This document shows, in pieces, positions 1 to 64,000 of a DNA stretch of 64,000 nt. The first letter of the stretch is position 1; every line of letters starts with the position of its first letter. The DNA comes from a virus, in the IMG/VR virus record IMGVR_UViG_3300032322_002561, positions 172,310 to 236,309 of that record. One strand, written 5' to 3'. The notes beneath the pieces are model-generated. The model searched no databases. It worked only from the letters and a program-made list of their open reading frames with translations, and was not told the DNA's origin. The position numbers were made by a program, and so were the translations under genes.

Positions 1-2325
1 TTGAATGTTGCCTGTAGCACTTATTATGCCTGCTGTGCGCAAATTACCACCTTGAATGTTGCCTGTAGCACTGAGTGTGCTGGTCACACCCACGGCCACT
101 GCGGTTACGTTGCTGATCAAACCACCGTCGCCTAGCAAGAACGAAGAAGCCGCTACGTTGCCATTACTGGACACTGTGCCAAATGAATTAATGTTACCGC
201 CAATCACGTTGGCCGAGCTCTGTATTGCGCCCACTGCACTTATGATACCACTGGTGGTGATTGCGCCCGTGCTCACTATGTTTCCACCAATCACGTTGCC
301 CGTGGCACTGACAGTGAGTCCTTGAACCACCACTGCGGCCAAGACATTGCCACCATTGACATTGCCTGTAGCAGTGATCAATCCTGTTGTGCGTATGTTG
401 CCGCCCTGAACGTTGCCGGTGGCAGTAAAGGTGGCTGTTTGCACAACACCAGCTGTGATCAAGTTGGCACCGGTGATATTTCCGCCAGCACTGACTGTGC
501 CGCTGGTGGCAATATTACCACCGGCCACGTTGCCCACGGCACTGACTGCGCCTTGCGCTTCAAGATTACCTACAACCAAGTTACCATAGCTGTTGATGGA
601 AACAATTTCGTTTGTGATAGTGGCCGAAGTCACAGCCAACAGTTTACCTGAAGATGCTTGAAATCCTATAAAGCTACTGCGTTCCTGAGTGTCAAAATAC
701 CAAAGTTGTTCGCCACGGTCCTTGCCATCATTACTGATCAAAGGTGTATTGTTGGCACCGCGGCCAATGCCAATTATGGGATCTTCAATGGCCAAGGTGG
801 ATACATTGGTGTATTCGGCTGTGCCGTTGACAGTGAGATTACCGTTGACCACTGCATCGCCTGTTACAGACATGCTGCCTGGTGTGCTGATGTTGCCGCT
901 GGTCAGAGTGCCAATCACTGTGACAGCATTACTGATTTTGTTGAATGTGAATCCAGCCGTGGCATTTGCATTACCACCATCGTTGAATAGGACCTGAGTG
1001 TTACTACCGCTGACATTTAAGTTACCTGAAATGTTACCAATAACGTTACCAAAGAAAGTTGTGGCTGTGACATTGCCTACAGCAGTGATGTTGGCCGATG
1101 CCAACAAATTGACCCCACGCACATTGGCCGTGGATACCACGTCATTTGTGGAGTTGATGTTGCCACCTGTGACGTTGCCTGTGGCGCTGATTGCGGCAAT
1201 AGTAGTAAAACCAAACACAGCATTGGCACTACCAGCCAGAATTATGTTATTGCCGGAGATGTTTCCAGCAGCACTGACCACACCGCCTGTTATGACATTA
1301 CCACTGGTGATGTTGCCTGACGCACTAATTCTTGCGGCAGTGACCAAAGTTGTTGCGTTGATGTTGTTGGCAGCCACGTTGCCATCCACAAGACCGGCCG
1401 TGATGTTACCGCCAGTGATGTCACCAGTGGTGCTGATACTGGCACCTGTGACCACACCTAGACTTACTAAATTGGCACCAATTACATTGCCACCAGCACT
1501 GACTGTAATGCCCACAGATATATTGTTGCTGGTGATATTTCCTGTGCCGCCCAGACTGTTGGCTACCACTAAACTGTCAAGTGTGCCCACGGTCTGCAAC
1601 GAACTGTTGACCACGTTGGCACTTATTGTGGTACCAGTCAACAGCGCCGCGGCTGTTGTGGCTTGAATACCGGTCAAAAGACTGCCGTTGCCCACAAAAA
1701 AGTTGCCGCTGATGTTGCCTAATGTGCTAATGTTACCAGTGGCTATCAAAGCACCGGTTAGAGTGGCATCTGCACCAAAAATATCGCCTGTAGCACTCAT
1801 AACACCGCCGGTGTTTAGATTCTGGGAAATTAGGTTTCCTGAAGCAGAAATGGTTCCAGCAGTGAGCAAGTTACCGCCAGTGACATTGCCGCCTACAACC
1901 AGCTGCGTGAGTGTGCCCACAGATGTCAGGGTGGAATTCACCACGTTTGCACTCAGCGTGGTTCCTGTGAGTTGTGCCGCATTGGCCTGACTTACCACCC
2001 CAGTCAACAAACTACCATTGCCTATGTAAAATCCACCTGCAGTGATGTTGCCCGTGGCTGAAATTGCAGTGTTAGCTAGAAAAGTGCCTTGGGCAGTAAC
2101 GCCTGTACCAGACACAACCAACACGTTGGCTATGTTGGCCGCACTCATGCTTATGGTGCTGTCTTGTACAATATTGATGTTTGATGTACCATTGGCAATA
2201 CCCGAAATACCACCAATGTTGTAGAGTTCGCTAAAATTATCGTTTGTGATGGTAAACGCGGTTCTTAACGGATCACCAGTGCCATCGTTGGCAGTGTTTC
2301 CAATATCTATAAACTGTTGTGGCAT
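1..2325 (-). CDS. Repetitive tail-fibre/virion structural protein (partial)
   Basis: Open from ATG 2325 to the left window edge: 775 codons with no stop, so the C-terminus lies outside. The N-terminus has the pattern IDIGNTANDGTGDPLRTAF, which I know from virion proteins of T4-like marine phages. It is followed by many degenerate repeats of the form GN(V/I)xGGNIxTxGxISATGN, typical of beta-helical fibres. Residues about 488-585 hold a non-repetitive block (IEDPIIGIGRGANN, then SNDGKDRGEQLWYF) also seen in phage tail proteins. AAGGA lies upstream of ATG and a GTAAATA late element at 2346-2352. It diverges from the second fibre gene at 2396. Probably part of the host-recognition apparatus; the exact fibre is unknown. 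Confidence 0.85.
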   Translation of the reverse strand, partial: MPQQFIDIGNTANDGTGDPLRTAFTITNDNFSELYNIGGISGIANGTSNINIVQDSTISMSAANIANVLVVSGTGVTAQGTFLANTAISATGNITAGGFYIGNGSLLTGVVSQANAAQLTGTTLSANVVNSTLTSVGTLTQLVVGGNVTGGNLLTAGTISASGNLISQNLNTGGVMSATGDIFGADATLTGALIATGNISTLGNISGNFFVGNGSLLTGIQATTAAALLTGTTISANVVNSSLQTVGTLDSLVVANSLGGTGNITSNNISVGITVSAGGNVIGANLVSLGVVTGASISTTGDITGGNITAGLVDGNVAANNINATTLVTAARISASGNITSGNVITGGVVSAAGNISGNNIILAGSANAVFGFTTIAAISATGNVTGGNINSTNDVVSTANVRGVNLLASANITAVGNVTATTFFGNVIGNISGNLNVSGSNTQVLFNDGGNANATAGFTFNKISNAVTVIGTLTSGNISTPGSMSVTGDAVVNGNLTVNGTAEYTNVSTLAIEDPIIGIGRGANNTPLISNDGKDRGEQLWYFDTQERSSFIGFQASSGKLLAVTSATITNEIVSINSYGNLVVGNLEAQGAVSAVGNVAGGNIATSGTVSAGGNITGANLITAGVVQTATFTATGNVQGGNIRTTGLITATGNVNGGNVLAAVVVQGLTVSATGNVIGGNIVSTGAITTSGIISAVGAIQSSANVIGGNINSFGTVSSNGNVAASSFLLGDGGLISNVTAVAVGVTSTLSATGNIQGGNLRTAGIISATGNIQ

Positions 2326-2345
2326 AAAATCCTGTCCTTGTATGC

Positions 2346-2352
2346 TATTTAC
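2346..2352 (-). promoter_or_regulatory. Late promoter element GTAAATA
   Basis: GTAAATA on the minus strand, 20 nt before ATG 2325. It is back to back with the CTAAATA for the plus-strand fibre gene, so the two fibre genes share a divergent late-promoter region of about 70 bp. It resembles the T4 late element TATAAATA; the assignment is by motif and spacing only. Confidence 0.6.
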
Positions 2353-2369
2353 CAAAACTTAGTAGACCG

Positions 2370-2376
2370 CTAAATA
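2370..2376 (+). promoter_or_regulatory. Late promoter element CTAAATA
   Basis: CTAAATA with 19 nt to ATG 2396 and CGGAG as ribosome site in between. The spacing matches the CTAAATA at 35618-35624. Confidence 0.6.
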
Positions 2377-2395
2377 CACAAGTTCGGAGCAATCA

Positions 2396-4426
2396 ATGTC
2401 ATATATCATTAATAACAGTCGGGGTCAGGTTGTAGCTGTCGTTGCAGACGGCACTATCAATACTTCTGCCACCAGTTTGGCACTTGTGGGACGTGCTGTC
2501 AGCGGTTATGGCACCAGTGAAAATGAAAATTACTTGTTTTTGTTGGAGAATTTTGCCAATTCCACCGAGCCCAACAACCCAATTCTAGGACAACTATGGT
2601 ACAATTCCAGTACCGATATTCTAAGCGTGTATGCCAGTGATAACAACTGGGCGGCTTTGGCCAGTGAACAGTACGTGGAAGATTCCAAAATTTCGCCAAT
2701 ATTTACAGGCATACCCGAAGCACCCACAGCGGCCCCTGGCACTGCTACAACACAGATTGCAACCACGGCTTTTGTGACCTCAAGTCCGCAATTTTTGGGA
2801 GTGCCACGAGCACCCACTGCCGTGGCCGGTACTGCTAACACACAAATAGCCACCACAGCCTTTGTCACAAACAGCCCACAACTGGCAGGCACACCCACAG
2901 CACCCACAGCGGTTCCCGGAACCAATACCGCACAGATAGCCACCACAGCGTTTGTGACATCGGGTCCAGATTTTGCTGGCTCGCCCACAGCACCCACACT
3001 GCCCACGGTAACCAACAGCACGCAGTTGGCCACTACAGCATTTGTGCAGAACAACAAAGTGAGTCCGGCCTTGTCGGGCACACCCACAGCACCCACCGCC
3101 TCAGCAGGTACAAATACCACACAGATAGCCACCACGGCCTTTGTGCAAGGTGAAAAAGTCAGTCCAGCCTTTTCTGGCACACCCACAGCACCCACAGCGG
3201 CTCCTGGAACCAATACCACACAGATAGCCACCACAGCTTTTGTGCAAGATGTGGCAGGAAACTTGGGCACCATGAGCACTCAGAATGCCAGTTCGGTCAA
3301 CATCACTGGAGGCACCATTTCTGGCATCACACCTTTGCCTGTGTCGTCGGGCGGTACCGGTGCAAGTAACCCGGCTGGTGCACGAAGCAACCTGGATCTT
3401 GGTACCATATCACAACAAAATGCCAACGCGGTGTCCATTTCAGGCGGGGAAATTACAGGTATTGTGGATCTATCTGTGGCCGATGGTGGAACTGGTGCCA
3501 GCACAGCCGCTGGCGCACGTACCAATCTTGGGGTTGGAACGTTAGGCACACAAAATTTCAACAATGTAAACATCACTGGCGGAACAATTACAGGTATTTC
3601 GCCCTTGCCGTTATCTGCAGGCGGCACAGGCGCACCCAATGCCGCACAGGCCAGAACCAATCTTGGACTGGGCGACTTGGCCACCCAATCTGCCAATAAT
3701 GTATCAATTTCTGGTGGAGTCATAGAAGGAGTAAATTTACAAAATCTTGCTGGTCCTTTAGACATCATCTGCGGCGGTACAGGTGCAATCAACGTGGTGC
3801 AGGCTCGCCTTAATTTAGGTCTTGATTCAATGTCCTTGCAGGCCAGCAACGCCGTCAACATCACCGGTGGTAACATCAGCGGTATCAATCCCTTGCCCAT
3901 TTTGTCAGGTGGCACTGGAGCTTCAACAGTGGTGCAAGCACGTACTAATCTAGGTCTTGGCAGCATGGCCTTGCAAAACAGTAGCAACGTCAGCATTGGT
4001 GGCGGATTTATCAACACCTTGAGTGCGCCTTTGAACATTGCAGATGGTGGTACTGGAGCCACCACAGCTGAGCAGGCTAGAAACAATCTTGGACTAGGTA
4101 CAGGCGCCACCGCCAATATTGGTACCATGGCTGGTCAAAATCAAAATGCAGTAACAATAACCGGCGGAACCATTGCTGGCATCACAGATCTTGCTGTGGC
4201 CGATGGCGGCACAGGTGCTTCTAGTGCTTCACAAGCAAGAATCAATTTGGGAGTACCGTCAACTGGTATTACAATATCGGCTGGCGCAGGTTTGTCGGGC
4301 GGTGGAGACCTAAGTGCCAACCGCACCTTAAGCATTGCATCAAACAGCAACGGATTTGGTGTTAGATACATTTCACCAGCATCGCCCACGGGTGGTAACA
4401 ACGGCGATATCTGGTATCAGATTTAA
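2396..4426 (+). CDS. Tail fibre protein with two repeat families
   Basis: 676 aa. The N-terminal ~95 residues (LALVGRAVSGYGTSENENY, NPILGQLWYN) match the attachment-type head of many marine phage fibres. Residues ~101-284 are six ~30-aa repeats built on PTAPTAxPGTNTTQIATTAFV. Residues ~297-620 are seven ~45-aa repeats of NxVxITGGxIxGI...GGTGAxxAxQARxNLGLG. The C-terminal ~55 residues (GAGLSGGGDLS...NGDIWYQI) are unique and could be the tip or a trimerisation cap. A rightward late promoter lies just upstream and the glycine-rich gene follows 9 bp downstream, probably co-transcribed. The role is host adsorption, inferred from the architecture. Confidence 0.88.
   Translation: MSYIINNSRGQVVAVVADGTINTSATSLALVGRAVSGYGTSENENYLFLLENFANSTEPNNPILGQLWYNSSTDILSVYASDNNWAALASEQYVEDSKISPIFTGIPEAPTAAPGTATTQIATTAFVTSSPQFLGVPRAPTAVAGTANTQIATTAFVTNSPQLAGTPTAPTAVPGTNTAQIATTAFVTSGPDFAGSPTAPTLPTVTNSTQLATTAFVQNNKVSPALSGTPTAPTASAGTNTTQIATTAFVQGEKVSPAFSGTPTAPTAAPGTNTTQIATTAFVQDVAGNLGTMSTQNASSVNITGGTISGITPLPVSSGGTGASNPAGARSNLDLGTISQQNANAVSISGGEITGIVDLSVADGGTGASTAAGARTNLGVGTLGTQNFNNVNITGGTITGISPLPLSAGGTGAPNAAQARTNLGLGDLATQSANNVSISGGVIEGVNLQNLAGPLDIICGGTGAINVVQARLNLGLDSMSLQASNAVNITGGNISGINPLPILSGGTGASTVVQARTNLGLGSMALQNSSNVSIGGGFINTLSAPLNIADGGTGATTAEQARNNLGLGTGATANIGTMAGQNQNAVTITGGTIAGITDLAVADGGTGASSASQARINLGVPSTGITISAGAGLSGGGDLSANRTLSIASNSNGFGVRYISPASPTGGNNGDIWYQI
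2696..3247 (+). repeat. Six coding repeats (PTAPTA...TQIATTAFV)
   Basis: Tandem ~90-bp coding units inside the fibre gene. DNA similarity between units is high (ACACCCACAGCACCCAC recurs), so the array could change length by recombination. It is in frame and not CRISPR-like. Confidence 0.85.
3284..4260 (+). repeat. Seven coding repeats (ITGG...GGTGA...ARxNLGLG)
   Basis: Degenerate ~130-bp coding units in the same fibre gene, each with GGTGA and ARxNL cores. This repeat type is common in phage tail fibres and is thought to form shaft segments. Confidence 0.8.
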
Positions 4427-4435
4427 AGACACTAG

Positions 4436-5782
4436 ATGGCACAGACAATTATCAGAGCTCTAGGATATGTAGGAGCTAGACAAGTTTTTACTTGGCCTAG
4501 CAGTGCCAGTTTCAACAATTCAATCACAGCCTATCTGTGGGGTGGAGGTGGGGGTGGTGGCGGTTATGATGCTGGCAATTCGGGTGGTTCAGGCAGCGGT
4601 GGTGGTTACAGCCAAGTTACATTTAGTGCCAGCCCTGGCGATGTAATAGAAGTCAGCGTGGGTGGCCCAGGCACGGGTGGTGCCAGCAGTAGAAGCGGAG
4701 CTCCTGGCGGTAGTCCTGGCTTGAGCCTGGTCTTAGCAGGCACTGTGTTTACCACTCTAGACATAGCTGGAGTATTTAGAGTCACCAACGGAGCATATTG
4801 CACGTTCTTGAACAATTTTGGAGTCTGGAACGAGCCCGGTGGCGGCAGTGCCAGTTTTGGTCGCGACATTACTGTAAACTTCCCCAGTTCAGGTTTTTAC
4901 ACATTTGAGTTTTCAGTAGACAATGCAGGTCAAGTTTATCTCGACGGCGCTACAATTTTCAATCTCCAGGGCGAGTACAATTATGGTAACTCTGTTACTA
5001 CAAGAGTGTTTGTTGCTGCCGGTAATCGCTTGTTGCAACTGCGTGGACAAAATTTTCATGGACCGGGCAGTTTTGGCCTGACCATTGCGGGCGGATTGGC
5101 CTTCAGTGGCGGTCGTGGAGGCAATGCGGGTGGTTCGGGCAGTTCTGGCGGAGGTGGCGGAGGTGGCGGTGCCACAGTGTTGAGGAAAAATGGCACAGTG
5201 TTGGCCGTGGCCGGCGGTGGAGGTGGTGGAGGTGGTGCAGGTATCACATCGGGCACTGAGCCTGGAAACGCACCTGGACCATCAGGACAAACCACACCCG
5301 GTATTTCAAACGGCAGTGATGGTGGCGACCGCGGTGGTGATGGCGGAGGTGGCGGAGGTGGCGGAGGTGGCAATGCCGGCGGTAACGGCGGACCACAGGC
5401 TCCCTATGATACCTGGGGCTATGCGGGTTTTTATGGTGGTAATTTAGGAAACCGCAGCGCCAATCCACAAGGAACCACTGCTGGTTTCACAACCAGTCCA
5501 TATTATCCTGGCGGCGTTGGTAGAGGTGGCGGTCCCACAGCATCTGGGACTCCTGGCTATGCAGTGTTAGAATTTGAAATAACCGGAAGTTTTGTTAGGA
5601 ATGGTGGAATATGGAATCCAATACAACAAACCTGGGTCAAACAAGATGACATATGGCAACCCGTGCAAGGAGTCTATGTCAAGTCAGGTGGGGAATGGCA
5701 ACCTGTGGACGGCACCTTGGCTCCAAATTTCTCAGTGACAGGTGGTTCTTTTGGATACAGTTCTAGACCACAGGGTGGTTAG
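4436..5782 (+). CDS. Glycine-rich fibre/adhesin-like protein
   Basis: 448 aa. It starts 9 bp after the fibre gene and has only a weak ribosome site, suggesting coupling. It carries poly-glycine runs around residues 38-46, 235-265 and 295-325, alternating with a beta-rich segment (residues ~95-230) resembling a small jelly-roll or PA14-like fold. The C-terminal ~75 residues include two WxPxxxxxVKxxxxWxP-like units ([24 protein letters not shown]), seen in phage tail proteins with poly-Gly tips. A distal receptor-binding or tip role is inferred from the glycine-rich composition and position. Its stop overlaps the convergent erpA stop by 4 bp. Confidence 0.75.
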
Positions 5783-6102
5783 ACACTGAAACTGCTTCCG
5801 CATCCGCATGTGGTTGTGGCTTGAGGATTTTTTATACTGAAAGCGGCACCGTATTGATCTTCTTTATAATCAATTTCAGCACCTTGCAAATACTGGCTGC
5901 TCATGCCGTCAACTAGGACATTTACTCCGCCTACGTCTAGATCAAAGTCGTCTTCGTTAGTGATTTCGTCTAGAGTAAAGCCATACTGAAATCCTGAGCA
6001 ACCACCACCTTGTACAAACACACGCAATTTCAAAGCAGGATTTTGTTCTTCGGCCAAGATGTCTCGCAGTTTGGCCACTGCTGATTCACTTACTGTTATC
6101 AT
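5779..6102 (-). CDS. erpA: A-type Fe-S cluster carrier ErpA/IscA
   Basis: 107 aa from ATG 6102, whose ATGA overlaps the sodB stop, so translation is probably coupled; an upstream TTG would give five extra residues. The family signature is complete: [11 protein letters not shown] with Cys35, and the C-terminal CGCGSSFS with Cys99 and Cys101, the three cluster-binding cysteines. Homologues pass 4Fe-4S or 2Fe-2S clusters to apo-enzymes. Similarity to bacterial ErpA is strong over the full length. It ends an operon with infA and sodB and may support phage Fe-S proteins such as the ferredoxin (10114), the radical SAM protein (26384) or the CDGSH-like protein (59102); that link is inference. Confidence 0.92.
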
Positions 6103-6653
6103 AATCTTTCGTTGCAAACATTCCAGTCAATAATTTTCCAGATGTTATCGAGATATTTTTCTTTGTCTGATTGATAATCCAGGGCCCAGGCATGTTCCCA
6201 CCAGTCCACTAACACACATATATCTGTTCTTACCGCATGGTTGGCTATGGTTTTGATGGTACCAGCAGTGCTCAAGTAAACCCACCCAGAACCTTGGATC
6301 TTCATTGCTTCTGTTTTAAACGCTTCCTTGAAATCTTCCCAGGTTTTGAAGTTGCTTTCAATGAGTTCTAGCACAGCACCTCGAGGACGATTGGCACCTC
6401 GCGGTGGTTGCAGTTGTGGAAAAAACTTGTTGTGTAAAAAACTGCCAGCACGATTGAAGTTTGCGTTGCCTTCGCCAGCATTGTATCTTTTTGCATAGCC
6501 CCGAGCCAGGTGTTCATAGTGATAGTCTATGGTTTCCTTGCTCATCACAGGATGCAAGTCACCAGGACCATAGGGCAAGGGCGTGGTTTCCAACTTGGCT
6601 GGACGTGTGCTGGCTTCTAATAGTTCTAGATCTTTGCGGATGTCGTGTTGCAT
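6099..6653 (-). CDS. sodB: Fe/Mn superoxide dismutase
   Basis: 184 aa. Metal ligands are visible by alignment to SodB: His45 (TIDYHY), His74 (FLHNKFF), Asp150 and His154 (DWWEHAW). The gateway Tyr is at 53. The usual second-sphere KHH after the first ligand is replaced by HLA, so the active-site entrance differs from E. coli SodB. The N-terminal ~20 residues are longer than normal. The ATG sits exactly 5 nt after a GTAAATA element that includes the infA stop codon, and there is no clear Shine-Dalgarno. It would dismutate superoxide in the infected cytoplasm. Metal preference cannot be told from sequence. Confidence 0.92.
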
Positions 6654-6658
6654 CTTGA

Positions 6659-6665
6659 TATTTAC
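6659..6665 (-). promoter_or_regulatory. Late element GTAAATA abutting sodB start
   Basis: GTAAATA-TCAAG-ATG. With T4 geometry (+1 six bases after the element) transcription would begin at the A of ATG. The TAA stop of infA lies inside the motif, so chance is possible. Confidence 0.4.
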
Positions 6666-6880
6666 CTACGGCGTGTGACCCTGCCACGGGTGAGATCATA
6701 TGGACTGAATTCTATTTCAACGCGATCTCCCAGGAGTATTTTGATGTTGTGCTGTCGCATCTTGCCAGAAATCACACCAGTTACCAAGGTATCACTCACA
6801 TCTAATTTGATTCTAAACATGGCATTGGGCAAAACATCTACCACAGTGCCTTCCATTTTGAAACCTTCTTCTTTGGCCAT
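6662..6880 (-). CDS. infA: Translation initiation factor IF-1
   Basis: 72 aa, the full length of bacterial IF-1, starting [13 protein letters not shown]-fold hallmarks are present ([45 protein letters not shown]). IF-1 binds the 30S A site and helps IF-2 and IF-3 select initiator tRNA. It is an essential host gene, so a phage copy suggests biasing of initiation, possibly useful with the unusual leaders seen here. IF-1 has been reported in huge phage genomes. It lies between an unknown gene (3-bp gap) and sodB (8-bp gap). Confidence 0.96.
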
Positions 6881-6883
6881 GTG

Positions 6884-7864
6884 CTAGTTCAACCAGTCGC
6901 CAATGATCTGCATGGTGGTAACATTTGTGGTATCAAACAACACGGATTTTTTGTTGTTGCTGTAGAAGCAGGTAAAGTTGTTGTCCACCCAGGGCATCAA
7001 GAGTTCTAGATTGACCGGATCTTTGACATCAAACAACCACAAATACAAGTCGGTTCGTTTGACCGGGCTGTCGCTTTTTCTATAGGCGCCCACCAAGCGT
7101 CCGTAGTTCCACTCCCACTCACCAGTTTTTTCTGTCACAACATTGCAATGAAACAGTTCACTGGGCTGTATCAGTTTGGCCACGTCTTCGGTGCAGTGAA
7201 CTTCAAGGCTGATTTTTCCGTAGTTTTTGATATTCTTTTGCCAGAAATTATGCACAGTTACACCAGCATTGATGTGTGGCAAGGCCTGATCTTGTTTGTC
7301 GTAAATGGTGTGTCTGATCACACTGCGACAAAATTTTGGCAGGCTTTGTTCACGTTCTTCCAGACTGATTTCATAGTCAAGATTAGTGAGATGAAACATG
7401 GCGTCAAATTCTTGTGTGCTGGAAATACGTTGACACGAATGCAACAAAGGCATGCTGTGTCCCTTGGGTACCAACAACACCAGACTACCAAGAGCCAGAC
7501 CACTGCAGGCAAGAGCCGCAAATCTGGTTGCACCTGCACCAAGCTCAAGTTCACCTGCCGAGTTCAAGGTAGCAAACAAAGGCAACAGAAACTCTTCGTG
7601 TTGGCGTGTCTGACAGAGATGTTGAACAAAACCCAGATGTTTGTAGTCGGTATTCATGTAGGCCTGTTTTATGGCCTGGATTGTTTGATTGCGCCAGCGC
7701 AGATTCAAGTCATGATCAAGATGCCGACACACATAGAGATCACCCAGTGTCAGACAGTATTCAACCCAACCAAACTGTGCGCCATCAACTTCGGTGCTGA
7801 GAGTCTTGCCTTCTTGACTGTCAGAACGATAGCTGATTTTGGTTTTTATGCTAGTATTATTCAT
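6884..7864 (-). CDS. Unknown protein, possible ParB-like motif
   Basis: 326 aa, not recognised with certainty. Around residues 105-130 there is ELGAGATRFAALACSG, which loosely resembles the GxHR-AA core of ParB/sulfiredoxin-type domains; I hold this as weak. No signal peptide or membrane segment. ATG 7864 is exactly 5 nt after TTAAATA (7870-7876), which also contains the stop of the upstream gene, and no ribosome site is visible. It is the third gene of the operon that ends in infA-sodB-erpA. Confidence 0.7.
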   Translation of the reverse strand: MNNTSIKTKISYRSDSQEGKTLSTEVDGAQFGWVEYCLTLGDLYVCRHLDHDLNLRWRNQTIQAIKQAYMNTDYKHLGFVQHLCQTRQHEEFLLPLFATLNSAGELELGAGATRFAALACSGLALGSLVLLVPKGHSMPLLHSCQRISSTQEFDAMFHLTNLDYEISLEEREQSLPKFCRSVIRHTIYDKQDQALPHINAGVTVHNFWQKNIKNYGKISLEVHCTEDVAKLIQPSELFHCNVVTEKTGEWEWNYGRLVGAYRKSDSPVKRTDLYLWLFDVKDPVNLELLMPWVDNNFTCFYSNNKKSVLFDTTNVTTMQIIGDWLN

Positions 7865-7868
7865 GTTG

Positions 7869-8396
7869 TTATTTAATCAGTCTCCAGCCTAGGTCTGCAA
7901 CAGTTTGCCATAGCAGGGTGTCATTTTTAACATCTACAGGTTCAAGCCCAGTTAAATCCTGTTTGAGCACACAGTCACAGTTTATGTAAAACTCTTCCGT
8001 GGTGCGTTGGCGCACAATATTGGTCAAACCCATGGGCCTGGTATGCAAACACATTTGCCAACTCAAGCCCACCACTAACCAATGCTGTATATTCCAGACC
8101 TTGTTGTATTCAAAAAAACGCACAGGATCAGTCACATCAGCAATCAAGCACTGGCGTGCCACCAAGTGGTCACGCAGAACCGGACTGAGTGGGCCAAAAT
8201 CATACATGGCACTACCATAGCATGCGCTTACAGCTATGTCAAACTTGAATTTTTCCAGCACCGGCAACATGTTACGACAGAATCTATCTAGATGGGGATT
8301 GTAATCATTTGAGGGCCAACAGTCAATCATGATTAGTCCGCGTATGTCAGGACAGGGTTCTTGATATTGTTGTAGTAGACTGGGAAGTGTAAGCAT
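7869..8396 (-). CDS. Unknown protein, hydrolase-like N-terminus
   Basis: 175 aa. Residues 19-60 (GLIMIDCWPSN...FDIAVSACYGS) have the beta-strand/loop pattern of isochorismatase-like cysteine hydrolases, but no confident catalytic triad can be placed. Residues ~105-125 (HWLVVGLSWQMCLHTRPMG) also fit such a fold. Its start overlaps the upstream stop by 1 bp. Function unknown. Confidence 0.7.
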   Translation of the reverse strand: MLTLPSLLQQYQEPCPDIRGLIMIDCWPSNDYNPHLDRFCRNMLPVLEKFKFDIAVSACYGSAMYDFGPLSPVLRDHLVARQCLIADVTDPVRFFEYNKVWNIQHWLVVGLSWQMCLHTRPMGLTNIVRQRTTEEFYINCDCVLKQDLTGLEPVDVKNDTLLWQTVADLGWRLIK

Positions 8397-8794
8397 TAGC
8401 GACGCATTTTACTTATATCGCGAGCCTCATCATCGGTAAAAATTGGCACAGCATTGGACTTGTGCATGGTACCAATGCCCTTGATCTTGGTGCCTGTATA
8501 GGCTTGATCGGTGTGTTTTACACAGGCCACCCAGCCGGTGTCGCGACTCTCAATGTGCGGAGTTTCACGACCTGGAGGAGGTGTCAGTTTAACTGAAAGT
8601 GTACCCCGGGGCTTGGGCGGTGGTGCCGGGGTACGGCTGAATCGTGGCGCCATCTTTTTGAAGTTGCCCAGGCGTTGTTCCCATTCTTCTTGTAACAGTT
8701 CTGCACGTCGTTTGGCTTCAGCACTGGCCCATTTGCGTGGCCCACGCTTCTTACCAGTGGTGCTTAACCAGGGACCTTCAAGATGCATAGTCAT
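8396..8794 (-). CDS. Conserved phage protein of unknown function
   Basis: 132 aa and basic. The first ~45 residues are helical and Arg/Lys-rich, followed by a proline-rich linker (TPAPPPKPRG, LTPPPGRETP) and a C-terminal block GIGTMHKSNAVPIFTDDEA, a pattern I associate with conserved phage hypotheticals. First gene after the early promoter at 8823-8851, with AGGAG 7 nt before ATG. Heads the operon that runs through infA, sodB and erpA. Confidence 0.8.
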   Translation of the reverse strand: MTMHLEGPWLSTTGKKRGPRKWASAEAKRRAELLQEEWEQRLGNFKKMAPRFSRTPAPPPKPRGTLSVKLTPPPGRETPHIESRDTGWVACVKHTDQAYTGTKIKGIGTMHKSNAVPIFTDDEARDISKMRR

Positions 8795-8822
8795 AAAAAG
8801 ACTCCTATTTCACTATACTAGT

Positions 8823-8851
8823 ATTATAACACGATAGGAGTTTTTGGTCAA
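8823..8851 (-). promoter_or_regulatory. Early-type sigma70 promoter
   Basis: TTGACC (8846-8851), 17-bp spacer, TATAAT (8823-8828), inside the conserved GGTTGACCAAAAA block. Drives 8794 leftward to erpA. Confidence 0.85.
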
Positions 8852-8855
8852 CCGT

Positions 8856-9170
8856 TTATTTGAACAGGATCATGGCCATGATAACCGCCTGGGTTATAAA
8901 GCCCAAGCCAATGGTTATGATGTTCAGCATGTCACGCTGGACTACTGCACGGAAGAACAACAAGATCAGGCCGGCCCACATGAACAACACAATGTCTAGA
9001 TTTGGAACAGTGTCCGAAAGTCCTGTGAGCAAGGCCAGTAGTGTGGGTATGGTGGCACAGTGTATGACCACTACTGCCAACCAGCCCAGAGTTTCAGCAC
9101 TTACTTTGGGCAAGTGTTGTTCTAACCAGGTTCTTGAAGAATTCAACCAAGCGTCTAATTTGATTATCAT
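8856..9170 (-). CDS. Small integral membrane protein
   Basis: 104 aa. After an amphipathic N-terminus of ~25 residues come three predicted membrane segments (about 28-47, 58-75, 82-102). It starts 2 bp after the stop of the cell-wall hydrolase gene, so the pair is co-transcribed. A holin or holin-like role is plausible from size, membrane topology and pairing with an endolysin, but this is inference; no family is recognised. Confidence 0.75.
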   Translation of the reverse strand: MIIKLDAWLNSSRTWLEQHLPKVSAETLGWLAVVVIHCATIPTLLALLTGLSDTVPNLDIVLFMWAGLILLFFRAVVQRDMLNIITIGLGFITQAVIMAMILFK

Positions 9171-9172
9171 GT

Positions 9173-9733
9173 TTAGATTTTTTCCGCATAAAAAATGTGT
9201 CTCCCAAATTTACCTACCACGGGTTTGCCCCATTGTGGTTTCACATAGTCTGCATGAAAATAAAGTGCGTTTTTCATGCTGGGCAGTCTGAAACCTTCTA
9301 GTAGGACCTTTTTCGCTACTTCTTCTGCTTCTTTCCAGTGTGCTGGATATATGGGTCGGATCTTGCTGGATCCATCACAGAACCAGGAAAACTGACATAC
9401 TACCTTGTCATACACAATGTTCTTTTGATAAACCACACCGCAGATGTCTCGGGCAAAACGTCCCGACTCCACACGGTTGATGGTGACCTGTGCCACAGCG
9501 ACCTTGCCTTCAAAGGGCTCGGTTGCGGCTTCCCAGTAGATGTTGCGTGTCAAGCAATCCAACTGCTTGGCTCGATCAGCGGCACTGACAAAGCCTTGAC
9601 GTGCCGCTTCGTTGGTGGCACGCAGAGTTTCTAATTTTGTGTCGGTGACAAACAGCACTGCCACGACCACGGCCATGAAACTGATGGCCTTTACTACTAT
9701 ACTGCCTAGATTGGACTTTGAAGTTGCCTTCAT
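9173..9733 (-). CDS. Cell-wall hydrolase (SleB/CwlJ family), signal-anchored endolysin
   Basis: 186 aa. Residues ~12-33 form a hydrophobic N-terminal anchor (AISFMAVVVAVLFVTD). The hydrolase domain spans ~60-186: LTRNIYWEAATEPFEGKVAVAQV, with the family Glu in YWEA, then VYQKNIVYDKVVCQFSWFCDG and the C-terminal NALYFHADYVKPQW. SleB/CwlJ enzymes cleave peptidoglycan glycan strands, probably as lytic transglycosylases. The anchor suggests export in a membrane-tethered, SAR-type form. GGGAG precedes ATG and lies in a small hairpin. Transcribed from 10089-10117 through a ~350-nt structured leader, followed by the small membrane protein. Confidence 0.88.
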   Translation of the reverse strand: MKATSKSNLGSIVVKAISFMAVVVAVLFVTDTKLETLRATNEAARQGFVSAADRAKQLDCLTRNIYWEAATEPFEGKVAVAQVTINRVESGRFARDICGVVYQKNIVYDKVVCQFSWFCDGSSKIRPIYPAHWKEAEEVAKKVLLEGFRLPSMKNALYFHADYVKPQWGKPVVGKFGRHIFYAEKI

Positions 9734-9736
9734 AGT

Positions 9737-10086
9737 TTTCTCCCGTCAGCTTAGTGAGCTGTTCACCGGAGTGCCCAGGATGGGCGCATTGACAAAGATT
9801 TGGGCAAAAGAAAAGACCTCGGGCCTCCTTTGGCATACTCTCCGAGCGCGGCTTTGTTTCTCACCGGGCCTGTACCATTTGTCAATGAAGAGGATTTCCG
9901 AAGTCCTCTTTGATCAGCTTTGCGGCACTGACCGATCCGTTGTGGAGTAGAAGTTGGGTGTAATCCTCCGCTGATCGATTCTACGACAGCCTGAACTGGT
10001 GTTCTACTCCATAAAATACTTAGTAACTGATCAATATCAGAAACAAATAAAGTCATTTTTTTAACACTTTTTACCATAATATACAC
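9737..10086 (-). ncRNA. Long structured leader (candidate cis-RNA) of the cell-wall hydrolase
   Basis: About 350 nt between the promoter and ATG 9733 with no convincing gene. Folding elements visible on the minus strand: a 9-bp pair GGAGTAGAA / TTCTACTCC enclosing ~50 nt, AGAGGA...TCCTCT, CTCGG...CCGAG, GCCC-atcct-GGGC, and CAGCT-cacta-AGCTG directly before GGGAG. A weak open frame crosses it, but its composition is not protein-like and it lacks a ribosome site. Cell-wall hydrolases of this family are known riboswitch targets (ydaO, c-di-AMP), but I could not match that consensus. Class unknown. Confidence 0.5.
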
Positions 10087-10088
10087 AT

Positions 10089-10117
10089 ATTATAGCACGA
10101 CTAAGTTTTAAAGTCAA
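10089..10117 (-). promoter_or_regulatory. Early-type sigma70 promoter
   Basis: TTGACT (10112-10117), 17 bp, TATAAT (10089-10094) with extended TGC. It overlaps the last codons of the ferredoxin gene. Drives the structured leader and hydrolase. Confidence 0.85.
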
Positions 10118-10440
10118 TCTCGTTCAATTAGATGTCTTTTTTGCTCGATCTTACTCCAATGATCAGCATCAGGCAAAGCATCAACTCGTTTGGTCATAGA
10201 CGGCCATAATTGAGCTAACTCTGCATTGAGCGCAATAAATTCTTGTTGATCTCCAGGAACATCATCTTCGGCATAAATCGCATTTACTGGACATTCTGGT
10301 ACGCAAACAGCACAATCGATACACTCGTTGGGATCAATTACAAGAAAATTTGGCCCTGCTCGAAAACAATCTACTGGACACACATCTACACAATCAGTGT
10401 AACGGCATTTGACACAGGCTTCGGTTACAACAAAAGTCAT
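10114..10440 (-). CDS. fdxA: 7Fe-8S ferredoxin (FdxA type)
   Basis: 108 aa, the normal length. Two cluster motifs: [18 protein letters not shown] near residues 9-26 and [12 protein letters not shown] near 40-51, followed by the FdxA-type C-terminal extension ([14 protein letters not shown]). Such ferredoxins carry electrons in the cytoplasm. ATG follows the nadE stop by 1 nt with GAGGAG inside the nadE end. It could feed the radical SAM protein or ribonucleotide metabolism; no partner is fixed by context. Confidence 0.93.
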
Positions 10441-10441
10441 A

Positions 10442-11203
10442 TTACTCCTCGAATTTACAAACTGGGATTGGCGTCATTTTGTGCATGTTTTGGGCACGCA
10501 GTTCTCGATAACGTTTTAATTTTTTCCTGTCTTGTGGCGCGGCTCCAAATCCCGCCGCATCCAACTGCATCATGGTTTCCAGTTCAGGATAGGTCATGCC
10601 CAACTGATCTTCATCGGTGCGTCCATCAGCCCAGAGTCCGTCTGTGGGTGCGGCATCAATGATTTCCGGCATGATGCCAAGCTCGCGACCCATGGACCAT
10701 ACGTCGGTCTTCATGCAGTCGCCAATGGGGCTGATGTCCACACCACCATCGCCATACTTGGTAAAAAAGCCCACACCAAAATCCTCGACCCGGTTACCGG
10801 TGCCAACAACAATGCCACTATTGCACTGTGCAATTTGATACAAGGTCATCATGCGTAATCGACTACGGCTGTTGGCAAAGGCCAACTCGTTGTCAAACAC
10901 TGTGCCCATGGCTCGTTCAAATTGTTTAAAAGTAGGTGTAAGATCCAAGGTGTAGTTTTCAGCATTGGGATATTGTGTGGTCAACCAGTAAGCATGCCCT
11001 ACGCTGAGTTCATGAGTGTGTTTGCTCTGTTTTATGGGCATGCACACAGCCATGGTAGGGATACCGGTGCGAGCACACAAGGTGGATACCACAGCTGAGT
11101 CAATGCCGCCCGATACTCCCACCACAAGAGTTTTGATCTTGTTTTTGGTGGCGTAGCTTTTGATCCACTTTGTAATATAATTAATTCTTTGTTTGGGCGT
11201 CAT
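10442..11203 (-). CDS. nadE: NAD synthetase, ammonia-dependent type
   Basis: 253 aa from ATG 11203, which overlaps the upstream stop (ATGA). The ATP-pyrophosphatase P-loop SGGIDS is at residues 31-36, and substrate-site segments [23 protein letters not shown] and [18 protein letters not shown] are intact. There is no glutaminase domain, so it should use NH3 to convert deamido-NAD to NAD in the cytoplasm. Phages that restore or boost NAD are known through other genes (nadV, nadR). Operon order: 11918, 11733, nadE, fdxA, under the promoter at 11957-11984. Confidence 0.93.
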
Positions 11204-11733
11204 TCTATTTCTGGAGCGGGCATGGCTTTGATACGATCCCAAGTGGCCTGTTTATCCTTAATATGCTGTTCTAGCTTGCGATATTGTTCACCCAGCTCAC
11301 GCAGGTCCTCCCACTCCTTTTCCAATTCTGGATTGGGTTGGAACAGGCTCAAGCGTTCTTCGATCCTTTTGACCGCTGCTACCAGACTCCAGCCATTGAC
11401 TTCTACATCAGCGCCTTCACCGTTGAGTTGGATTCGGCCGCTGGTAGGACTTTGTGTGAACCAAGGTGTTGCGTTGGTTCCAGTGGAGTAAATGGTGTTG
11501 GACAACGAAAGATTACCAAAGGTAACCGAAGGTGAAATACTGGCTCCAATAGCACCAGTCACAGTGTATGGACTGGTCAGGCTCATGTTGTCCAAAGCCG
11601 AGGTAATGGTTATGGTATCATTTGCAATGTCACTGGCAGTGGGAGTGCTCTCGTACAAGGCAAAGTTGTTGTTTAGGTCCCACTCCTTGACAATTTCCTC
11701 CAAGCGAGTGGGTGCAGATATTTTGGGTTCCAT
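11200..11733 (-). CDS. Conserved phage protein, probable virion-associated
   Basis: 177 aa. The N-terminal half is Ser/Thr-rich and beta-like. The C-terminal half has a pattern I recall from many marine phages: IQLNGEGADVEVNG, KRIEERLSLFQPNPELEKEW, then a coiled coil (DLRELGEQYRKLEQHIKDK) ending ATWDRIKAMPAP. Function unknown. Translationally coupled on both sides (TAATG with 11918, ATGA with nadE). Confidence 0.8.
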   Translation of the reverse strand: MEPKISAPTRLEEIVKEWDLNNNFALYESTPTASDIANDTITITSALDNMSLTSPYTVTGAIGASISPSVTFGNLSLSNTIYSTGTNATPWFTQSPTSGRIQLNGEGADVEVNGWSLVAAVKRIEERLSLFQPNPELEKEWEDLRELGEQYRKLEQHIKDKQATWDRIKAMPAPEIE

Positions 11734-11918
11734 TACTTGGCGCTCAAGGCTTCTTTTTCTGCTGTGATTTCTTTGCGTCGCTCTTTGATGGCTTTGGACA
11801 TTTCTTGCAGGGCTTTTCTAGCGCGAGCAGCAGATGCTTTAACGCCTTTGCCTGTGAACTTGTCATTTTCGGCGATGTAGGTTTCGAATGCGGTTTTGAT
11901 TGCTTCATGATTGGTCAT
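11733..11918 (-). CDS. Histone H1-like (Hc1-like) basic protein
   Basis: 61 aa and lysine-rich. The core KGVKASAARARKALQEM and the helical KAIKERRKEI resemble bacterial H1/Hc1-type DNA-binding proteins (NKAAGTRARKALQEI). It may compact or coat DNA. First gene after the promoter at 11957-11984, with AAGGA before ATG and a small hairpin GTGCA-ttc-TGCAC in the leader. The assignment is by short motif only. Confidence 0.75.
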   Translation of the reverse strand: MTNHEAIKTAFETYIAENDKFTGKGVKASAARARKALQEMSKAIKERRKEITAEKEALSAK

Positions 11919-11956
11919 TTTTGTTCCTTGATTAAATGTGCAGAATGCACTTTGTA

Positions 11957-11984
11957 ATTATACGGCAAAAGTGCAGGGTGTCAA
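11957..11984 (-). promoter_or_regulatory. Early-type sigma70 promoter
   Basis: TTGACA (11979-11984), 16-bp spacer, TATAAT (11957-11962). The -35 box contains the stop codon of the upstream gene. Drives 11918 through fdxA. Confidence 0.75.
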
Positions 11985-12223
11985 ATATTAATATGCCGTT
12001 TTAGCCAAGGATCCCAAACTGCCAGATTGTCCCAACCATGAGTCCAGGTCACAATAAACAAACTTAAAGTATTGTGATCAAATATGTGCATGCGGTTGTC
12101 CTCCACTCTTGCAGATATAGATTTGCTGGTTTGGGTCCATCGGATCAGGCGATCACGGGCTGAGCTGTCTCGGTAAATCACTGTGAAAAGAGGTTGTTCG
12201 CTTCTGTAAGTTGATAAGGTCAT
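11981..12223 (-). CDS. Unknown protein
   Basis: 80 aa from ATG 12223, just after the stop of the upstream gene; a longer start at 12244 is possible. Trp-rich C-terminus (WTHGWDNLAVWDPWLKRH). No family recognised. Last gene of the 12.2-13.2 kb transcription unit. Confidence 0.6.
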   Translation of the reverse strand: MTLSTYRSEQPLFTVIYRDSSARDRLIRWTQTSKSISARVEDNRMHIFDHNTLSLFIVTWTHGWDNLAVWDPWLKRHINI

Positions 12224-12224
12224 G

Positions 12225-12461
12225 CTAGTGTATGGTTTGATCACTGCTCCTTGGTTCAGTGATCTCGTTTACATACTTAGCAAACTTGTCGTCCAAAATG
12301 ACCATTTCATCGTCGTGCTCGGCAGCACGGTCGGGGTCTACACCCATGACACGCATGAGACCGCCCACGTGTACTTCGGTGATGCCATGATGATACAACA
12401 CCATCATGAGCTCGTACATGAGCACACGAACTTCTTGTTCCAATTTTGGATCGTCTAGCAT
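12225..12461 (-). CDS. Unknown small acidic protein
   Basis: 78 aa, acidic and helical (LEQEVRVLMYELMMVLYHHGITEVHVGGLMRVMGVD). It looks like a conserved phage hypothetical. No good ribosome site; ATG follows an AT-rich stretch CATAAATTATAGT. It lies directly downstream of the folded non-coding block. Confidence 0.65.
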   Translation of the reverse strand: MLDDPKLEQEVRVLMYELMMVLYHHGITEVHVGGLMRVMGVDPDRAAEHDDEMVILDDKFAKYVNEITEPRSSDQTIH

Positions 12462-12469
12462 ACTATAAT

Positions 12470-12806
12470 TTATGCTTGAAAGAAAGTGCCCGGCTACCTT
12501 ATGTCAAAAGGCCCCGGGCTGGAGTATCATCGTTATCTAGTTCCGCACTAGCCGCGTAGTAGGTTTTAGTCTAACCTACCCAACCCCACACCGTTCTGGT
12601 TGATGCGTTACCCCAGGTATAACCCCCTGGACGGGTGACATTGGTTTTGCTACTGGACTATTTGCTGTAGATCATATGCGTTACTCGAGTTTACATCTTA
12701 TCTCTACAGTTACTCAGGTCTGATCAAACCCATGGCTTCCAATAGCAAAACCAATATCAGGGGACTTATGGTCTGGGCCTACACCCAGCGTCCGGCCCCT
12801 GAGCAA
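12470..12806 (-). ncRNA. Gene-free, highly structured segment (candidate ncRNA)
   Basis: About 340 nt with no credible gene. On the minus strand: a 5' stem-loop TCAGGGG...CCCCTGA with an inner TGGG/CCCA; then a long-range helix ATTGGTTTTGCTA (complement 12640-12652) with TAGCAAAACCAAT (12742-12754), 13 bp perfect, enclosing CTGTAGA...TCTACAG; then CCAGGGGGTTATACCTGG, GTAGGTT...AACCTAC and a terminal GCCCGGggCCTT...AAGGtaGCCGGGC hairpin (12489-12519). Nested perfect helices over 340 nt are unlikely by chance. It lies in the 13206 transcript between two coding genes. No match to tmRNA, RNase P, 6S or group I cores that I can see. Confidence 0.6.
12489..12519 (-). terminator. Strong GC hairpin, possible terminator
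   Basis: GCCCGG / CCGGGC stem with inner CCTT/AAGG, followed on the minus strand by ACTTTCTTTC. The U-run is weak, so processing or partial termination is as likely as full termination. Confidence 0.4.
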
Positions 12807-13142
12807 TTAGGCTACTACTGCATCTACAGACTTGACAGCGGCCTTGGCTTTTAAACCTTTGCCAGCTACTTTGACTTCGCCTTTCTTGGCAACTTTGGTC
12901 TTTTCTGCCAGCTTGTTGGCTACTGCATAACCTGCATCGCCACTCTGACCCAAGCTCTGCAAGTGCTGGAGAGCTTCCAACTTGGTCATTGCACGTGGCA
13001 ATTCGATCAAGTTGATGTCAGTGCAACCTGCCTTGTTTAGGATCTTGATACGAGCTACCAAGTCGTTTGCAAAACGTGCCTTAACAGTACCGTTAGGGTT
13101 TTTTGCTGTGCCTGCTACTGTGAATAATTTTTCTGCTGCCAT
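12807..13142 (-). CDS. Conserved small phage protein
   Basis: 111 aa. The N-terminal ~75 residues are globular (VAGTAKNPNGTVKARFANDLVARIKIL, LIELPRAMTKLEALQHL). The C-terminal ~35 are Lys/Ala-rich and disordered, a possible nucleic-acid binding tail. Resembles hypotheticals of T4-like marine phages. AGAAAGG before ATG. First gene of the unit containing the structured 12.5-kb segment. Confidence 0.78.
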   Translation of the reverse strand: MAAEKLFTVAGTAKNPNGTVKARFANDLVARIKILNKAGCTDINLIELPRAMTKLEALQHLQSLGQSGDAGYAVANKLAEKTKVAKKGEVKVAGKGLKAKAAVKSVDAVVA

Positions 13143-13205
13143 TTTGTGTTGCCTTTCTAAGTTGCCGTACTAGTTGATTAAATTTACTACCTTACTACAA
13201 TAACC

Positions 13206-13234
13206 ATTATACTTGATATTGGTGTCAATGTCAA
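13206..13234 (-). promoter_or_regulatory. Early-type sigma70 promoter
   Basis: TTGACA (13229-13234), 17 bp, TATAAT (13206-13211). Drives 13142 and the structured segment. Confidence 0.8.
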
Positions 13235-13268
13235 CCATAATAGCTATATCTGGTTAGCCAAAACTGCC

Positions 13269-13397
13269 TTATTTGGCAGCTTCACGGCTGTACTCTTGTA
13301 CTTTGGTCACGCCAGCATCCAGCATTCTTGCTATACCAGTGAATCCCACTGTGGCAATGACCAAACCAAAAATAGTTCCAATTATGAAGTTTTTCAT
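13269..13397 (-). CDS. 42-aa membrane protein
   Basis: MKNFIIGTIFGLVIATVGF... is one membrane helix (~4-24) followed by a short amphipathic tail (TKVQEYSREAAK). The ATG overlaps the stop of the entericidin-like gene (ATGA). Small TM protein plus lipoprotein in overlapping genes resembles lysis or spanin pairs, but the lipoprotein is the upstream gene and no classical spanin family fits. Missed by length filters; the frame, coupling and composition support it. Confidence 0.7.
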   Translation of the reverse strand: MKNFIIGTIFGLVIATVGFTGIARMLDAGVTKVQEYSREAAK

Positions 13398-13603
13398 TTG
13401 GTGTTCGTTCCTTGGTTGGTGGTTGATGAAGTTTTAGAGCCTGACATTTTGTCCCGTGTCCACTCGGCTGATTTGGTAATGTCGGTGCCCATACCGGCCA
13501 CAGTATTGCAACCGGTCAATAACACCACTGCTACCACAATCAGAGCCATGACTCCCAGGGTTGGCATGTTCAGTGCCAAAAAAGCCAATATACGATCTTT
13601 CAT
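13394..13603 (-). CDS. Entericidin-like small lipoprotein
   Basis: 69 aa. Signal sequence with lipobox LLTGC (Cys32), then NTVAGMGTDITKSAEW, which matches the entericidin A/B pattern (CNTxxGxGxDI). Family members are tiny membrane lipoproteins; EcnB is linked to lysis. AGGAGG lies 6 nt before ATG. Located between an unknown phage gene and a 42-aa TM gene it overlaps. An envelope or lysis role is inferred. Confidence 0.8.
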   Translation of the reverse strand: MKDRILAFLALNMPTLGVMALIVVAVVLLTGCNTVAGMGTDITKSAEWTRDKMSGSKTSSTTNQGTNTK

Positions 13604-13615
13604 GTTGCCTCCTGC

Positions 13616-13888
13616 TTATCTACTCAAATTGATCACACGACCTTGGAAATCCATGAAGCTGGTTCTCCAAGGAACAAACACAATCTTGCCAACTCGGCTG
13701 TGTTCACCTTCGGCCAATACCTCGCCGCCAAACACGTCTCGGGTGACACGAATTTTATAGGCTTGGTAACCTTGGGTTGTGTCGCCACTGTCAATGACTT
13801 CGCCCTCTACAAAACAGTCTTCACGACCCACCATGGGTTTGAAATCATAGCCACGAATTACATCACCGTTTACGATTGTTAGTTCCAT
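13616..13888 (-). CDS. Conserved phage hypothetical, beta-rich
   Basis: 90 aa: GDVIRGYDFKPMVGREDCFVEGEV, YQAYKIRVTRDVFGGE. It looks like a small beta-barrel found in phage early regions; function unknown. AAGGAG before ATG; promoter at 13920-13948. Confidence 0.78.
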   Translation of the reverse strand: MELTIVNGDVIRGYDFKPMVGREDCFVEGEVIDSGDTTQGYQAYKIRVTRDVFGGEVLAEGEHSRVGKIVFVPWRTSFMDFQGRVINLSR

Positions 13889-13919
13889 TTTCTAGCTCCT
13901 TTTTAATTACTATACATAT

Positions 13920-13948
13920 ATTATAGCAAAATGAGCTTTTTTGGTCAA
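13920..13948 (-). promoter_or_regulatory. Early-type sigma70 promoter
   Basis: CGGTTGACC block, -35 13943-13948, 17 bp, TATAAT 13920-13925 with TGC extension. Drives 13888-13269. Confidence 0.88.
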
Positions 13949-13953
13949 CCGTT

Positions 13954-14118
13954 TTATAGGGGCTGTAAGTCACTGATTTTAAACTCCAAAATGCTGTCTG
14001 GATAGTCAAATTCGCTGGAATCGTCAATAATTACTGCTTTATTTCCATGCAATTCAATGACTTGCCCTGTAATGCCGGGCTGATCTACTACTTGCACAAA
14101 ATCGCTGATGTTGATCAT
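13954..14118 (-). CDS. 54-aa acidic protein, unknown
   Basis: Starts MINISDFVQVVDQPG; ATG overlaps the upstream stop (ATGA). Beta-rich (GQVIELHGNKAVIIDD), possibly a small SH3-like or KOW-like fold similar in style to its upstream neighbour. Ends 6 bp before the next promoter. Confidence 0.65.
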   Translation of the reverse strand: MINISDFVQVVDQPGITGQVIELHGNKAVIIDDSSEFDYPDSILEFKISDLQPL

Positions 14119-14387
14119 GCTACCTCCAAAAGATTTGCTGGTACATTGTAACGGCCTTGGGCGGTATCTACCAAGACATATTTCTGTTTGATTCGGTTCA
14201 CTGTGCCCTGAACATCACGTCCTTGTTTGGGATGATAGAATTTCACACTCAAACCCGGACGTAGATCACGTTTGACTTCGTTGCCCAACTGGCTACGGGC
14301 AAACTTGAGAGCACGGGCCACCATTTCCAATTCACGGTTGTCCAGGCGACCACTTGTGAGTTCTGCAACAATTTGATTGACATTCAT
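14115..14387 (-). CDS. Conserved phage protein with KOW-like C-terminus
   Basis: 90 aa. Helical N-terminus (VAELTSGRLDNRELEMVARALKF) then a beta domain GLSVKFYHPKQGRDVQGTVNRIKQKYVLVDT...YNVPANLL, resembling small SH3/KOW-type nucleic-acid-binding domains common in phages. Overlaps the next and previous genes by 4 bp each. Confidence 0.75.
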   Translation of the reverse strand: MNVNQIVAELTSGRLDNRELEMVARALKFARSQLGNEVKRDLRPGLSVKFYHPKQGRDVQGTVNRIKQKYVLVDTAQGRYNVPANLLEVA

Positions 14388-14557
14388 TCTGCGGCCTCCC
14401 AGGCTAAAAATCTACGTTCCATTTCTGCTTGATAACACTCAAGTATGACCTCGTCCGTGATGCCACGACTCTGCGATTCTTGATAAAGTTCAATTTTGGC
14501 TTCAAGTTGTTGAGTGGTCAACTGGCGTATTTGTTGTCTAAATTCATTGAGACTCAT
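14384..14557 (-). CDS. Small helical protein
   Basis: 57 aa from ATG 14557, 1 nt after the upstream stop; MSLNEFRQQIRQLTTQQLEAKIELY. Helical and charged; function unknown. Confidence 0.65.
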   Translation of the reverse strand: MSLNEFRQQIRQLTTQQLEAKIELYQESQSRGITDEVILECYQAEMERRFLAWEAAE

Positions 14558-14558
14558 G

Positions 14559-14951
14559 TTAGTTGGCCTCATATGCTTGACGAACACGCTCACAGAACTC
14601 GGCACGAATCCGGGCTGCCTGTTTGGGTGTTAGTCGGACATTGTCGTCAACTGCAAGTTCAGAACGCTTGATTTTTACTGTGCGAGCTTTCTTGGGTTTT
14701 GCAAACGGATTTTCATCACGAACTTGTGCGGTATAAAATGCTTCAAGTTCTCGGGCACCGTTGGCATGATCCAAACGAAGCAGTTCTTTGGCAGCATCAG
14801 ATTTGGTGTAAACATCATTGATAATACGCATGTAAACTTCTTCGCCCAAGGCTTCTAACTGTTCAACACGTTTTTGAGTTGTAGCAGTGCGGAAACGCAT
14901 CTTGCCTGTTTTGTCACGACTGTAACCTGCGTATATAATTGCGTCTTTCAT
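14559..14951 (-). CDS. Unknown basic protein
   Basis: 130 aa from ATG 14951 (AAAGGAG 7 nt upstream). Basic middle (KPKKARTVKIKRSEL) and a helical C-terminus (TPKQAARIRAEFCERVRQAYEAN). First gene of the 14982 promoter unit. Function unknown. Confidence 0.75.
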   Translation of the reverse strand: MKDAIIYAGYSRDKTGKMRFRTATTQKRVEQLEALGEEVYMRIINDVYTKSDAAKELLRLDHANGARELEAFYTAQVRDENPFAKPKKARTVKIKRSELAVDDNVRLTPKQAARIRAEFCERVRQAYEAN

Positions 14952-14981
14952 ATCAGCTCCTTTATCAATTACTATACCAAT

Positions 14982-15010
14982 ATTGTAACAAATCGGGCAT
15001 TTTTGGTCAA
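14982..15010 (-). promoter_or_regulatory. Early-type sigma70 promoter
   Basis: TTGACC 15005-15010, 17 bp, TACAAT 14982-14987, GGTTGACCAAAAA block. Drives 14951-13954. Confidence 0.85.
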
Positions 15011-15023
15011 CCAAAATACAGTG

Positions 15024-15078
15024 TGCTAAGTCATTGATTCTATTAGAAAAAATATCTTTATAGATCAATGACTTAGCA
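15024..15078 (-). repeat. 15-bp perfect inverted repeat
   Basis: TGCTAAGTCATTGAT (15024-15038) and its exact complement (15064-15078) flank a 25-nt AT-rich loop. It lies between the stop at 15087 and the next promoter, so it would form the 3' end of the upstream mRNA. A terminator, RNA-stability hairpin or protein site are all possible; no clean U-run. Confidence 0.75.
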
Positions 15079-15086
15079 GATACCCC

Positions 15087-15635
15087 TTAGATATTGAAAT
15101 ATTCGTAATGTTTGGCTAGATCCCAGACGCTTTGATCAACTGGAGTGCCATCATATGTTTCAATATCAATGTTCAACAGTTGATATCGTTGCCAAAACAT
15201 CCAAGGATTTGGAGTTTTCTTTGTGAGTTTGTTAGACCCCAAAACAGCATTGGCATCGGGCCGGATCAAACACGTAGGCGCATTCAACGCCTGCTCGATA
15301 GTGATCACGCCACCGATCAACATGTTGCGAACAGTACGCAAAGGTATTACATGCTCAAACACATTACCTTTCTTTTCGTACACGCCCACCTGGCGGTAGT
15401 GTGCTTTGATCTTGCCGGCAATGACATAGTCATGGTATCTACGTATCAAGTCATCAATTTCATCGCGTATCAATCTGCCACGTTGCGTGATCTTGGTCAG
15501 TTTGCGATAGGTTGCCAAATGCCGTTCAAGTTCACTGGTAATAAAATCAGTGGTTTCAACATAGGCCTGACCATTCCTTACCACACGATCCGGTTCAACA
15601 TCACGAAATGATTCTATTTGTTCTCTGATCAACAT
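15087..15635 (-). CDS. Unknown protein, possible HNH-like C-terminus
   Basis: 182 aa. A helical, basic N-terminal half (ATYRKLTKITQRGRLIRDEIDDL) and a segment VFEHVIPLRT...APTCLIRPDANAVL that has the look of degenerate HNH-type cores; not firm. Its start overlaps the upstream DGQHR-like gene stop by 1 bp, so the two may act together. Confidence 0.72.
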   Translation of the reverse strand: MLIREQIESFRDVEPDRVVRNGQAYVETTDFITSELERHLATYRKLTKITQRGRLIRDEIDDLIRRYHDYVIAGKIKAHYRQVGVYEKKGNVFEHVIPLRTVRNMLIGGVITIEQALNAPTCLIRPDANAVLGSNKLTKKTPNPWMFWQRYQLLNIDIETYDGTPVDQSVWDLAKHYEYFNI

Positions 15636-16855
15636 TAGAATAGGTCCTTTTTAGCTGGGCTGAACGAGGTTGAAATATTCAATCTAGGCAAGCGCATTGG
15701 ATTGCCGTCATCATCTTTCCAGGATTTGGCCAGTTGGTGCCAGAAAAAAGTACCTCCTTGTGCCCAGTCCTTGTTGAGTTTGACACCCGGACGTAAGCTT
15801 TCGTCCATGTCAGCATGGTAACGTTCGTGCCACTTGGTATAGGCCGATCCCACACGATCCCAGTACGGCCCGTCTTCATTGAATTCAGCACCAAACAAGG
15901 AAATACATAGATATGCCAGGCTTTCAATTTCGCTGTCAGTGTAATCCATGTTGCTGCTCATACGCAAGAAACCCAGAATGATAGGAAGTTCTTTAGTGTT
16001 GATTGGTCTTGGATGCACCGACAGCACAGTGTTGGCATATATTGTGAATTGCCGTACCATTTCTGGTGTCACTGTGTCATTGGCAATATCACCAGGACGT
16101 GTAATAGCACCGGGCTCGTTGTCATCAAAGAACTTGCTGTCAGTCAAGAACAAGTCAACGGCTTCGAGATGTTGTTGCTTTTCCTCAACTGCCATCCAGT
16201 CAGCGTCAACAACTCCATCAAGACGCACCGCGTGAATTTGCTGAGTAATAAAATCAATCGGCGACAGTAATTTTTTACCTTCTTTACCGTTGCCTTTAAG
16301 AAATGTCATGCGGCATTCAAGACGATTCTGCATGTCATACTCTACCACAGGGATTTCTACACAATCAGGATCTTGACCAAAAATCATTGTGGCAATAATC
16401 CAAAACGCAATGGCTGTGTGCTGGCCATCCCAGCTGGCAAAAAATTCATCATCAGGGCCATAGATATCAGGTACTTGAGATTTTGGTACATGATAAACTT
16501 GAACTGGCATGGCTTGATAAGCCACAAAATCTTCGATGATTTTCAAAACCCAGTTTATATCAAGTTGTCGCTGTATGGTGGTATCCACCAAGATGCGACC
16601 AAGTTTACGTCGGATGGCCCGACACAATCTAAACTTAGGATCGTCGAAACTTTTGATATTGGGATATTTTCTTTCAAATGCCTTGATGGCCAATTTGAGC
16701 CGGGTATTGACAGAGTTCTTCTGTTCAATCGGCATTGATGCTAGGACTTCATTCCATCTATCTTTGAGGCTTAGATAGATACTGGCACCATTTTGGTACT
16801 TGGAATTCACCGCTCGCGCATGAGTGCGACTTGTAGGTGTTGTAGGTATTGCCAT
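15635..16855 (-). CDS. DGQHR/ParB-like domain protein
   Basis: 406 aa from ATG 16855 (AAAGGAA 7 nt upstream). Residues ~135-165 contain FFASWDGQHTAIAFW, the DGQHR-type core related to ParB/Srx and DndB-like domains; the Arg is Thr here. The rest is helical with no membrane segment. Such domains bind or process DNA or nucleotides, but the activity is unknown. Promoter at 16940-16968; coupled to the 15087 gene. Confidence 0.75.
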   Translation of the reverse strand: MAIPTTPTSRTHARAVNSKYQNGASIYLSLKDRWNEVLASMPIEQKNSVNTRLKLAIKAFERKYPNIKSFDDPKFRLCRAIRRKLGRILVDTTIQRQLDINWVLKIIEDFVAYQAMPVQVYHVPKSQVPDIYGPDDEFFASWDGQHTAIAFWIIATMIFGQDPDCVEIPVVEYDMQNRLECRMTFLKGNGKEGKKLLSPIDFITQQIHAVRLDGVVDADWMAVEEKQQHLEAVDLFLTDSKFFDDNEPGAITRPGDIANDTVTPEMVRQFTIYANTVLSVHPRPINTKELPIILGFLRMSSNMDYTDSEIESLAYLCISLFGAEFNEDGPYWDRVGSAYTKWHERYHADMDESLRPGVKLNKDWAQGGTFFWHQLAKSWKDDDGNPMRLPRLNISTSFSPAKKDLF

Positions 16856-16939
16856 TTTGTTTCCTTTCAAATTGTAAGTTGTAGCGATTTTATATTCACT
16901 ACAGACTGTGTTGTCTGGCACCATTGCCAGACATAATTC

Positions 16940-16968
16940 ATTATACTACTATGTTACTAAATGGTCAA
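16940..16968 (-). promoter_or_regulatory. Early-type sigma70 promoter
   Basis: TTGACC 16963-16968, 17 bp, TATAAT 16940-16945. Drives 16855-15087. Confidence 0.85.
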
Positions 16969-16986
16969 CCACAAGGTGTTGTTTTT

Positions 16987-17718
16987 TTACAACACTCTTA
17001 CTGCTACTTTTTGATGCTTGGAAACACGCCCAATGTATTCATACCGGATTTTGTACTTTTTGACATGTTCTTGCCAGGCACGAAATTCATCCAGTTGCCA
17101 GCCTGGATAGTTCATGTATTCGTCAAAAACAATCACAGTGCCTGGCACGATGTTGTGGCGTAGGTTTTCTAATATGGTCACGGTGCTGGAATACAAGTCA
17201 CAATCTATATGCAACAATTTAATGGGCTTGCGACCGTGTTGTTTCAAGAACGGGGGCAAGGTTTGATCAAACCATCCCACCACCAGTTCACAGTTGTTTC
17301 TCACTCGGGGCAGAGTTTTTCTTGCAAAGAATCCACGGCGCATACGGCTGGTCCAATCTTCAGGCAAGCCTTGGAAGCCGTCGAACCCATACACAGTATC
17401 GCTTGGAAACCAACGAGCAAACTGATTAAGTGTGCGTCCAGTGGCCACTCCAAACTCCAATGTCAGTCCTTGTGCCAAGGAGCCTTTGATCTGGGTGGCG
17501 GCCACCCACCGATGCAAATCATAGTCGGTGTCAAAGTTTGGAACTGTTCGCATGTGCTCTAGCACATAACGAGCCGACTCTTCAGATGCCAATCTTATGG
17601 CAGAGAATTCTGTGTCAATGACGTCTGTGTATTTGCCTAGGAGACATTTTTCTTTGAGAGTGGGTTGAGGATAACGCCACCACTCCTGGATTTTATCTAG
17701 TGTTCTATACAAGTCCAT
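16987..17718 (-). CDS. SAM-dependent methyltransferase (TylF/MT24-like)
   Basis: 243 aa from ATG 17718; longer in-frame starts run into the neighbour. Class I methyltransferase motifs: TLEFGVATGRTLNQFA (SAM loop), VYGFDGFQGLPEDW (acidic strand 2), LLHIDCDLYSS and IVFDEYMNYPGW (metal/substrate side as in TylF macrocin O-methyltransferases). The substrate is unknown; sugar or surface polymer modification is the usual role. Third gene of the 18364 promoter unit. Confidence 0.85.
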   Translation of the reverse strand: MDLYRTLDKIQEWWRYPQPTLKEKCLLGKYTDVIDTEFSAIRLASEESARYVLEHMRTVPNFDTDYDLHRWVAATQIKGSLAQGLTLEFGVATGRTLNQFARWFPSDTVYGFDGFQGLPEDWTSRMRRGFFARKTLPRVRNNCELVVGWFDQTLPPFLKQHGRKPIKLLHIDCDLYSSTVTILENLRHNIVPGTVIVFDEYMNYPGWQLDEFRAWQEHVKKYKIRYEYIGRVSKHQKVAVRVL

Positions 17719-17725
17719 GATGTAA

Positions 17726-18118
17726 TTATACACAACGGCAACGGTTAAGTCTAGCCTGTCTTGCCCGTTCCCAGCTTTCGTCCAGGCCGACACGGAAGAT
17801 ACGATCAAAAATTTGATCGGAGATATCATACCCTAGTTCTTGTCGAGCTTCATAGTAATCATAAGTTATGTTCCAGCGTGCACCTGTGTTGTCCTTGCCG
17901 TGTCCATCATATAAGGCTATTTTGGTATGCCATTGGAACAACAATCTATCTAGTGTTTCCTTCCAGTACCAGCGACTCCAAGTCGACGTGGCTCTGGCCA
18001 AGGCTTCGCGGGCTGAATCTAAACGATTGCCCAAGGCTTCAATTTCAGCACCGATAAATCTATAGTTTTTTAAATCGATGTTAGGATCCAGTGTAAATTT
18101 TTTAGTTTTTAATTTCAT
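17726..18118 (-). CDS. Unknown protein
   Basis: 130 aa. Basic N-terminus (MKLKTKKFTL), helical middle (GNRLDSAREALARATSTWSRWYWKETLDRL). No family recognised. Weak ribosome site. Confidence 0.65.
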   Translation of the reverse strand: MKLKTKKFTLDPNIDLKNYRFIGAEIEALGNRLDSAREALARATSTWSRWYWKETLDRLLFQWHTKIALYDGHGKDNTGARWNITYDYYEARQELGYDISDQIFDRIFRVGLDESWERARQARLNRCRCV

Positions 18119-18149
18119 TTGAGTAGTATCTTGTAGTTGTCAATAGTGT

Positions 18150-18344
18150 TTAGTGCAAAAGATCTCCGCCATCCACACCCCAGAATACCGATCCACCAGC
18201 ATCATATCGTTCTTGCATGGTTTTTTCCATGACAGCTTCCTGCACCAATACCAATACTTCATCCACTTCACTCTTGGTCAACATGTTTTCGGGCAACTTG
18301 CCTTCCAACACTGCCATCACAATCATTTCACGTTCTGGGGTCAA
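18150..18344 (-). CDS. Small acidic helical protein (TTG start)
   Basis: 64 aa. TTG 18344 lies 8 nt after AAGGAG, so a TTG start is favoured; the next in-frame ATG would cut six residues. Two helices (VMAVLEGKLPENML, SEVDEVLVLVQEAVMEKT). Unknown. Confidence 0.65.
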   Translation of the reverse strand: MTPEREMIVMAVLEGKLPENMLTKSEVDEVLVLVQEAVMEKTMQERYDAGGSVFWGVDGGDLLH

Positions 18345-18363
18345 TTTTAAACTCCTTTATTGT

Positions 18364-18392
18364 ATTGTAAACAACAAAAAATTATTGGTCAA
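18364..18392 (-). promoter_or_regulatory. Early-type sigma70 promoter
   Basis: TTGACC 18387-18392, 17 bp, TACAAT 18364-18369. Drives 18344-16987. Confidence 0.82.
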
Positions 18393-18662
18393 TCAAGACC
18401 ATTTCATTATGAAAGCCAGGTAATCACGCTCTTCGTCAAAAAAGAAACAATAACGTCCAGGTTTGATATCTGAACTGATTTCTATCAATTGCCACCGCCA
18501 CTCGCCTGATATTTCACTTTTACACCAGTTCAGTACATGTTCTATTACGCCAAAAGGCTTGATGATTTCATGAGCATGGTGAAAGCTGTCGCGATCCCGC
18601 ATCCAACTCATAGGTGTTAATTTTTTGTCTCCCTGCTTGCGTTTGAGTCTAAGCTGGGTCAT
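18393..18662 (-). CDS. Conserved phage hypothetical
   Basis: 89 aa: LTPMSWMRDRDSFHHAHEIIKPFGVIEHVL, WRWQLIEISSDIKPGRYCFFFDEERDYLAF. The pattern recurs in T4-like phages; function unknown. Overlaps the upstream gene by 14 bp. Confidence 0.78.
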   Translation of the reverse strand: MTQLRLKRKQGDKKLTPMSWMRDRDSFHHAHEIIKPFGVIEHVLNWCKSEISGEWRWQLIEISSDIKPGRYCFFFDEERDYLAFIMKWS

Positions 18663-19056
18663 AGATTAGTCGGTTCAAATACTGCCGGGGTATGCCCCAG
18701 AAATCGTAGCTGTCCACAATGTCACGCACATAACCCGAACCTGGTGTACCGGTCTTGGGTTCATTCATTTCGTAGAAGAAAAATTGTACACCATCCTGGA
18801 TCCAGGTACGTTTGGTGTAGTAGTAGGGAAACCCTTCAAAACGATCCAAGGCCTGCTCACACTCGGCAGTAAGGCTCCATAGCACTCCCGGACATTCCGC
18901 ACCCGGTTTGGGTTCTACAGTGGCATGACAATAAAACTTTAACTGCCAATCACGCAACATAAAAGCACCCTTGGCCTGTGCGTTGGGACAACGCCACTGC
19001 ATTTGGCCTGGGTGCATGTTGGCTCCGTAGGCAAAGTACAAGTTATCTGTAGTCAT
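18649..19056 (-). CDS. Gamma-glutamylcyclotransferase-like protein
   Basis: 135 aa. The fold signature is clear: YFAYGANMHPGQMQWRCP at the start, GAFMLRDWQLKFYCHATV, GVLWSLTAE and ALDRFEGFPYYY, with the catalytic Glu in DRFEGFP. Family enzymes cyclise gamma-glutamyl amines or peptides (GGCT, BtrG, GGACT). Phage homologues are widespread and their substrate is unknown. Operon 19744 to 18393. Confidence 0.88.
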   Translation of the reverse strand: MTTDNLYFAYGANMHPGQMQWRCPNAQAKGAFMLRDWQLKFYCHATVEPKPGAECPGVLWSLTAECEQALDRFEGFPYYYTKRTWIQDGVQFFFYEMNEPKTGTPGSGYVRDIVDSYDFWGIPRQYLNRLIYDPA

Positions 19057-19306
19057 ATAAATGTGCTAGAGCACCGTATTTGAGTTTCATAAAAACTGCG
19101 TCTTGATCCGTGCGGAAAAACCAAGTCATGTGTTCAGTTGAGATATCTGTGACATAACGATCGCCGGGTAAACCAAAAGTTTCCACGCACCAGATGCTGA
19201 TGTCGTTCCACTGGGTTTCGTTTTCAGCACCGGCACCCCACTGTATGGTCACTGGGTAGTCATATCCTGATTCACGCAACGTAGCGTTTCCTGATATATT
19301 TGTCAC
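19043..19306 (-). CDS. Unknown phage protein
   Basis: 87 aa, aromatic-rich (PVTIQWGAGAENETQWNDISIWC, HMTWFFRTDQDAVFMKLKYG). Its start lies inside the upstream gene (35-bp overlap). No family. Confidence 0.65.
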   Translation of the reverse strand: MTNISGNATLRESGYDYPVTIQWGAGAENETQWNDISIWCVETFGLPGDRYVTDISTEHMTWFFRTDQDAVFMKLKYGALAHLYDYR

Positions 19307-19517
19307 ACCAGGCTATGTCACCAGGAGCATAATACAAGTGATTGTCAGTTATACCAAAACGATTGCAAAAACTCTGACCATATCGCTGACCGTGCAAGGC
19401 TTCCCAGATAAAATCTCGTCGCCACAGTTCATAATCTTCTTCAGTAATAGAGGTTTGTTCTTGCCCCGACCTATCAGCAAAAGCCACAAATTGTTCAAAC
19501 ACTCGTTCACCAGTCAT
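19272..19517 (-). CDS. Conserved phage hypothetical
   Basis: 81 aa; LWRRDFIWEALHGQRYGQSFCNRFGITDNHLYY...WCDKYIRKRYV. The FCNxFGITDN pattern recurs in phage early genes. Starts on the upstream stop (1-bp overlap). Function unknown. Confidence 0.75.
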   Translation of the reverse strand: MTGERVFEQFVAFADRSGQEQTSITEEDYELWRRDFIWEALHGQRYGQSFCNRFGITDNHLYYAPGDIAWCDKYIRKRYVA

Positions 19518-19744
19518 TACAATACCTTTATTAAACCATAAACGTAAACCAACAATAAACTAGCATTGACCACAATCAGGCTCCATTCACGCCACATAAT
19601 ACTGGTGATCAACCAGGCCAGGCTACCCAAATTCAGCAGGTAAATGCTGGTAGGGTGCAGGCCTTCCACTATGGCCAAGGCAGCCAGCAACATGATACCA
19701 GTGCTGACCCACTTCATTGTCTCTGTTGCAGATATATTCTTCAT
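19517..19744 (-). CDS. Small membrane protein
   Basis: 75 aa, three hydrophobic segments (about 14-29, 33-49, 54-72). ATG 19744 begins only 6 nt after the TATAAT of its own promoter, so the mRNA would be leaderless, or translation starts at Met10 (19717). Resembles small PnuC-half-like membrane proteins in topology only. Confidence 0.72.
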   Translation of the reverse strand: MKNISATETMKWVSTGIMLLAALAIVEGLHPTSIYLLNLGSLAWLITSIMWREWSLIVVNASLLLVYVYGLIKVL

Positions 19745-19750
19745 CTTACT

Positions 19751-19780
19751 ATTATACTACATGATTACCATTGTTGTCAA
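19751..19780 (-). promoter_or_regulatory. Early-type sigma70 promoter
   Basis: TTGACA 19775-19780, 18 bp, TATAAT 19751-19756, inside the 3' end of the DUF2452 gene. Predicted start of transcription falls on ATG 19744. Confidence 0.75.
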
Positions 19781-20282
19781 CTTCCACCCAGGTATAATCT
19801 CCCAACCATTTTACCCGGCAAACGTATTCCCAATCCAAGGGTTGACCGGTGGTCCAATCTTCAGGTCCGGTTTGAGTCAATAAGGTTCCGCCGTGTCTAA
19901 GATCATGTGCCAACCAGTAACACTGCCCGTGATAGATTTGGAAACTGTATCGGGCCGCGTGTACCCAATCGGTTATTTCCAATCGACGTCGGACCGATTC
20001 GGCCTGCTGTTGTAAAACTGCTACAAGAGTCATGATACGATCATATTCCTGTTGAGCATGCATCCTGGCCACATTGACCATGATGTCTTTTTGCTTTTCC
20101 ACAGGTATAAGATCAAACGCAGGGCCACCAACTTCGGTGGGATATGGTGTGACATTGCGGTTGATGAATGCCACAAGATCGCCGCCCACTTCCATGTCAG
20201 CACTGGTCCTACCATCCGCAACGTTTGATTTGATCTTGGTCAAGGGATTGTTGGGATCATCGGGTGGCAGAACGAATCCCAT
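19752..20282 (-). CDS. DUF2452 family protein
   Basis: 176 aa. Matches the DUF2452 pattern: NPLTKIKSN..., VTPYPTEVGGPAFDLIPVEKQ, a helix RMHAQQEYDRIMTLVAVLQQQAESVRRRLEI, then SFQIYHGQCYWLAHD and PEDW. Function unknown, found in bacteria and phages. Last gene of a long 24289-promoter operon (TGATG overlap with 20282). Confidence 0.82.
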   Translation of the reverse strand: MGFVLPPDDPNNPLTKIKSNVADGRTSADMEVGGDLVAFINRNVTPYPTEVGGPAFDLIPVEKQKDIMVNVARMHAQQEYDRIMTLVAVLQQQAESVRRRLEITDWVHAARYSFQIYHGQCYWLAHDLRHGGTLLTQTGPEDWTTGQPLDWEYVCRVKWLGDYTWVEVDNNGNHVV

Positions 20283-21007
20283 CAGTCCCAGAGATTTTCG
20301 TAGTATTTGCCAAACAAGCGGAAGCCATTGGTGATACGAGCTTGTACCTTCTGGGCACCTTCGGCATCATATACATGAGTGTCATTGGGTCCTTTGCGCA
20401 TTTCATAGAAACGGTGCTCGCCCTTGGGCACTTCGTTGCCATCCTTGTCCACTGGCACCCACTTGATGTCATGCTCGCCGCTGTGGAACTCCGCGGCCCA
20501 GTCATCTTTGGCCTTCATTTCAAAGGCAAAGATCATTTCGTCCAGGATCCAGTCCCAACGCTGGTAATGTAGGCTGTCGGTATCCCACTCGTATTCCTTG
20601 GGTTGGGCCATGTGGCTACGCAAGTATTCAGGCACATCCTCATCGTCAGTAAACGGAGCACCATGCTTGGTTTCTCGTAGTTGTCGGAGCATGGGCAAAA
20701 TAATGTCAGCTAAGGTATGATCCATGCTCCAGGTATCCCAGCGATCAATCCGCACATAGTCGATGCGTGGGTGGATTCGGTCCAAGAACCACTGTATGGC
20801 TTGACTGACGGGGCTTAGCCGATCGGCCCAGCGTTCTACCCAGTCCGGTGGTTCAATGTATTTGTATTTGCCGTCGGCTTCGTCAATGGCCGTTTGTAAA
20901 GTGCTCTTGCGACTGCACTTTGACCAGTCAGTCCAAAAGAATACATAGTCCAAAATTTTGTACGGACTGATCCAATGACTGCGATAGCACGATTTATAAA
21001 CTTTCAT
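20282..21007 (-). CDS. Conserved T4-like phage hypothetical
   Basis: 241 aa. The core RIDRWDTWSMDHTLADIILPML and KHGAPFTDDEDVPEYL, starting SCYRSHWISPYKILDYVFFW, is one of the most recurrent uncharacterised proteins of marine T4-like phages. No catalytic motif is evident. ATGA coupling with the upstream gene. Confidence 0.88.
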   Translation of the reverse strand: MKVYKSCYRSHWISPYKILDYVFFWTDWSKCSRKSTLQTAIDEADGKYKYIEPPDWVERWADRLSPVSQAIQWFLDRIHPRIDYVRIDRWDTWSMDHTLADIILPMLRQLRETKHGAPFTDDEDVPEYLRSHMAQPKEYEWDTDSLHYQRWDWILDEMIFAFEMKAKDDWAAEFHSGEHDIKWVPVDKDGNEVPKGEHRFYEMRKGPNDTHVYDAEGAQKVQARITNGFRLFGKYYENLWD

Positions 21008-21387
21008 TTTAATCCCTTGTCTTCCATTCCTTGTTTGTACCAGTCGATGAATTTGTTGTCTTCAACCGATCGCAAACTGATCATTTGCCCATTTTCAAAT
21101 TCTGCTTCATACTCAATCCAGGCATCGGCTCGATATCCGCCGGCCTCCTGGTTTTCACGATAAAATCTTACAACGCCCGAAAGATCTTCACACAATTTCC
21201 AGTGTCGATTGTGTTGCTCAATGTAACCACCAAACAAAGCACCAGGATCTGCAACCCACTCGGCTTCGTACTGCTCTTCCCATATTCTACCCTGCTCGTC
21301 TATGCGATATTCATCACATAGTTGACGCGGTGTGTCCTTGCTTTGATACCGGTGGCCATCGAACTCCAGCCAGTCAAACATGCCCAT
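21004..21387 (-). CDS. Conserved phage hypothetical ending WYKQGMEDKGLK
   Basis: 127 aa; GMFDWLEFDGHRYQSKDTPRQL at the start is typical of phage proteins. The C-terminus (DWYKQGMEDKGLK) is shared with the DUF1281-like protein at 23742, suggesting a common short tail motif. Unknown function. Confidence 0.82.
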   Translation of the reverse strand: MGMFDWLEFDGHRYQSKDTPRQLCDEYRIDEQGRIWEEQYEAEWVADPGALFGGYIEQHNRHWKLCEDLSGVVRFYRENQEAGGYRADAWIEYEAEFENGQMISLRSVEDNKFIDWYKQGMEDKGLK

Positions 21388-21614
21388 TATTTAATGCCTA
21401 ATGTTGCTGGACAGTGATCCAGTTCCTGCACTCCCGGACCTTCGTAAAAATGTGCATCGGCATCTATGATCTTGATACGCATGTCTGTGTGACGAATATC
21501 ATAGTCCTTGAAATCATAGTTGGCATCATACTGTCTAAACACATAACGATCTCCGCCGCACCAGATCAAATAGCCAACTTCTCCATTGGCCGTGCGTGAT
21601 TTTGGTTTTACCAT
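21387..21614 (-). CDS. Unknown small phage protein
   Basis: 75 aa, beta-rich (GYLIWCGGDRYVFRQYDANYDFKDYDIRH). TAATG coupling to the next gene. No family. Confidence 0.68.
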   Translation of the reverse strand: MVKPKSRTANGEVGYLIWCGGDRYVFRQYDANYDFKDYDIRHTDMRIKIIDADAHFYEGPGVQELDHCPATLGIK

Positions 21615-21811
21615 GTGCTTACATCCGTAATGTTTACTGTGGTATCTGTGTCTTTGTCAGCGTCACCAAATGCGTTGAACTTGACTACAATGCCAGTGCC
21701 GATGCCACTGCTGTGATCTGTTTCTATAGTGAACCATTCTACTTCTTTGAAGTGATTGGTTATTTCAAACAACTTTTCTAACTGCCTACGATTTAATGCT
21801 ATTTCTGTCAT
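21608..21811 (-). CDS. Unknown small phage protein
   Basis: 67 aa from ATG 21811 in a TAATG junction. ALNRRQLEKLFEITNHF then a beta stretch WFTIETDHSSGIGTGIVVKF. No family. Confidence 0.68.
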   Translation of the reverse strand: MTEIALNRRQLEKLFEITNHFKEVEWFTIETDHSSGIGTGIVVKFNAFGDADKDTDTTVNITDVSTW

Positions 21812-21993
21812 TACCATGTGCCGTCATCCTTCCAAGCTCGTACAGTTAAAAACAACCATCCCACTGTGATGGTTTGGGAATGTGGGCCAGCCCACTCGTC
21901 CTGGGCCCAACTGTGCCAGAGCATCCAACGCCAGTGCGCTGGATTCACAGTTATTATAACACTGGCTCCGCTGTATCGCAACCATTTAAACAT
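21811..21993 (-). CDS. Conserved Trp-rich phage hypothetical
   Basis: 60 aa; FKWLRYSGASVIITVNPAHWRW...QDEWAGP...VRAWKDDGTW. Recurrent in phage early regions. Overlaps both neighbours. Function unknown. Confidence 0.75.
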   Translation of the reverse strand: MFKWLRYSGASVIITVNPAHWRWMLWHSWAQDEWAGPHSQTITVGWLFLTVRAWKDDGTW

Positions 21994-22357
21994 CTCGAAC
22001 TCCGCTTTCTAGCCACTGTGCCAAGGGTTCATATTCGATTCGGCTCCAATCAATTTCTTCAGTCAGCACGTCAATCTGGATGCCTTGTTCCTGGGCTTTG
22101 TCAATCATATTACTCAAAACTGTGCCGCCATAGCCGTTGGTGCCATACCTGTCAGCATGGCATCGATACACCGAACCCGAACTTCCATCAAACTCCCAAT
22201 AAGGATCTGCCCAGGTAGCACGAACAATACCTGAATTCAACTTCCAAGAATCTGATCCGGCATATCCGCCCGACCAGGTGGCAAACACCTTGTATAACAC
22301 TTCGGTGGGTGCGTGTATGCGTATGACCATCCAACGGTCTGGGGTATAGTCTGTCAT
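21986..22357 (-). CDS. Unknown phage protein
   Basis: 123 aa from ATG 22357 (TGATG junction); VIRIHAPTEVLYKVFATWSGGYAGSDSWKLNSG. Beta-rich with a helical C-terminus; no family recognised. Confidence 0.72.
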   Translation of the reverse strand: MTDYTPDRWMVIRIHAPTEVLYKVFATWSGGYAGSDSWKLNSGIVRATWADPYWEFDGSSGSVYRCHADRYGTNGYGGTVLSNMIDKAQEQGIQIDVLTEEIDWSRIEYEPLAQWLESGVRDV

Positions 22358-22554
22358 CAACTTCCTCCTCCTACAAATGCATGATGCATCAAATAATTAA
22401 TCACACTGTCTGATCCCTGTGCCCATTGTGCCTCGGGTGTGCGATCATCAAATGCCCGATTGGGACTGGTCCACCAGTCTTCAACATGGTCTGAGCCAAC
22501 CAAGCTGGCCACAAGATTGTTGGCAATGTTGCGAAATTCTTGTTCAGTATTCAT
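22357..22554 (-). CDS. MbcA/ParS-like (DUF2384-like) small protein
   Basis: 65 aa; VEDWWTSPNRAFDDRTPEAQWAQGSDSVINYL resembles the toxin-binding domain of Xre/MbcA antitoxins (WLxsPNxxLxGxtP). No partner toxin is seen next door. Short phage versions are common; the antitoxin role is inference. Confidence 0.7.
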   Translation of the reverse strand: MNTEQEFRNIANNLVASLVGSDHVEDWWTSPNRAFDDRTPEAQWAQGSDSVINYLMHHAFVGGGS

Positions 22555-23372
22555 CAGTATAAGTCCACGTAAATGAGTTCAAACTCTTTAGCCCGTTGCT
22601 CGTACTGCACGTAGCCTCTGGGATTACATAAAATCCTTGTTCCGCCCACACCATAGTCAAATGGGTCATGAGTGTGACCGTGTATCCATAACTGTATCTG
22701 TGGATTGTCAAGAATAAACTCATCCATGTCTGTGATAAAACAACCGTTCATTAATTTGTCATGCGCATATTTTTCATGAATACTGCCTTTGCTGGGCGCA
22801 TGATGAGTTACAACCACCACACGATTGTCTGTGCGACCACTCTCACGATAATTATCCATGCAGTTTTGTAGATAACCCACCATGCGGCTATGATCACGCA
22901 AGGCATGTTTGGGCAAGAACTTCCAGCTTACTGTGTCGTCTGAGTTCTTGACACCGTGATAGTCGTTCATGGCCGTGGCCGCATTGTGCATGGTAAACGT
23001 GTCCATGTCATTGAAGTCGGTCCACAAGGTGCCGCCGTGAAAGTCATAGCCATCTATCTCAACACTTTGCTTGTCTAATAAGGTGATGTTGGTGATATGG
23101 TGTAGATCACAAAATGTTCTAAACCGCTCAGTACCCTTGGCAAAGTCTCCGCTGTAGTGTTCGTGGTTGCCCATGACATACAAGGTTCTAGGAAACTCTG
23201 CGCTCACACGCTGAAAGAAACCTCTGGCTCGATCGCCACGCTCGCTTTGCTTGTCTAGGTCCTTGAGCATGACAATGTCGCCGGCAAGAATCAAGACATC
23301 GGCACCCTGTTCGTTCACAAGGTTGATGTCTCCAAATTCCACATGTAGATCAGATGCTATGGCCAGCTTCAT
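22554..23372 (-). CDS. Calcineurin-like metallophosphoesterase
   Basis: 272 aa. Motifs in order: SDLHVEFGD (1-15), LAGDIV (~30), GNHEHYSGD (~68), THHAPS (~190) and HGHTHD (~232), the full two-metal site. Substrate unknown; phage members cleave phosphodiesters or nucleotides. A second, different member lies at 49272. TGATG coupling downstream. Confidence 0.92.
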   Translation of the reverse strand: MKLAIASDLHVEFGDINLVNEQGADVLILAGDIVMLKDLDKQSERGDRARGFFQRVSAEFPRTLYVMGNHEHYSGDFAKGTERFRTFCDLHHITNITLLDKQSVEIDGYDFHGGTLWTDFNDMDTFTMHNAATAMNDYHGVKNSDDTVSWKFLPKHALRDHSRMVGYLQNCMDNYRESGRTDNRVVVVTHHAPSKGSIHEKYAHDKLMNGCFITDMDEFILDNPQIQLWIHGHTHDPFDYGVGGTRILCNPRGYVQYEQRAKEFELIYVDLY

Positions 23373-23742
23373 TTTTTTCCTGTTCTTTTAGTTTGCTCAA
23401 TTCGGCTTTGAGTCGTTCAACTAGGGCCGGATCTCCGCCGCTCAAGTAAGCAGTTTTGTCTGGATACTGTTCGCTGAATTTTTTACGAATTTCTGCGATA
23501 TCCACACCTTGGCACAAGAACTGACGATCGGAATCTCTGTAGGCATAAAGTTGTCCACCGTCTTCTTCAACTATGAGCCCAACAAGGCTGGCTCTGACTT
23601 CCTGTAGAGTTTCTTTTACCATGGAATCCAAGTCATTGTGAAAACGCCGTATTACCAACCAAACATAAAGTGCCACAGCACCAATGCCTAGGCCCGCACC
23701 AATCAATATGCTTACTACCAAACCTGTGATATCGTATTCCAC
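23350..23742 (-). CDS. Membrane-anchored protein (GTG start)
   Basis: 130 aa. GTG 23742 sits in a TAGTG junction with AAGGA upstream; longer frames overlap the neighbour. One TM helix (~8-30), then a globular domain QLYAYRDSDRQFLCQGVDIAEI...YLSGGDPALV and a C-terminal coiled coil. Resembles small phage membrane proteins of unknown role. Confidence 0.72.
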   Translation of the reverse strand: MEYDITGLVVSILIGAGLGIGAVALYVWLVIRRFHNDLDSMVKETLQEVRASLVGLIVEEDGGQLYAYRDSDRQFLCQGVDIAEIRKKFSEQYPDKTAYLSGGDPALVERLKAELSKLKEQEKNEAGHSI

Positions 23743-24260
23743 TATTTTAGTCCTTTGGCTTCTAGGCCTTCTTTGTACCACTCTGTGAGTGGTTCGGGTT
23801 CTTCATCTTCCACATAACCAAACGCTTCCTCGGCCAACTCCAAATAGCCTTCACGGTCGGTTTGTGCGTCCCTATGATCATCATCTAGGTATTCGCCATC
23901 ATAGCTCACACGACCCGCAAAGGCCATGCCAGGTTCCCAGTATTCCAGAGAGAACTGCACACGTCCGTCCATAGCCGCCCAGGTATGGAAGGCTTCCACA
24001 CAAGGTCCCCAGGCAGTGCTGAACTCAAATGTGATTGAATCTTCTTCGGGCTGATGTTCAAAATACACATCTGAAACGTCCCACTTAGTTCCCCAGTTGT
24101 TGACTCGCCACATGTACCAATCTTGGTCTCCTTCATACTTGGGTTCAGGCACCATCCAACTCAAGAGAGGGGTATCTTCCCGGTTTAGGATTTCTGTGAT
24201 TTCTGCAATCACCGGAGCAGGACCTGAAATGGTCGCACGATTTGAACACCAATTGGGCAT
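23742..24260 (-). CDS. DUF1281-like protein (YubB ferredoxin-like fold)
   Basis: 172 aa; MPNWCSNRATISGPAPVI, TPLLSWMVPEP, NNWGTKWDVSD, FEFSTAWGPCVEAFHTWA and VSYDGEY match the DUF1281 family found on phages and plasmids. Acidic C-terminal extension ending EWYKEGLEAKGLK, a tail also present on 21004. First gene of the longest early operon (24260-19752). Confidence 0.85.
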   Translation of the reverse strand: MPNWCSNRATISGPAPVIAEITEILNREDTPLLSWMVPEPKYEGDQDWYMWRVNNWGTKWDVSDVYFEHQPEEDSITFEFSTAWGPCVEAFHTWAAMDGRVQFSLEYWEPGMAFAGRVSYDGEYLDDDHRDAQTDREGYLELAEEAFGYVEDEEPEPLTEWYKEGLEAKGLK

Positions 24261-24288
24261 GTCATCCTCTATTTACTTGTAAAACTAT

Positions 24289-24317
24289 ATTGTAGTTGAT
24301 ATTGAATAATTGGTCAA
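24289..24317 (-). promoter_or_regulatory. Early-type sigma70 promoter
   Basis: TTGACC 24312-24317, 17 bp, TACAAT 24289-24294. It immediately follows the terminator at 24321-24350. Confidence 0.82.
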
Positions 24318-24320
24318 TTA

Positions 24321-24350
24321 AAAGAAAAGCCCCGGCATTGCACCAGGGCC
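24321..24350 (-). terminator. Rho-independent terminator
   Basis: Minus strand: GCCC-t-GG loop CC-g-GGGC hairpin followed by TTTTCTTTT. Ends the 24389 gene and borders the next promoter. Confidence 0.75.
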
Positions 24351-24388
24351 ATTGAATGATATCACCGAATGGGATATCAGATTGGGAT

Positions 24389-24658
24389 TTAGACCAAACC
24401 CATTGCAAGAGCTTTGTAACCAGCTGCAACAACCTTGCGACTTGGCTTGCCAATCACATACTCTGTCACTTTAACACCATTACCAGCTTTGCGGCTGTTG
24501 GCGTAGACAGCGAAACCAGCTTGGCGAATACGGCTTACTTCGGCCGAAATATTCTTGATACCAAAACGCTTGGCAGCCTGGCTGGCGGTCACAGTTTCAC
24601 CACTGTGTAAAGCATTGAACAACTTGTAAGTCTTAGTTTCTGGATTGAAACGCATCAT
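24389..24658 (-). CDS. Winged-helix-like phage protein
   Basis: 89 aa; TKTYKLFNALHSGETVTASQAAKRFGIKNISAEVSRIRQAGFAVYANSR is a helix-turn-helix plus wing pattern. Could be a small DNA-binding regulator of phage transcription. Two consecutive ATGs (24658, 24655). A lone TATAAT at 24705-24710 precedes it. Confidence 0.82.
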   Translation of the reverse strand: MMRFNPETKTYKLFNALHSGETVTASQAAKRFGIKNISAEVSRIRQAGFAVYANSRKAGNGVKVTEYVIGKPSRKVVAAGYKALAMGLV

Positions 24659-24704
24659 TTTAAATTACCTTTCTAAAAGATAGCTGTTTGCACAGCATTT
24701 TGTT

Positions 24705-24710
24705 ATTATA
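24705..24710 (-). promoter_or_regulatory. Possible -10 box
   Basis: TATAAT with a poor -35 (TTGTAT) 17 bp upstream; weaker than the GGTTGACC class. Would drive 24658. Confidence 0.45.
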
Positions 24711-24782
24711 CAATTCATGATTGCACAATACAATATCTTTTGGAGAATAAATCACCAAAATTGTAGGATTTGGCCAAGCAGT

Positions 24783-25130
24783 CTAGGTGAATTGCTTGAT
24801 GTGTCGGCATTGATTCCTAAATTTGAATCCAGAACAGGTACAGGTCCATACCTCGTTCTCTTTGGTCATAGTGTACTCATCGCCTCGACTTCCCACAACT
24901 TTATAAGTCTGACCAACTGGTGTTGATTCCGGTATTTGATAATTGTAACTGTTGGCAACTTCCTTGAACTGGCGCCCACGTGTGTGGAACTGCATGGGTT
25001 TATTGAATTCAATGACTTCGTTGGTACCTTGTTTGACATAAGCATACAATTTGCTTTTGCTGTCATTTAAAAGATAAACATGGTTGGCCCAGTTACCTTT
25101 CCATTTGGTGGTTTCAAGAAAAAATTTCAT
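24783..25130 (-). CDS. SWIM zinc-finger protein
   Basis: 115 aa from ATG 25130, 4 nt after the upstream stop. The C-terminal ~45 residues hold YTMTKENEVWTCTCSGFKFRNQCRHIKQF, a CxC-xn-CxH SWIM zinc motif. The N-terminus (YLLNDSKSKLYAYVKQGTNEV) is a small beta domain. SWIM domains bind DNA or proteins; target unknown. Last gene of the 26304 unit. Confidence 0.8.
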   Translation of the reverse strand: MKFFLETTKWKGNWANHVYLLNDSKSKLYAYVKQGTNEVIEFNKPMQFHTRGRQFKEVANSYNYQIPESTPVGQTYKVVGSRGDEYTMTKENEVWTCTCSGFKFRNQCRHIKQFT

Positions 25131-25134
25131 TGCG

Positions 25135-25545
25135 TCACCATGAACTATTGTAAAAAACACGCAGACCTAAAAATAGTTCTGCCCTGGCGTTTTTGATAAA
25201 CTCAAGATCTTGTTCTTGGTAGTAGTCGTCCGACGGGTTACCAAAAAAGAATCCCGGTGTCACTGGCAACTCTTTGTTCCTTACTGCATGCTCGAGTCGG
25301 TCAAGCATGTCCCAGGTTATCTCAAGTTCGTCACCGTTGAAATCACCGGTATTGCCTTGACTGATCCATTCCTGGCGGAACCAACCATGCAAACCAGAAT
25401 GTTTGCGCCAGTAAGCTAATTCTCTGGGTTTGGTAAGTGCTGTATTGACAAATTCTTTAGTGCTTGCATCCATTGTGGCACCGGCCCACCAGTCGCTGTT
25501 CTGACCAGGACGGCTGGCAATGTAGGCATACATGTCCAGACCCAT
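25135..25545 (-). CDS. Conserved phage hypothetical (GLDMY family)
   Basis: 136 aa; GLDMYAYIASRPG, LAYWRKHSGLHGWF, DLEFIKNARAELFLGLRVFYNSSW. A family widespread in phages and some bacteria, often mis-annotated; no catalytic evidence. TAATG coupling. Confidence 0.82.
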   Translation of the reverse strand: MGLDMYAYIASRPGQNSDWWAGATMDASTKEFVNTALTKPRELAYWRKHSGLHGWFRQEWISQGNTGDFNGDELEITWDMLDRLEHAVRNKELPVTPGFFFGNPSDDYYQEQDLEFIKNARAELFLGLRVFYNSSW

Positions 25546-25760
25546 TATTTCATCTCCATTATGCGTCGAATTGCGGCTGTGGCTTCTGGAAAGCCTTGAC
25601 GCTCACGACTTGATACCATGGCTTCAATCAGTTCCATCTGTGTTTCGTGCAGGCCACCCACAAAGGTCATGATCTGGTCTCGTGTGAGTGTCATCTTGAT
25701 GTTGGCAATGGTGTACTTTTTGCGTTGCTCACGATCTTCTTCAAAATCATCTTCGTACAT
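25545..25760 (-). CDS. Small acidic helical protein
   Basis: 71 aa; EDDFEEDREQRKKYTIANIKMTL then HETQMELIEAMVSSRERQG. Unknown. Coupled on both sides by TAATG. Confidence 0.68.
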   Translation of the reverse strand: MYEDDFEEDREQRKKYTIANIKMTLTRDQIMTFVGGLHETQMELIEAMVSSRERQGFPEATAAIRRIMEMK

Positions 25761-25963
25761 TACACAGTCTCCTGTTCGTTGATTGAACTCAACCCACCGT
25801 CAAGATCAATTTCCAGATTTTCTTCGTCACAGTCACGAGCAAAAATACGCTCAACGTCATCATATGAAACATAATCCTTGAAATAGATATAGGTTTCAAG
25901 GCTGGTGCGGCCACGGGCCTGCCACTCCATGATTTCAATTTCGATGTCTTTGAAGAATCCCAT
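25760..25963 (-). CDS. Small acidic protein
   Basis: 67 aa from ATG 25963 (TAATG junction); GFFKDIEIEIMEWQARG... FKDYVSYDDVERIFARDCD. Unknown. Confidence 0.68.
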   Translation of the reverse strand: MGFFKDIEIEIMEWQARGRTSLETYIYFKDYVSYDDVERIFARDCDEENLEIDLDGGLSSINEQETV

Positions 25964-26274
25964 TATTGTGCCTCCGCATAAAATTCTGCATCCAAATCGG
26001 CTGACCATTCGGCATACTCTTGTGGATTGATAACATCGGGCTCATCTTCCACTACCCAACCGGCCGCACGCAATTCGGCACGACCTTGTGGTGTCTCTTT
26101 CATGGCATCCATGACGTCATGGATACGGTTGATCTGCTCAACCAGGAACGCACGGTCCTGCCACTGCTCTGGAGTGGCACTCCTAGGACGCCAACCATAA
26201 AAGTCCTTGTGGAAATCGCTGTAATAGCCTTGTAGATCTTCTACTGTAAGTTCTGCAAAATTGCTGTGTGCCAT
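25963..26274 (-). CDS. Conserved phage hypothetical
   Basis: 103 aa; YYSDFHKDFYGWRPRSATPEQW is a pattern common to phage early genes. Acidic C-terminus. AAAGGAG 8 nt before ATG; first gene of the 26304 promoter unit. Confidence 0.78.
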   Translation of the reverse strand: MAHSNFAELTVEDLQGYYSDFHKDFYGWRPRSATPEQWQDRAFLVEQINRIHDVMDAMKETPQGRAELRAAGWVVEDEPDVINPQEYAEWSADLDAEFYAEAQ

Positions 26275-26303
26275 TGCTTTGCTCCTTTATTGTTTATAAT
26301 TGT

Positions 26304-26332
26304 ATTATAACAAATGGGCCTTTTTTGGTCAA
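26304..26332 (-). promoter_or_regulatory. Early-type sigma70 promoter
   Basis: TTGACC 26327-26332, 17 bp, TATAAT 26304-26309, ATTGACCAAAAAA block. Diverges from the radical SAM gene. Confidence 0.87.
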
Positions 26333-26383
26333 TCTGCTAGATGTTGTTTTAATACAACGGTTTCAGCAGTTACTAAGTATGGC

Positions 26384-27514
26384 ATGCACTGTCAATTTTT
26401 AAATCACGGTCTAGCTCTGAGTTACGATCAAGTGGTCAAACCATGTTGTCTTTGGAACTATGATTCCGCTTGGTCAAAAAACAACAAACTTGGTCAAACG
26501 GATCTACAAAATTGGCACCAAAGCGCACAGGTAATTGCCATAAGAAATGAACTAGAACAAGGACAGTGGCCAAAACACTGTTCAGCCTGCCAAGAGGTTG
26601 AAGCACATGGTCGAGGCGACAGCATTCGCGGCAATGGTAATCAGGCCTATCAACACTATGCCAAAAATGACATTACCTTGGAAATTCGACCTGGTTCGGT
26701 GTGTAATTTTGCTTGCCAAACCTGTTGGCCAGAAGCATCTAGTCGAGTGGCACAATATTATCATCAAGCCAATCTGATAGATATAAAAAACATTGATTCG
26801 CATGAATACAAAAATTTTGATTTTTTATTGCCAGTGGCACCACGTATCAAAGATGTCATAGTACTGGGTGGAGAACCATTCTTTGACAAAGACTGTTTGA
26901 ATTTTCTTGACTGGGCCTCTCAACATTTACGTTCCAAAATTACTTTGTTTACAAATGGCAGCCAAGTTAGATGGGACTGGATCCACAATTATAAAGACCC
27001 AATTGTCATGGTTTTTAGTCTTGACGCTACGAATCGTCAAGCTGAATATATTCGTTTTGGTACTGACTGGAACACTGTGGTAAAAAACTTTGAGCGTGCT
27101 CGACAAATAGCGCATGTTGAAGCAAGAGTCAACATCACTGTATCGGTCTATAACTATCACTATGTGGGAAATTTGATTGAGTATCTATTACAAGATTGGC
27201 CCAGTGTGGTCAGTTTTGGCACGGCCTGGCAAGATCACTTGCAGGAATGTGTGGTTCCTTTAGCACATAGACCTGCCATAATTGATAGCTTGCTGAAAAC
27301 CATACAAAAACTTGAATCTAGCACAGTAGAATTCAATCAGCGACAAAATGCCATAAATGCTCTACTAGCCACTGTGAACAATCTAACACAGGTAGACTTT
27401 GATCCCGTGTTGTTTGAAAAATTTCAGCAGTTTGTGACGTCTATGGATCAAGTCAAAAAAATCAACATTCATAATTATTGTCCAGAAGTAAGCGAATATT
27501 TTTCATGTGATTGA
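26384..27514 (+). CDS. Radical SAM protein (twitch-type)
   Basis: 376 aa from ATG 26384. Residues ~18-23 VVKPCC resemble the N-terminal cysteines of twitch-domain radical SAM proteins; the radical SAM motif SVCNFACQTC gives Cys107, Cys111, Cys114 (CxxxCxxC), followed by VLGGEPFFDKDC and LFTNGSQV. It would bind 4Fe-4S and SAM and do radical chemistry on an unknown, perhaps peptide, substrate. Similar proteins occur in marine phages. The 3' end overlaps the convergent asparagine-synthase-like gene by 53 bp. No strong ribosome site was seen. Confidence 0.85.
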   Translation: MHCQFLNHGLALSYDQVVKPCCLWNYDSAWSKNNKLGQTDLQNWHQSAQVIAIRNELEQGQWPKHCSACQEVEAHGRGDSIRGNGNQAYQHYAKNDITLEIRPGSVCNFACQTCWPEASSRVAQYYHQANLIDIKNIDSHEYKNFDFLLPVAPRIKDVIVLGGEPFFDKDCLNFLDWASQHLRSKITLFTNGSQVRWDWIHNYKDPIVMVFSLDATNRQAEYIRFGTDWNTVVKNFERARQIAHVEARVNITVSVYNYHYVGNLIEYLLQDWPSVVSFGTAWQDHLQECVVPLAHRPAIIDSLLKTIQKLESSTVEFNQRQNAINALLATVNNLTQVDFDPVLFEKFQQFVTSMDQVKKINIHNYCPEVSEYFSCD

Positions 27515-28616
27515 CAGCGTTTTTTTGATCACTCAAGGCCTTGGTCAATCCTGGCACATTTTTTTCAATCAAGGCACGACTCACAGTGCTGTTCATGATT
27601 TGTGCCAGTGCTAGATCTTGCGGCAAATGCAAAAACATCTTGAACAAATCTAAATCGCGCAAGGGTGTCCATGTGATAGTATTACCAAGATGCCAGTGTT
27701 GCCAGTCATTGATATTGATATTACACAGCGTCCATACCAGATCATTCCAATCCTTGGCTGGCTGATAAGTGGTCATCTGTGTGGCAAATAATTCTGTGTA
27801 CTGTTTGAAGTATTCACTGTGCAAACATTTTGGATCCTGCATTAACTGATTTAAAATGCTAGTTCCATGGTGCAACAAATAGTAATTGGCGGTGACCGGA
27901 CTACGTAGAGTAAACTCATCTCCAGGAGTTCCAGACACCAACACCGTGGACTTGGTCCAGTGATGTATCTGTGTATATCCCCAATTTTTTTGAATAGTGC
28001 TGTGATTGCTCAACCAAAACCAATCAAAATCACAGTGCTGGTTCCACACTAACTCGTGTGGTAGGTCATAGAATTTTACGTAGCTGTACAGCAACAAGGT
28101 ATCCACCCCGCCACTTAAAAATACCTTGAGAGGACTTTGCAACTGCTTGGAAAATTCTAATATCTTGCTCGACAACAAATCATCAATGTCACTGATGGTG
28201 GTTGGAGCACAATCAACTTGACCAATCACATCAAATTTGCTTTCCACCACAGTCAAGTCCTCATGTAACTCAATAACACTGTCACACCAGGCCGTGCGGC
28301 TCTTGGCCAACAAGTTATTGACTCCAGTGTGGTCAATGTAAATGGGGAAACTTCTATATTTGTCGGTATGAATCTTGAGCACCTGGTCTTTGACTGCCAG
28401 CACACAAAAATTACCGGTTAAACTGGGAGTGGTCTGATTGATCACCTGTTCCAACAAGGATTCCAACGGCGCTGTGTCTACATAGCCTTTGTATAAAATT
28501 TCAATCTGGTTGATTTTGCCACGTTGCCATCCAGAGTCTGTGCTGACTAGAAAATTACCCAGGTGCCAATGGCAAGGATAATTTTCTTGGTGTTGTTTTG
28601 CTATTTCAAAAAACAT
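27462..28616 (-). CDS. Asparagine-synthase-like protein without glutaminase Cys
   Basis: 384 aa. The C-terminal half has the PP-loop FLSGGVDT (residues ~167-173) of AsnB-type adenylating enzymes and a later SGTPGDEF. The N-terminal ~110 residues have a remnant glutaminase-like beta fold (GNFCVLAVKDQVLKIHTDKYRSFPIYI) but no catalytic Cys2, as in lasso-peptide cyclases and beta-lactam synthetases. It may form amide bonds using ammonia or another amine. Start is in a TGATG junction with clpP. Next to a radical SAM gene, so joint peptide modification is conceivable; this is speculation. Confidence 0.78.
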   Translation of the reverse strand: MFFEIAKQHQENYPCHWHLGNFLVSTDSGWQRGKINQIEILYKGYVDTAPLESLLEQVINQTTPSLTGNFCVLAVKDQVLKIHTDKYRSFPIYIDHTGVNNLLAKSRTAWCDSVIELHEDLTVVESKFDVIGQVDCAPTTISDIDDLLSSKILEFSKQLQSPLKVFLSGGVDTLLLYSYVKFYDLPHELVWNQHCDFDWFWLSNHSTIQKNWGYTQIHHWTKSTVLVSGTPGDEFTLRSPVTANYYLLHHGTSILNQLMQDPKCLHSEYFKQYTELFATQMTTYQPAKDWNDLVWTLCNININDWQHWHLGNTITWTPLRDLDLFKMFLHLPQDLALAQIMNSTVSRALIEKNVPGLTKALSDQKNAVNHMKNIRLLLDNNYEC

Positions 28617-29206
28617 CAGCGTTTGGTAATAATTTTATCTGCTAGACCATAGGCCACCGCTTCCTCGGCACTCATAAAAAAATCACGTTCCATGTCTGCG
28701 GTGAGTTCGTCAAATGTTTTGCCTGCAGAATTGTGTTTGACATATATTTCAGTTAGATACTGTTTCATTTTTAGTATTTCTTGTGCTTGAATTTGTATGT
28801 CGGTGGCTTGTCCACGAGCACCACCACTGGGTTGATGTATCATGTGTCGAGCATTGGGCAGGATCATGCGTTTTCCTGGCGCACCGGCCTGGGCCAGCAA
28901 CGAACCCATGGAGCAGGCCTGCCCCATGACAATGGTTTGTACGTCAGGTTTAATAAACTGCATGGTGTCATATATGGCCATGCCAGCTGTGACCACACCA
29001 CCCGGGCTGTTGATGTAAAAATTGATGTCGCGATCAGGATCATCGCTTTCTAAAAACAACATTTGTGCCACAATCAAGCTGGCCGAATGTTCACTGACTT
29101 CGGTGTCTAACATAATGATTCGATCTTTCAACAATCGGCTGTAGATATCATAACTGCGTTCGCCTTTTGATGTTTGTTCAAGCACAATGGGCACTAGATT
29201 TGGCAC
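28616..29206 (-). CDS. clpP: ATP-dependent Clp protease subunit ClpP
   Basis: 196 aa from GTG 29206, chosen because AAGGAG lies 5 nt upstream and the protein then starts [21 protein letters not shown] like bacterial ClpP. Catalytic triad visible: Ser99 (GQACSMGS), His124 (HMIHQP), Asp175 (MERDFF). It should form the heptameric proteolytic chamber, with phage ClpX (53126) or a host unfoldase as partner. Promoter at 29234-29262. Confidence 0.95.
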
Positions 29207-29233
29207 AGCTTCTCCTTGTAGTATTGATAAGTA

Positions 29234-29262
29234 ATTATAACATATTTTAACCAACAACACAA
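29234..29262 (-). promoter_or_regulatory. Promoter of clpP
   Basis: TATAAT 29234-29239 with TTGTGT 17 bp upstream (29257-29262); weaker -35 than the GGTTGACC class. Overlaps the region before the divergent gene at 29263. Confidence 0.6.
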
Positions 29263-30849
29263 ATGCGCGACTTACTCAATCAATTAGACAACATTTTGCT
29301 GGAAAAATCTCGCGGCTTGCTGTACCGAGAAAAAGGTGATGGTTTTTTTCAGGGCAACAAGGATAACCCCACAGCCGAAATAGTGTTCGATCGTGTGGAT
29401 TATTTCCCTGGCCAACCTGGTGCCTATGCCAACTATGAAGAAATGGCTCAGGCCGGGCAGGAGTTGTTTAAACAATACCCTAATATTCAGTGGAGCAACA
29501 AGCCCACACAGGCCAGCAAGGCCTTTGCCATCATAACCTTTGATGGTCCCGGCAAAGGACAAAAAACCTATTATGGTCGCTTCTTCAGTGAGATCAAACA
29601 AGACATGGCCGGACTATGGAAAAATAACGAACTACCCGGCGGCTGGCAACTCAACAAGCAGGTCAGTCTTAAAGGCAGTTACTACAAATTGAAACCCGTG
29701 GATCTGTTTCCAGTCAACAGCACGTTTGCCACTCCTGCTGATGCTGTGGCGGCCATGGGCACCAGACCAGGAACCACACCCGATGAGTTGGCCAACATAG
29801 ACAAAATCCGCCCAGGCATGGACCAACTGTTGACCGGCAAGTTACCAACATTTGCCGATGTAGGCGAAATGTCCACGGCTGTGCGTGATGACCTAGGCGA
29901 AACCATTGGTCCCATAGCCTTGGTGCAAGGCATGATTCGTTCGGGTGGTGCCGAGGCTGCAAGAAAAGACATCTTGGGACCACAGGGTTCGTTTGAAGGC
30001 AGCGCCATAAATTTTCCAGCGGCCAAGAACAACGGCTTGGTAGACAGTTACCTGTTGCATCCGTCGGGTGTAGAAATTGGTATCAGTAGCAAAGGCGAAA
30101 AAGGTGCGTCGGCCAGTGTGAAAAACATCGCCGATGGTATTGCGGCAGCACGGGCCAAGGGCATGGACAAGTTGTTAAAAACTTATGCCCCTCAGGTGGA
30201 AGTTATCGAAGACATTGGCAAGCTCAGTGCGCAGATGTTTCCTATTAAATATGGCATTGAACAGAAACTAATTAACGACACCACCGGACAAGAAATTTTA
30301 AATTTAATCAAGACCAGTGCCACTACCACTGACAACCCTGCGGTGTTAGATTTAATGAAAGACATCAAGGCCAAGACTGACAATCCCAGATACAATGCTG
30401 GTTATCATGCCCTGGCTGCTTTGGCACGTCGTGTGTCAGCCAACATCAACCAGGATCCCAAGTTTGGTGAAGCCTGTTTGAAATTTTTAAATACCAGTCC
30501 AATCATACAGTTACACCTCAACGGCACAGACAAGTCGAGCACCTACACAGTGACTGGATTTACTTCAAAATATCCACCTGACTTCAAAGGCACAGTGGGA
30601 CTGGACGCCGGCAAGGTTTATGCTGCTACAGGAATCATTGGACGTGTGAGTTTCAGTTACAACGGTGGTGGTGACAAGGACACAGATGTCGCAGTAGATA
30701 CCACTCCAGTGGGCGACGTTGATGCTGAAACAGAAAAATTAGATAAAGTCACCAAGAGATCGCGATTGACTGGCCCTGGAGTGCGTGCGGCCAAACAACG
30801 AGAGCCTGACACAAGTGTGGCGGCTCTTGGACGTGAAAAGCGTCGTTGA
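29263..30849 (+). CDS. Large phage protein, possible PD-(D/E)XK-like motif
   Basis: 528 aa, hydrophilic, no signal peptide. Residues ~260-285 read [31 protein letters not shown]; the D...ExxxSSKG arrangement resembles restriction-type nuclease cores (D-Xn-(D/E)-X-K), though this is tentative. The first ~160 residues ([26 protein letters not shown]) form a separate domain and the C-terminus is basic. No ribosome site precedes ATG. It lies between two clpP-like genes. Could alternatively be a capsid or neck-associated factor. Confidence 0.72.
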
Positions 30850-31431
30850 TTATTTTTTACTTAGATCACTGACGTAATCACAGATGCCCAGTTCCAGGGC
30901 TTCATTGGCATTCAGCCAAACGTCATGTGGTGGTAGCAGTTTTTCACGTATGGTGGCATGGTCAAGCCCGGTGGTAGTGGCATAGTGTCTGATCATGCGT
31001 TCCTGAGCAAGTCCAAATTCTTTGGTGATCGCCCATAATTCATGATGTTTGCCTTCACTGCCCCAAGAATACTGATGACTCAATATGCTGGTATCGGGAG
31101 TGAGCACACGACGTCCAGGAGTCCCGGTCAAAAAGATCAGCAAACCACAGCTGGCTATCTGCCCCAAGCCCACGGTCTTGATTGGGATGGCACTGGATTT
31201 CATGACATCAATTAGTGCAAAAGCACTTTCCATGCTGCCGCCCTCGCTACAGATCATGAGCAAGAGCTCTTTTTTCTTCTTTTTGTTGACGTGATTTTCC
31301 ACCAAGATCCACTCGATCACAGGCTTGATGGTTTCGGGAGAAACATCATCCATAAACACATACATGCCAGCTTCTTGAAGCAATTTTGAAGGATCTTTTT
31401 CGGTAAGATCGGGTTCTGGTGCAGTTGCCAT
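30850..31431 (-). CDS. Second ClpP-like serine protease
   Basis: 193 aa, distant from the first ClpP. ClpP/crotonase fold features: LLLMICSEGGSMESAFALID, GLGQIASCGLLIFLTGTPGRR with putative nucleophile Ser94, and ILSHQYSW with His119. The N-terminal axial-loop segment differs (PEPDLTEKDPSKLLQEAGMY) and a Lys-rich insert KKKKK follows. Could be an auxiliary subunit mixing with ClpP or an independent (prohead-type?) protease. Promoter with extended -10 at 31461. Confidence 0.85.
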   Translation of the reverse strand: MATAPEPDLTEKDPSKLLQEAGMYVFMDDVSPETIKPVIEWILVENHVNKKKKKELLLMICSEGGSMESAFALIDVMKSSAIPIKTVGLGQIASCGLLIFLTGTPGRRVLTPDTSILSHQYSWGSEGKHHELWAITKEFGLAQERMIRHYATTTGLDHATIREKLLPPHDVWLNANEALELGICDYVSDLSKK

Positions 31432-31460
31432 TGTTGAAATTAAAAAAATAATGTACGTAT

Positions 31461-31466
31461 ATTATA
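31461..31466 (-). promoter_or_regulatory. Extended -10 promoter TGCTATAAT
   Basis: TATAAT preceded by TGC but no good -35 at 16-18 bp. Upstream of the second ClpP-like gene. Confidence 0.5.
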
Positions 31467-31516
31467 GCACTGGGCTATACAAGGACTCGAGTACTTATGA
31501 CTAAATTGCTCGAACC

Positions 31517-32599
31517 TTAATTAACACATTGGCTGTTTCGGATAACATCAATTTCCACGCGATCGAACTGATTTACTGGCATGTTGGCCAAGCTGATATA
31601 GCCGTCAAATCGCTTGCTTCTGGCACCGTTTACCTGGACTCGCCCTGGGCCCACGTCTACAAAATACCAAGGGCGATACTGGCTGTGATCTAGTTCGGGC
31701 GCACTCATGCAGGTTTTTAACACCTCACGACCGCTGGTGTTTCGTATGGTTACCTGTATAGTGGGCTGACTTCGAATCATTTGAGCATGCATGAGATTCC
31801 AGGCTACGTCGTCATCAAACCAACTCTGACTGTTTGCGGCATATCCGGGCATGGCCACTTGCACGGTCTGTAGGTGCGGGCAATTATTGAGCCAGGCACT
31901 GCATCCGGTTCGCTGATTTATGGTACGAACAGCTTCGCCCAAGGCATCCAAATAACCTCGATTCCACGACAGGTCAAATGCTATGTAAAGATGTGGTGTA
32001 CGACTTTGATCCACCACAACCTTGGTGGGCAACAAGGTCACATTGAAGGCTCTGCGTGGATAGTCATTTAGAACAGTTTTTAGCAAACGATCACCGGCCT
32101 GTCGCTGTTGCTGAAAACTTTGGATTTGAGCATGAACTCGTTCGCCCTCGACCTGACCGGCACCGGCACTTTGATTCAGCAAACGATTGGCCAAGGCCGA
32201 ATGTGCTACCCAGACCTTCATTTTGATGGTCACACGATTTCCTACATCCTGCCGATCTACAATTTCAAAACGATCCACATAGCCCGAAGCATAGGTAATA
32301 ATGTCATCACGCACTATGCGGCTGTTGCGAACTTCGGTTTCGCTCACAATCATGGTACCCACGGCTTGTTCCACAGCCAACCTAAAGGCCTCTGCTCGAG
32401 CTTCATCAAACGAATTGGCCTGACTTTGAACTTCGATATAGAAAACTCGTTTATTGTCACGAGTCATCAACCACTGCCCCACCGTGAGAGCAATACTCAC
32501 AGGGCTAGGCATCAAGAGTTGTGCAGGATTTACAGCTTGAGCTGACACCGAAGCAGAAAACATGGCAACACACACTGCAACTGCAAGTTTGGCAAGCAT
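31517..32599 (-). CDS. Secreted protein, FlgT/LPP20-like N-domain
   Basis: 360 aa. Signal peptide MLAKLAVAVCVAMFSASVSAQA. Residues ~50-135 (VFYIEVQSQANSFDEARAEAFRLAVEQAVGTMIVSETEV...VTIKMKVWV) resemble the FlgT/LPP20-type envelope domain that often accompanies CsgG-like pores. Later part is beta-rich with paired cysteines (CSAWLNNC). Probably periplasmic or outer-membrane associated. Co-transcribed after the lipoprotein gene at 32601. Confidence 0.8.
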   Translation of the reverse strand: MLAKLAVAVCVAMFSASVSAQAVNPAQLLMPSPVSIALTVGQWLMTRDNKRVFYIEVQSQANSFDEARAEAFRLAVEQAVGTMIVSETEVRNSRIVRDDIITYASGYVDRFEIVDRQDVGNRVTIKMKVWVAHSALANRLLNQSAGAGQVEGERVHAQIQSFQQQRQAGDRLLKTVLNDYPRRAFNVTLLPTKVVVDQSRTPHLYIAFDLSWNRGYLDALGEAVRTINQRTGCSAWLNNCPHLQTVQVAMPGYAANSQSWFDDDVAWNLMHAQMIRSQPTIQVTIRNTSGREVLKTCMSAPELDHSQYRPWYFVDVGPGRVQVNGARSKRFDGYISLANMPVNQFDRVEIDVIRNSQCVN

Positions 32600-32600
32600 T

Positions 32601-33299
32601 TTACTGTGCCATTAAATTACGAATCTGTTTGCGTGTTTCGGTGTGCTTGGCGTCCCAGCGATAAATCACTTGTACATTTTTTCCATCGTTGATCACACGA
32701 CCTTCTACCAAATACAGACCACCCAAAATTCCACGATTTTGTGTGACAATAGTGGTACTGACACGACTGGCAATGGTCAAAGCATCGTTTCGTGTGGCAG
32801 TGTTTTCTTCACGATTGATTTCGCCAGAATTTGAACCTGGTTCGCCTACGAGATCAGTATCTGCGGTCATGGCCACAATGTTGTCGCGACCTCGATTGGT
32901 GGCAAATTTATTGTTCTTGTTGTCGCGAGCCTTTTCTAAATTCATGCTGATCATGCGCACAGATGTGGTGCTACGAATAGTTTCTTTGTTGATAAAATCA
33001 TTTAGACTTTTTTTGGCCTCCAGTTCGGCCACTCTAAAAGCTTCACGAGCGGCACTTTCACTGTTGCCCCAGACCGGAGCATAGCCAGTGGTTTCAATGG
33101 CTTCAAGAGAGCCACCAAGTGAATAAATCAATTTGACACCTTGTCGCTTGAAATTACTTTCCAACCGCTGATCCGAGATACCTTGTTGGGCACCGGCTGA
33201 AATAGGTGCGCCTTGGTCTACCTTGGCTGTTTTTGTTGAACTGCAAGCTGTGAGTCCCATGACCGAAATTATGGCCATACTCAAAAGAGTGTGTTTCAT
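32601..33299 (-). CDS. Outer-membrane-type lipoprotein
   Basis: 232 aa. Lipobox GLTAC with Cys19. The mature part has a helical segment EAFRVAELEAKKSLNDFINKETIRSTTSVRMI, like the domain in the next gene, and a beta C-terminus (LGGLYLVEGRVIN). AAAGG before ATG and a strong promoter. Together with 31517 and csgG it may build an envelope complex; inference. Confidence 0.82.
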   Translation of the reverse strand: MKHTLLSMAIISVMGLTACSSTKTAKVDQGAPISAGAQQGISDQRLESNFKRQGVKLIYSLGGSLEAIETTGYAPVWGNSESAAREAFRVAELEAKKSLNDFINKETIRSTTSVRMISMNLEKARDNKNNKFATNRGRDNIVAMTADTDLVGEPGSNSGEINREENTATRNDALTIASRVSTTIVTQNRGILGGLYLVEGRVINDGKNVQVIYRWDAKHTETRKQIRNLMAQ

Positions 33300-33329
33300 G
33301 TTGTGCCTTTTTTAGTTACAATACTGTCC

Positions 33330-33358
33330 ATTATAGACGAAACAGGATAAAAAGTCAA
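33330..33358 (-). promoter_or_regulatory. Early-type sigma70 promoter
   Basis: TTGACT 33353-33358, 17 bp, TATAAT 33330-33335. The -35 lies in the T-run of the preceding terminator. Drives 33299 and 31517. Confidence 0.8.
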
Positions 33359-33382
33359 AAAGAAAGGAACCAAATTGGTTCC
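33359..33382 (-). terminator. Rho-independent terminator of the phasin-like gene
   Basis: GGAACCAATTTGGTTCC stem (33366-33382) followed on the minus strand by TTTCTTTTTGAC. Confidence 0.85.
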
Positions 33383-33407
33383 CTTCGTGTTGCATCAAAA
33401 CAACAGA

Positions 33408-33674
33408 TTAGGCAGCTACTTTGGTGGCCTTTTCGATGTTTTTGGTGATTTCTTTTTGTGCTTCTTTGGCCACAGCTTCTACAGTTTCCGCAAACTCTTT
33501 GACAGCCTTGTTGGTTGTACGGATCAAGCTGAACTGTGCATCTACCACGGTATGAGCACTTTTGCGAACATGCTCGGGCATGTAGGTGATCAAGGTTGTG
33601 GCACCTTTGTGCATGTTGTCAATGGCAACAGTTACATCAAACAATTTTGCAAAATCAATTTTTTGAAATTCCAT
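33408..33674 (-). CDS. Phasin-like helical protein
   Basis: 88 aa, almost entirely amphipathic helix (KAVKEFAETVEAVAKEAQKEITKNIEKATKVAA), similar in style to phasins or apolipoprotein-like coat proteins. AAGGAG before ATG. A late element CATAAATA and a hairpin of the dnaK/hsp20 type lie in the leader, and a terminator follows: an isolated, strongly controlled late gene. Function unknown. Confidence 0.8.
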   Translation of the reverse strand: MEFQKIDFAKLFDVTVAIDNMHKGATTLITYMPEHVRKSAHTVVDAQFSLIRTTNKAVKEFAETVEAVAKEAQKEITKNIEKATKVAA

Positions 33675-33708
33675 GTTAATTCTCCTTAGAAATTAAGCGA
33701 GTTTTAGC

Positions 33709-33734
33709 GAAGTCCCAAACCATTTGGCAACTTC
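33709..33734 (-). promoter_or_regulatory. 5'-UTR hairpin, TG/G-bulge type
   Basis: Minus strand: GAAGT-TG-CCAAA-TGG-TTTGG-G-ACTTC. Lower stem 5 bp, TG opposite G, upper stem 5 bp, loop TGG. Same architecture as the dnaK and hsp20 leaders with different stem sequences. Confidence 0.8.
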
Positions 33735-33747
33735 TTTCTCTCTGACT

Positions 33748-33755
33748 TATTTATG
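33748..33755 (-). promoter_or_regulatory. Late promoter CATAAATA
   Basis: CATAAATA upstream of the hairpin leader and ATG 33674; close to T4 TATAAATA. Confidence 0.7.
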
Positions 33756-33804
33756 ATTATATTGTGCAACGCAACAATTTACTAGTGTTTTAGAACAAAT
33801 TCTC

Positions 33805-33830
33805 AAATAAAAACCCCCAAAATTTGGGGG
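33805..33830 (-). terminator. Rho-independent terminator
   Basis: CCCCCAAATTTTGGGGG stem (33814-33830) followed on the minus strand by TTTTTATTT. Ends the 49-aa gene. Confidence 0.9.
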
Positions 33831-33858
33831 TACTGTTTGACCACGCAAACAGATTTTT

Positions 33859-34008
33859 TTACTTCTTCTCAGCTGGTTTTGCAGCAGGTGCAGCTGGAGC
33901 AGCTGGTTTAGCGGCTTCTTTCTTTGGTTCTTCTTTCTTTGCTGGAGCTGTTTGAGCGGCTACAGATAACGCGAATGCGGATGCTACGATTGCTAGTAAT
34001 GCTTTCAT
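33859..34008 (-). CDS. 49-aa secreted Lys/Ala/Pro-rich peptide
   Basis: Signal peptide MKALLAIVASAFALSVAAQ then a low-complexity mature part of KKEEPKKEAAKPAAPAAPA type. AAAGGAA 6 nt before ATG; strong terminator downstream. Periplasmic, possibly binding envelope polymers. Below usual length limits but well supported by signal peptide, ribosome site and terminator. Confidence 0.78.
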   Translation of the reverse strand: MKALLAIVASAFALSVAAQTAPAKKEEPKKEAAKPAAPAAPAAKPAEKK

Positions 34009-34056
34009 TTCTATTTCCTTTCGAAAGTTTAAATTTGCACTTTTAACGGTGCTGTA

Positions 34057-34063
34057 TATTTAA
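34057..34063 (-). promoter_or_regulatory. Late element TTAAATA
   Basis: TTAAATATACA about 48 nt before ATG 34008, with a small GCAC...GTGC hairpin between. Confidence 0.5.
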
Positions 34064-34096
34064 CGCCAGCCAAGCGGCATGCGTTGATTTTTTAGG

Positions 34097-34807
34097 CTAA
34101 TTTTGTTGACGCAGTTTTGCCAAACCCAGAATCTGCAGAATTCGTATGTACATCCACCCAATATCAAATTCCCACCAACGTTGGCTGAATTTGGCACTGG
34201 CTCCGTCAGCATGGTGACCGTTGTGTAGTTCTTCGCCGCCGATCCAAATGGCTATGGGCCATAGATTACGGCTGGTATCTTTGGTGTCGACGTTACGGTA
34301 GCCCCACCAGTGGCTGAGTCCGTTTATGACACCGGCCGCCCAGAACGGAATCCAGATCATCTGCACACCCCAGACCAACAAGCCCCAGGGACCAAACACA
34401 GCCAGGTCAATAATGAACATGATCATAATGCCTAGTCGGCTGTGCCGGGCATACAAATTGCGCTCGATCCAGTCGTCGGGGGTGCCTGTGCTTAGATCTT
34501 TGACCATGCCACGATCCCGGCTGGCCTTGTGATATAGAAATGCACCACCAAACAGCACACGCCAAATACCGTAGATTTGAGGACTGTGCGGGTCTCCTGG
34601 TTGGTCACTCTTTTGGTGATGTCGGCGGTGTATGGCCACCCATTCACGAGTGATCATGCCAGTGGTGAGCCACAACCAAAAACGCATGAAGTGAACTACC
34701 ATAGGATGAAACTGCACAGCTCTGTGAGCTTGGCTTCTGTGCAGATACAGCGTCACACAGGCTATGGTAATTTGGACCATTACCAAGGTCGCGATGATTG
34801 CGGACAT
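34097..34807 (-). CDS. Fatty-acid desaturase (acyl-lipid/acyl-CoA type)
   Basis: 236 aa from ATG 34807; longer forms run through the late element and neighbour. Three His boxes: HRSQAH (23-28), HRRHH (60-64), HNGHH (195-199), with four membrane segments between, as in delta-9 desaturases (di-iron membrane enzymes). Would insert a double bond into host lipid acyl chains. CTAAATA lies exactly 5 nt before ATG and no ribosome site is present. Confidence 0.9.
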   Translation of the reverse strand: MSAIIATLVMVQITIACVTLYLHRSQAHRAVQFHPMVVHFMRFWLWLTTGMITREWVAIHRRHHQKSDQPGDPHSPQIYGIWRVLFGGAFLYHKASRDRGMVKDLSTGTPDDWIERNLYARHSRLGIMIMFIIDLAVFGPWGLLVWGVQMIWIPFWAAGVINGLSHWWGYRNVDTKDTSRNLWPIAIWIGGEELHNGHHADGASAKFSQRWWEFDIGWMYIRILQILGLAKLRQQN

Positions 34808-34812
34808 GTTTA

Positions 34813-34819
34813 TATTTAG
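34813..34819 (-). promoter_or_regulatory. Late element CTAAATA abutting desaturase start
   Basis: CTAAATA-TAAAC-ATG. The upstream stop is 18 nt away, outside the motif, so this is a cleaner leaderless candidate. Confidence 0.55.
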
Positions 34820-34824
34820 CTGTT

Positions 34825-35382
34825 TTAAACGCAGCTTTCCTGGAAAGGAAAAAACGTACGGTTCAAAAATAGGGTAAAAATGCGTTTGCTCACATCCGCG
34901 GTTTCTTGTTGCAGACTGTACCAACTGGATGGTGCCAATCGTGCCACCACATCGATGTCGCCATCACGATGGATCATTTGCAAATCGTGTTTTTCAGCCA
35001 AGTGCGCCATGGTGGTGTTCCATTTCACACAATGCAGATACAACTGTTTGTAGCCACGATTTCTAGCCCAGGTGATACCTTCTTTTAGTAGATCACTGCC
35101 AAGGCCAAAGTTGCGATATTCCTCATACACACTGAGACCAAACTCTATGCTAAGGCTGTTGATCTGGGCAATGTGCAACACTCCTAACCATCCGGTACAG
35201 TTGTAACTGACTAGAAATGTGTGCTGAGTGGGATCATTTTGGATGCGTGCTACTAGATCATCAATATAATCATCTGAAACAACAATACCAAAATACATTC
35301 TACGATCTTCAGCACTGAGGCCCTTGAGCCAGTGCCCAAATTTTGGGTATTCTTCAGTGTTGAGAAATCGTGTGCTGATCAT
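34825..35382 (-). CDS. GNAT acetyltransferase
   Basis: 185 aa; GWLGVLHIAQINSLSIEFGLSVYEEYRNFGLGSDLLKEGITWARNRGYKQLYLHCVKWNTTMAHLAEKHDL has the GNAT core with acetyl-CoA loop YRNFGLGSDLL. Substrate unknown. TAATG coupling to the 43-aa gene upstream. Confidence 0.87.
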   Translation of the reverse strand: MISTRFLNTEEYPKFGHWLKGLSAEDRRMYFGIVVSDDYIDDLVARIQNDPTQHTFLVSYNCTGWLGVLHIAQINSLSIEFGLSVYEEYRNFGLGSDLLKEGITWARNRGYKQLYLHCVKWNTTMAHLAEKHDLQMIHRDGDIDVVARLAPSSWYSLQQETADVSKRIFTLFLNRTFFPFQESCV

Positions 35383-35513
35383 TAGTTTTTATACAGTGAC
35401 TGGGCCTCGGACCATTTTTGATTGCGGGCTAGTTCTGCTGCATATTTGGCTTCGCCAGTGGCGCATAGGATTTCCCATATGGTGCTTGCTATTGCTTTGA
35501 TTGAGTTTAACAT
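35382..35513 (-). CDS. 43-aa protein, unknown
   Basis: MLNSIKAIASTIWEILCATGEAKYAAELARNQKW...; AAAAGGA before ATG. Late element and hairpin upstream. Helical; coupled to the acetyltransferase. Confidence 0.68.
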   Translation of the reverse strand: MLNSIKAIASTIWEILCATGEAKYAAELARNQKWSEAQSLYKN

Positions 35514-35538
35514 AATTTTTCCTTTTGAGTAAATTAAA

Positions 35539-35563
35539 CAGTAGAGACTCATGGTTTCTACTG
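35539..35563 (-). promoter_or_regulatory. 5'-UTR hairpin CAGTAGA...TCTACTG
   Basis: 7-bp stem with 11-nt loop between the late element and the 43-aa gene. The CAGTAG/CTACTG base recurs in the clpS leader. Confidence 0.6.
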
Positions 35564-35566
35564 AGA

Positions 35567-35574
35567 TATTTATG
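35567..35574 (-). promoter_or_regulatory. Late promoter CATAAATA
   Basis: Drives 35513 leftward; back to back with the rightward CTAAATA at 35618. Confidence 0.65.
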
Positions 35575-35617
35575 TTGTGGTGCAACAGATAATAACAAAA
35601 CTTAATGGTAAACGCAA

Positions 35618-35624
35618 CTAAATA
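35618..35624 (+). promoter_or_regulatory. Late promoter CTAAATA
   Basis: 19 nt before ATG 35644 with AAGGAG between; same geometry as the fibre promoter at 2370. Confidence 0.7.
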
Positions 35625-35643
35625 TTTCACAAGGAGAATCAAC

Positions 35644-35874
35644 ATGTTGAAATTTATTGCTAACTTTTTTGGATCTAAAAAAGCTCCAGAATCCACTGTG
35701 CCTTACAAAGTGGAACCACCTGTAGATGTTCCCGTTGTGAATTCCCCCAAACCAGTGGTCAATGGTCGCAAACAAGCACCTAAAAAATCCACCACAACCA
35801 CAGCACCAGGCAATAGCCCGGCAAAGAAATCTTCTGCCAGCAAAAAAGCCACCACTACAAAAAATAAAAAATAA
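35644..35874 (+). CDS. Small basic histone-like protein
   Basis: 76 aa from ATG 35644. Short hydrophobic N-terminus (MLKFIANFFGS) then a Lys/Ser/Thr/Ala/Pro-rich tail (KKSTTTTAPGNS, KKSSASKKATTTK) resembling histone H1-type tails. May bind DNA or polyanionic surfaces. Strong late promoter and ribosome site suggest high late expression. Confidence 0.75.
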   Translation: MLKFIANFFGSKKAPESTVPYKVEPPVDVPVVNSPKPVVNGRKQAPKKSTTTTAPGNSPAKKSSASKKATTTKNKK

Positions 35875-35898
35875 ACTAGTTGTAATTTAATTCATGGT

Positions 35899-35923
35899 CC
35901 CTGTGTAAATAATTTACACGGGG
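35899..35923 (+). promoter_or_regulatory. Late element in a hairpin before csgF
   Basis: GTAAATA (35905-35911) lies within GTGTAAAT-A-ATTTACAC flanked by CCC/GGG. The GGGGA ribosome site of csgF forms the 3' base of the hairpin, so it may be masked if transcripts start further upstream. Confidence 0.6.
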
Positions 35924-35929
35924 ATTGTC

Positions 35930-36373
35930 ATGAAAACAACAATAATAGGCGCCCTGGCGATGGTGTTTGTCAACGGGAGCTATGCTGCAGAACTGGTACA
36001 TCAGTTCAATTCACCTTCCTTTTCGGGTCAGGGATATTCAAGTCATGTCTTGACCATTGAGCAACTGGAGGCCAGCCGTAGAAAAACCATAGCCGACGCA
36101 CAACGAGCCGCACAAGAAAAAGCCGAACGCGATGCCAAAAATACCAATCTGGCCAAGTTCTTGGTCAATGTTGAGTCACGAATTTACGCTCAACTCAGCA
36201 AGCAGTTGGCTGATGCTATGTTTGCTGACAACAATGCCACTTCGGGTACCATGGATTTCCAAGGAACCAACATTTCGTGGGTCAAAACCGGCACAGATGT
36301 CACACTAACCATTATAGAGTCCAACGGTAATAGAACAGACATCACAGTGCCTCTTGCGAGTTTTGCGTTCTAA
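35930..36373 (+). CDS. csgF: Curli assembly protein CsgF homologue
   Basis: 147 aa. Signal peptide MKTTIIGALAMVFVNGSYA. The mature start ELVHQFNSPSFSG matches CsgF (GTMTFQFRNPNFGG), and the end (SWVKTGTDVTLTIIESNGNRTDITVPLASF) matches its beta C-terminus. A charged helix (ASRRKTIADAQRAAQEKAERDAKNTN) is inserted between. CsgF caps the CsgG pore and helps nucleate curlin. Overlaps csgG by 1 bp. Confidence 0.88.
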   Translation: MKTTIIGALAMVFVNGSYAAELVHQFNSPSFSGQGYSSHVLTIEQLEASRRKTIADAQRAAQEKAERDAKNTNLAKFLVNVESRIYAQLSKQLADAMFADNNATSGTMDFQGTNISWVKTGTDVTLTIIESNGNRTDITVPLASFAF

Positions 36374-37410
36374 TGCGTAAACTGCTCTTGATCCTTTTTG
36401 TTGCGGTGTTGCCGGGTTGTGCCTACATACACATGGAAGTGGCACAGGAAGAACCTGTGAAGGTTACACCCAAAAAAAATCTCATGGATCAATTGCCGGT
36501 GCTGGATGGTCCGCCCATGACCGTGGCCGTGTACGGATTCAGAGATCTTACCGGACAGAACAAACCCAATGATCGTTTGGCCCTGTTTTCAAAGGCAGTA
36601 ACACAAGGTGCTGAAGTATTTCTCATCAAGAGCCTACAAGATTCAAAGAACTGGTTCCGTGTGGTGGAACGTGTGGGTCTGGACAACTTGATCAAAGAAC
36701 GTCAGTTAATAAGAAATCAGCGTGAAGTCTACGAAGGCAAAGAAGCCAAGCCCTTAAAGCCCTTGACCGTGGCCGGTATCTTGCTGGAAGGCGGTATCAT
36801 AGGCTATGACAGCAATATCAGGTCAGGCGGTAATGGTGCCAGGTTCCTGGGCATAGGTGGCAGCCAGCAGTATCGTGTGGACGAAGTCACAGTGAGTCTT
36901 AGATTGATCAGTATCAGTAGTGGCGAAGTTCTGATGACCAATGCTGTGACCAAGACCATATATTCAACAGCACACAATGTGGGCGTGTTGAGATTTGTGG
37001 ATGCTGGAACCAAGGCCCTGGAGTTGGAAAATGGACAGGCGTTGAACGAGCCCACTACCTATGCTGTGCGTGTGGCCATTGAACAAGCCGTGTATGAACT
37101 GATTGTGGAAGGTCAGAAGAAAGGCTTATGGAGTTACCGGCGTCCTGAGGAGAAACGCAATGATGTCAATCCTGCTACAACAGGCACAGAAACAAAGCCA
37201 TTGCCACCAAAAGCCACTGTGGTCACAATAATGAAACTGCGTGAAGCATCATATATCTATCGTGATCCAGACGAACGTAGCCAGCGTACCTGGATGTTGA
37301 AGGAAAACACAGAATTGACCGTGACACCAGGCCAGGATGGCTGGGTTGCGGTACAAGATTCAGCCGGTCGCAAGGGCTGGGTCAAAAGTGACAGGTTAAT
37401 TCAGCCATGA
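36373..37410 (+). CDS. csgG: Curli secretion pore CsgG homologue with C-terminal SH3-like domain
   Basis: 345 aa. Lipobox LPGC (Cys16). CsgG core: MTVAVYGFRDLTGQNKPN, VVERVGLDNLIKERQLIR, VAGILLEGGIIGYDSNIRSGGNGARFLGIGGSQQYRVDEVTVSLRLISISSGEVL, with the constriction region present. Residues ~275-345 add a bacterial SH3-like domain (MKLREASYIYRDPDERSQRTW...GWVKSDRL) absent from E. coli CsgG, which could bind peptidoglycan. Forms a nonameric outer-membrane pore; might also permeabilise the envelope at lysis. Confidence 0.95.
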   Translation: MRKLLLILFVAVLPGCAYIHMEVAQEEPVKVTPKKNLMDQLPVLDGPPMTVAVYGFRDLTGQNKPNDRLALFSKAVTQGAEVFLIKSLQDSKNWFRVVERVGLDNLIKERQLIRNQREVYEGKEAKPLKPLTVAGILLEGGIIGYDSNIRSGGNGARFLGIGGSQQYRVDEVTVSLRLISISSGEVLMTNAVTKTIYSTAHNVGVLRFVDAGTKALELENGQALNEPTTYAVRVAIEQAVYELIVEGQKKGLWSYRRPEEKRNDVNPATTGTETKPLPPKATVVTIMKLREASYIYRDPDERSQRTWMLKENTELTVTPGQDGWVAVQDSAGRKGWVKSDRLIQP

Positions 37411-37416
37411 ACGCCT

Positions 37417-37423
37417 GTAAATA
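37417..37423 (+). promoter_or_regulatory. Late element GTAAATA
   Basis: Just after csgG, followed by two hairpins and AAGGAG; drives the curlin gene. Confidence 0.6.
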
Positions 37424-37425
37424 TA

Positions 37426-37469
37426 CAAGTGCGATAATCGCACTTGATAATAATAAGGTCGCAAAGACC
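37426..37469 (+). promoter_or_regulatory. Double hairpin in curlin-gene leader
   Basis: CAAGTGCGA-taa-TCGCACTTG (37426-37446, 9 bp) and GGTC-gcaaa-GACC (37457-37469), directly before AAGGAG (37470-37475). The first may stabilise the mRNA; the second could modulate ribosome access. Confidence 0.7.
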
Positions 37470-37479
37470 AAGGAGCTGA

Positions 37480-37614
37480 TTGGACAATAACAAAAACAAA
37501 TCCAATCTGAAAACAAATGGAAAAGAGATGGACAGGCACTGGCGGACTGCCGAGAAAATTATCCGCAATTCTGGTGGTCGCTGCAATGTGGTCACTGGGT
37601 GCTCAGGCCAATGA
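37480..37614 (+). CDS. Possible upstream overlapping frame (TTG start)
   Basis: 44 aa (MDNNKNKSNLKTNGKEMDRHW...) starting TTG 4 nt after the only strong AAGGAG in this leader, and ending inside the curlin gene in another frame. Might be a regulatory leader peptide coupling to ATG 37517; might be chance. Confidence 0.25.
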   Translation: MDNNKNKSNLKTNGKEMDRHWRTAEKIIRNSGGRCNVVTGCSGQ

Positions 37615-38143
37615 AGTTTACATTGAACAGGTAGGCAGTGGTTCAACCATAAACATCACGCAACAGGGCACAGACAACCGCATTGGTGACAGCACCACCG
37701 CGGCCTATATAGGATCAGGATCCAACACAGTGACCATAGATCAGATTGGTTCAACCAACGCTCTGGACATGGTGGTCAATGGCGCTGGTACAGATGTCAC
37801 GGTCAGCACTACCGGTGACAACAACACGCAAACCATTAACTGTGGGACCACACAGTCGGCGGGCTGTAGCGGCAGCGTGATCAGTGCTACCATTGCTGGT
37901 GACAGCAACATCACCACGCAAAATCTTGGTGCTGGAGCCAATCATACCAGTAACATTTCCATCACTGGAGACACCAACACTGTTACCCATACCAGCACTG
38001 CCACAGGTACTACTTTGGCAGATATTACTGTGTCGGGCAATACCAACACAGTGGCAGTCACACAATCGGGAATGTTGAACAAGAGTGTCACAGTTACCAG
38101 CACTGGCAACAGTAATACTATTAATATTACTCAGTCAGACTAG
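37517..38143 (+). CDS. Curlin-repeat protein (CsgA/CsgB-like)
   Basis: 208 aa. Signal peptide to about residue 34 (LSAILVVAAMWSLGAQA). The mature part has degenerate curlin repeats: NEVYIEQVGSGSTINITQQGTDNRIGD, NTVTIDQIGSTNALDM, NTVAVTQSGMLNKSVT, ending NSNTINITQSD. Such repeats build the amyloid beta-helix of curli. One repeat carries a Cys pair (INCGTTQSAGC). It would be secreted through CsgG. The 3' end overlaps the FecR-like gene by 59 bp. Confidence 0.88.
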   Translation: MEKRWTGTGGLPRKLSAILVVAAMWSLGAQANEVYIEQVGSGSTINITQQGTDNRIGDSTTAAYIGSGSNTVTIDQIGSTNALDMVVNGAGTDVTVSTTGDNNTQTINCGTTQSAGCSGSVISATIAGDSNITTQNLGAGANHTSNISITGDTNTVTHTSTATGTTLADITVSGNTNTVAVTQSGMLNKSVTVTSTGNSNTINITQSD

Positions 38144-39164
38144 TTGGGCTTCAGTGGGCCGCGTGGTTGAACAGACCGGACCCACTGAAATAGTGCGCAA
38201 CAAAAAGAGTCTGAGCAGTAGTGTGAATGCACCTGTGGAGATGTTGGACACTATTGTTACTGCCCGTGCCAAGGCCAAAGTGGAGTTTGTGGACAAGACC
38301 ACGGTCAACATTACTGAGCAGAGCAAGATACTCATAGATGACTTTGTGTATGACCCCCGGGCCGGATCGGGCAAGTTGGCCATGAAGATGGTACAAGGCA
38401 CTGCCAGATATGCGTCGGGTCAGATAGCCAAGAACTCACCACAGAATGTAAACATAACCACACCCACTGCCGCTGTGGCCGTGCGTGGCACAGACTTCTC
38501 AATGACCGTAGATGAACTAGGCCGTAGTCTTATCATGTTGTTGCCCAGTTGCGATGCCAAGTCTTGTGTAACAGGATCAATCAGTGTGAGCAATGACGGT
38601 GGATCTGTGATCTTGGACGTGGCCTATCAGGTCACTGTGGTCACAAGTTTATCAACACCTCCTTCTGCGCCCACGGTGATACAGATTGACCCCAGCAACA
38701 TCAACAACCTGCTGATCGTGGCACCACCATCGGCGGTTCGTGAGGCCCTACAACCCGTGCAACAGACAGCGTTGGATATTAATTTTCTAAACAAGGACCT
38801 GCTGAAGTATGACGAGCTGAATGTGAATTATCTGGAAAAATTCCGGCAGTTGGATGTGAACTTTTTGGACATTGATTTCCTGGTCAATTTGCTGGATCTC
38901 AGCAATCAACAACTCAGTGCCAGCCTGGATGCCATGAGTCGTGAAGCCAGCTTGTTGCCGGCCTATGATCCCAATTCGGGACTGAGATATTTTTTTAACG
39001 ATGATGAAAGCAAGGTCACTGTGCGACTAAACACCGGGCACATGGCCGAAGTCACTGTGGGAGTAGAGCACGATGCTGTAGTAACCGTAAATCAAGCAGG
39101 TTGGGCAGTCACACAACAGATCAACCGTGGTGGGACCAGCATAATTAATATTGTACAGAAATAA
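38085..39164 (+). CDS. FecR-domain secreted protein with curlin-like tail
   Basis: 359 aa from GTG 38085; the signal peptide (LPALATVILLILLSQTSWA) is encoded inside the curlin gene in another frame. FecR-type beta domain at ~25-170 (VTARAKAKVEFVDKTTVNITEQSKI, ITTPTAAVAVRGTDFSMTV). Residues ~225-290 contain NxxFLxxDLL-like repeats (INFLNKDLLKYDELNVNYLEKFRQLDVNFLDIDFL). The C-terminus VVTVNQAGWAVTQQIN...IINIVQ is a curlin-like unit. Probably a curlin partner or nucleator. Confidence 0.83.
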   Translation: MSQLPALATVILLILLSQTSWASVGRVVEQTGPTEIVRNKKSLSSSVNAPVEMLDTIVTARAKAKVEFVDKTTVNITEQSKILIDDFVYDPRAGSGKLAMKMVQGTARYASGQIAKNSPQNVNITTPTAAVAVRGTDFSMTVDELGRSLIMLLPSCDAKSCVTGSISVSNDGGSVILDVAYQVTVVTSLSTPPSAPTVIQIDPSNINNLLIVAPPSAVREALQPVQQTALDINFLNKDLLKYDELNVNYLEKFRQLDVNFLDIDFLVNLLDLSNQQLSASLDAMSREASLLPAYDPNSGLRYFFNDDESKVTVRLNTGHMAEVTVGVEHDAVVTVNQAGWAVTQQINRGGTSIINIVQK

Positions 39165-39174
39165 GGAGATGACC

Positions 39175-39345
39175 ATGGAAGGAAGCACAATCAAGACCTT
39201 GGCCGAATACATTGTATCTTTACATCATAAAAAACAACAATTAGATCAACAATACGGCAATTCAGTAACTGACACCAACGGTGTAGAACAAGACTGGGAG
39301 GATACTGAATACGTTGAAACGTTTTGGCCACCCAACACTAAATAA
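39175..39345 (+). CDS. 56-aa unknown protein
   Basis: ATG 39175, 6 nt after AAGGAG that follows the FecR-gene stop. Helical N-terminus (IKTLAEYIVSLHHKKQQLDQQY), acidic C-terminus. Unknown. Confidence 0.6.
   Translation: MEGSTIKTLAEYIVSLHHKKQQLDQQYGNSVTDTNGVEQDWEDTEYVETFWPPNTK
39338..39344 (+). promoter_or_regulatory. Late element CTAAATA
   Basis: Overlaps the stop of the 56-aa gene; 46 nt before ATG 39391. A TATAAT is also present just before the ribosome site. Confidence 0.45.
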
Positions 39346-39390
39346 CTTTATTAAAATAAAACTAATAGCAGTATATAATAAGGAGCTAAC

Positions 39391-39669
39391 ATGGGAGAAT
39401 TCTTCCGACTAGTCGCAGAACTAGGATTTCCAATAGCTGCTGCCATAGCAGCCGGATACTTTGTATTCCTGACTCTCAAATTTATTCTCGCTGGTGTTAC
39501 CAGCAGTGTCAAAGGCATGGCCGGCATAATCGGCGCACTAGACAAACGTGTGGCCACCATGAATCACGATGTCATGCGCATAGACACCAAAGTTAGCCAT
39601 GCTCTGGGACTACAGCCGGATCTAGATCGTATTGCTCGTGCTGAACAAAGCGATGCCAGGAGAGATTAA
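39391..39669 (+). CDS. TM plus coiled-coil protein, paralogue A
   Basis: 92 aa. One TM (GFPIAAAIAAGYFVFLTLKFI) then a coil (IGALDKRVATMNHDVMRIDTKVSHALGL). Paralogous to 40189. AAGGAG 7 nt before ATG. Holin-like or membrane scaffold; unknown. Confidence 0.78.
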   Translation: MGEFFRLVAELGFPIAAAIAAGYFVFLTLKFILAGVTSSVKGMAGIIGALDKRVATMNHDVMRIDTKVSHALGLQPDLDRIARAEQSDARRD

Positions 39670-39857
39670 TGTTATACGTTGATTACGCCTGGGATTTAGA
39701 ACCCAATAGAATTCTATTAGACGAAGAACTTGACATTGACCGGTTGGGCTGGCGAGGCGGTGACTATTTTCAAGTCAAAAACGTCAATGGTCGTGCCATG
39801 TTGGTCAAGGTCGATCCCTTGGTAAAATTCCTAAAGGACGGAGAAAAAAATGAATAA
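39669..39857 (+). CDS. Conserved small phage protein
   Basis: 62 aa; LYVDYAWDLEPNRILLDEELDIDRLGWRGGDYFQVKNVNGRAMLVKVDPL. TAATG start. Pattern recurs in T4-like phages; function unknown. Confidence 0.78.
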   Translation: MLYVDYAWDLEPNRILLDEELDIDRLGWRGGDYFQVKNVNGRAMLVKVDPLVKFLKDGEKNE

Positions 39858-39996
39858 ATGGACAGCCTGGTATGACAGCTTGCCCGAACATACCAAACGA
39901 TATCTTGATACTCGAGCAGTATGGCATGATCGTGATTTGTTTGTGGTTGCAGCTATGACTTTTGTGCTGGGTATTTTTGTTGGACTGGCCATATAA
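39850..39996 (+). CDS. 48-aa membrane protein
   Basis: MNKWTAWYDSLPEHTKRYL...DLFVVAAMTFVLGIFVGLAI; amphipathic N-terminus and one C-terminal TM. Overlaps neighbours by 8 and 1 bp; membrane cassette member. Confidence 0.68.
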   Translation: MNKWTAWYDSLPEHTKRYLDTRAVWHDRDLFVVAAMTFVLGIFVGLAI

Positions 39997-40187
39997 TGTT
40001 AGAAGTTACCTACGCATTTATTGGATTTATTATGGGCGGTGCGGCATTGATCATCAGTCTATATGTCTGGTTGACCATGGACGAGGCTTTAGAAAATGGT
40101 CGTTCGTGGATGCAACTTAATCGCGAGTTGAAAGAAAAAATAGAACAGATGGAACGTGCTAGTCCATCATCACCTTGGAAGAAATAA
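39996..40187 (+). CDS. 63-aa membrane protein
   Basis: N-terminal TM (YAFIGFIMGGAALIISLYVWL) then a helix (NRELKEKIEQME). TAATG junction. Unknown. Confidence 0.72.
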   Translation: MLEVTYAFIGFIMGGAALIISLYVWLTMDEALENGRSWMQLNRELKEKIEQMERASPSSPWKK

Positions 40188-40188
40188 C

Positions 40189-40479
40189 ATGGACATTGTA
40201 ACCTTAATCAACAAATACGGATTCCCTATAGTGGCCGCCGGCGGCATGGGATATCTCATTTTCTACGTATGGAAATGGGCCACCACAGAAATCAAACCTG
40301 TACTTAGCGAGGCAAATACAACTCTCATTGCCTTGATTGATCGTATCCGTATGTTAGACAATGATTTAATCAGACTCAATCAAAAGGTCAATGTGACCTT
40401 GCACCTGCGTGGCCGAAGCATCGAAGCCGAACGCATGGCCCAAGACGAAACAATTAATACACCTAAGAACGACAAATAG
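40189..40479 (+). CDS. TM plus coiled-coil protein, paralogue B
   Basis: 96 aa from ATG 40189. GFPIVAAGGMGYLIFYVWKWA then IALIDRIRMLDNDLIRLNQKVNVTLHL parallels 39391 in order and spacing. Ends the membrane cassette; convergent with the frame at 40463. Confidence 0.78.
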   Translation: MDIVTLINKYGFPIVAAGGMGYLIFYVWKWATTEIKPVLSEANTTLIALIDRIRMLDNDLIRLNQKVNVTLHLRGRSIEAERMAQDETINTPKNDK

Positions 40480-40681
40480 AACTGGCCTTGATTCCATTCA
40501 ATGTGAACTGACTGACCCACTTGTCAGTGTCACTGTACAAGCCAGGAATGCGATGTGGCAGATACCAAAGATTCAAAAAAGTCCAGACAGCACAATCCCA
40601 ATACCAATCCGTGTAACTATTTAGATGTTGCCTTATAGGTTCCCATCCAGTCACTTGGCTTACCTGCCGCAAGTCGTTCAT
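40463..40681 (-). CDS. Possible small Trp/Tyr-rich protein
   Basis: Up to 72 aa (MNDLRQ... start) with a protein-like core YTDWYWDCAVWTFLNLWYLPHRIPGLYSDTDKWV. Overlaps the adenylate cyclase 3' end and has no clear ribosome site. Fills the gap between cyclase and the membrane cassette. Doubtful. Confidence 0.35.
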   Translation of the reverse strand: MNDLRQVSQVTGWEPIRQHLNSYTDWYWDCAVWTFLNLWYLPHRIPGLYSDTDKWVSQFTLNGIKASSICRS

Positions 40682-42632
40682 CCATGGCCCCATAATATGC
40701 CTCCAGTTCTGGGCAGGCTTGTTTGCATCCTGGAATCAAGGCCTGTGCTTTTTTCCATTCGCCTGCGTAATACAAGCTGATAAAATCTTTATGCAAATCT
40801 GTTTCTGTTGCCAATGTATATATGCGTACACCTTCGTTCTTGCCTTTGACAGCTATACAGTCTAGTTCCGTAACCGAGTAGGTATCTCGGACAAGCTCAG
40901 CAGTACGCGATCCCAATACAATGCGAACGCCATAAGGCTTTGACTGACCTTCGAGTCGGCTTGCCAGATTAACGCTGTCACCAAGGCAGGTGTAATCAAA
41001 ACGCTGACTGCTGCCCATATTACCAACGACAACGGTACCAGTGTTGATACCAAGGCCCATGCCAAAAGGCGGAACGCCTTCTGCACTGATTTCACGATTG
41101 AATTCATCCAAACTCTCCATCATTTGTAAAGCAGTACGCACAGCATTTCGAGCATGATCTGGATCATCCAAGGGTGCGTTCCAAAATGCCATCTGTGCAT
41201 CGCCAATATATTTGTCCAAGGTACCTGCATTTTCAAGTATCTTGGCAGTCATGGCTGTCATATAACGATTCATAATCTTTGTGAGTCCTTGCACGTCGGC
41301 ACCATAGTGTTCGCTGATGGTGGTAAATCCACGCACATCTGTGAACATGATGCTGAGTTCTCTGCTTTCACCGCCCAAGGTCAGTAGCTCGGGATTCTTT
41401 TGTAGACGTTCAACCATGGCTGGACTCAAGTATGTGCCAAACTGTTTCTTTATTTGTTGTTTAGCAAGATATTCAGATACAAAACGTACTCCGTAACTGT
41501 GAAGAAGCACAAGCACAAGGCCAGCAACAACCAAAGTGCCGTCCGTGAGCCAAGCATGACTCGAGTACAGAGCATGAGGAAGCCATAAACAAACACCAAG
41601 AACAACAACACTACCAGCAATACCAACATAGGTCCATCTCCCTAAAAATATCAGTGCTACACTTAGCAACACCAATGTTAAAATCTCTGCACCGTCGGCC
41701 CAGTCAGGTCTGGTGATGGCTGGACGTATTTTGTTGGCCATCACTGTAGAAATAACTGCGGCCTGCAAGTCCTGTGGCAACATTTCACCCAGACTGGTGG
41801 CCACTGGATTGGCCAAGCCCGCAGCACTGACACCTACAATCACTATCTCACCATCAAAGTCCTTTGGTAGATTCATCAAACTATGACGTTCTGGCGTTAG
41901 ACTCCAGTCAATCCAGATTCTACTGAGACTGTCTGTGGTTATCGGACCAAACTGTGGAATGCGTATTTTTTCCACACCAGATTCGTTGACTTTGACTTGT
42001 ATGGTTGAGTCGCCTGCGGCCACACGCATGACTTCTACGGCTAGACTGGGATATAATTGTCCGTTGTGGGCCACAACCATGGGCATGCGTCTGACCACAC
42101 CATCTATTTCAGGAAAAGTGTTGACTATGCCTACTCCAGCGGCGGCCTGTTCCACTGCAGGGATATTGGCGATGATACCACCGTAGTTCACAAAAGCATC
42201 TTGTCCATAGGGACCTATCTGCGCTGATCCTGGAGCTCGAGGTTGGTTGCGAGTCTGTGTGCTGCCTATGCTGGGCAACACTACTGGATGGCGTTTTAAG
42301 GTTTGGACGTAAGTTTGATCTCGGCCAAAACGATCGCTATCTGGAGTGAGCACGTTAAAAACAACAAGCCCAGCATTACGGCTGTAAAGGTCCTCAATGA
42401 TGGCAGCATATCTATCACGGCTAAAAGGAAATTGTCCATAACGTTCCAAAGCTTTCTCATCTATGTTTACCACATGCACTCCGGTGACTTCTGCTGGCTT
42501 GCTGGTCACAAGAGTATCAAAATAACGTAATCTTACACTTTCTACAAAGGCAGGATCTGCTATGCGTATACCCACAATCACAGCCAGGGTAAACAAGGCT
42601 GTCCAGGGGCTGGTTAGAATTTTTCTTAGCAT
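40617..42632 (-). CDS. CHASE2-domain class III adenylate/guanylate cyclase
   Basis: 671 aa from ATG 42632. N-terminal TM, extracytoplasmic CHASE2 sensor (~25-310: LRYFDTLV..., VNIDEKALERYGQFPFSRDRYAAII, DFDGEIVIVGVSAAGL), three TM segments (~330-405), then the cyclase (425-625): SIMFTDVRGF with metal Asp432, DKYIGD with Lys474/Asp478, and GDSVNLASRLEG with Asn555/Arg559, so catalysis looks intact. Position 480 is Gln (GDAQMAFWNAP, usually GDAVMAFWGAP). Makes cAMP, less likely cGMP, in response to an envelope signal. TTAAATA 4 nt before ATG. Very unusual in a phage. Confidence 0.93.
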   Translation of the reverse strand: MLRKILTSPWTALFTLAVIVGIRIADPAFVESVRLRYFDTLVTSKPAEVTGVHVVNIDEKALERYGQFPFSRDRYAAIIEDLYSRNAGLVVFNVLTPDSDRFGRDQTYVQTLKRHPVVLPSIGSTQTRNQPRAPGSAQIGPYGQDAFVNYGGIIANIPAVEQAAAGVGIVNTFPEIDGVVRRMPMVVAHNGQLYPSLAVEVMRVAAGDSTIQVKVNESGVEKIRIPQFGPITTDSLSRIWIDWSLTPERHSLMNLPKDFDGEIVIVGVSAAGLANPVATSLGEMLPQDLQAAVISTVMANKIRPAITRPDWADGAEILTLVLLSVALIFLGRWTYVGIAGSVVVLGVCLWLPHALYSSHAWLTDGTLVVAGLVLVLLHSYGVRFVSEYLAKQQIKKQFGTYLSPAMVERLQKNPELLTLGGESRELSIMFTDVRGFTTISEHYGADVQGLTKIMNRYMTAMTAKILENAGTLDKYIGDAQMAFWNAPLDDPDHARNAVRTALQMMESLDEFNREISAEGVPPFGMGLGINTGTVVVGNMGSSQRFDYTCLGDSVNLASRLEGQSKPYGVRIVLGSRTAELVRDTYSVTELDCIAVKGKNEGVRIYTLATETDLHKDFISLYYAGEWKKAQALIPGCKQACPELEAYYGAMDERLAAGKPSDWMGTYKATSK

Positions 42633-42636
42633 AGTG

Positions 42637-42643
42637 TATTTAA
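42637..42643 (-). promoter_or_regulatory. Late element TTAAATA abutting cyclase start
   Basis: TTAAATA-CACT-ATG; no ribosome site and no upstream gene on this strand, so translational coupling cannot explain initiation. Confidence 0.55.
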
Positions 42644-42644
42644 T

Positions 42645-42651
42645 GTAAATA
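42645..42651 (+). promoter_or_regulatory. Late element GTAAATA before SpeD-like gene
   Basis: GTAAATA with 8 nt to ATG 42660; back to back with the cyclase element. Confidence 0.55.
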
Positions 42652-42659
42652 TCAGCACT

Positions 42660-43010
42660 ATGTATTGGGGATATCATTTACTGTTAGATTGCAGCGGCTG
42701 TAAAAACATAGACAGCCGAGACAATATCTACCGTTTTGTCAAAGATTTGGTAGCTCGTATAGACATGACTGCACATGGCGAACCCATTATTGAATACTTG
42801 TTACCGGGTGATCCCAAACAGGGCTACAGTTTGATGCAGTTAATTACCACTTCAAACATTGCTGGACACTTTATGGAACTGGATGGCACCGCTTACTTTG
42901 ATATATTCAGTTGCAAAGAATTTGATATAGAAACAGCCAAACAAGTGGTGCACGATTATTTTGCACCCGAACGTATGCGTGTGAATTTCTTAACACGTCA
43001 TGCCGATTGA
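42660..43010 (+). CDS. S-adenosylmethionine-decarboxylase-like protein
   Basis: 116 aa. DCSGCKNIDSRDNIYRFVKDLVARIDM, QLITTSNIAGHFMELDGTAYFDIFSCKEFDIETAKQVVHDYF and NFLTR follow the SpeD/SpeH order. The usual self-processing ESHI(T/S)xHTWPE is TTSNIAGHFMEL, so the pyruvoyl Ser may be Ser65-66 but activity is uncertain. SpeD-like genes are known auxiliary genes of marine phages. Feeds polyamine synthesis if active. Confidence 0.75.
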   Translation: MYWGYHLLLDCSGCKNIDSRDNIYRFVKDLVARIDMTAHGEPIIEYLLPGDPKQGYSLMQLITTSNIAGHFMELDGTAYFDIFSCKEFDIETAKQVVHDYFAPERMRVNFLTRHAD

Positions 43011-43740
43011 GTTTCCTGTCAAGGTTCCTTACACCACAGCACCCAACATGGTGCGCAACACAGGCGAAGTTTTTAATCGTCGACCCAATAAGCGCATCCT
43101 AGAACTCAAACGCCAAGAACTGATCCGGCATAACAAAGATCTGTACGCCCAAACTGACCTGGCAGCCAATTTACGTCTGGTAGGACATGCTTTAGACTTT
43201 TGCGGCCTGCCCAACTATTATGGCCTACAACAGTTGGCCATGAGCATCGAAGAAGACATTGCTATCATGCACAAGGGTAGGTTAGAAGCTATTTGTTTTT
43301 GTTTTCCTAGTAGCTGGATACCTCGAGAACGCATAGGTCAGACCTTGGCAGACATACATGCACCAGTGGCCGACGGTGACAAGTTAAGACAAATGAGCCA
43401 ACGCATAGCCGAGACCATGGCTGATCCAGCACAAGGCAGTTTCCGCAGACATGTATGGACCATTGCCAACAGCGGCGAGCTCAGTCAACATCCGGCCAGC
43501 AAGAGCAATCTGGTGCCCACCAGCATCGAAGATCTTTGGTTTAGACTGGAAACACAGACCACGCATCCTGTGGGCGATGGTGTTACTAGTTTGTTTTTTG
43601 TGCGAGTGGAAACAGAACCATTGTCAATGATTTGGAATGACTCGCACCGACGCCAGATCTTGATAGACAGTGTCAACAGCATGTCCGATGCTGTGTTGAC
43701 CTACAAAAACTTACACGAGATCAAAAAACTGCTGATCTAG
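43000..43740 (+). CDS. DUF3445 / heme-dependent oxidative N-demethylase-like protein
   Basis: 246 aa. ICFCFPSSWIPRERIGQTLADIHAPVADGDKL and DLWFRLETQTTHPVGDGVTSLFFVRVETEPLSMI match the DUF3445 core (P..W...K.G..l..IH.PVP; RxExQTL). Members demethylate amines such as dimethylamine. It overlaps the SpeD-like gene by 11 bp; both handle amines, which may be meaningful. Confidence 0.8.
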   Translation: MPIEFPVKVPYTTAPNMVRNTGEVFNRRPNKRILELKRQELIRHNKDLYAQTDLAANLRLVGHALDFCGLPNYYGLQQLAMSIEEDIAIMHKGRLEAICFCFPSSWIPRERIGQTLADIHAPVADGDKLRQMSQRIAETMADPAQGSFRRHVWTIANSGELSQHPASKSNLVPTSIEDLWFRLETQTTHPVGDGVTSLFFVRVETEPLSMIWNDSHRRQILIDSVNSMSDAVLTYKNLHEIKKLLI

Positions 43741-44027
43741 TTCATTAATAATCTGATAAGTCCAACTGTGTCAATGGTGATCATCAGCAGGTAGTTGGCC
43801 AGCATTCCTGAACTACGACGAGTCCATGCGGCCCAGGCCAGCAGGCTACAAGTTACAATAAACGCAGGATAGATCCAGTAAAAGGGCGGGTTAGGCAAGG
43901 TCACTGCCATGGTTACAGCCACCACCACACTCACAATCCAGGCTACAAACTCGGCGGCAAAGCGTAAAGGATAACTGCGATAATCTTCCTGTATCCAACT
44001 CCAGGTTCGTTGTATAGTATCTATCAT
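43737..44027 (-). CDS. Small membrane protein
   Basis: 96 aa, three TM segments (about 23-42, 48-64, 74-94). ATGA junction with uvsE. Unknown. Confidence 0.75.
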   Translation of the reverse strand: MIDTIQRTWSWIQEDYRSYPLRFAAEFVAWIVSVVVAVTMAVTLPNPPFYWIYPAFIVTCSLLAWAAWTRRSSGMLANYLLMITIDTVGLIRLLMN

Positions 44028-45055
44028 ACCAATCCTAACTCCACTGCACGATTGTAAACCTGCTCACTGGCCAGGTTCTTGCCTTTGCTTTCGCACTGTA
44101 TGTCAAACTGGTCCCAGAAGCCCAACACCCAGTCAGTGGCGGCCTGATTCCAATAAAAATCTGAGTGTGCTCGTAATTTTTGTTTTTTGAATCCAGACTC
44201 TAGCAGACTTGCATGATCTGGTTTATGGTGAACGGCATGGTCAACAAGTAGATCTTCACGGCTAACGCTGTAGTGCATAGCAGGACGCACACCGCGCCAA
44301 CTGTCAACAACACGTTTGACCCTATCGTCATCAGGCTGGATGTATTCGCCCGTTTTAATCCAGTGATGATGAACATCAAGAACAGTAGGAACAATATCAG
44401 CCAGCTCCAGGCAATGATCCAGCCCATGTGTTATTTCCTCGTTTTCAAAGGTGATACAGTTGCGTGCTTCTGTACTTAGTCGAGACCAGGCACGACGAGC
44501 ACCAGCGGCACCGGCCTTGCCGGAGATATGCACATTGATCTTCATGTCTTGAAACTGACGACCAAAGCCCATCCAACGAGCCATGTCGGCATGATACTCG
44601 AACTCTTCTATACTGCGATCTACGATTTCTTGGCTTTCACTACCCAACACACAAAACTGCCCTGGATGAAAGCTGACTCGCACATCTAGTCTACGGGCGG
44701 TTTCGCCAATGGGTGCAAAAATACGTTCACAGTGTGCTTGGATCTCAGGGCGTTGCCACCAGGCCTTCCAATCCTTTTCTGTGTAGCCCTGTAGCATTTC
44801 TGATCCTAAGCGCACCATCCTACGATTGGCCGGCAATGAAGCCACACGCTCAATCAGTCGGACAGCAGCCGCAGTATTGTGGTTCATGATGTCCCACTGG
44901 CGTTGTTCGGCTTCCTCAGGATGCTCACGCAACCAACGCATGGTCGTGCTACGGCCATTTAGGTCACGGTCTTTGGCATTGACTTTCATGCCGCCGCATT
45001 CGCTGGGATCATTGAGCCATTTGCAACAGAAACCAATGCGTTTGAGTGTAGTCAT
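44024..45055 (-). CDS. uvsE: UV damage endonuclease (UvsE/UVDE)
   Basis: 343 aa TIM-barrel enzyme: RIGFCCKWLNDP, VRLGSEMLQGY, RVSFHPGQFCVLGS, KINVHISGKAGA, ITFENEEITHGLD, VPTVLDVHHHW, MHYSVSRED and RAHSDFYWN carry the metal-binding His/Glu/Asp residues. Nicks 5' to UV photoproducts. Known in T4-like cyanophages. ATG 45055 lies 5 nt after the TATAAT of its promoter, so the mRNA may be leaderless. Confidence 0.93.
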   Translation of the reverse strand: MTTLKRIGFCCKWLNDPSECGGMKVNAKDRDLNGRSTTMRWLREHPEEAEQRQWDIMNHNTAAAVRLIERVASLPANRRMVRLGSEMLQGYTEKDWKAWWQRPEIQAHCERIFAPIGETARRLDVRVSFHPGQFCVLGSESQEIVDRSIEEFEYHADMARWMGFGRQFQDMKINVHISGKAGAAGARRAWSRLSTEARNCITFENEEITHGLDHCLELADIVPTVLDVHHHWIKTGEYIQPDDDRVKRVVDSWRGVRPAMHYSVSREDLLVDHAVHHKPDHASLLESGFKKQKLRAHSDFYWNQAATDWVLGFWDQFDIQCESKGKNLASEQVYNRAVELGLV

Positions 45056-45060
45056 AAGCT

Positions 45061-45090
45061 ATTATAGCATGACTAATGATTTTTTGTCAA
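45061..45090 (-). promoter_or_regulatory. Early-type sigma70 promoter of uvsE
   Basis: TTGACA 45085-45090, 18 bp, TATAAT 45061-45066 with TGC extension. Confidence 0.8.
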
Positions 45091-46004
45091 TGACGCCGCT
45101 GAGTATCCAAAGTTACACAATGAAATCCACCTCCCAAGGTTCTGGAGTGGCTTAATGCTAGTGGTATGGTATCAAAACCTTTGGATTTCAATAGTTCTAT
45201 CAAATGCGGCTGTGCAGAATCCAATATCACGGTTTCTGGATCCACAGCCAGCATGTTCATGGCTATCCATTTTGATGCATAAGGATATTGGTAGAAACTT
45301 TGCGGCACAATCATTTCATCTGTCACCCAAATCTTTTCCCAGTAATCAAATGCTCGCGGACAGTTGTCTTTGTTGACTCGGCTGGCATTTAGCAAGACTA
45401 GGCCTTCTCGCAAGGGCACAATGGTTGAATCAATGTGTACACCTGCGTAGAAATTGCACGATTCGATCTTGACTTGTGGAAACTTTTTTGCCAACCATTC
45501 ATAAGCGGCTCTGTTGCCTGAGGCTGATTCCAAAAACAACCAAGTATCGCCTAATCTGCAAACGTTGGCTGCATCCATGATCATTCCTGAATCTCTGGGC
45601 ATGGTCAGAATATTACTGGCTTCGGCCAACAATCTTGTGTAGTTTGTGATTTCTTGGTTGCGACACGGATACATCATGTTGACATCAACCACAGTGTCTT
45701 TCCAGATCAAGAGACGATCTCTGGGGCAATAATTATACATGCCTTCTGTTTCTACAAAATTCATGGGTCGGGGCCTGTAAACAGTGACTCCCAGACGCAA
45801 CAAGGTTTCACTCAGCGTGTCAAGTTCTCTATTGGCCTGATCGACAATGTGTTGCGGTACCGGGCCTGAAGGCACCGGTGTTTCCTTCCAAGTGGTTTTT
45901 TTGCCTTCTTCAGCAAATACTGGATCCGATGTGGGCCAGTTGGCGTGGGTAGCACTGCCCACAACTATTTTTTCTAACGGATCCCACTCATTGATTGAAT
46001 ACAT
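45087..46004 (-). CDS. Amidinotransferase / arginine-deiminase-family enzyme
   Basis: 305 aa from ATG 46004 (TGATG junction). EWDPLEKIVVGSA, DAANVCRLGDTWLFLESASGN, YAGVHIDSTIVPLREGLVLLNASRVN and GGGFHCVTLD show the guanidine-modifying fold with catalytic His (VHID) and Cys296. Likely transfers an amidino group from arginine, or hydrolyses a guanidine. Third gene after the nucleotide-sugar dehydrogenase and 2OG oxygenase; a surface-sugar or small-molecule role is possible. Confidence 0.87.
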   Translation of the reverse strand: MYSINEWDPLEKIVVGSATHANWPTSDPVFAEEGKKTTWKETPVPSGPVPQHIVDQANRELDTLSETLLRLGVTVYRPRPMNFVETEGMYNYCPRDRLLIWKDTVVDVNMMYPCRNQEITNYTRLLAEASNILTMPRDSGMIMDAANVCRLGDTWLFLESASGNRAAYEWLAKKFPQVKIESCNFYAGVHIDSTIVPLREGLVLLNASRVNKDNCPRAFDYWEKIWVTDEMIVPQSFYQYPYASKWIAMNMLAVDPETVILDSAQPHLIELLKSKGFDTIPLALSHSRTLGGGFHCVTLDTQRRH

Positions 46005-46519
46005 CACACATGTCCTGTAACTTGCAAAGTATATCTGGGCACTATGCCGCAATTGGCTGCCATATGCGGAGTGTCATAGGGCCATTCTACAACATCTCCG
46101 GCTCCCCAATTTACAAAAGGCGAATCCATGTATTCAGCATAGTGTCCGGGTTGCCAGTCTTGTAAAAAAATCACAGCACGTCGTATGTTGTGTTCTTGTC
46201 CGTGCAAATTGAACAACTCAATATATTTGATGTAAAGATCACTGTGTGTGGGTAATATGGTACCGGGCATCATTCTATAGTAACTGGTACCTATGTCTTT
46301 CCATCCAAGATTAGCAAATATGCTAATGAATTGTTGATTCCATGATGGTTGTGAACTGCGCATGTCGCACATGTCACCTGTGAATCGATTTGGGAATCCC
46401 AACGACAACCAACGTTGCAAGTTGGGGTTGTCGTTGAATGGTTCGTTTATGTATTCAAGATGAACAAATTCATCATCCCAAAATTTCTTAAGCCGGTACT
46501 TTGTGATTGATCTGTCCAT
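46004..46519 (-). CDS. Aspartyl/asparaginyl beta-hydroxylase-like 2OG-Fe oxygenase
   Basis: 171 aa from ATG 46519, inside the upstream gene end. PGTILPTHSDLYIKY gives the HxD iron site, DTPHMAANCG the second His, and PRYTLQVTGH the 2OG-binding Arg. Substrate unknown. Similar proteins are frequent in marine phages. Confidence 0.82.
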   Translation of the reverse strand: MDRSITKYRLKKFWDDEFVHLEYINEPFNDNPNLQRWLSLGFPNRFTGDMCDMRSSQPSWNQQFISIFANLGWKDIGTSYYRMMPGTILPTHSDLYIKYIELFNLHGQEHNIRRAVIFLQDWQPGHYAEYMDSPFVNWGAGDVVEWPYDTPHMAANCGIVPRYTLQVTGHV

Positions 46520-47777
46520 ATTTGACGTTGGTTTCGAAGTTGGTATTTCTAGTGTTACCATAATGAATCACCGTGATACCACTGACGTCGACCATTTTCC
46601 TCCAGGGATCCACAACCACACTGCCAGCTTGGATTTCGCAGTACGGTAAAGTATCCTGTTGTTCACCGGTGTATTCGTAGGTGATTTTTCTGTTGTGTGC
46701 CCAAAGATACACAGCTGGGCCATCAACAGATTCTACTACATCTGTAGAATCGTCGGCCAAGGGATCCACATAAGTCACAGTCATGCCGGCTTCCTTGACA
46801 TAGTGGCCAACCAAGGTTGAATAACTGCCAATGCAATAGGGCACATCGGGCTTGTAGGCCTTGCCGTGTATGACTATGGGTAGATTGTGTTGTCGAGCCT
46901 TATCTACCAGGAACAAGGCCAAATTTTTGGCCTGTACTTCTCGTGCCAGCATGATGGTATCAAACAAGTCGTAACCAACATCATATTCTTCGGCCAGCCA
47001 ACGCAGCGCAATGTTGTCTCTGGGATGACAAGCGCCAGCATCGCCCATGCCTGCTGTCATGTACTTGGGTCCCATGATACGCATGGTGCTGCGAGCCAAG
47101 GCATTTGTTACTACGTCTACGTTGATGTTGCCAATCCGCATGGCAAAATCTTGAATCATGTTGGCCAGGCCGACCTTGGCACTAATAAATGTGTTGTAGA
47201 AAATCTTAATGGCTTCGCATTCATCCCAGGTTCCGATTTCGTATCTGGGGTTATTTTGCATGATGGTTTTGTAAATGTCAATCAATTCACCAGCCAAGGT
47301 GTTGGGATTTCCGTCTTCGGTGCCAATCATGACCATTTCTGGATTGACCATGTCCCACTTTACACTTCCCATGGCGATCAGATAAGGGTTGTATAAAAAT
47401 TGATGTTTTTTATCTAAAAGCGTAATAAAATGACGTCGTGTTGTGCCCGGTAACACTGTGCTGATCAGCACAACTTTTTTTGAGGATTTGGCATGTTGAT
47501 TTATCTTGCTTATGGCATCTTTGACAGCATCATGTCCAAAATCTTTGGGCTTCATGTGTGAACTAGGAACGCTGCCATCATAGCCTTCTTCGTGCGGAGT
47601 AGGCACAGCAATAAAAATCCACTCACTTTGATTGACCACTTCGTCAATGTCACAAACTTTGACGCTGTCACTTTGGCGTGGGTAAATATCATATCCCCTA
47701 ACGGTGTGTTTTTCAGCAAAGACTTCAGCACAATCTAGACCCAGTTTACCTAGACCAATAAATCCTATATTTTTCAT
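46488..47777 (-). CDS. UDP-glucose/GDP-mannose dehydrogenase family protein
   Basis: 429 aa from ATG 47777 (AAAGGAA 9 nt upstream). NAD-binding GFIGLGKLG (5-13), AVPTPHE, VLISTVLPGTT, YNPYLIAMGS and catalytic Cys250 in GDAGACHPRDN; C-terminal domain HGKAYKPDVPYCIGS. Oxidises a sugar nucleotide to a uronic acid. Divergent from the glycosyltransferase-like gene with start codons one base apart, suggesting a joint glycan role. Confidence 0.9.
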   Translation of the reverse strand: MKNIGFIGLGKLGLDCAEVFAEKHTVRGYDIYPRQSDSVKVCDIDEVVNQSEWIFIAVPTPHEEGYDGSVPSSHMKPKDFGHDAVKDAISKINQHAKSSKKVVLISTVLPGTTRRHFITLLDKKHQFLYNPYLIAMGSVKWDMVNPEMVMIGTEDGNPNTLAGELIDIYKTIMQNNPRYEIGTWDECEAIKIFYNTFISAKVGLANMIQDFAMRIGNINVDVVTNALARSTMRIMGPKYMTAGMGDAGACHPRDNIALRWLAEEYDVGYDLFDTIMLAREVQAKNLALFLVDKARQHNLPIVIHGKAYKPDVPYCIGSYSTLVGHYVKEAGMTVTYVDPLADDSTDVVESVDGPAVYLWAHNRKITYEYTGEQQDTLPYCEIQAGSVVVDPWRKMVDVSGITVIHYGNTRNTNFETNVKYGQINHKVPA

Positions 47778-47778
47778 T

Positions 47779-48948
47779 ATGAGTGTTCCTTTAGATAGAT
47801 TATACAACTACTTGCAAGACATTGTCAAGATTGATATTGTAATTTATCGCTGGTATCCACACGGATCAAAAAAACCCATCTACATACGTCCCTTGAAACA
47901 CTATGACACAATGAGCTTGCAACAAGGACCCTTTGTGCTCATGCATGATCAAGAACCCCTGGGCATGGATCAATACAGTGATCAAGATCTTATAGAATTT
48001 AAAAATTGGATAGCAGAACGTGCACCAGAAGTACATTCAGTTGGTGTCAACACTTTCATGGAAACCTTGAGAAACAACAATCTGGGAGGATTCTTGCCCG
48101 TGGATAATAACCAACCTGTGGTTGTAGTTCACAGTGAGCAGAACAGTAATGAAGTAAAAATTCTTGAAAGCACCGGTCATTTTCCAGTGTATTATTGGAG
48201 CCATGCTCTACTTGCACGAGATTGGTATCGTTATGCTGAACATGATCCCAAATTATCTTGCAAAGAATTACAACAAACCTTTCTCATCTACAGTCGTGCT
48301 TGGTCAGGCACACGCGAATATAGATTAAAGTTTTCTGAACTATTGGTTGATAATGACATGGTAGATCATTGTCGCATGAGTTTTAGCCCAACTGATTCGG
48401 ATCGGCCTTACACAAATCATGTGTATAAAAATCCCATTTTCGCCATCAACACCCAACTAGAAAATTATTTTTCAATCAATCACACAGAGTCAGATGCCAG
48501 TGCTGACTATTGCACCCAAGATTATCAAGCCACCAAGATGGAGGTGGTGTTGGAAACATTGTTTGATGATCATCGCTGGCATCTCACAGAAAAAATTCTA
48601 CGGCCCATTGCGTGTGGACATCCTTTTATTTTGGTTTCAACTCCGGGCAGTCTTAGATACTTGCGTAGTTATGGATTTAAGACTTTTGATGATGTCATTG
48701 ACGAATCATATGACAACATAGTTGATCCTTTGGCGCGACTAAAAGCCGTAGTTGAAGTCATGAAACATTTGCTGTCAGCTGATGCACATACATGGAGCAT
48801 GCTCAAGACCACAGCCGAATACAACAAATCCCTGTTTTTCTCTGCAGAATTTCAGCGTAGAATAGTTGACGAATTCTCAGCAAACTTTGATCAGGCACTT
48901 TTTAATATGACACCATCCCAGTCTGGGTCAGGCGGATTATCAACATAG
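47779..48948 (+). CDS. Exostosin/fucosyltransferase-like glycosyltransferase
   Basis: 389 aa from ATG 47779. The C-terminal region HLTEKILRPIACGHPFILVSTPGSLRYLRSYGFKTFDDVIDESYDNI matches the sugar-nucleotide-binding end of exostosin/fucosyltransferase-like families seen in phages and giant viruses. No signal peptide, so cytoplasmic. No ribosome site; ATG is 1 nt from the divergent ATG 47777. Overlaps the convergent 48891 gene by 58 bp. Confidence 0.78.
   Translation: MSVPLDRLYNYLQDIVKIDIVIYRWYPHGSKKPIYIRPLKHYDTMSLQQGPFVLMHDQEPLGMDQYSDQDLIEFKNWIAERAPEVHSVGVNTFMETLRNNNLGGFLPVDNNQPVVVVHSEQNSNEVKILESTGHFPVYYWSHALLARDWYRYAEHDPKLSCKELQQTFLIYSRAWSGTREYRLKFSELLVDNDMVDHCRMSFSPTDSDRPYTNHVYKNPIFAINTQLENYFSINHTESDASADYCTQDYQATKMEVVLETLFDDHRWHLTEKILRPIACGHPFILVSTPGSLRYLRSYGFKTFDDVIDESYDNIVDPLARLKAVVEVMKHLLSADAHTWSMLKTTAEYNKSLFFSAEFQRRIVDEFSANFDQALFNMTPSQSGSGGLST
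47799..47828 (-). promoter_or_regulatory. Early-type sigma70 promoter inside the glycosyltransferase gene
   Basis: TTGACA 47823-47828, 18 bp, TATAAT 47799-47804, leftward into 47777. Confidence 0.78.
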
Positions 48949-49247
48949 CGATTGACCCGCTGTAGTAGATTTTCATAAAAGCTGTCTAACTCACCACCCC
49001 AACGTCCTGTCAGCGACTTTATGGCACTTTGACAGTATTCCCAATTGCGTTGACGATATTCAACCAAAAGTTGATTGTGTGCTTGTCGGTAGTCATCTAA
49101 GGTGGGAAATTCATGCAAAGGTATATTTTCTACTACACAATAGGCTTTGACTACATCATCTGCTCCGGCAAATTTAAAATTGTCCAGTTCCAAAATCGTG
49201 TAATTGTCTGGCAAGTCTTTGATGTCATCTCCAAATATTATGTTCAT
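48891..49247 (-). CDS. Unknown phage protein
   Basis: 118 aa; NIIFGDDIKDLPDNYTILELDNFKF and a helical C-terminal half. AAAGGA before ATG. No family. Confidence 0.75.
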   Translation of the reverse strand: MNIIFGDDIKDLPDNYTILELDNFKFAGADDVVKAYCVVENIPLHEFPTLDDYRQAHNQLLVEYRQRNWEYCQSAIKSLTGRWGGELDSFYENLLQRVNRYVDNPPDPDWDGVILKSA

Positions 49248-49258
49248 ATGTTTTCCTT

Positions 49259-49265
49259 TTAAATA
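49259..49265 (+). promoter_or_regulatory. Late element TTAAATA abutting phosphoesterase start
   Basis: TTAAATA-TGTATC-ATG, 6 nt; no ribosome site and no upstream same-strand gene. Confidence 0.5.
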
Positions 49266-49271
49266 TGTATC

Positions 49272-50063
49272 ATGAAACTGGCGTTTGACTTAATTTCTGA
49301 TCTACATCTTGAAACATGGCCCACAGCCTTTGATTGGCAAGGTCTTGCAACCAGTCCTTTTTGCATTGTAGCCGGAGACGTATCACGTGATCGCAACATC
49401 CTAATAGAAACCCTGCGGCATCTTGGCACCTGTTATCAGGCTGTGTTTTACATAGATGGCAATGATGAGCACCGGCATTATTATGATGATCTAGCCTCCA
49501 GCTACAAGGATCTTGAAAAGCAGTTGCAGAATATTCCACATGTTACCTATCTACAAGGCAATGTTGTGGTAATTGATGGTGTAGCAATTTTGGGTACCAA
49601 TGGCTGGTGGGGATTTGATTTTGACAAAAACATTGATCCCACACAGTGCGCTTTATGGTATCAAGAAAAAGTTGCCTGTGCCGGACACACTGTGCGCAGT
49701 ATTGGCAACATGGCCACAACAGATGCTATATATCTTACCAACAGTGTGACCAAACTACAGGCTCACCTGGATGTGCAACAAATAATTGTGGTCACTCACA
49801 CAGTGCCTAGCCCCGAATTGGTGTCACATGACATTGATCTAGTAGGCGACTATCGGTTCAATTGTATAGGTAACGAAGGAATGTTGCAGGCCTTGCAGGC
49901 AGACTTTGGCAACAAAATCCATACTTGGTGTTTTGGACACTATCATGGCAGTGTGGATCAAGTCAAACACGGTGTAAGATTTGTCAACAACTGTCGGGGT
50001 CGACACGACACAAAATGGTGCAAACATGTATTCCACCCCTTGCGTATTGAAGTAGAAATTTAG
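49272..50063 (+). CDS. Metallophosphoesterase, second
   Basis: 263 aa. ISDLHLETW, VAGDVSRD, DGNDEHR (Asp replaces the usual His: GNDEH), VTHTVPS and FGHYHG supply the metal site. Different subfamily from 22554. Substrate unknown. Confidence 0.87.
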   Translation: MKLAFDLISDLHLETWPTAFDWQGLATSPFCIVAGDVSRDRNILIETLRHLGTCYQAVFYIDGNDEHRHYYDDLASSYKDLEKQLQNIPHVTYLQGNVVVIDGVAILGTNGWWGFDFDKNIDPTQCALWYQEKVACAGHTVRSIGNMATTDAIYLTNSVTKLQAHLDVQQIIVVTHTVPSPELVSHDIDLVGDYRFNCIGNEGMLQALQADFGNKIHTWCFGHYHGSVDQVKHGVRFVNNCRGRHDTKWCKHVFHPLRIEVEI

Positions 50064-50371
50064 AGTACGTCTTCGGGTTCCAGTTTGACCTGCAACGGAT
50101 AACTTTGAGCTCGCGCACTCACAGTGACTTCGATGCCTTTTTGTTCAGCTATTTCATACGGCAACACAGCCACAATGGCACTGCCTTCTTGATGTATATC
50201 AATGGTGATACGTTCGGCACTTTCAGCAGTGTAATCAAAATGTTCTATCAAACTTTCTATCACAAATTCCATGCTGGTTTGATTGTCATTGAGATATATT
50301 ACACGAAACAGGGGCGGTTCTTTGATTTTTTCTACAGGTTTAATTCTTGTACGTGGTTCTGCATTTGCCAT
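50060..50371 (-). CDS. clpS: Clp protease adaptor ClpS
   Basis: 103 aa. FRVIYLNDNQTSMEFVIESLIEHFDYT, ITIDIHQEGSAIVAVLPYEIAEQKG and YPLQVKLE are the ClpS fold; the N-degron pocket residues ND and Met (NDNQTSMEF) and His (DIHQEG) are kept. ClpS normally delivers N-end-rule substrates to ClpAP; no ClpA is in this window. Leader has a late element and a 12-bp palindrome. Confidence 0.92.
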   Translation of the reverse strand: MANAEPRTRIKPVEKIKEPPLFRVIYLNDNQTSMEFVIESLIEHFDYTAESAERITIDIHQEGSAIVAVLPYEIAEQKGIEVTVSARAQSYPLQVKLEPEDVL

Positions 50372-50386
50372 GAGTTTTCCTTGAAT

Positions 50387-50411
50387 CAGTAGCGGGACAG
50401 TCCCGCTACTG
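50387..50411 (-). promoter_or_regulatory. 12-bp perfect hairpin in clpS leader
   Basis: CAGTAGCGGGAC and its exact complement separated by one base; very stable. It follows GTAAATA (50412-50418), so late transcription would begin within its 5' arm. Could terminate read-through from hsp20 or protect clpS mRNA. Confidence 0.75.
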
Positions 50412-50418
50412 TATTTAC
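50412..50418 (-). promoter_or_regulatory. Late element GTAAATA
   Basis: Between hsp20 stop and the clpS hairpin. Confidence 0.5.
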
Positions 50419-50425
50419 TATTTTA

Positions 50426-50863
50426 TTAGTCTTGATAGGTAATTGCAATACTCTTTGGCTTGGCACTGTCAGGAATCTTGCGTTCTAGATACACGGTCAA
50501 GATACCATCCTTTTGTCCAGCACTGTTTACTTCCACATATTCTCCTAGACTAAAGGTACGAATGAACTTTCTTGCACTGATGCCCTGATGTCTATAAATG
50601 TAGTCAGGATTCACAGGTTCATTTTTTTCACCTGTAATGATCAGTTCGCCCTCTTTTACCGTGATATCAATTTCGCCTTGACCAAAGCCGGCCACGGCTA
50701 GTTGTATCTCGTAAAGATTTTCCATGGTTTCTACAATATTGTAGGGTGGATAGTTTACATTTGATGCATGGTCAAGTTGGTTTACAATGCGATCAAACAA
50801 TCTATCTACACCAATGGCATTGCGATAAAATGGTGTCAAATCATAACTTGTAATCTTAGTCAT
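50426..50863 (-). CDS. hsp20: Small heat-shock protein Hsp20 (IbpA-like)
   Basis: 145 aa. IbpA-type start SYDLTPFYRNAIGVDRLFDRI, alpha-crystallin domain ~35-130 (YPPYNIVE, YEIQLAVAGFGQGEIDITVKEGELIITGEK, DGILTVYLERKIP). Holds unfolding proteins for DnaK. AAGGAG before ATG and a TG/G hairpin in the dnaK-hsp20 gap. Cyanophages also carry hsp20. Confidence 0.95.
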   Translation of the reverse strand: MTKITSYDLTPFYRNAIGVDRLFDRIVNQLDHASNVNYPPYNIVETMENLYEIQLAVAGFGQGEIDITVKEGELIITGEKNEPVNPDYIYRHQGISARKFIRTFSLGEYVEVNSAGQKDGILTVYLERKIPDSAKPKSIAITYQD

Positions 50864-50895
50864 TTGTTTTCTCCTTATTAAGCAAGTTGACTATT

Positions 50896-50918
50896 GGCGG
50901 CCCCAAACGGGCACCGCC
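50896..50918 (-). promoter_or_regulatory. 5'-UTR hairpin, TG/G-bulge type (hsp20)
   Basis: GGCGG-TG-CCC-GTTT-GGG-G-CCGCC. Same arrangement as the dnaK and phasin-gene leaders. Directly downstream of a GAAA-tetraloop hairpin at the dnaK stop. Confidence 0.8.
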
Positions 50919-50919
50919 T

Positions 50920-50935
50920 ACTGAGTTTCCTCAGT
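50920..50935 (-). promoter_or_regulatory. GAAA-tetraloop hairpin at dnaK stop
   Basis: ACTGAG-GAAA-CTCAGT; the dnaK TGA stop is in the 5' arm. Likely an mRNA-stability or processing element. Confidence 0.6.
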
Positions 50936-52811
50936 CTTTCTTTTCGGTAAAGTCTGCATCGACCACAGTGTCTTCTGGCTTGGATTCTGCTGTGGTTTTC
51001 TTAGACTTTGCTTCAAAGATGGGTTGGCTGACTGCCATGACTTCGTTTATCTTACCGGTCATGGCTTCACGATCTGCGCCTTTGGCTACTTCTTCTAGTT
51101 CGTTCAAGGCTCGTTCAATAGATTCAATTTGGTCAGCGGTGAGTTCAGTTCGTACTTCGGCTAGATCTTGCCGAATCATGTGCAGTGTGCTGTCAGCATT
51201 GTTGCGTGCCTGAATTAGATCGCGTTGACGTCGATCCTCTTCGGCATTGGCTTCTGCGTCCTTGATCATGCGTTGAATTTCTTCATCAGTGAGTCCACTA
51301 TTGGCCTTGATGGTGATTTTGTTTTCTTTGCCAGTGGCTTTGTCCTTGGCTGAAACATGCATGATACCATTGGCGTCGATGTCTAAGGTCACTTCAATTT
51401 GTGGTGTGCCACGACGTGCTGGTGCTATACCTTCAAGATTGAATTCACCCAAGAGCTTGTTGTGCTGACACAATTCACGCTCGCCTTGAAATACCTTGAT
51501 GGTCACAGCAGGCTGATTGTCTTCTGCGGTACTAAAAATTTGGCTGTGTTTGGTTGGAATAGTTGTATTTTTTTGAATCAGTTTGGCCATTACGCCGCCC
51601 ATGGTTTCAATCCCAAGACTGAGTGGTGTAACATCCAACAATAATACGTCTTTTCTGTCACCAGCCAGCACTGCACCTTGAATTGCAGCACCCACTGCCA
51701 CGGCTTCGTCAGGATTTACATCCTTGCGTGGTGTTTTACCAAACAGTTGCTCAACTGCCTCTTGTACCTTTGGCATGCGTGTTTGTCCACCGACAAGGAT
51801 GACTTCGTCAATATCGCTAGCGCCAACACCGGCATCTTTCATGGCTTGACGACAAGGAGCCAAACTGCGTTGAATTAGTTCTTCAACTAAGCTTTCTAAT
51901 TTTGCACGTGTGAGTTTGACATTTAAGTGCTTGGGTCCTGAGGCATCGGCAGTGATGTATGGTAGGTTTACATCAGTCTGGTTGCTGTTAGAAAGTTCAA
52001 TCTTGGCTTTTTCTGCGGCATCTTTTAGACGTTGTAAGGCAAGCATGTCTTTTTTGAGATCAACACCGCTTTCTTTCTTGAATTCATCTACCAAATAATC
52101 CATAATGCGTTGGTCAAAGTCTTCACCGCCTAGGAACGTGTCACCATTTGTTGACAATACTTCAATTTGTTTTTCACCGTCAATGTTGGCAATTTCAATG
52201 ATGCTGACGTCAAATGTACCACCCCCCAGGTCATACACAGCTACCTTGCGATCGGTTTTATCTTGTTTGTCAACACCATAGGCCAAGGCAGCTGCCGTGG
52301 GTTCGTTGATGATGCGTAGCACTTCCAAGCCTGCGATGCGTCCGGCATCCTTGGTGGCCTGACGCTGGCTGTCATTGAAGTAGGCCGGTACTGTGATCAC
52401 TGCTTGTGTGACTTCTTGGCCTAGATAGTCTTCGGCAGTTTTTTTCATTTTGCGAAGAACTTCGGCACTGATTTGTGGAGGTGCCAATTCTTGATTTTGA
52501 GCTCGGATCCAGGCATCACCGTTTGAAGCCTTGATGATTTCATAAGGCATGAGGTCTATGTCTTTTTGCACAGCTTCCTCTTCAAACTTGCGCCCGATCA
52601 GTCGCTTGGCAGCGTAGATTGTGTTTTTTGGATTGGTTACTGCTTGTCGTTTGGCACTGGCACCAACCATGATTTCATCGTCGGTATAGGCGATGATAGA
52701 GGGTGTGGTTCTAGCACCTTCGCTGTTTTCTATTACTCGGGGATTTCCGTTTTCAATAATGGCCACACACGAATTTGTGGTGCCCAGGTCAATACCTATG
52801 ACTTTGCTCAT
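50931..52811 (-). CDS. dnaK: Chaperone DnaK (Hsp70)
   Basis: 626 aa from ATG 52811 (AAGGAG upstream). Full length: [13 protein letters not shown] (phosphate 1), [27 protein letters not shown], linker [15 protein letters not shown], substrate domain with [16 protein letters not shown], and C-terminal [10 protein letters not shown]. Intact ATPase and peptide-binding parts. No dnaJ or grpE in the window, so it may use host co-chaperones. Perfect TATAAATA late promoter and TG/G hairpin in the leader. Confidence 0.97.
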
Positions 52812-52840
52812 TTGCGTTCTCCTTATGTTAAGCAAGATTT

Positions 52841-52870
52841 TTTTGTAGCCCGACCATCGGCACTACAAAA
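52841..52870 (-). promoter_or_regulatory. 5'-UTR hairpin, TG/G-bulge type (dnaK)
   Basis: TTTTGTAG-TG-CCGA-TGG-TCGG-G-CTACAAAA: 8-bp lower stem, TG opposite G, 4-bp upper stem, loop TGG. Confidence 0.85.
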
Positions 52871-52872
52871 CT

Positions 52873-52880
52873 TATTTATA
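52873..52880 (-). promoter_or_regulatory. Late promoter TATAAATA (dnaK)
   Basis: Exact T4 late consensus; +1 would lie about 6 nt downstream, at the base of the hairpin. Confidence 0.8.
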
Positions 52881-52905
52881 CAACAATTTTTCTACTGTGT
52901 CAAAT

Positions 52906-53133
52906 CTAATATAATTTTTTGGGCAATTGCTGGCTGGCCAATTGTTTTTGCCAACGTTTAGAAGCAGCATTGCGTTTGAGTTTGCGTCTAGTAGTGGGTT
53001 TGATATAGCACTCACGATCTCGCAAGTCATTGAGGATTCCTGAAGCCTGTATCTTCTTTTTAAATTTGCGCAGGGCTTTTTCGACATTGCCGTCGTTTAC
53101 CAGCACACTGCGTCCGCGAAAATAATTACTCAT
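52906..53133 (-). CDS. rpsU: Ribosomal protein bS21
   Basis: 75 aa. VNDGNVEKALRKFKKKIQASGILNDLRDRECYIKPTTRRKLKRNAA is the S21 signature. S21 sits near the anti-Shine-Dalgarno on the 30S platform, so a phage version could bias initiation toward phage mRNAs. The C-terminal ~20 residues (RWQKQLASQQLPKKLY) follow the usual end. Overlaps the clpX end by 8 bp. Confidence 0.95.
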   Translation of the reverse strand: MSNYFRGRSVLVNDGNVEKALRKFKKKIQASGILNDLRDRECYIKPTTRRKLKRNAASKRWQKQLASQQLPKKLY

Positions 53134-54325
53134 TGACTTTTTTCAGTTCCTTGGGAGTATTTACCATGCTTTCATCAATAACCACACAGTTTATTTTATT
53201 GCGCTGATACTCGGGCAAGCGGTACATGTGAGGTAAAAGCACACGTTCAAGTTCACTGTGCAAGCCACGAGCACCGGTTCGATTCTGTATGGTATTTGTG
53301 GCTATGAGTTCTAGAGCTTGATCAGTAAACTGCAATTCCACATGGTCCTGATCAAACAACCACTTGTATTGTGCCACATAACTGTGTTTGATATCAATAA
53401 GTATCTTCACCAGGTCCTGCTTGGTAAGTGCATCAAGAGCTACCCAAGTAGGAAATCTACCAACAAATTCTGGTATCAAGCCAAACTTGATCAAATCATC
53501 TGGAGTAGTTTGATTAACGCTGGTGGCCTGCGCTGTTACATCCGCAGAAAATCCTATACTGGTGCCTTGAATTCGATTTTTAACAATATTGTCAAGACCC
53601 ACAAAGGCGCCGCCGGCAATGAACAAAATGTTAGTGGTATCAATTTCTACAGTTTCCCCACTGGGGTGTTTTCTACCGCCTTGTGGTACTATTCTACACC
53701 GAGTACCCTCAACTAATTTTAGCAAGGCTTGTTGCACACCCTCACCCGATACGTCGCGTGTGATGCTGGCACTTTCACTGCGCCGGCTAATTTTGTCAAT
53801 CTCATCTATGAACACAATGCCTCGTTCACAGCGTTTTACATCATAATCTGCTGCGGCATACAACCGACTTATCAAACTTTCTACATCATCGCCCACATAC
53901 CCTGCTTCGGTTAGACTAGTGGCATCGGCTATTACAAAAGGCACATCCAAATATCGTGCCACGCTGCGTGCCAATAAAGTTTTGCCTGATCCCGTGGGTC
54001 CAAGCATGAGAATATTTACTTTTTCAATTTCGTTGTTTTTTTCTTGACTGTTTATGCGCTTGTAGTGATTTGTTATAGCCACACTAAGCACAATCTTGGC
54101 TGCGTCCTGACCGATCACGTACTGATCCAAGTGTGCCTTTATAGCCGCGGGATCAGCCAAGGGTGCCATGGGTGATATGTCTTTGTCTTCTTGCCTGAGC
54201 AAGTTTTCACAAAGATCTACACATTCGTTGCAGATGCTTACGGCATCACCAACAATCAGTTTGGCCACTGCATCTTTGTGTTTGTTACAGAAACTGCAAG
54301 TGGTTATTGGTGTTTCTTTGCTCAT
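53126..54325 (-). CDS. clpX: Clp protease unfoldase ClpX
   Basis: 399 aa. Zinc-binding Cys10/13/32/35, Walker A GPTGSGKT (109-116), Walker B GIVFIDEID, pore loop GYVG, RKH loop (GGRKHPSGE) and IGF loop (TSIGFSAD) that docks ClpP are all present. Should unfold tagged proteins and feed ClpP, its own (28616) or host. ATGA junction with the upstream membrane gene. Confidence 0.96.
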   Translation of the reverse strand: MSKETPITTCSFCNKHKDAVAKLIVGDAVSICNECVDLCENLLRQEDKDISPMAPLADPAAIKAHLDQYVIGQDAAKIVLSVAITNHYKRINSQEKNNEIEKVNILMLGPTGSGKTLLARSVARYLDVPFVIADATSLTEAGYVGDDVESLISRLYAAADYDVKRCERGIVFIDEIDKISRRSESASITRDVSGEGVQQALLKLVEGTRCRIVPQGGRKHPSGETVEIDTTNILFIAGGAFVGLDNIVKNRIQGTSIGFSADVTAQATSVNQTTPDDLIKFGLIPEFVGRFPTWVALDALTKQDLVKILIDIKHSYVAQYKWLFDQDHVELQFTDQALELIATNTIQNRTGARGLHSELERVLLPHMYRLPEYQRNKINCVVIDESMVNTPKELKKVNE

Positions 54326-55776
54326 TTATCAGTGCGTGATTGAAGTTGTTGAGTAATTTGTTCGCGTTCACCTTCACTTAGTAAGTCGATATCTAATTCT
54401 CCTGAAGCAATTTTATCTATCAAGTGAGAGATGTAGGCTGTATCATAAGTGTAATTGTCTGTGGCAGTTTTGTCAACCTGTATCCAGTTTTTACCATTAA
54501 ACTTGTATAATACTGAAGGCAACTGATCTACTCGAACAAACAAATCACCTTTGGCAGGATCATCTGGCCAATGTGTACCAAATCCTGATTTGTTTTCTTT
54601 TACCACATGATTGTCGGCTACTAGATCCAGCCAAGGCAGTGTGGCAATTTTTCCTTGTTCCAGCAAGTGTCTTTGATGTTTAAGTGTATCGTCGGGATTT
54701 TGTTCTTTCCATAGACGCATGGCTTCCTTGATTTCAGGAGTTTCGTGTTCGTCTTGATCCACATGATCATACCAGCGTTCTGTATCGGGCTGGACTGTTT
54801 GATAAGGATTTGTTTCTTCTGGAGCTTGATATGTGCCAGCGTCTAACTCTTGAGCAACCGTGCGAGCTCGATCAAAAAACTCTTCGGCACTGTCTGGTTC
54901 TTGTTGGCGTGGGAACGGCCAAAACTGTGTGGCTATAGGCCAAAAACTTTTTTGAGATTTTTCTTGTGAGGATTCTATATCCGTTTCTTGACTGTTTCGA
55001 AACGTGCTACCCCGAAGTCCTTGTCGTTCCCATTTAATGCTTTCTGTAGCGGCAAGAACCATCATTATGGCCAAGGGATCAAATACTATAACCAAGATGA
55101 TTATGACCCAGCGCACTGCTTTTTCCAGCACATTGGCTTCAAGGTTGTCACCATAGATCAAGGCCGCGATGTACTTGATGGGTCCTACTTCAGCTTCGAC
55201 CTTGCGCACTTCGGCACGTATAGGAGCGGCTTCTTCATTGAGTGCCTGAATTTTTTTCTGCTCCGATTCGATCTCTCGCAACAATCGTCCACGTTCAGCC
55301 TGTTGACTACGACGTATTTGCACAGCACGTTCGGCACCACGCTCATCGTTGCTTCGACTCATGGTCTGATCCACAGCGGCATCTAGTTGTGTGAGTGCTC
55401 GGCGATTGGCTTCAATGTTGTCTCGGGCTGTTCGAATCTTTTCATCGTAGATGGCAATCCGAGCCTGAACATCGCCTGATACAAGATTTTGATCGGTGTG
55501 GGCTTTTGATAAAAATCCAAATATGCCCATGCTGGTGATGAACATAAGCAACACCACCGATGTGGTAAGTTGGACTTTCATGCCGCGGCGACAATACTGC
55601 CAATATTCGTGTAACCATATTGTCACAGTGATTTTGGCCACTTCCATGACACCACCCATGATGATGATAGGAACCACGGCGGCAGCAAAAATTGCGGCGA
55701 GGCCGGCAATGCTGTACCAGGCAGCAATTAAACTCAATGAAAGAGCAACTGCAAGAGTCCAATAACTCAATATCAT
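54322..55776 (-). CDS. Membrane protein with large coiled coil
   Basis: 484 aa. Three or four TM segments in ~1-90 and one near 215-240 enclose a periplasmic or cytoplasmic coiled coil (~105-200: ARIAIYDEKIRTARDNIEANRRAL, RGRLLREIESEQKKIQALNEEAAPIR). A Pro/Gln-rich acidic C-terminal half follows. Resembles the coil-containing membrane proteins of marine T4-like phages; role unknown. ATG lies 5 nt after ATAAATA. Confidence 0.78.
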   Translation of the reverse strand: MILSYWTLAVALSLSLIAAWYSIAGLAAIFAAAVVPIIIMGGVMEVAKITVTIWLHEYWQYCRRGMKVQLTTSVVLLMFITSMGIFGFLSKAHTDQNLVSGDVQARIAIYDEKIRTARDNIEANRRALTQLDAAVDQTMSRSNDERGAERAVQIRRSQQAERGRLLREIESEQKKIQALNEEAAPIRAEVRKVEAEVGPIKYIAALIYGDNLEANVLEKAVRWVIIILVIVFDPLAIMMVLAATESIKWERQGLRGSTFRNSQETDIESSQEKSQKSFWPIATQFWPFPRQQEPDSAEEFFDRARTVAQELDAGTYQAPEETNPYQTVQPDTERWYDHVDQDEHETPEIKEAMRLWKEQNPDDTLKHQRHLLEQGKIATLPWLDLVADNHVVKENKSGFGTHWPDDPAKGDLFVRVDQLPSVLYKFNGKNWIQVDKTATDNYTYDTAYISHLIDKIASGELDIDLLSEGEREQITQQLQSRTDK

Positions 55777-55780
55777 AGAT

Positions 55781-56086
55781 TTATTTATTGGGAGCTTCCA
55801 CAGGTCTTACTGCTAATTTAACGGAAACCCAGGTGGCAAACTTGGGATCAGGCACATCAAACCAGACTGTAACCGAGGTTGTACCATATTTTTCAAGTTT
55901 GCGTTTGACTCGTGGTTGTGTTTTCCAATTTTTTCCAAACCATGTCCGAGCTTCGCTCATGACACAGTACCAAGCTTCTATGGTGTGGAGTTCAAAATAA
56001 ATTCGGTGCATGTCCAAGGGCGTTGTTTCAAGAGAGCTGAGTGATGTCGGCATACTCTGCGCAGAGACCTCGATATCAACAGACAT
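55781..56086 (-). CDS. Unknown phage protein
   Basis: 101 aa from ATG 56086 (AAAGGA upstream); a GTG five codons earlier is possible. Beta-rich with YFELHTIEAWYCVMSEARTWF and a C-terminal VTVWFDVPDPKFATWVSVKL. Unknown. Confidence 0.72.
   Translation of the reverse strand: MSVDIEVSAQSMPTSLSSLETTPLDMHRIYFELHTIEAWYCVMSEARTWFGKNWKTQPRVKRKLEKYGTTSVTVWFDVPDPKFATWVSVKLAVRPVEAPNK
55782..55788 (-). promoter_or_regulatory. Late element ATAAATA abutting membrane gene start
   Basis: ATAAATA-AATCT-ATG, 5 nt. Includes the stop of the upstream gene, so coupling is an alternative. Confidence 0.45.
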
Positions 56087-56271
56087 ACTGCATCCTTTCA
56101 CTGTAAATTCCTCTATAACGGCATACCCCCGGGGTATCAGCCCAGGTTTTGATTTCTCAAGGACAGTGTCTCAACCTATGTGACTTACGCCTACTTGCCA
56201 CGGGCAAACCATTGGGTCCGGATCTAGCTATCCCTCTGGCCCATTAGACAGCACCATCTCCTTGAACATGC
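56087..56271 (-). ncRNA. Structured leader (candidate cis-RNA)
   Basis: About 185 nt between promoter and ATG 56086, GC-rich with TTGCC-cgt-GGCAA, ATACCCCCGGGGTAT and GGAT...ATCC pairings. Contains AAGGAG directly followed by a 9-codon frame. No family recognised. Confidence 0.4.
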
Positions 56272-56277
56272 CTTGTT

Positions 56278-56306
56278 ATTATACAGTATAGTATGGCAAT
56301 AGTCAA
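56278..56306 (-). promoter_or_regulatory. Early-type sigma70 promoter
   Basis: TTGACT 56301-56306, 17 bp, TATAAT 56278-56283. Drives 56086, 55776, clpX, rpsU. Confidence 0.82.
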
Positions 56307-56309
56307 TGG

Positions 56310-56723
56310 TTAGCACCATGTTCGGTGTTTTTCTGCCACCCATTCATTGCCATCATATTCTTGTATTTCCCACTCTACGTCAGCAGGAATTCGAACAACC
56401 TTTAAACGGGCGTGATCTCCCCAGGAATCCTTGCCCATTTCTTTTACTATGGCCACCAGGATGGGATCGTCTCTGGCAATATCTCTGTCATTCCAGTGCA
56501 GGCCATTGACCAAGATATATGGTCCCCAACGCTCATTGTCATAACGAGCTTCTCGAGGTTCTTGCGTGTAAGGTATTTGGTTGCGCTCTAACCAATTTTT
56601 TTGAGCTTGCTTGCTAAGTCCAAATCCACCGTGACAGGTGTTGATCACAATGTCACGCACTCCTTTGATGTGTTGAATGAGATTCTGATAGTCTTGATCG
56701 CAATTTACTTTTTGCCTGGCCAT
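56310..56723 (-). CDS. Conserved phage hypothetical
   Basis: 137 aa; NTCHGGFGLSKQA, RDIARDDPILVAIVKEMGKDSWGDHARLKVVRIPADVEWEIQEYDGNEWVAEKHRTW is a well-conserved phage family of unknown function. Confidence 0.85.
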   Translation of the reverse strand: MARQKVNCDQDYQNLIQHIKGVRDIVINTCHGGFGLSKQAQKNWLERNQIPYTQEPREARYDNERWGPYILVNGLHWNDRDIARDDPILVAIVKEMGKDSWGDHARLKVVRIPADVEWEIQEYDGNEWVAEKHRTWC

Positions 56724-56932
56724 GTCTTGCTAAACAAGTTAAATTCGCGTTCGTTGGTTATAATGCGATGTTCTAATCTATCCACTCTGCGTTGCAAGTT
56801 TATGGTTCTGATCAGGAGGATAACCAAGGCCACTGCCATGACTGTGAAAGTAACTCCCCAGCCTGCTATGATACCATATGTCCACCACCAAAGATTGTCA
56901 ATAGCTGTGGTCAAGATTTGAATAGCGTTCAT
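56705..56932 (-). CDS. Small TM/coiled-coil protein
   Basis: 75 aa; TM at ~18-42, coil QRRVDRLEHRIITNEREF. Overlaps both neighbours. Confidence 0.72.
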   Translation of the reverse strand: MNAIQILTTAIDNLWWWTYGIIAGWGVTFTVMAVALVILLIRTINLQRRVDRLEHRIITNEREFNLFSKTWPGKK

Positions 56933-57672
56933 GCGGAAACCTGTTTAAAAAACAATCGAAACAACCAATAGTGCGGGTTGATCCAGGGACAATGCCAGGC
57001 TTCTAGACTGTTGTAGTCTTTGTGATGTGTGATGTGCCAGCTGTTGTTAAAATACAGAGGGAACAGCCATGGTTTGTCCTTGGCATTGGGACTGGAATGA
57101 AATGCCATGTCATGGATTTTTTCTGTTACATAAAAAAAGAATTGCTGTGCTATTATCATGTAGAAAAACATAGTAAACCCAAACATGCTTATCAAGAAAA
57201 AATACACGGAAAATTTTATAAAATAAAAATTATCATTGACAAATTTTACACGACTGTCCGGCAATGAATTCACTGGCGTGATGGCACAAGGTTCGGTAAT
57301 ACCCACATAGTATCTGATTGGACCTTGTGCTATTTCTGACGCGGTTGGGTCTTTGGCAGTTAGCCAGGTTTTGTGATGTTGTATATGATAGCTTTTGACA
57401 TCTCGAAAGGGCCAAAAACTATACACGCACATCATTATCAATGACAACCATTCCAAAAATGAGTTTTTCAAAGTCACCTGGTCATGATTAAATTTAAGAT
57501 GCGTGACCAAAGTCATGAAAGGTGACAGTATCAAAACATGAAATATCAAACTAATTAGCAAGGCCTTGACAGAAATATCAAGGCCAAGTAAACCAGCCAC
57601 AAACAACACATGCACATATAGAAAGTGCTGAAATTTTTTCTTGTGCAACAGTTGTTTGACAGTATTGATCAT
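56929..57672 (-). CDS. Fatty-acid desaturase family protein, second
   Basis: 247 aa, ~5 TM segments. His boxes HIQHH (96-100) and HITHH (213-217), with HLKFNH (58-63) as the first box. Sequence is distant from 34097, so probably a different chain or lipid substrate. ATGA coupling both sides. Confidence 0.83.
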   Translation of the reverse strand: MINTVKQLLHKKKFQHFLYVHVLFVAGLLGLDISVKALLISLIFHVLILSPFMTLVTHLKFNHDQVTLKNSFLEWLSLIMMCVYSFWPFRDVKSYHIQHHKTWLTAKDPTASEIAQGPIRYYVGITEPCAITPVNSLPDSRVKFVNDNFYFIKFSVYFFLISMFGFTMFFYMIIAQQFFFYVTEKIHDMAFHSSPNAKDKPWLFPLYFNNSWHITHHKDYNSLEAWHCPWINPHYWLFRLFFKQVSA

Positions 57673-57836
57673 ACTGGCATATCACTCATCTTGGCTTTTT
57701 CTTTACGCTGAGCGTGTTTGTTAAGAGCATCGGCACTGCGTTGTTGGAAGTCTACCATCCTGTGATAACCCATCTGATAGCAAGGACAGTAATTGCCCAA
57801 GATCTTTCTGGCCAACCAAATTCTAAATCGTTTCAT
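57669..57836 (-). CDS. 55-aa basic protein with Cys/Tyr cluster
   Basis: MKRFRIWLARKILGNYCPCYQMGYHRM...QRSADALNKHAQRKEKAKM. AGAGGA 5 nt before ATG. Amphipathic N-terminal helix, CPCY motif. Overlaps both neighbours by ATGA-type junctions. Confidence 0.65.
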   Translation of the reverse strand: MKRFRIWLARKILGNYCPCYQMGYHRMVDFQQRSADALNKHAQRKEKAKMSDMPV

Positions 57837-58230
57837 GTATTTCCTCTGCGAGATATCGTTGTAATTCTTTGTCGGTGGGCTCTACTGTGTAGTTGTGTTT
57901 GAAAAAGATTTCATAACTGTCTGATCCGTATTTGCCAATGCCATATAACATTGTAGCATCGTTGCCGTCCCAGGTCAAGAAATCCTCAGTCATTTTTCGT
58001 AGCCGCTGGCAACGCACATTCGCCATGCCCAGACTCTGGATAACCTGTTTGATTTCCTGTTCTGTGGCCTGCAAAAACAGTTCCGGTGTGGGCCAGCGAT
58101 CTAGGAATTCGGGCAACACGGTTTTCACAGGTTTACGTCCAGTTTGATTCAGCATGATGACGCCGACCATGTGTTGCCAGGCGCCATCAATCTGTTGCTG
58201 TACCATTAGATCATCGCGCAGGGCCTGCAT
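57823..58230 (-). CDS. MBD4-like HhH DNA glycosylase
   Basis: 135 aa from ATG 58230. DGAWQHMVGVIMLNQTGRKPVKTVLPEFLDRWPTPELFLQATEQEI and the helix-hairpin-helix YGIGKYGSDSYEIFF with catalytic Asp (GSDSY) match MBD4-type glycosylases, shortened at the N-terminus. Would remove mispaired T or U. No Fe-S cysteines. Confidence 0.85.
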   Translation of the reverse strand: MQALRDDLMVQQQIDGAWQHMVGVIMLNQTGRKPVKTVLPEFLDRWPTPELFLQATEQEIKQVIQSLGMANVRCQRLRKMTEDFLTWDGNDATMLYGIGKYGSDSYEIFFKHNYTVEPTDKELQRYLAEEIHETI

Positions 58231-58231
58231 G

Positions 58232-58906
58232 TTAGTCGTCGTTGCGTCCACCAAACAACTGCAACAGACTCATGAAAATGTTGATAAAGTTCAAGTATAG
58301 GCTGAGTGCGCCAACCACATCGGCCTTTTTGTCCGGATCTGCCACACTGACTTCCTCACGGATGCGCTGTGTGTCATAGGCAGTGAGTCCTAGGAACACG
58401 ATGATGGCCACTGCCGAAACTACCATGGCCAGAGTTGAGTTGCCCAGGAAAATGTTCACGATGCTGGTGATGACTAATGCAATCACACCCACCATCAAAA
58501 ACGATCCCCACGACTCCAGGCTCCGCTTGGTAAAATATCCCCATAGGCTCATGGTGGCAAACAATACTGCGGCGCCCAAGAAGGCTGTGACAATGCTGGT
58601 GGCGGTGAATGTGATGAATATGGTGCTCATGCTCAAGCCCATCAGTGCGGCAAAGCCGTACAAGAAGGCCTGCGCTTCGGTTCGGGTAGCACGATTCATC
58701 ACAAAGCCCATGGCCAGGATCACTGCCAAGGGCGCAAAGATCACGATCCATTTGACCCATGAGCCAAATAAGAAACTCATCAGTGCTGGACTTGATGCTA
58801 CCGCCATGCTCACAATCATGCTGACTACCACAGCCAAGAACATGTTGTTGTAGACCGACAGCATGCGGCTGTTTACTTCACTTGCACTTGCATATAATGT
58901 TGTCAT
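58232..58906 (-). CDS. Bax inhibitor-1/YccA-like membrane protein
   Basis: 224 aa, seven TM segments; VGALSLYLNFINIFMSLLQLFGG and LGLTAYDTQRIRE are BI-1 signatures with the conserved Asp pair. Bacterial members leak Ca2+ or bind FtsH and modulate membrane proteolysis. AGGAG before ATG. Could protect the membrane during infection; inference. Confidence 0.9.
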   Translation of the reverse strand: MTTLYASASEVNSRMLSVYNNMFLAVVVSMIVSMAVASSPALMSFLFGSWVKWIVIFAPLAVILAMGFVMNRATRTEAQAFLYGFAALMGLSMSTIFITFTATSIVTAFLGAAVLFATMSLWGYFTKRSLESWGSFLMVGVIALVITSIVNIFLGNSTLAMVVSAVAIIVFLGLTAYDTQRIREEVSVADPDKKADVVGALSLYLNFINIFMSLLQLFGGRNDD

Positions 58907-58914
58907 TGTTTCTC

Positions 58915-59097
58915 CTAAAAATATTTTACTGAAACCACAATAATCACCAACAGACCCACTGCTACCGCAACTTTAATCATGCGTTCGCGAAAAGTTTCTG
59001 TCTCGGGATCACGAATACGAAAATAAATGTCGCTGTCATAATCGTACATGTACATGCGTCCATCTATTTCGATCATGTTATTGTTAATTTTTTTCAT
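58915..59097 (-). CDS. 60-aa C-terminally anchored protein
   Basis: ATG 59097. MIEIDGRMYMYDYDSDIYFRIRD, then TM (VAVAVGLLVIIVVSVKYF). Unknown. Confidence 0.68.
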   Translation of the reverse strand: MKKINNNMIEIDGRMYMYDYDSDIYFRIRDPETETFRERMIKVAVAVGLLVIIVVSVKYF

Positions 59098-59101
59098 TGC
59101 T

Positions 59102-59344
59102 TCAAGTGATATTGGGTGTGGGCTTGGCTCCGGTGCAACTACCACCGTTGTCAAACCATAAACTCATGGCCTGATCACGATAGGCTTCTAGTTCGTCCTG
59201 TCGCGTTATTTGTGCCTGGGACTCCTCGTACTCGGCCCGTCGTTGCTGGTAAGCTTCTTCTGTAAGTGCATGCCAGCCACAGCATTGACCCGTGGGACTA
59301 CGACCACATCCGCAAGTATTTTGAGCTTCAAGCTTGACCATCAT
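59102..59344 (-). CDS. CDGSH-like iron-sulphur protein
   Basis: 80 aa from ATG 59344. CGCGRSPTGQCCGWHALTEE fits CxCxxS-x4-C-x-G-x-H, the 3Cys-1His 2Fe-2S site, with C in place of D. The C-terminal part is acidic and helical. Redox or cluster transfer role possible. Confidence 0.72.
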   Translation of the reverse strand: MMVKLEAQNTCGCGRSPTGQCCGWHALTEEAYQQRRAEYEESQAQITRQDELEAYRDQAMSLWFDNGGSCTGAKPTPNIT

Positions 59345-59571
59345 GACAGACTTCCAATCCATTTATCCACACGAGCTTCGGCTTCGGCCTGGCTTATGGC
59401 ATGTACCATGATCCTAGCCGGCTCACCGTGACGGTGACGCACAGTGTACCTAAACTCGCCCGAAAACGGCACATCTTCTATGTCCCTTAACACTTCAAAC
59501 TCTTGTAGATTACGAACACGATCAATGGCATCCGCAGTCATTTCCTTGACATCGATAGAGCGTTTTCTCAT
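59341..59571 (-). CDS. Unknown small protein
   Basis: 76 aa; SIDVKEMTADAIDRVRNL, FRYTVRHRHGEPARIMVHAISQAEAEARVDKW. Compact alpha/beta; unknown. Confidence 0.7.
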   Translation of the reverse strand: MRKRSIDVKEMTADAIDRVRNLQEFEVLRDIEDVPFSGEFRYTVRHRHGEPARIMVHAISQAEAEARVDKWIGSLS

Positions 59572-60953
59572 GCTTCCTCCTTAAGTGATTCAAATTGACG
59601 CCAAGCATTGGGCTTGACTGTTTTGTTGTTTTCATCCTTCCATACCTTGCCAGTCCAGGTCAACACAGCTTCGTTGGGCCAGGGCCACGTGGGCAGTTTA
59701 GCCAACTGACATTCGTATATACCTTTTTCCGCAGGCGGAGTCTCTGCCGGAGTCCAGGGTGCTTCAAAAGTGCCGTGCTGTTCAAAGTCTGTCAGGATCT
59801 TTTCTAACTCTGCTGCTGGATCCCAGTCAACTGGAATGCAATATTTGTCACGGTTTTTGCGACCTTTGGCTGTGTCTGGATCATAGTCAATCCATGAAAA
59901 CTCTGTGCCATCACAGTCGGGACAGTGGCTATTATAGTCTTCATCATCACGGCGATCATCGCTTGAGCCCACCCAACCACACTTTTTGTTGTCGCAGATC
60001 AAGGTAGGCGGTTCCGGAGGTTGATTGGTCCACGATGTTGTGTCCCAGTTGTAGCCTTGCCAAGTCACAATACCGTCATCGTCCTTGGCATGGAACTTGC
60101 CGTATTCCCAGTCACCAAAGTGGTTACCATCCCAATACAGACTACCATAGGTGCTGCCATAGCCATAGTTACAACTATAGTATCCAGGATGTACCGGTTT
60201 GTGATCCTTGAACTTGAAGCTAGGGCTCTTTTCCCAGTCGCTGGGGCTGGTGCCATATTCAGGATGACCCCAGTCCTTTTCCTCGGGCTCATACCGTTCC
60301 CAATTGCCCTCATCATCAATAAGCCGCACCATGTCCATGTCCGAGCTCTTGCCATCGGTGCTGCCACCATAGTTTTCGATCTCTTCGTCGTCGTAGTAGA
60401 CACTGTTGACGATTTCTTCACCGTCAACTTCATCGTAGTTTAACACCAATTTTTCAATGTCGAACGGTGCCCGCAGTGGGATATCACCTTCGAAGAATGT
60501 GCCTTTTTCGTTGGAACTACCAATGAACACTACTTCACCCTTTTTGGCCATGCCCACCCAGACTTCGTCGTTGCAACTCCAACCCGGGCTGTCATCGCAA
60601 CCGTCACAGTCTTCCAATCGCTTTTCAAACACAGTCGTGCCGTTTTCGTCTTCAATCTGTATGGTGCCAGCGTTGCGGCTAACTCCATTGACATGTGCCA
60701 TGCCATCGCACTCGTACCACGAACCTGGAGTGAATGGTAACATGTCTTCATCCAGCCCCATTTCTTCACAGGCATCATGGTTCCAGGCAATATCAACCAA
60801 GTCTACTTGATGCTCCATGCAGTAGTCCCAGACCTTGGGATCTACACGGCCCATGACCTTTTCACCACCGTAACCCCACAGGCTGATTTTGTAGGTCCTG
60901 GGTGTAAATTTCAGTGTGTCGATTAATTGTTGCTGTTCTTCTTGAGTTGCCAT
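59568..60953 (-). CDS. Large acidic protein with zinc ribbon
   Basis: 461 aa, strongly acidic. Zinc ribbon CDNKKCGWVG...HCPDCDG at ~330-360 and another Cys cluster CDGCDDSPGWSC (~115-126). A Gly/Tyr/Trp-rich stretch lies near 255-300. AAGGA before ATG. No family; may bind nucleic acid-binding proteins or act as DNA mimic. Confidence 0.75.
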   Translation of the reverse strand: MATQEEQQQLIDTLKFTPRTYKISLWGYGGEKVMGRVDPKVWDYCMEHQVDLVDIAWNHDACEEMGLDEDMLPFTPGSWYECDGMAHVNGVSRNAGTIQIEDENGTTVFEKRLEDCDGCDDSPGWSCNDEVWVGMAKKGEVVFIGSSNEKGTFFEGDIPLRAPFDIEKLVLNYDEVDGEEIVNSVYYDDEEIENYGGSTDGKSSDMDMVRLIDDEGNWERYEPEEKDWGHPEYGTSPSDWEKSPSFKFKDHKPVHPGYYSCNYGYGSTYGSLYWDGNHFGDWEYGKFHAKDDDGIVTWQGYNWDTTSWTNQPPEPPTLICDNKKCGWVGSSDDRRDDEDYNSHCPDCDGTEFSWIDYDPDTAKGRKNRDKYCIPVDWDPAAELEKILTDFEQHGTFEAPWTPAETPPAEKGIYECQLAKLPTWPWPNEAVLTWTGKVWKDENNKTVKPNAWRQFESLKEEA

Positions 60954-60962
60954 TGCGTTTCC

Positions 60963-61172
60963 TTACTGGTAGTCCTTGTTTAGTTGTGCCCATGACATCC
61001 AGGCCTTGAATGCATTATACACTGTTTCGGCTTCGCGGTCATCCTGAGCGACTTTGACACCACGCACCCAAAATCCATCCGGACCGACTCGTAGCATTTC
61101 TGCTCCGCCGGCCAAGCAGGTTATGGTGTTAGATGGCTCGTGAGCCATGACATGAAACTCGTATCCGCTCAT
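60963..61172 (-). CDS. Conserved small phage protein
   Basis: 69 aa; ITCLAGGAEMLRVGPDGFWVRGVKVAQDDREAETVYNAFKAWMSWAQLN is a frequently seen T4-like phage hypothetical. Confidence 0.82.
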   Translation of the reverse strand: MSGYEFHVMAHEPSNTITCLAGGAEMLRVGPDGFWVRGVKVAQDDREAETVYNAFKAWMSWAQLNKDYQ

Positions 61173-61252
61173 GCCACAAACTGGCGGATGCGTTTGATTG
61201 CTTTTTCAATGCGCCACTTGATATAGGCTATCCATTCTCGAGGATGTATCAT
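61169..61252 (-). CDS. 27-aa basic peptide
   Basis: MIHPREWIAYIKWRIEKAIK...; CGGAG 7 nt before ATG, ATGA junctions on both sides. A single amphipathic helix. Confidence 0.5.
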   Translation of the reverse strand: MIHPREWIAYIKWRIEKAIKRIRQFVA

Positions 61253-61395
61253 CGTTGATCTCCGTTTAAAAAATCTATTGTTTTACTGACTACCAATCCT
61301 AGTATCAAAGCACCACCTATCACAGCCAGGGCTTCAACCAGCCATGGTTCCAGCCATGATAAATCGAAAAGTTTTGTATATTGTTCAAACATCAT
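61249..61395 (-). CDS. 48-aa membrane protein
   Basis: ATG 61395 overlaps the ligase stop. MMFEQYTKLFDLSWLEPW then TM (ALAVIGGALILGLVVSKTI). Unknown. Confidence 0.6.
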   Translation of the reverse strand: MMFEQYTKLFDLSWLEPWLVEALAVIGGALILGLVVSKTIDFLNGDQR

Positions 61396-62759
61396 ATCTT
61401 CTCCCCGGCTTCAAAGCCACGAAAACGCACAAATCTTGGAAACCTCAGGCTGTAGGTTCCATCTTGATTTTGGGTTACAGCGTCTGCCGCAACCTCAACC
61501 ACTCGGCCAAGTAGGTCATCTCGGGCACTCCAATATTCATCACGATTCTCATCGGTAAGTCCACTGCCCACATTAACACGAATAGCTCGATCCGCATCGG
61601 TTCCTTCACAGATTATAGCACCCAATCTACCTTCATTGCGACCTGTGCCTTCCTCAAAGCCCACTATGTTCAAGTCCACGGTAATCACCGGTTTCCACTT
61701 CATCCAGAACGTGGTACGTTTACACTCATAAGGTGCGCCCACATCCTTGATCATGATGCCTTCAAAGCCATCGGCCACTGCATCATTGGCAAAGCGTCGC
61801 ATGATGTCCTGCCCTTCGGCAGTGCCGAGATCCACATCCATGCCTGGCATCACACGCAGATTTGGTTCGGATTCGATGTGTTCTTGATTCGTGCTCAACA
61901 TCAAGGTTCGCTTGTGTTGTTGCGCATTCCAAAATCCACGTTCAAAGTCTGCCAAGGGAATCACATCAAAGATGTAATACATCATGTCCTTGGTTTTTGC
62001 GTTGTCCTTGCGCTGGGCCTGTTTCATGAGGGCCTGGAAACTTTCGCCCACGATTTCGCCATCCAACACAAAAGGACCCTTGGTTTCCAAACTAATGCGG
62101 CCCTTGACCCGAGCGATCTGTTCTTCGATGTCAGGAAAGTTTTCAAACTGTTTGCCGTTGCGACTGTAAAGTGTCACACGGTTCTTGGTGCAGAGAGCCA
62201 AAACACGCACACCATCCAACTTACACTCTATGCGTTTGACACCTTTCATCTTGCTGGCATGGTCGTTGCTATCTGTGGCCAACTGACAAGTGAACACAGG
62301 AATGCGCCATTCAGTCTTGCCCACAACCTTGTTGATGGTTTTTTCTGAAATGCCACAGCGTAGGTCTTTGATGATGACCCTGCGGCATAAGCCATTCCAC
62401 TCTTCCGAGTCAAACTCTTGGCTCATTGCTTCAATGGCTTCTCGTGCGGCATTGCCAGTGACACTTCTAGTTCTCAAGGCTTCCAACAAGGCCCAAAATC
62501 TAGGCCAGGGATTGGGTCTATCCACAAGTCCTTGGGTTTCTGCCACCTGGCGCACACCAAACACATGGAAGGGGTTGTAGGCTTCGTAGCAGTTGAACAA
62601 AAAGCATTGAGCATTGGCCGAACCTAGCTTGGCAGCCATGAGCGCCTTTTCGATCACCTTTTCCTTGTGTATTCTGCTGTCTGAGCTTTCGAGATCACGG
62701 ATCCAGTCTGCGGCCAACTTGAGTCCTTCGAACTTGACATCTTGCATGTCCAATGCCAT
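61392..62759 (-). CDS. ATP-dependent DNA ligase
   Basis: 455 aa. Adenylation Lys180 in ECKLDGVRV, motif III FVLDGEIVGES, IV DGFEGIMIKD, V FWMKWKP, and a C-terminal OB region ending RFPRFVRFRGFE. Similar size and motifs to T4 gp30. Seals nicks in phage replication and repair. Coupled TAATG to 62929. Confidence 0.95.
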   Translation of the reverse strand: MALDMQDVKFEGLKLAADWIRDLESSDSRIHKEKVIEKALMAAKLGSANAQCFLFNCYEAYNPFHVFGVRQVAETQGLVDRPNPWPRFWALLEALRTRSVTGNAAREAIEAMSQEFDSEEWNGLCRRVIIKDLRCGISEKTINKVVGKTEWRIPVFTCQLATDSNDHASKMKGVKRIECKLDGVRVLALCTKNRVTLYSRNGKQFENFPDIEEQIARVKGRISLETKGPFVLDGEIVGESFQALMKQAQRKDNAKTKDMMYYIFDVIPLADFERGFWNAQQHKRTLMLSTNQEHIESEPNLRVMPGMDVDLGTAEGQDIMRRFANDAVADGFEGIMIKDVGAPYECKRTTFWMKWKPVITVDLNIVGFEEGTGRNEGRLGAIICEGTDADRAIRVNVGSGLTDENRDEYWSARDDLLGRVVEVAADAVTQNQDGTYSLRFPRFVRFRGFEAGEKI

Positions 62760-62929
62760 TATTTAATGCCCTGTTGTTGATGTTTATACTCGCGCTTTAA
62801 CCAATACTTGTACATGCGGAAATAAGTTGCGGCATCACAAACTGGAAAACCATAAATGCTGGCTTCATCTTTGTGTTCCATGTAGATTCGCATGAGCCAC
62901 AATTTAAATGGGGTTTCAAAATTTTTCAT
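62759..62929 (-). CDS. 56-aa conserved phage protein
   Basis: MKNFETPFKLWLMRIYMEHKDEASIYGF...YFRMYKYWLKREYKHQ. Recurrent next to replication genes in T4-like phages. Function unknown. Confidence 0.72.
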   Translation of the reverse strand: MKNFETPFKLWLMRIYMEHKDEASIYGFPVCDAATYFRMYKYWLKREYKHQQQGIK

Positions 62930-63089
62930 GTTTAACTTTCGTTTCATCCATAAAAGTGTCCAGTGCGGCCAACTGTTCTGGTGTGAGCAGTCGCACGTTT
63001 CTGACCATGTGCTCCACAGCCGACAGATCATCTTGATCTCGATCCACGGCGTAGAGTCTCATGATCGCCAGGGCCTGTTCCAGCACCAT
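62916..63089 (-). CDS. 57-aa helical protein
   Basis: MVLEQALAIMRLYAVDRDQDDLSAVEHMV...TPEQLAALDTFMDET. TAATG junction with 63089 and 14-bp overlap downstream. Confidence 0.62.
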   Translation of the reverse strand: MVLEQALAIMRLYAVDRDQDDLSAVEHMVRNVRLLTPEQLAALDTFMDETKVKHEKF

Positions 63090-63427
63090 TAGTCCAACCT
63101 CGAGCCAGCATAAGCACGGAAGCCATACTTCTCAAAAACCTTTGCGGCTGCCTCGGCACCGGCTTCAAGGGTGTCAATGTTCTGGCAACCATAGCCTGCA
63201 GGATTCCAGATCTGGAAACTGCCGGTGTAACTCTTGCGTAGGCCGGCTGCTTTCAAATAGCGACCGATCTTGGTGTTGCCTTTGATGCCAAAAATGTCTA
63301 CCCAGGCAAAACCACAGGCATACTGATCGCGTCCGCCCAACTTGTCTTTGAAAAACGCATCGGCTGAAATATAAGCCGCTGTCTTGGCTTCTTCTACAAT
63401 TTCGTTGATTTGTTCTTGCGTGTACAT
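63089..63427 (-). CDS. Conserved phage hypothetical
   Basis: 112 aa; GGRDQYACGFAWVDIFGIKGNTKIGRYL, ending YAGSRLD, a widely found phage family. AAGGAG before ATG; first gene of the 63460 promoter unit that includes the ligase. Confidence 0.84.
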   Translation of the reverse strand: MYTQEQINEIVEEAKTAAYISADAFFKDKLGGRDQYACGFAWVDIFGIKGNTKIGRYLKAAGLRKSYTGSFQIWNPAGYGCQNIDTLEAGAEAAAKVFEKYGFRAYAGSRLD

Positions 63428-63459
63428 AACTGGCTCCTTATTTCTAACTGTATAATAAT

Positions 63460-63488
63460 ATTATAGCAAATTGGTAATTTTTGGTCAA
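63460..63488 (-). promoter_or_regulatory. Early-type sigma70 promoter
   Basis: CGGTTGACCAAAAA block; -35 63483-63488, 17 bp, TATAAT 63460-63465 with TGC. Confidence 0.9.
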
Positions 63489-63492
63489 CCGC

Positions 63493-63720
63493 TTAAAAAT
63501 GTGGGTCCAAATACTCGTGTTTGCCGGCCATCAAGTAGACGTACTTACAGCCAGTTTGGTTGTAGTGAACACTGCCATCTCTAGCCACCTTGCGGGTGTA
63601 TTGACGACCCGAATCAGTGAAAATAAACCGTTTGGTAATTCTGGTAATTTTACCATCGTAGTAACGATCACAATTGATACCGTAACTTACATCGTCACCA
63701 ACTTTGTATTCTGTAGCCAT
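63493..63720 (-). CDS. Conserved small phage protein
   Basis: 75 aa; YKVGDDVSYGINCDRYYDGKITRITKRFIFTDSGRQYTRK, an SH3/KOW-like beta domain common in phages. AAGGAG before ATG. Confidence 0.8.
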   Translation of the reverse strand: MATEYKVGDDVSYGINCDRYYDGKITRITKRFIFTDSGRQYTRKVARDGSVHYNQTGCKYVYLMAGKHEYLDPHF

Positions 63721-63750
63721 TTTCAGCTCCTTTTTATTAACTATACAACT

Positions 63751-63779
63751 ATTATAACCGATTTGTCATTATTGGTCAA
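63751..63779 (-). promoter_or_regulatory. Early-type sigma70 promoter
   Basis: TTGACC 63774-63779, 17 bp, TATAAT 63751-63756. Drives 63720. Confidence 0.87.
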
Positions 63780-63807
63780 CCATTGTCCCGGACTTAGGAT
63801 TTACAAG

Positions 63808-63830
63808 TTAGTACGCACTAACCTACCCTG
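63808..63830 (-). terminator. Possible terminator hairpin
   Basis: GTTAGT-gcgt-ACTAAC downstream of the partial gene at 63854. It contains GGTTAG shared with the folded 12.5-kb segment. U-run poor. Confidence 0.35.
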
Positions 63831-63853
63831 GTTGCCGCCGAGCTGGAGATTGC

Positions 63854-64000
63854 TTATGCGTAAATTCCGCAGGCCCGCATAAATCGAGCCCAATCAAAGT
63901 TTGAGTTGCTGACTGCACAGGCCGCACCCACTGCCATGGCTGCTTTTTTACGAGCTTGTTCGTCGTCGATGAAACTGATATTTTTGGCGAGTAGTTCAAA
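63854..64000 (-). CDS. Unknown protein (N-terminus beyond window)
   Basis: The last 48 residues are visible (FELLAKNISFIDDEQARKK, AMAVGAACAVSNSNFDW, FMRACGIYA). Helical. Start lies to the right of the window. Confidence 0.6.
   Translation of the reverse strand, partial: FELLAKNISFIDDEQARKKAAMAVGAACAVSNSNFDWARFMRACGIYA

Follow-up and report, generated by a model that had tools for sequence, protein, structure and literature searches.

Curli genes were described in pelagimyophages by Zaragoza-Solas et al. 2020 (PMC7029224) and in the phage Melnitz by Buchholz et al. 2022 (PMC9004378), and the question of what phages gain from curli pores dates from 2020. Wittmers et al. 2022 (PMC9599517) described curli genes together with FecR and cyclase genes in pelagiphages, and reported a histidine kinase before csgF that is always present in podophages. 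Among bacteria, the outer-membrane protein NsrA of S. meliloti is genetically required for CyaK signalling (PMC7529298, PMC13001267). The curli/FecR/cyclase gene set is already known from ocean phages, and here we find it in a much larger T4-like group. The window analysed comprises 64,000 nucleotides (172310-236309) of a virus record 236,309 bases long, and it contains the complete pelagiphage-type set in one region: csgF, csgG, a curlin-repeat gene, a FecR gene and the cyclase gene.

Along the forward strand, the module contains genes that encode CsgF (35930..36373; Pfam CsgF, E = 3.1e-16); the outer-membrane curli pore CsgG (36373..37410; Pfam CsgG, E = 3.2e-54), with a C-terminal SH3-like extension (SH3_4) apparently missing from many relatives, in which matches end near residue 260; a CsgA/B-like curlin-repeat protein (37517..38143; Pfam Curlin_rpt, E = 1e-7; CsgB, 2.5e-5); a FecR-domain protein (38085..39164; Pfam FecR, E = 6.9e-13; AlphaFold, Foldseek) whose beta-rich C-terminal tail ends in a curlin-like motif; and two small one-helix membrane proteins, TM1 (39391..39669; phrog_18771), with a conserved C-terminus ...DARRD, and TM2 (40189..40479; phrog_18771, 7.7e-33), a diverged TM1 paralogue. 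Between TM1 and TM2 (39668-40190) are three more very small ORFs, of which two probably encode a membrane helix. The cyclase gene follows on the reverse strand (40617..42632). A search of Rfam gave no match.

Beyond the cyclase lie genes for a SpeD-like S-adenosylmethionine decarboxylase (42660-43010) and a haem-dependent oxidative N-demethylase-like (HODM) protein (43000-43740), an unusual AMG pair. The original prediction placed a shared divergent late-promoter region between the cyclase and SpeD genes, which does not hold: 27 bp separate the two starts, and the candidate late promoter TATAAATA has a single match in the whole window, located elsewhere and at chance level. Association of SpeD with the cyclase was likewise rejected as unconserved: of 28 testable relatives, only 5 have a SpeD gene close to the cyclase. 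Elsewhere the window encodes the UV-endonuclease UvdE (44024-45055; in 11 of 81 loci by blastp), a protein with a weak dimethylargininase-family match (45087-46052; NCBIfam, 1.3e-6; phrog_25854), UDP-glucose dehydrogenase (46488-47807), a DnaK-like protein (50931-52835), a Bax1-I/YccA family membrane protein (58232-58906; E = 2.9e-52) that resembles FtsH modulators and is here encoded by a phage, NAD synthetase (10442-11242) and a fatty-acid desaturase-like protein (34097-34924).

Integrity of the cyclase gene and selection on the module

The cyclase ORF runs from an ATG at 42632 to a stop at 40617 on the reverse strand and encodes a 671 residue CHASE2 class III adenylate cyclase (P0001; phrog_35576, E = 2.6e-259); a start at 42677, also an ATG in frame, would extend the product to 686 residues at the cost of an overlap with the next gene. 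The expectation of a complete CHASE2 adenylate cyclase on a phage is borne out by this intact gene with both Pfam domains, a CHASE2 sensor domain at residues 15-326 (41655..42590, reverse strand; E = 1.9e-38) and a catalytic domain at residues 424-607 (40812..41363, reverse strand; Guanylate_cyc, E = 3.2e-22). An AlphaFold model built with 46 relatives (mean pLDDT 83) has four membrane helices, one before CHASE2 (9-25) and three after it (312-330, 334-359, 366-398). The latter three (residues 312-398; 41439..41699, reverse strand; pLDDT about 79-94, and hydropathy) are those originally counted, to which the N-terminal helix must be added. The CHASE2 profile match starts inside the N-terminal helix and reaches the first of the later three; CHASE2 sits between an N-terminal helix and a C-terminal membrane bundle, as expected for a cyclase of the CHASE2 type.

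The catalytic domain has the expected residue set of two metal-binding Asp (D432, D478), a Lys that with T548 contacts adenine (K474), and the transition-state residues N555 and R559, so that the five positions named beforehand (Asp432, Lys474, Asp478, Asn555, Arg559) are all correct in the 671 residue numbering. Across 116 phage homologues D432, K474, D478 and R559 are invariant, whereas 91 have N at position 555 and 25 have S. Positions 548 and 555 covary, as Thr/Asn in 89/116, including the protein encoded in the window, and as Asp/Ser in 25/116, including Melnitz. Judged from these residues, the coupled T548D and N555S subfamily, whose members include L082, L003, L088 and others, may be altered in specificity or activity. 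In both sequence and fold the catalytic half resembles related cyclases of solved structure, among them P. aeruginosa CyaB and Spirulina CyaC, and these structural matches, with the Lys474/Thr548 pair, predict ATP as the substrate (and so cAMP rather than cGMP as the product).

Selection was estimated by comparing the window genes with those of a relative, L002, whose cyclase is 87% identical (dS 0.78). The dN/dS ratio for the cyclase is 0.118, and 0.087 in the CHASE2 part and in the catalytic part alike; ratios for the other module genes are 0.079 (FecR), 0.077 (CsgG), 0.028 (TM1) and 0.035 (TM2). Purifying selection acts on the whole module. The suggestion that the gene looks functional agrees with its intact domains, its invariant catalytic residues and a dN/dS of about 0.12, and the cyclase is full-length, under selection and probably active, the activity being predicted from sequence.

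Linkage of the module and the FecR partner

Linkage was assessed in four locus sets, seeded by the cyclase, CsgG, TM1 and the HTVC008M cyclase, which partly overlap and all agree. In cyclase-seeded IMG/VR loci with enough flanking sequence, the cyclase is accompanied within 9 kb by CsgG (61/62), FecR (68/69), TM1 (58/58) and TM2 (60/60), and the single CsgG exception has CsgG elsewhere on the same contig. CsgG-seeded loci contain FecR in 71/71 and the cyclase within 7.5 kb in 53/58; in all five exceptions the cyclase is farther off or cut by the contig end. TM1-seeded loci contain TM2 (74/74), the cyclase (59/59) and a nearby CsgG (49/62), with CsgG elsewhere on the contig in the other 13 of 13. 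Loci seeded by the HTVC008M cyclase contain CsgG (33/34), FecR (42/42), curlin (63/63), TM1 (23/24) and TM2 (23/24). The original prediction treated the cyclase as a lone sensor; it is indeed of the membrane sensor type, but it belongs to a curli-secretion and FecR module that the prediction did not describe. The whole phage-type curli/cyclase module is also carried by a contig filed as a Flavobacteriaceae MAG (L084, NZAX01000026.1), which is probably a phage contig binned with a bacterium.

Gene order and strand vary among these loci (the cyclase is opposite to FecR in 14 of 120), indicating that co-retention is not simple hitch-hiking, and its persistence despite the scrambled order argues for function. 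In the window the cyclase and FecR genes lie on opposite strands, about 1.45 kb apart, and are therefore not cotranscribed there. In correlations of distance matrices, CsgF, CsgG and FecR form one tight block (r about 0.80-0.91) and TM1 and TM2 another (0.62-0.84); the cyclase matrix correlates with both, to a degree that depends on sampling. At first the cyclase seemed to coevolve chiefly with TM1 and TM2, but resampling showed this to depend on the choice of loci, and the idea was abandoned.

The best cellular matches of the phage cyclase are alphaproteobacterial CHASE2 cyclases, and the closest cellular catalytic half is that of S. meliloti CyaK, which shares 49% identity with residues 381-655 of the phage protein. 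A FecR gene is nearby in 8 of the 10 bacterial CHASE2-cyclase plasmid loci examined, and nsrA, whose product has TPRs after a FecR domain (residues 66-160), lies directly upstream of cyaK. The phage cyclase likewise has a FecR-domain partner encoded near it, a 354 residue protein in which Pfam identifies only the FecR domain and whose model has no beta-barrel. The AlphaFold model of this FecR resembles (by Foldseek) the cell-surface-signalling domain of PupR and the anti-sigma regulator BDI_1681. Because of the bacterial FecR-CHASE2 pairing, the NsrA-CyaK genetics and the likeness to PupR and BDI_1681, a role for FecR as an input to the CHASE2 cyclase is, by analogy, better supported than one as an iron regulator.

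The FecR tail includes a six-strand region (residues 295-353, AlphaFold pLDDT mostly above 80) and ends in a curlin-repeat-like motif of the I-x-I-x-Q type, found in 102 of 111 homologous FecR tails vs 12 of 1175 other ORFs. A profile-profile comparison of the tail with curlin scored 24.5, against 7.5-14.1 for shuffles and 14.4 for an N-terminal FecR control, at a probability of 13% and a pairwise P of 0.002. The Pfam Curlin_rpt HMM gave no significant match to the tail, and no curli structure was among the top Foldseek matches of the phage FecR. These sequence comparisons are only suggestive of a relationship between the FecR tail and curlin.

A possible envelope-to-cAMP relay and its alternatives

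We rate at about even chances a reading in which the cyclase provides the signalling output of a curli (type VIII secretion) module carried by the phage, relaying the state of the envelope to cAMP. CsgG and CsgF would form an outer-membrane pore through which curlin would be exported; the FecR-domain protein, in the periplasm, would inform the CHASE2 domain, likewise periplasmic, about the state of pore, fibre or envelope, and this input would switch the cytoplasmic, dimeric catalytic domain. The cAMP would then reprogram the infected cell by way of CRP-type regulators that belong to the host, candidate benefits being aggregation, superinfection blocking or lysis timing. This relay is favoured because the nearest bacterial CHASE2 cyclases adjoin FecR genes, including CyaK beside NsrA, and it is built on observed gene integrity, catalytic residues, selection, conserved linkage and bacterial FecR-CHASE2 pairing. 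From there we infer cAMP synthesis, contact between FecR and CHASE2, curli state as the signal and host CRP as the effector. No cNMP-binding domain, whether of a phage CRP or another effector, was found in this record and 15 relatives, so the cAMP would act on a host protein or on one that escaped recognition. Counted against the relay are the opposite-strand cyclase of the window, the weakness of the curlin-like signal in the FecR tail and the Asn to Ser replacement at the position occupied by N555 in 25 of 116 homologues.

A more specific form, which we put forward tentatively and would not yet bet on, is a self-contained cross-envelope circuit, in which FecR would read the curli pore or fibre through its curlin-like tail and switch the CHASE2 cyclase, raising host cAMP according to outside conditions. 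TM1 and TM2, always kept with the cyclase, would be unrecognised core parts of this circuit.

The cyclase could instead be mainly a transcriptional aid, with cAMP and host CRP boosting phage curli or other genes and FecR as an iron-linked regulator, a role that Wittmers et al. 2022 argued for pelagiphages from the control of curli in E. coli and Salmonella (PMC9599517), and with which the genome linkage of the module genes is compatible. We consider this unlikely, since CsgD is not reported in pelagiphages (PMC9599517) and the bacterial loci inspected for FecR-CHASE2 pairs have no curli genes, which points to FecR as a cyclase input rather than an iron regulator. Rather improbable, too, is control of lysis, in which the CsgGF pore and small holin-like proteins would time cell opening while the cyclase senses envelope state. 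Buchholz et al. 2022 suggest that CsgGF takes part in lysis in Melnitz (PMC9004378), and no testable TM1-seeded locus has the TM pair apart from the cyclase, but the weak match of TM2 to a holin profile (phrog_4898, E = 8e-4) covers only 19 residues of membrane helix, TM1 matched no holin family, and the conserved curlin would be unneeded for a role in lysis only.

We give little credence to a phage-host conflict, in which raised cAMP would disrupt or mimic a cyclic-nucleotide defence of the Pycsar kind or guard against superinfection. PADLOC PycC models do match the class III cyclase domain (E = 6.5e-27), but S. meliloti CyaK is matched by them about as well, and no such effector was found in the 16 records searched for cNMP-binding domains; on these two grounds a Pycsar identity was rejected as a generic cyclase match. 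The active-site residues, moreover, fit adenylate rather than pyrimidine cyclases, and the constant partner of the cyclase is a secretion module.

That the gene is a passenger of bacterial origin without phage function, or misassembled bacterial DNA, is effectively refuted: homologues are known in alphaproteobacteria, but relatives of the cyclase are encoded at no fewer than 590 of 599 pattern-matched IMG/VR stretches and in the isolates HTVC008M and Melnitz, the module is under purifying selection, and the locus is syntenic with a 337 kb T4-type contig. This closest relative, with a cyclase 87% identical, has many flanking genes in common with the window and encodes a T4-type portal (E = 4.9e-106) and a terminase, which answers the proposed check that the flanks are phage. 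Tail-fibre and DNA-ligase genes are present within the window. The T4 Gp23 family, phrog_2, the T4 portal and Terminase_6N were sought in the 236 kb record and none was found; because portal and terminase are absent here yet present in relatives, the record is probably a fragment. For close bacterial copies, the bacterial genome-contig scan reached one locus, a 6.8 kb MAG contig with the same phage-type module, so that the bacterial comparison rests on plasmid records.

Relation to described systems

The module of the window shares with the pelagiphage type VIII secretion module csgF, csgG, curlin, FecR and the cyclase, an order that holds in HTVC008M and Melnitz, but it belongs to a phage of a much larger T4-like group and its cyclase is inverted. 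In place of the histidine kinase that was reported, it has two small membrane proteins. No HATPase domain was found in this record, 15 relatives gave one sub-threshold match, and this record has no histidine kinase before csgF, a position held in HTVC008M (gp11, gp12) and Melnitz (gp97, gp98) by the TM pair. Contrary to the original statement that no well-described phage has such a cyclase, Pelagibacter phage HTVC008M (gp19) and methylophage Melnitz (gp104) encode full-length homologues, 37% identical over the cyclase and with the same domain layout; the Melnitz protein is of the Thr548 to Asp, Asn555 to Ser subfamily, whereas the window protein retains Thr/Asn.

With Pycsar PycC the phage cyclase has the class III fold in common, but it differs in its CHASE2 domain and membrane helices and in that no cyclic-nucleotide-binding effector was found with it. 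The likeness to S. meliloti NsrA-CyaK is that of a FecR-domain partner and a CHASE2 cyclase. NsrA has 1200 residues, TPRs and a C-terminal beta-barrel (PMC7529298), whereas the phage FecR, at 354 residues, is barrel-free, and the pore on the phage side would be CsgG. To the known gene set we add the FecR-CHASE2 precedent of NsrA-CyaK, a TM pair that is obligate, the retention of the genes together at the genome level and a division of the cyclases into two catalytic subfamilies. There are few documented cases of phages sensing and signalling across the envelope of a cell that they infect; TM1 and TM2 provide a concrete new target, and the S. meliloti precedent allows FecR and the cyclase to be treated as a testable sensor pair rather than as 'auxiliary metabolic genes'.
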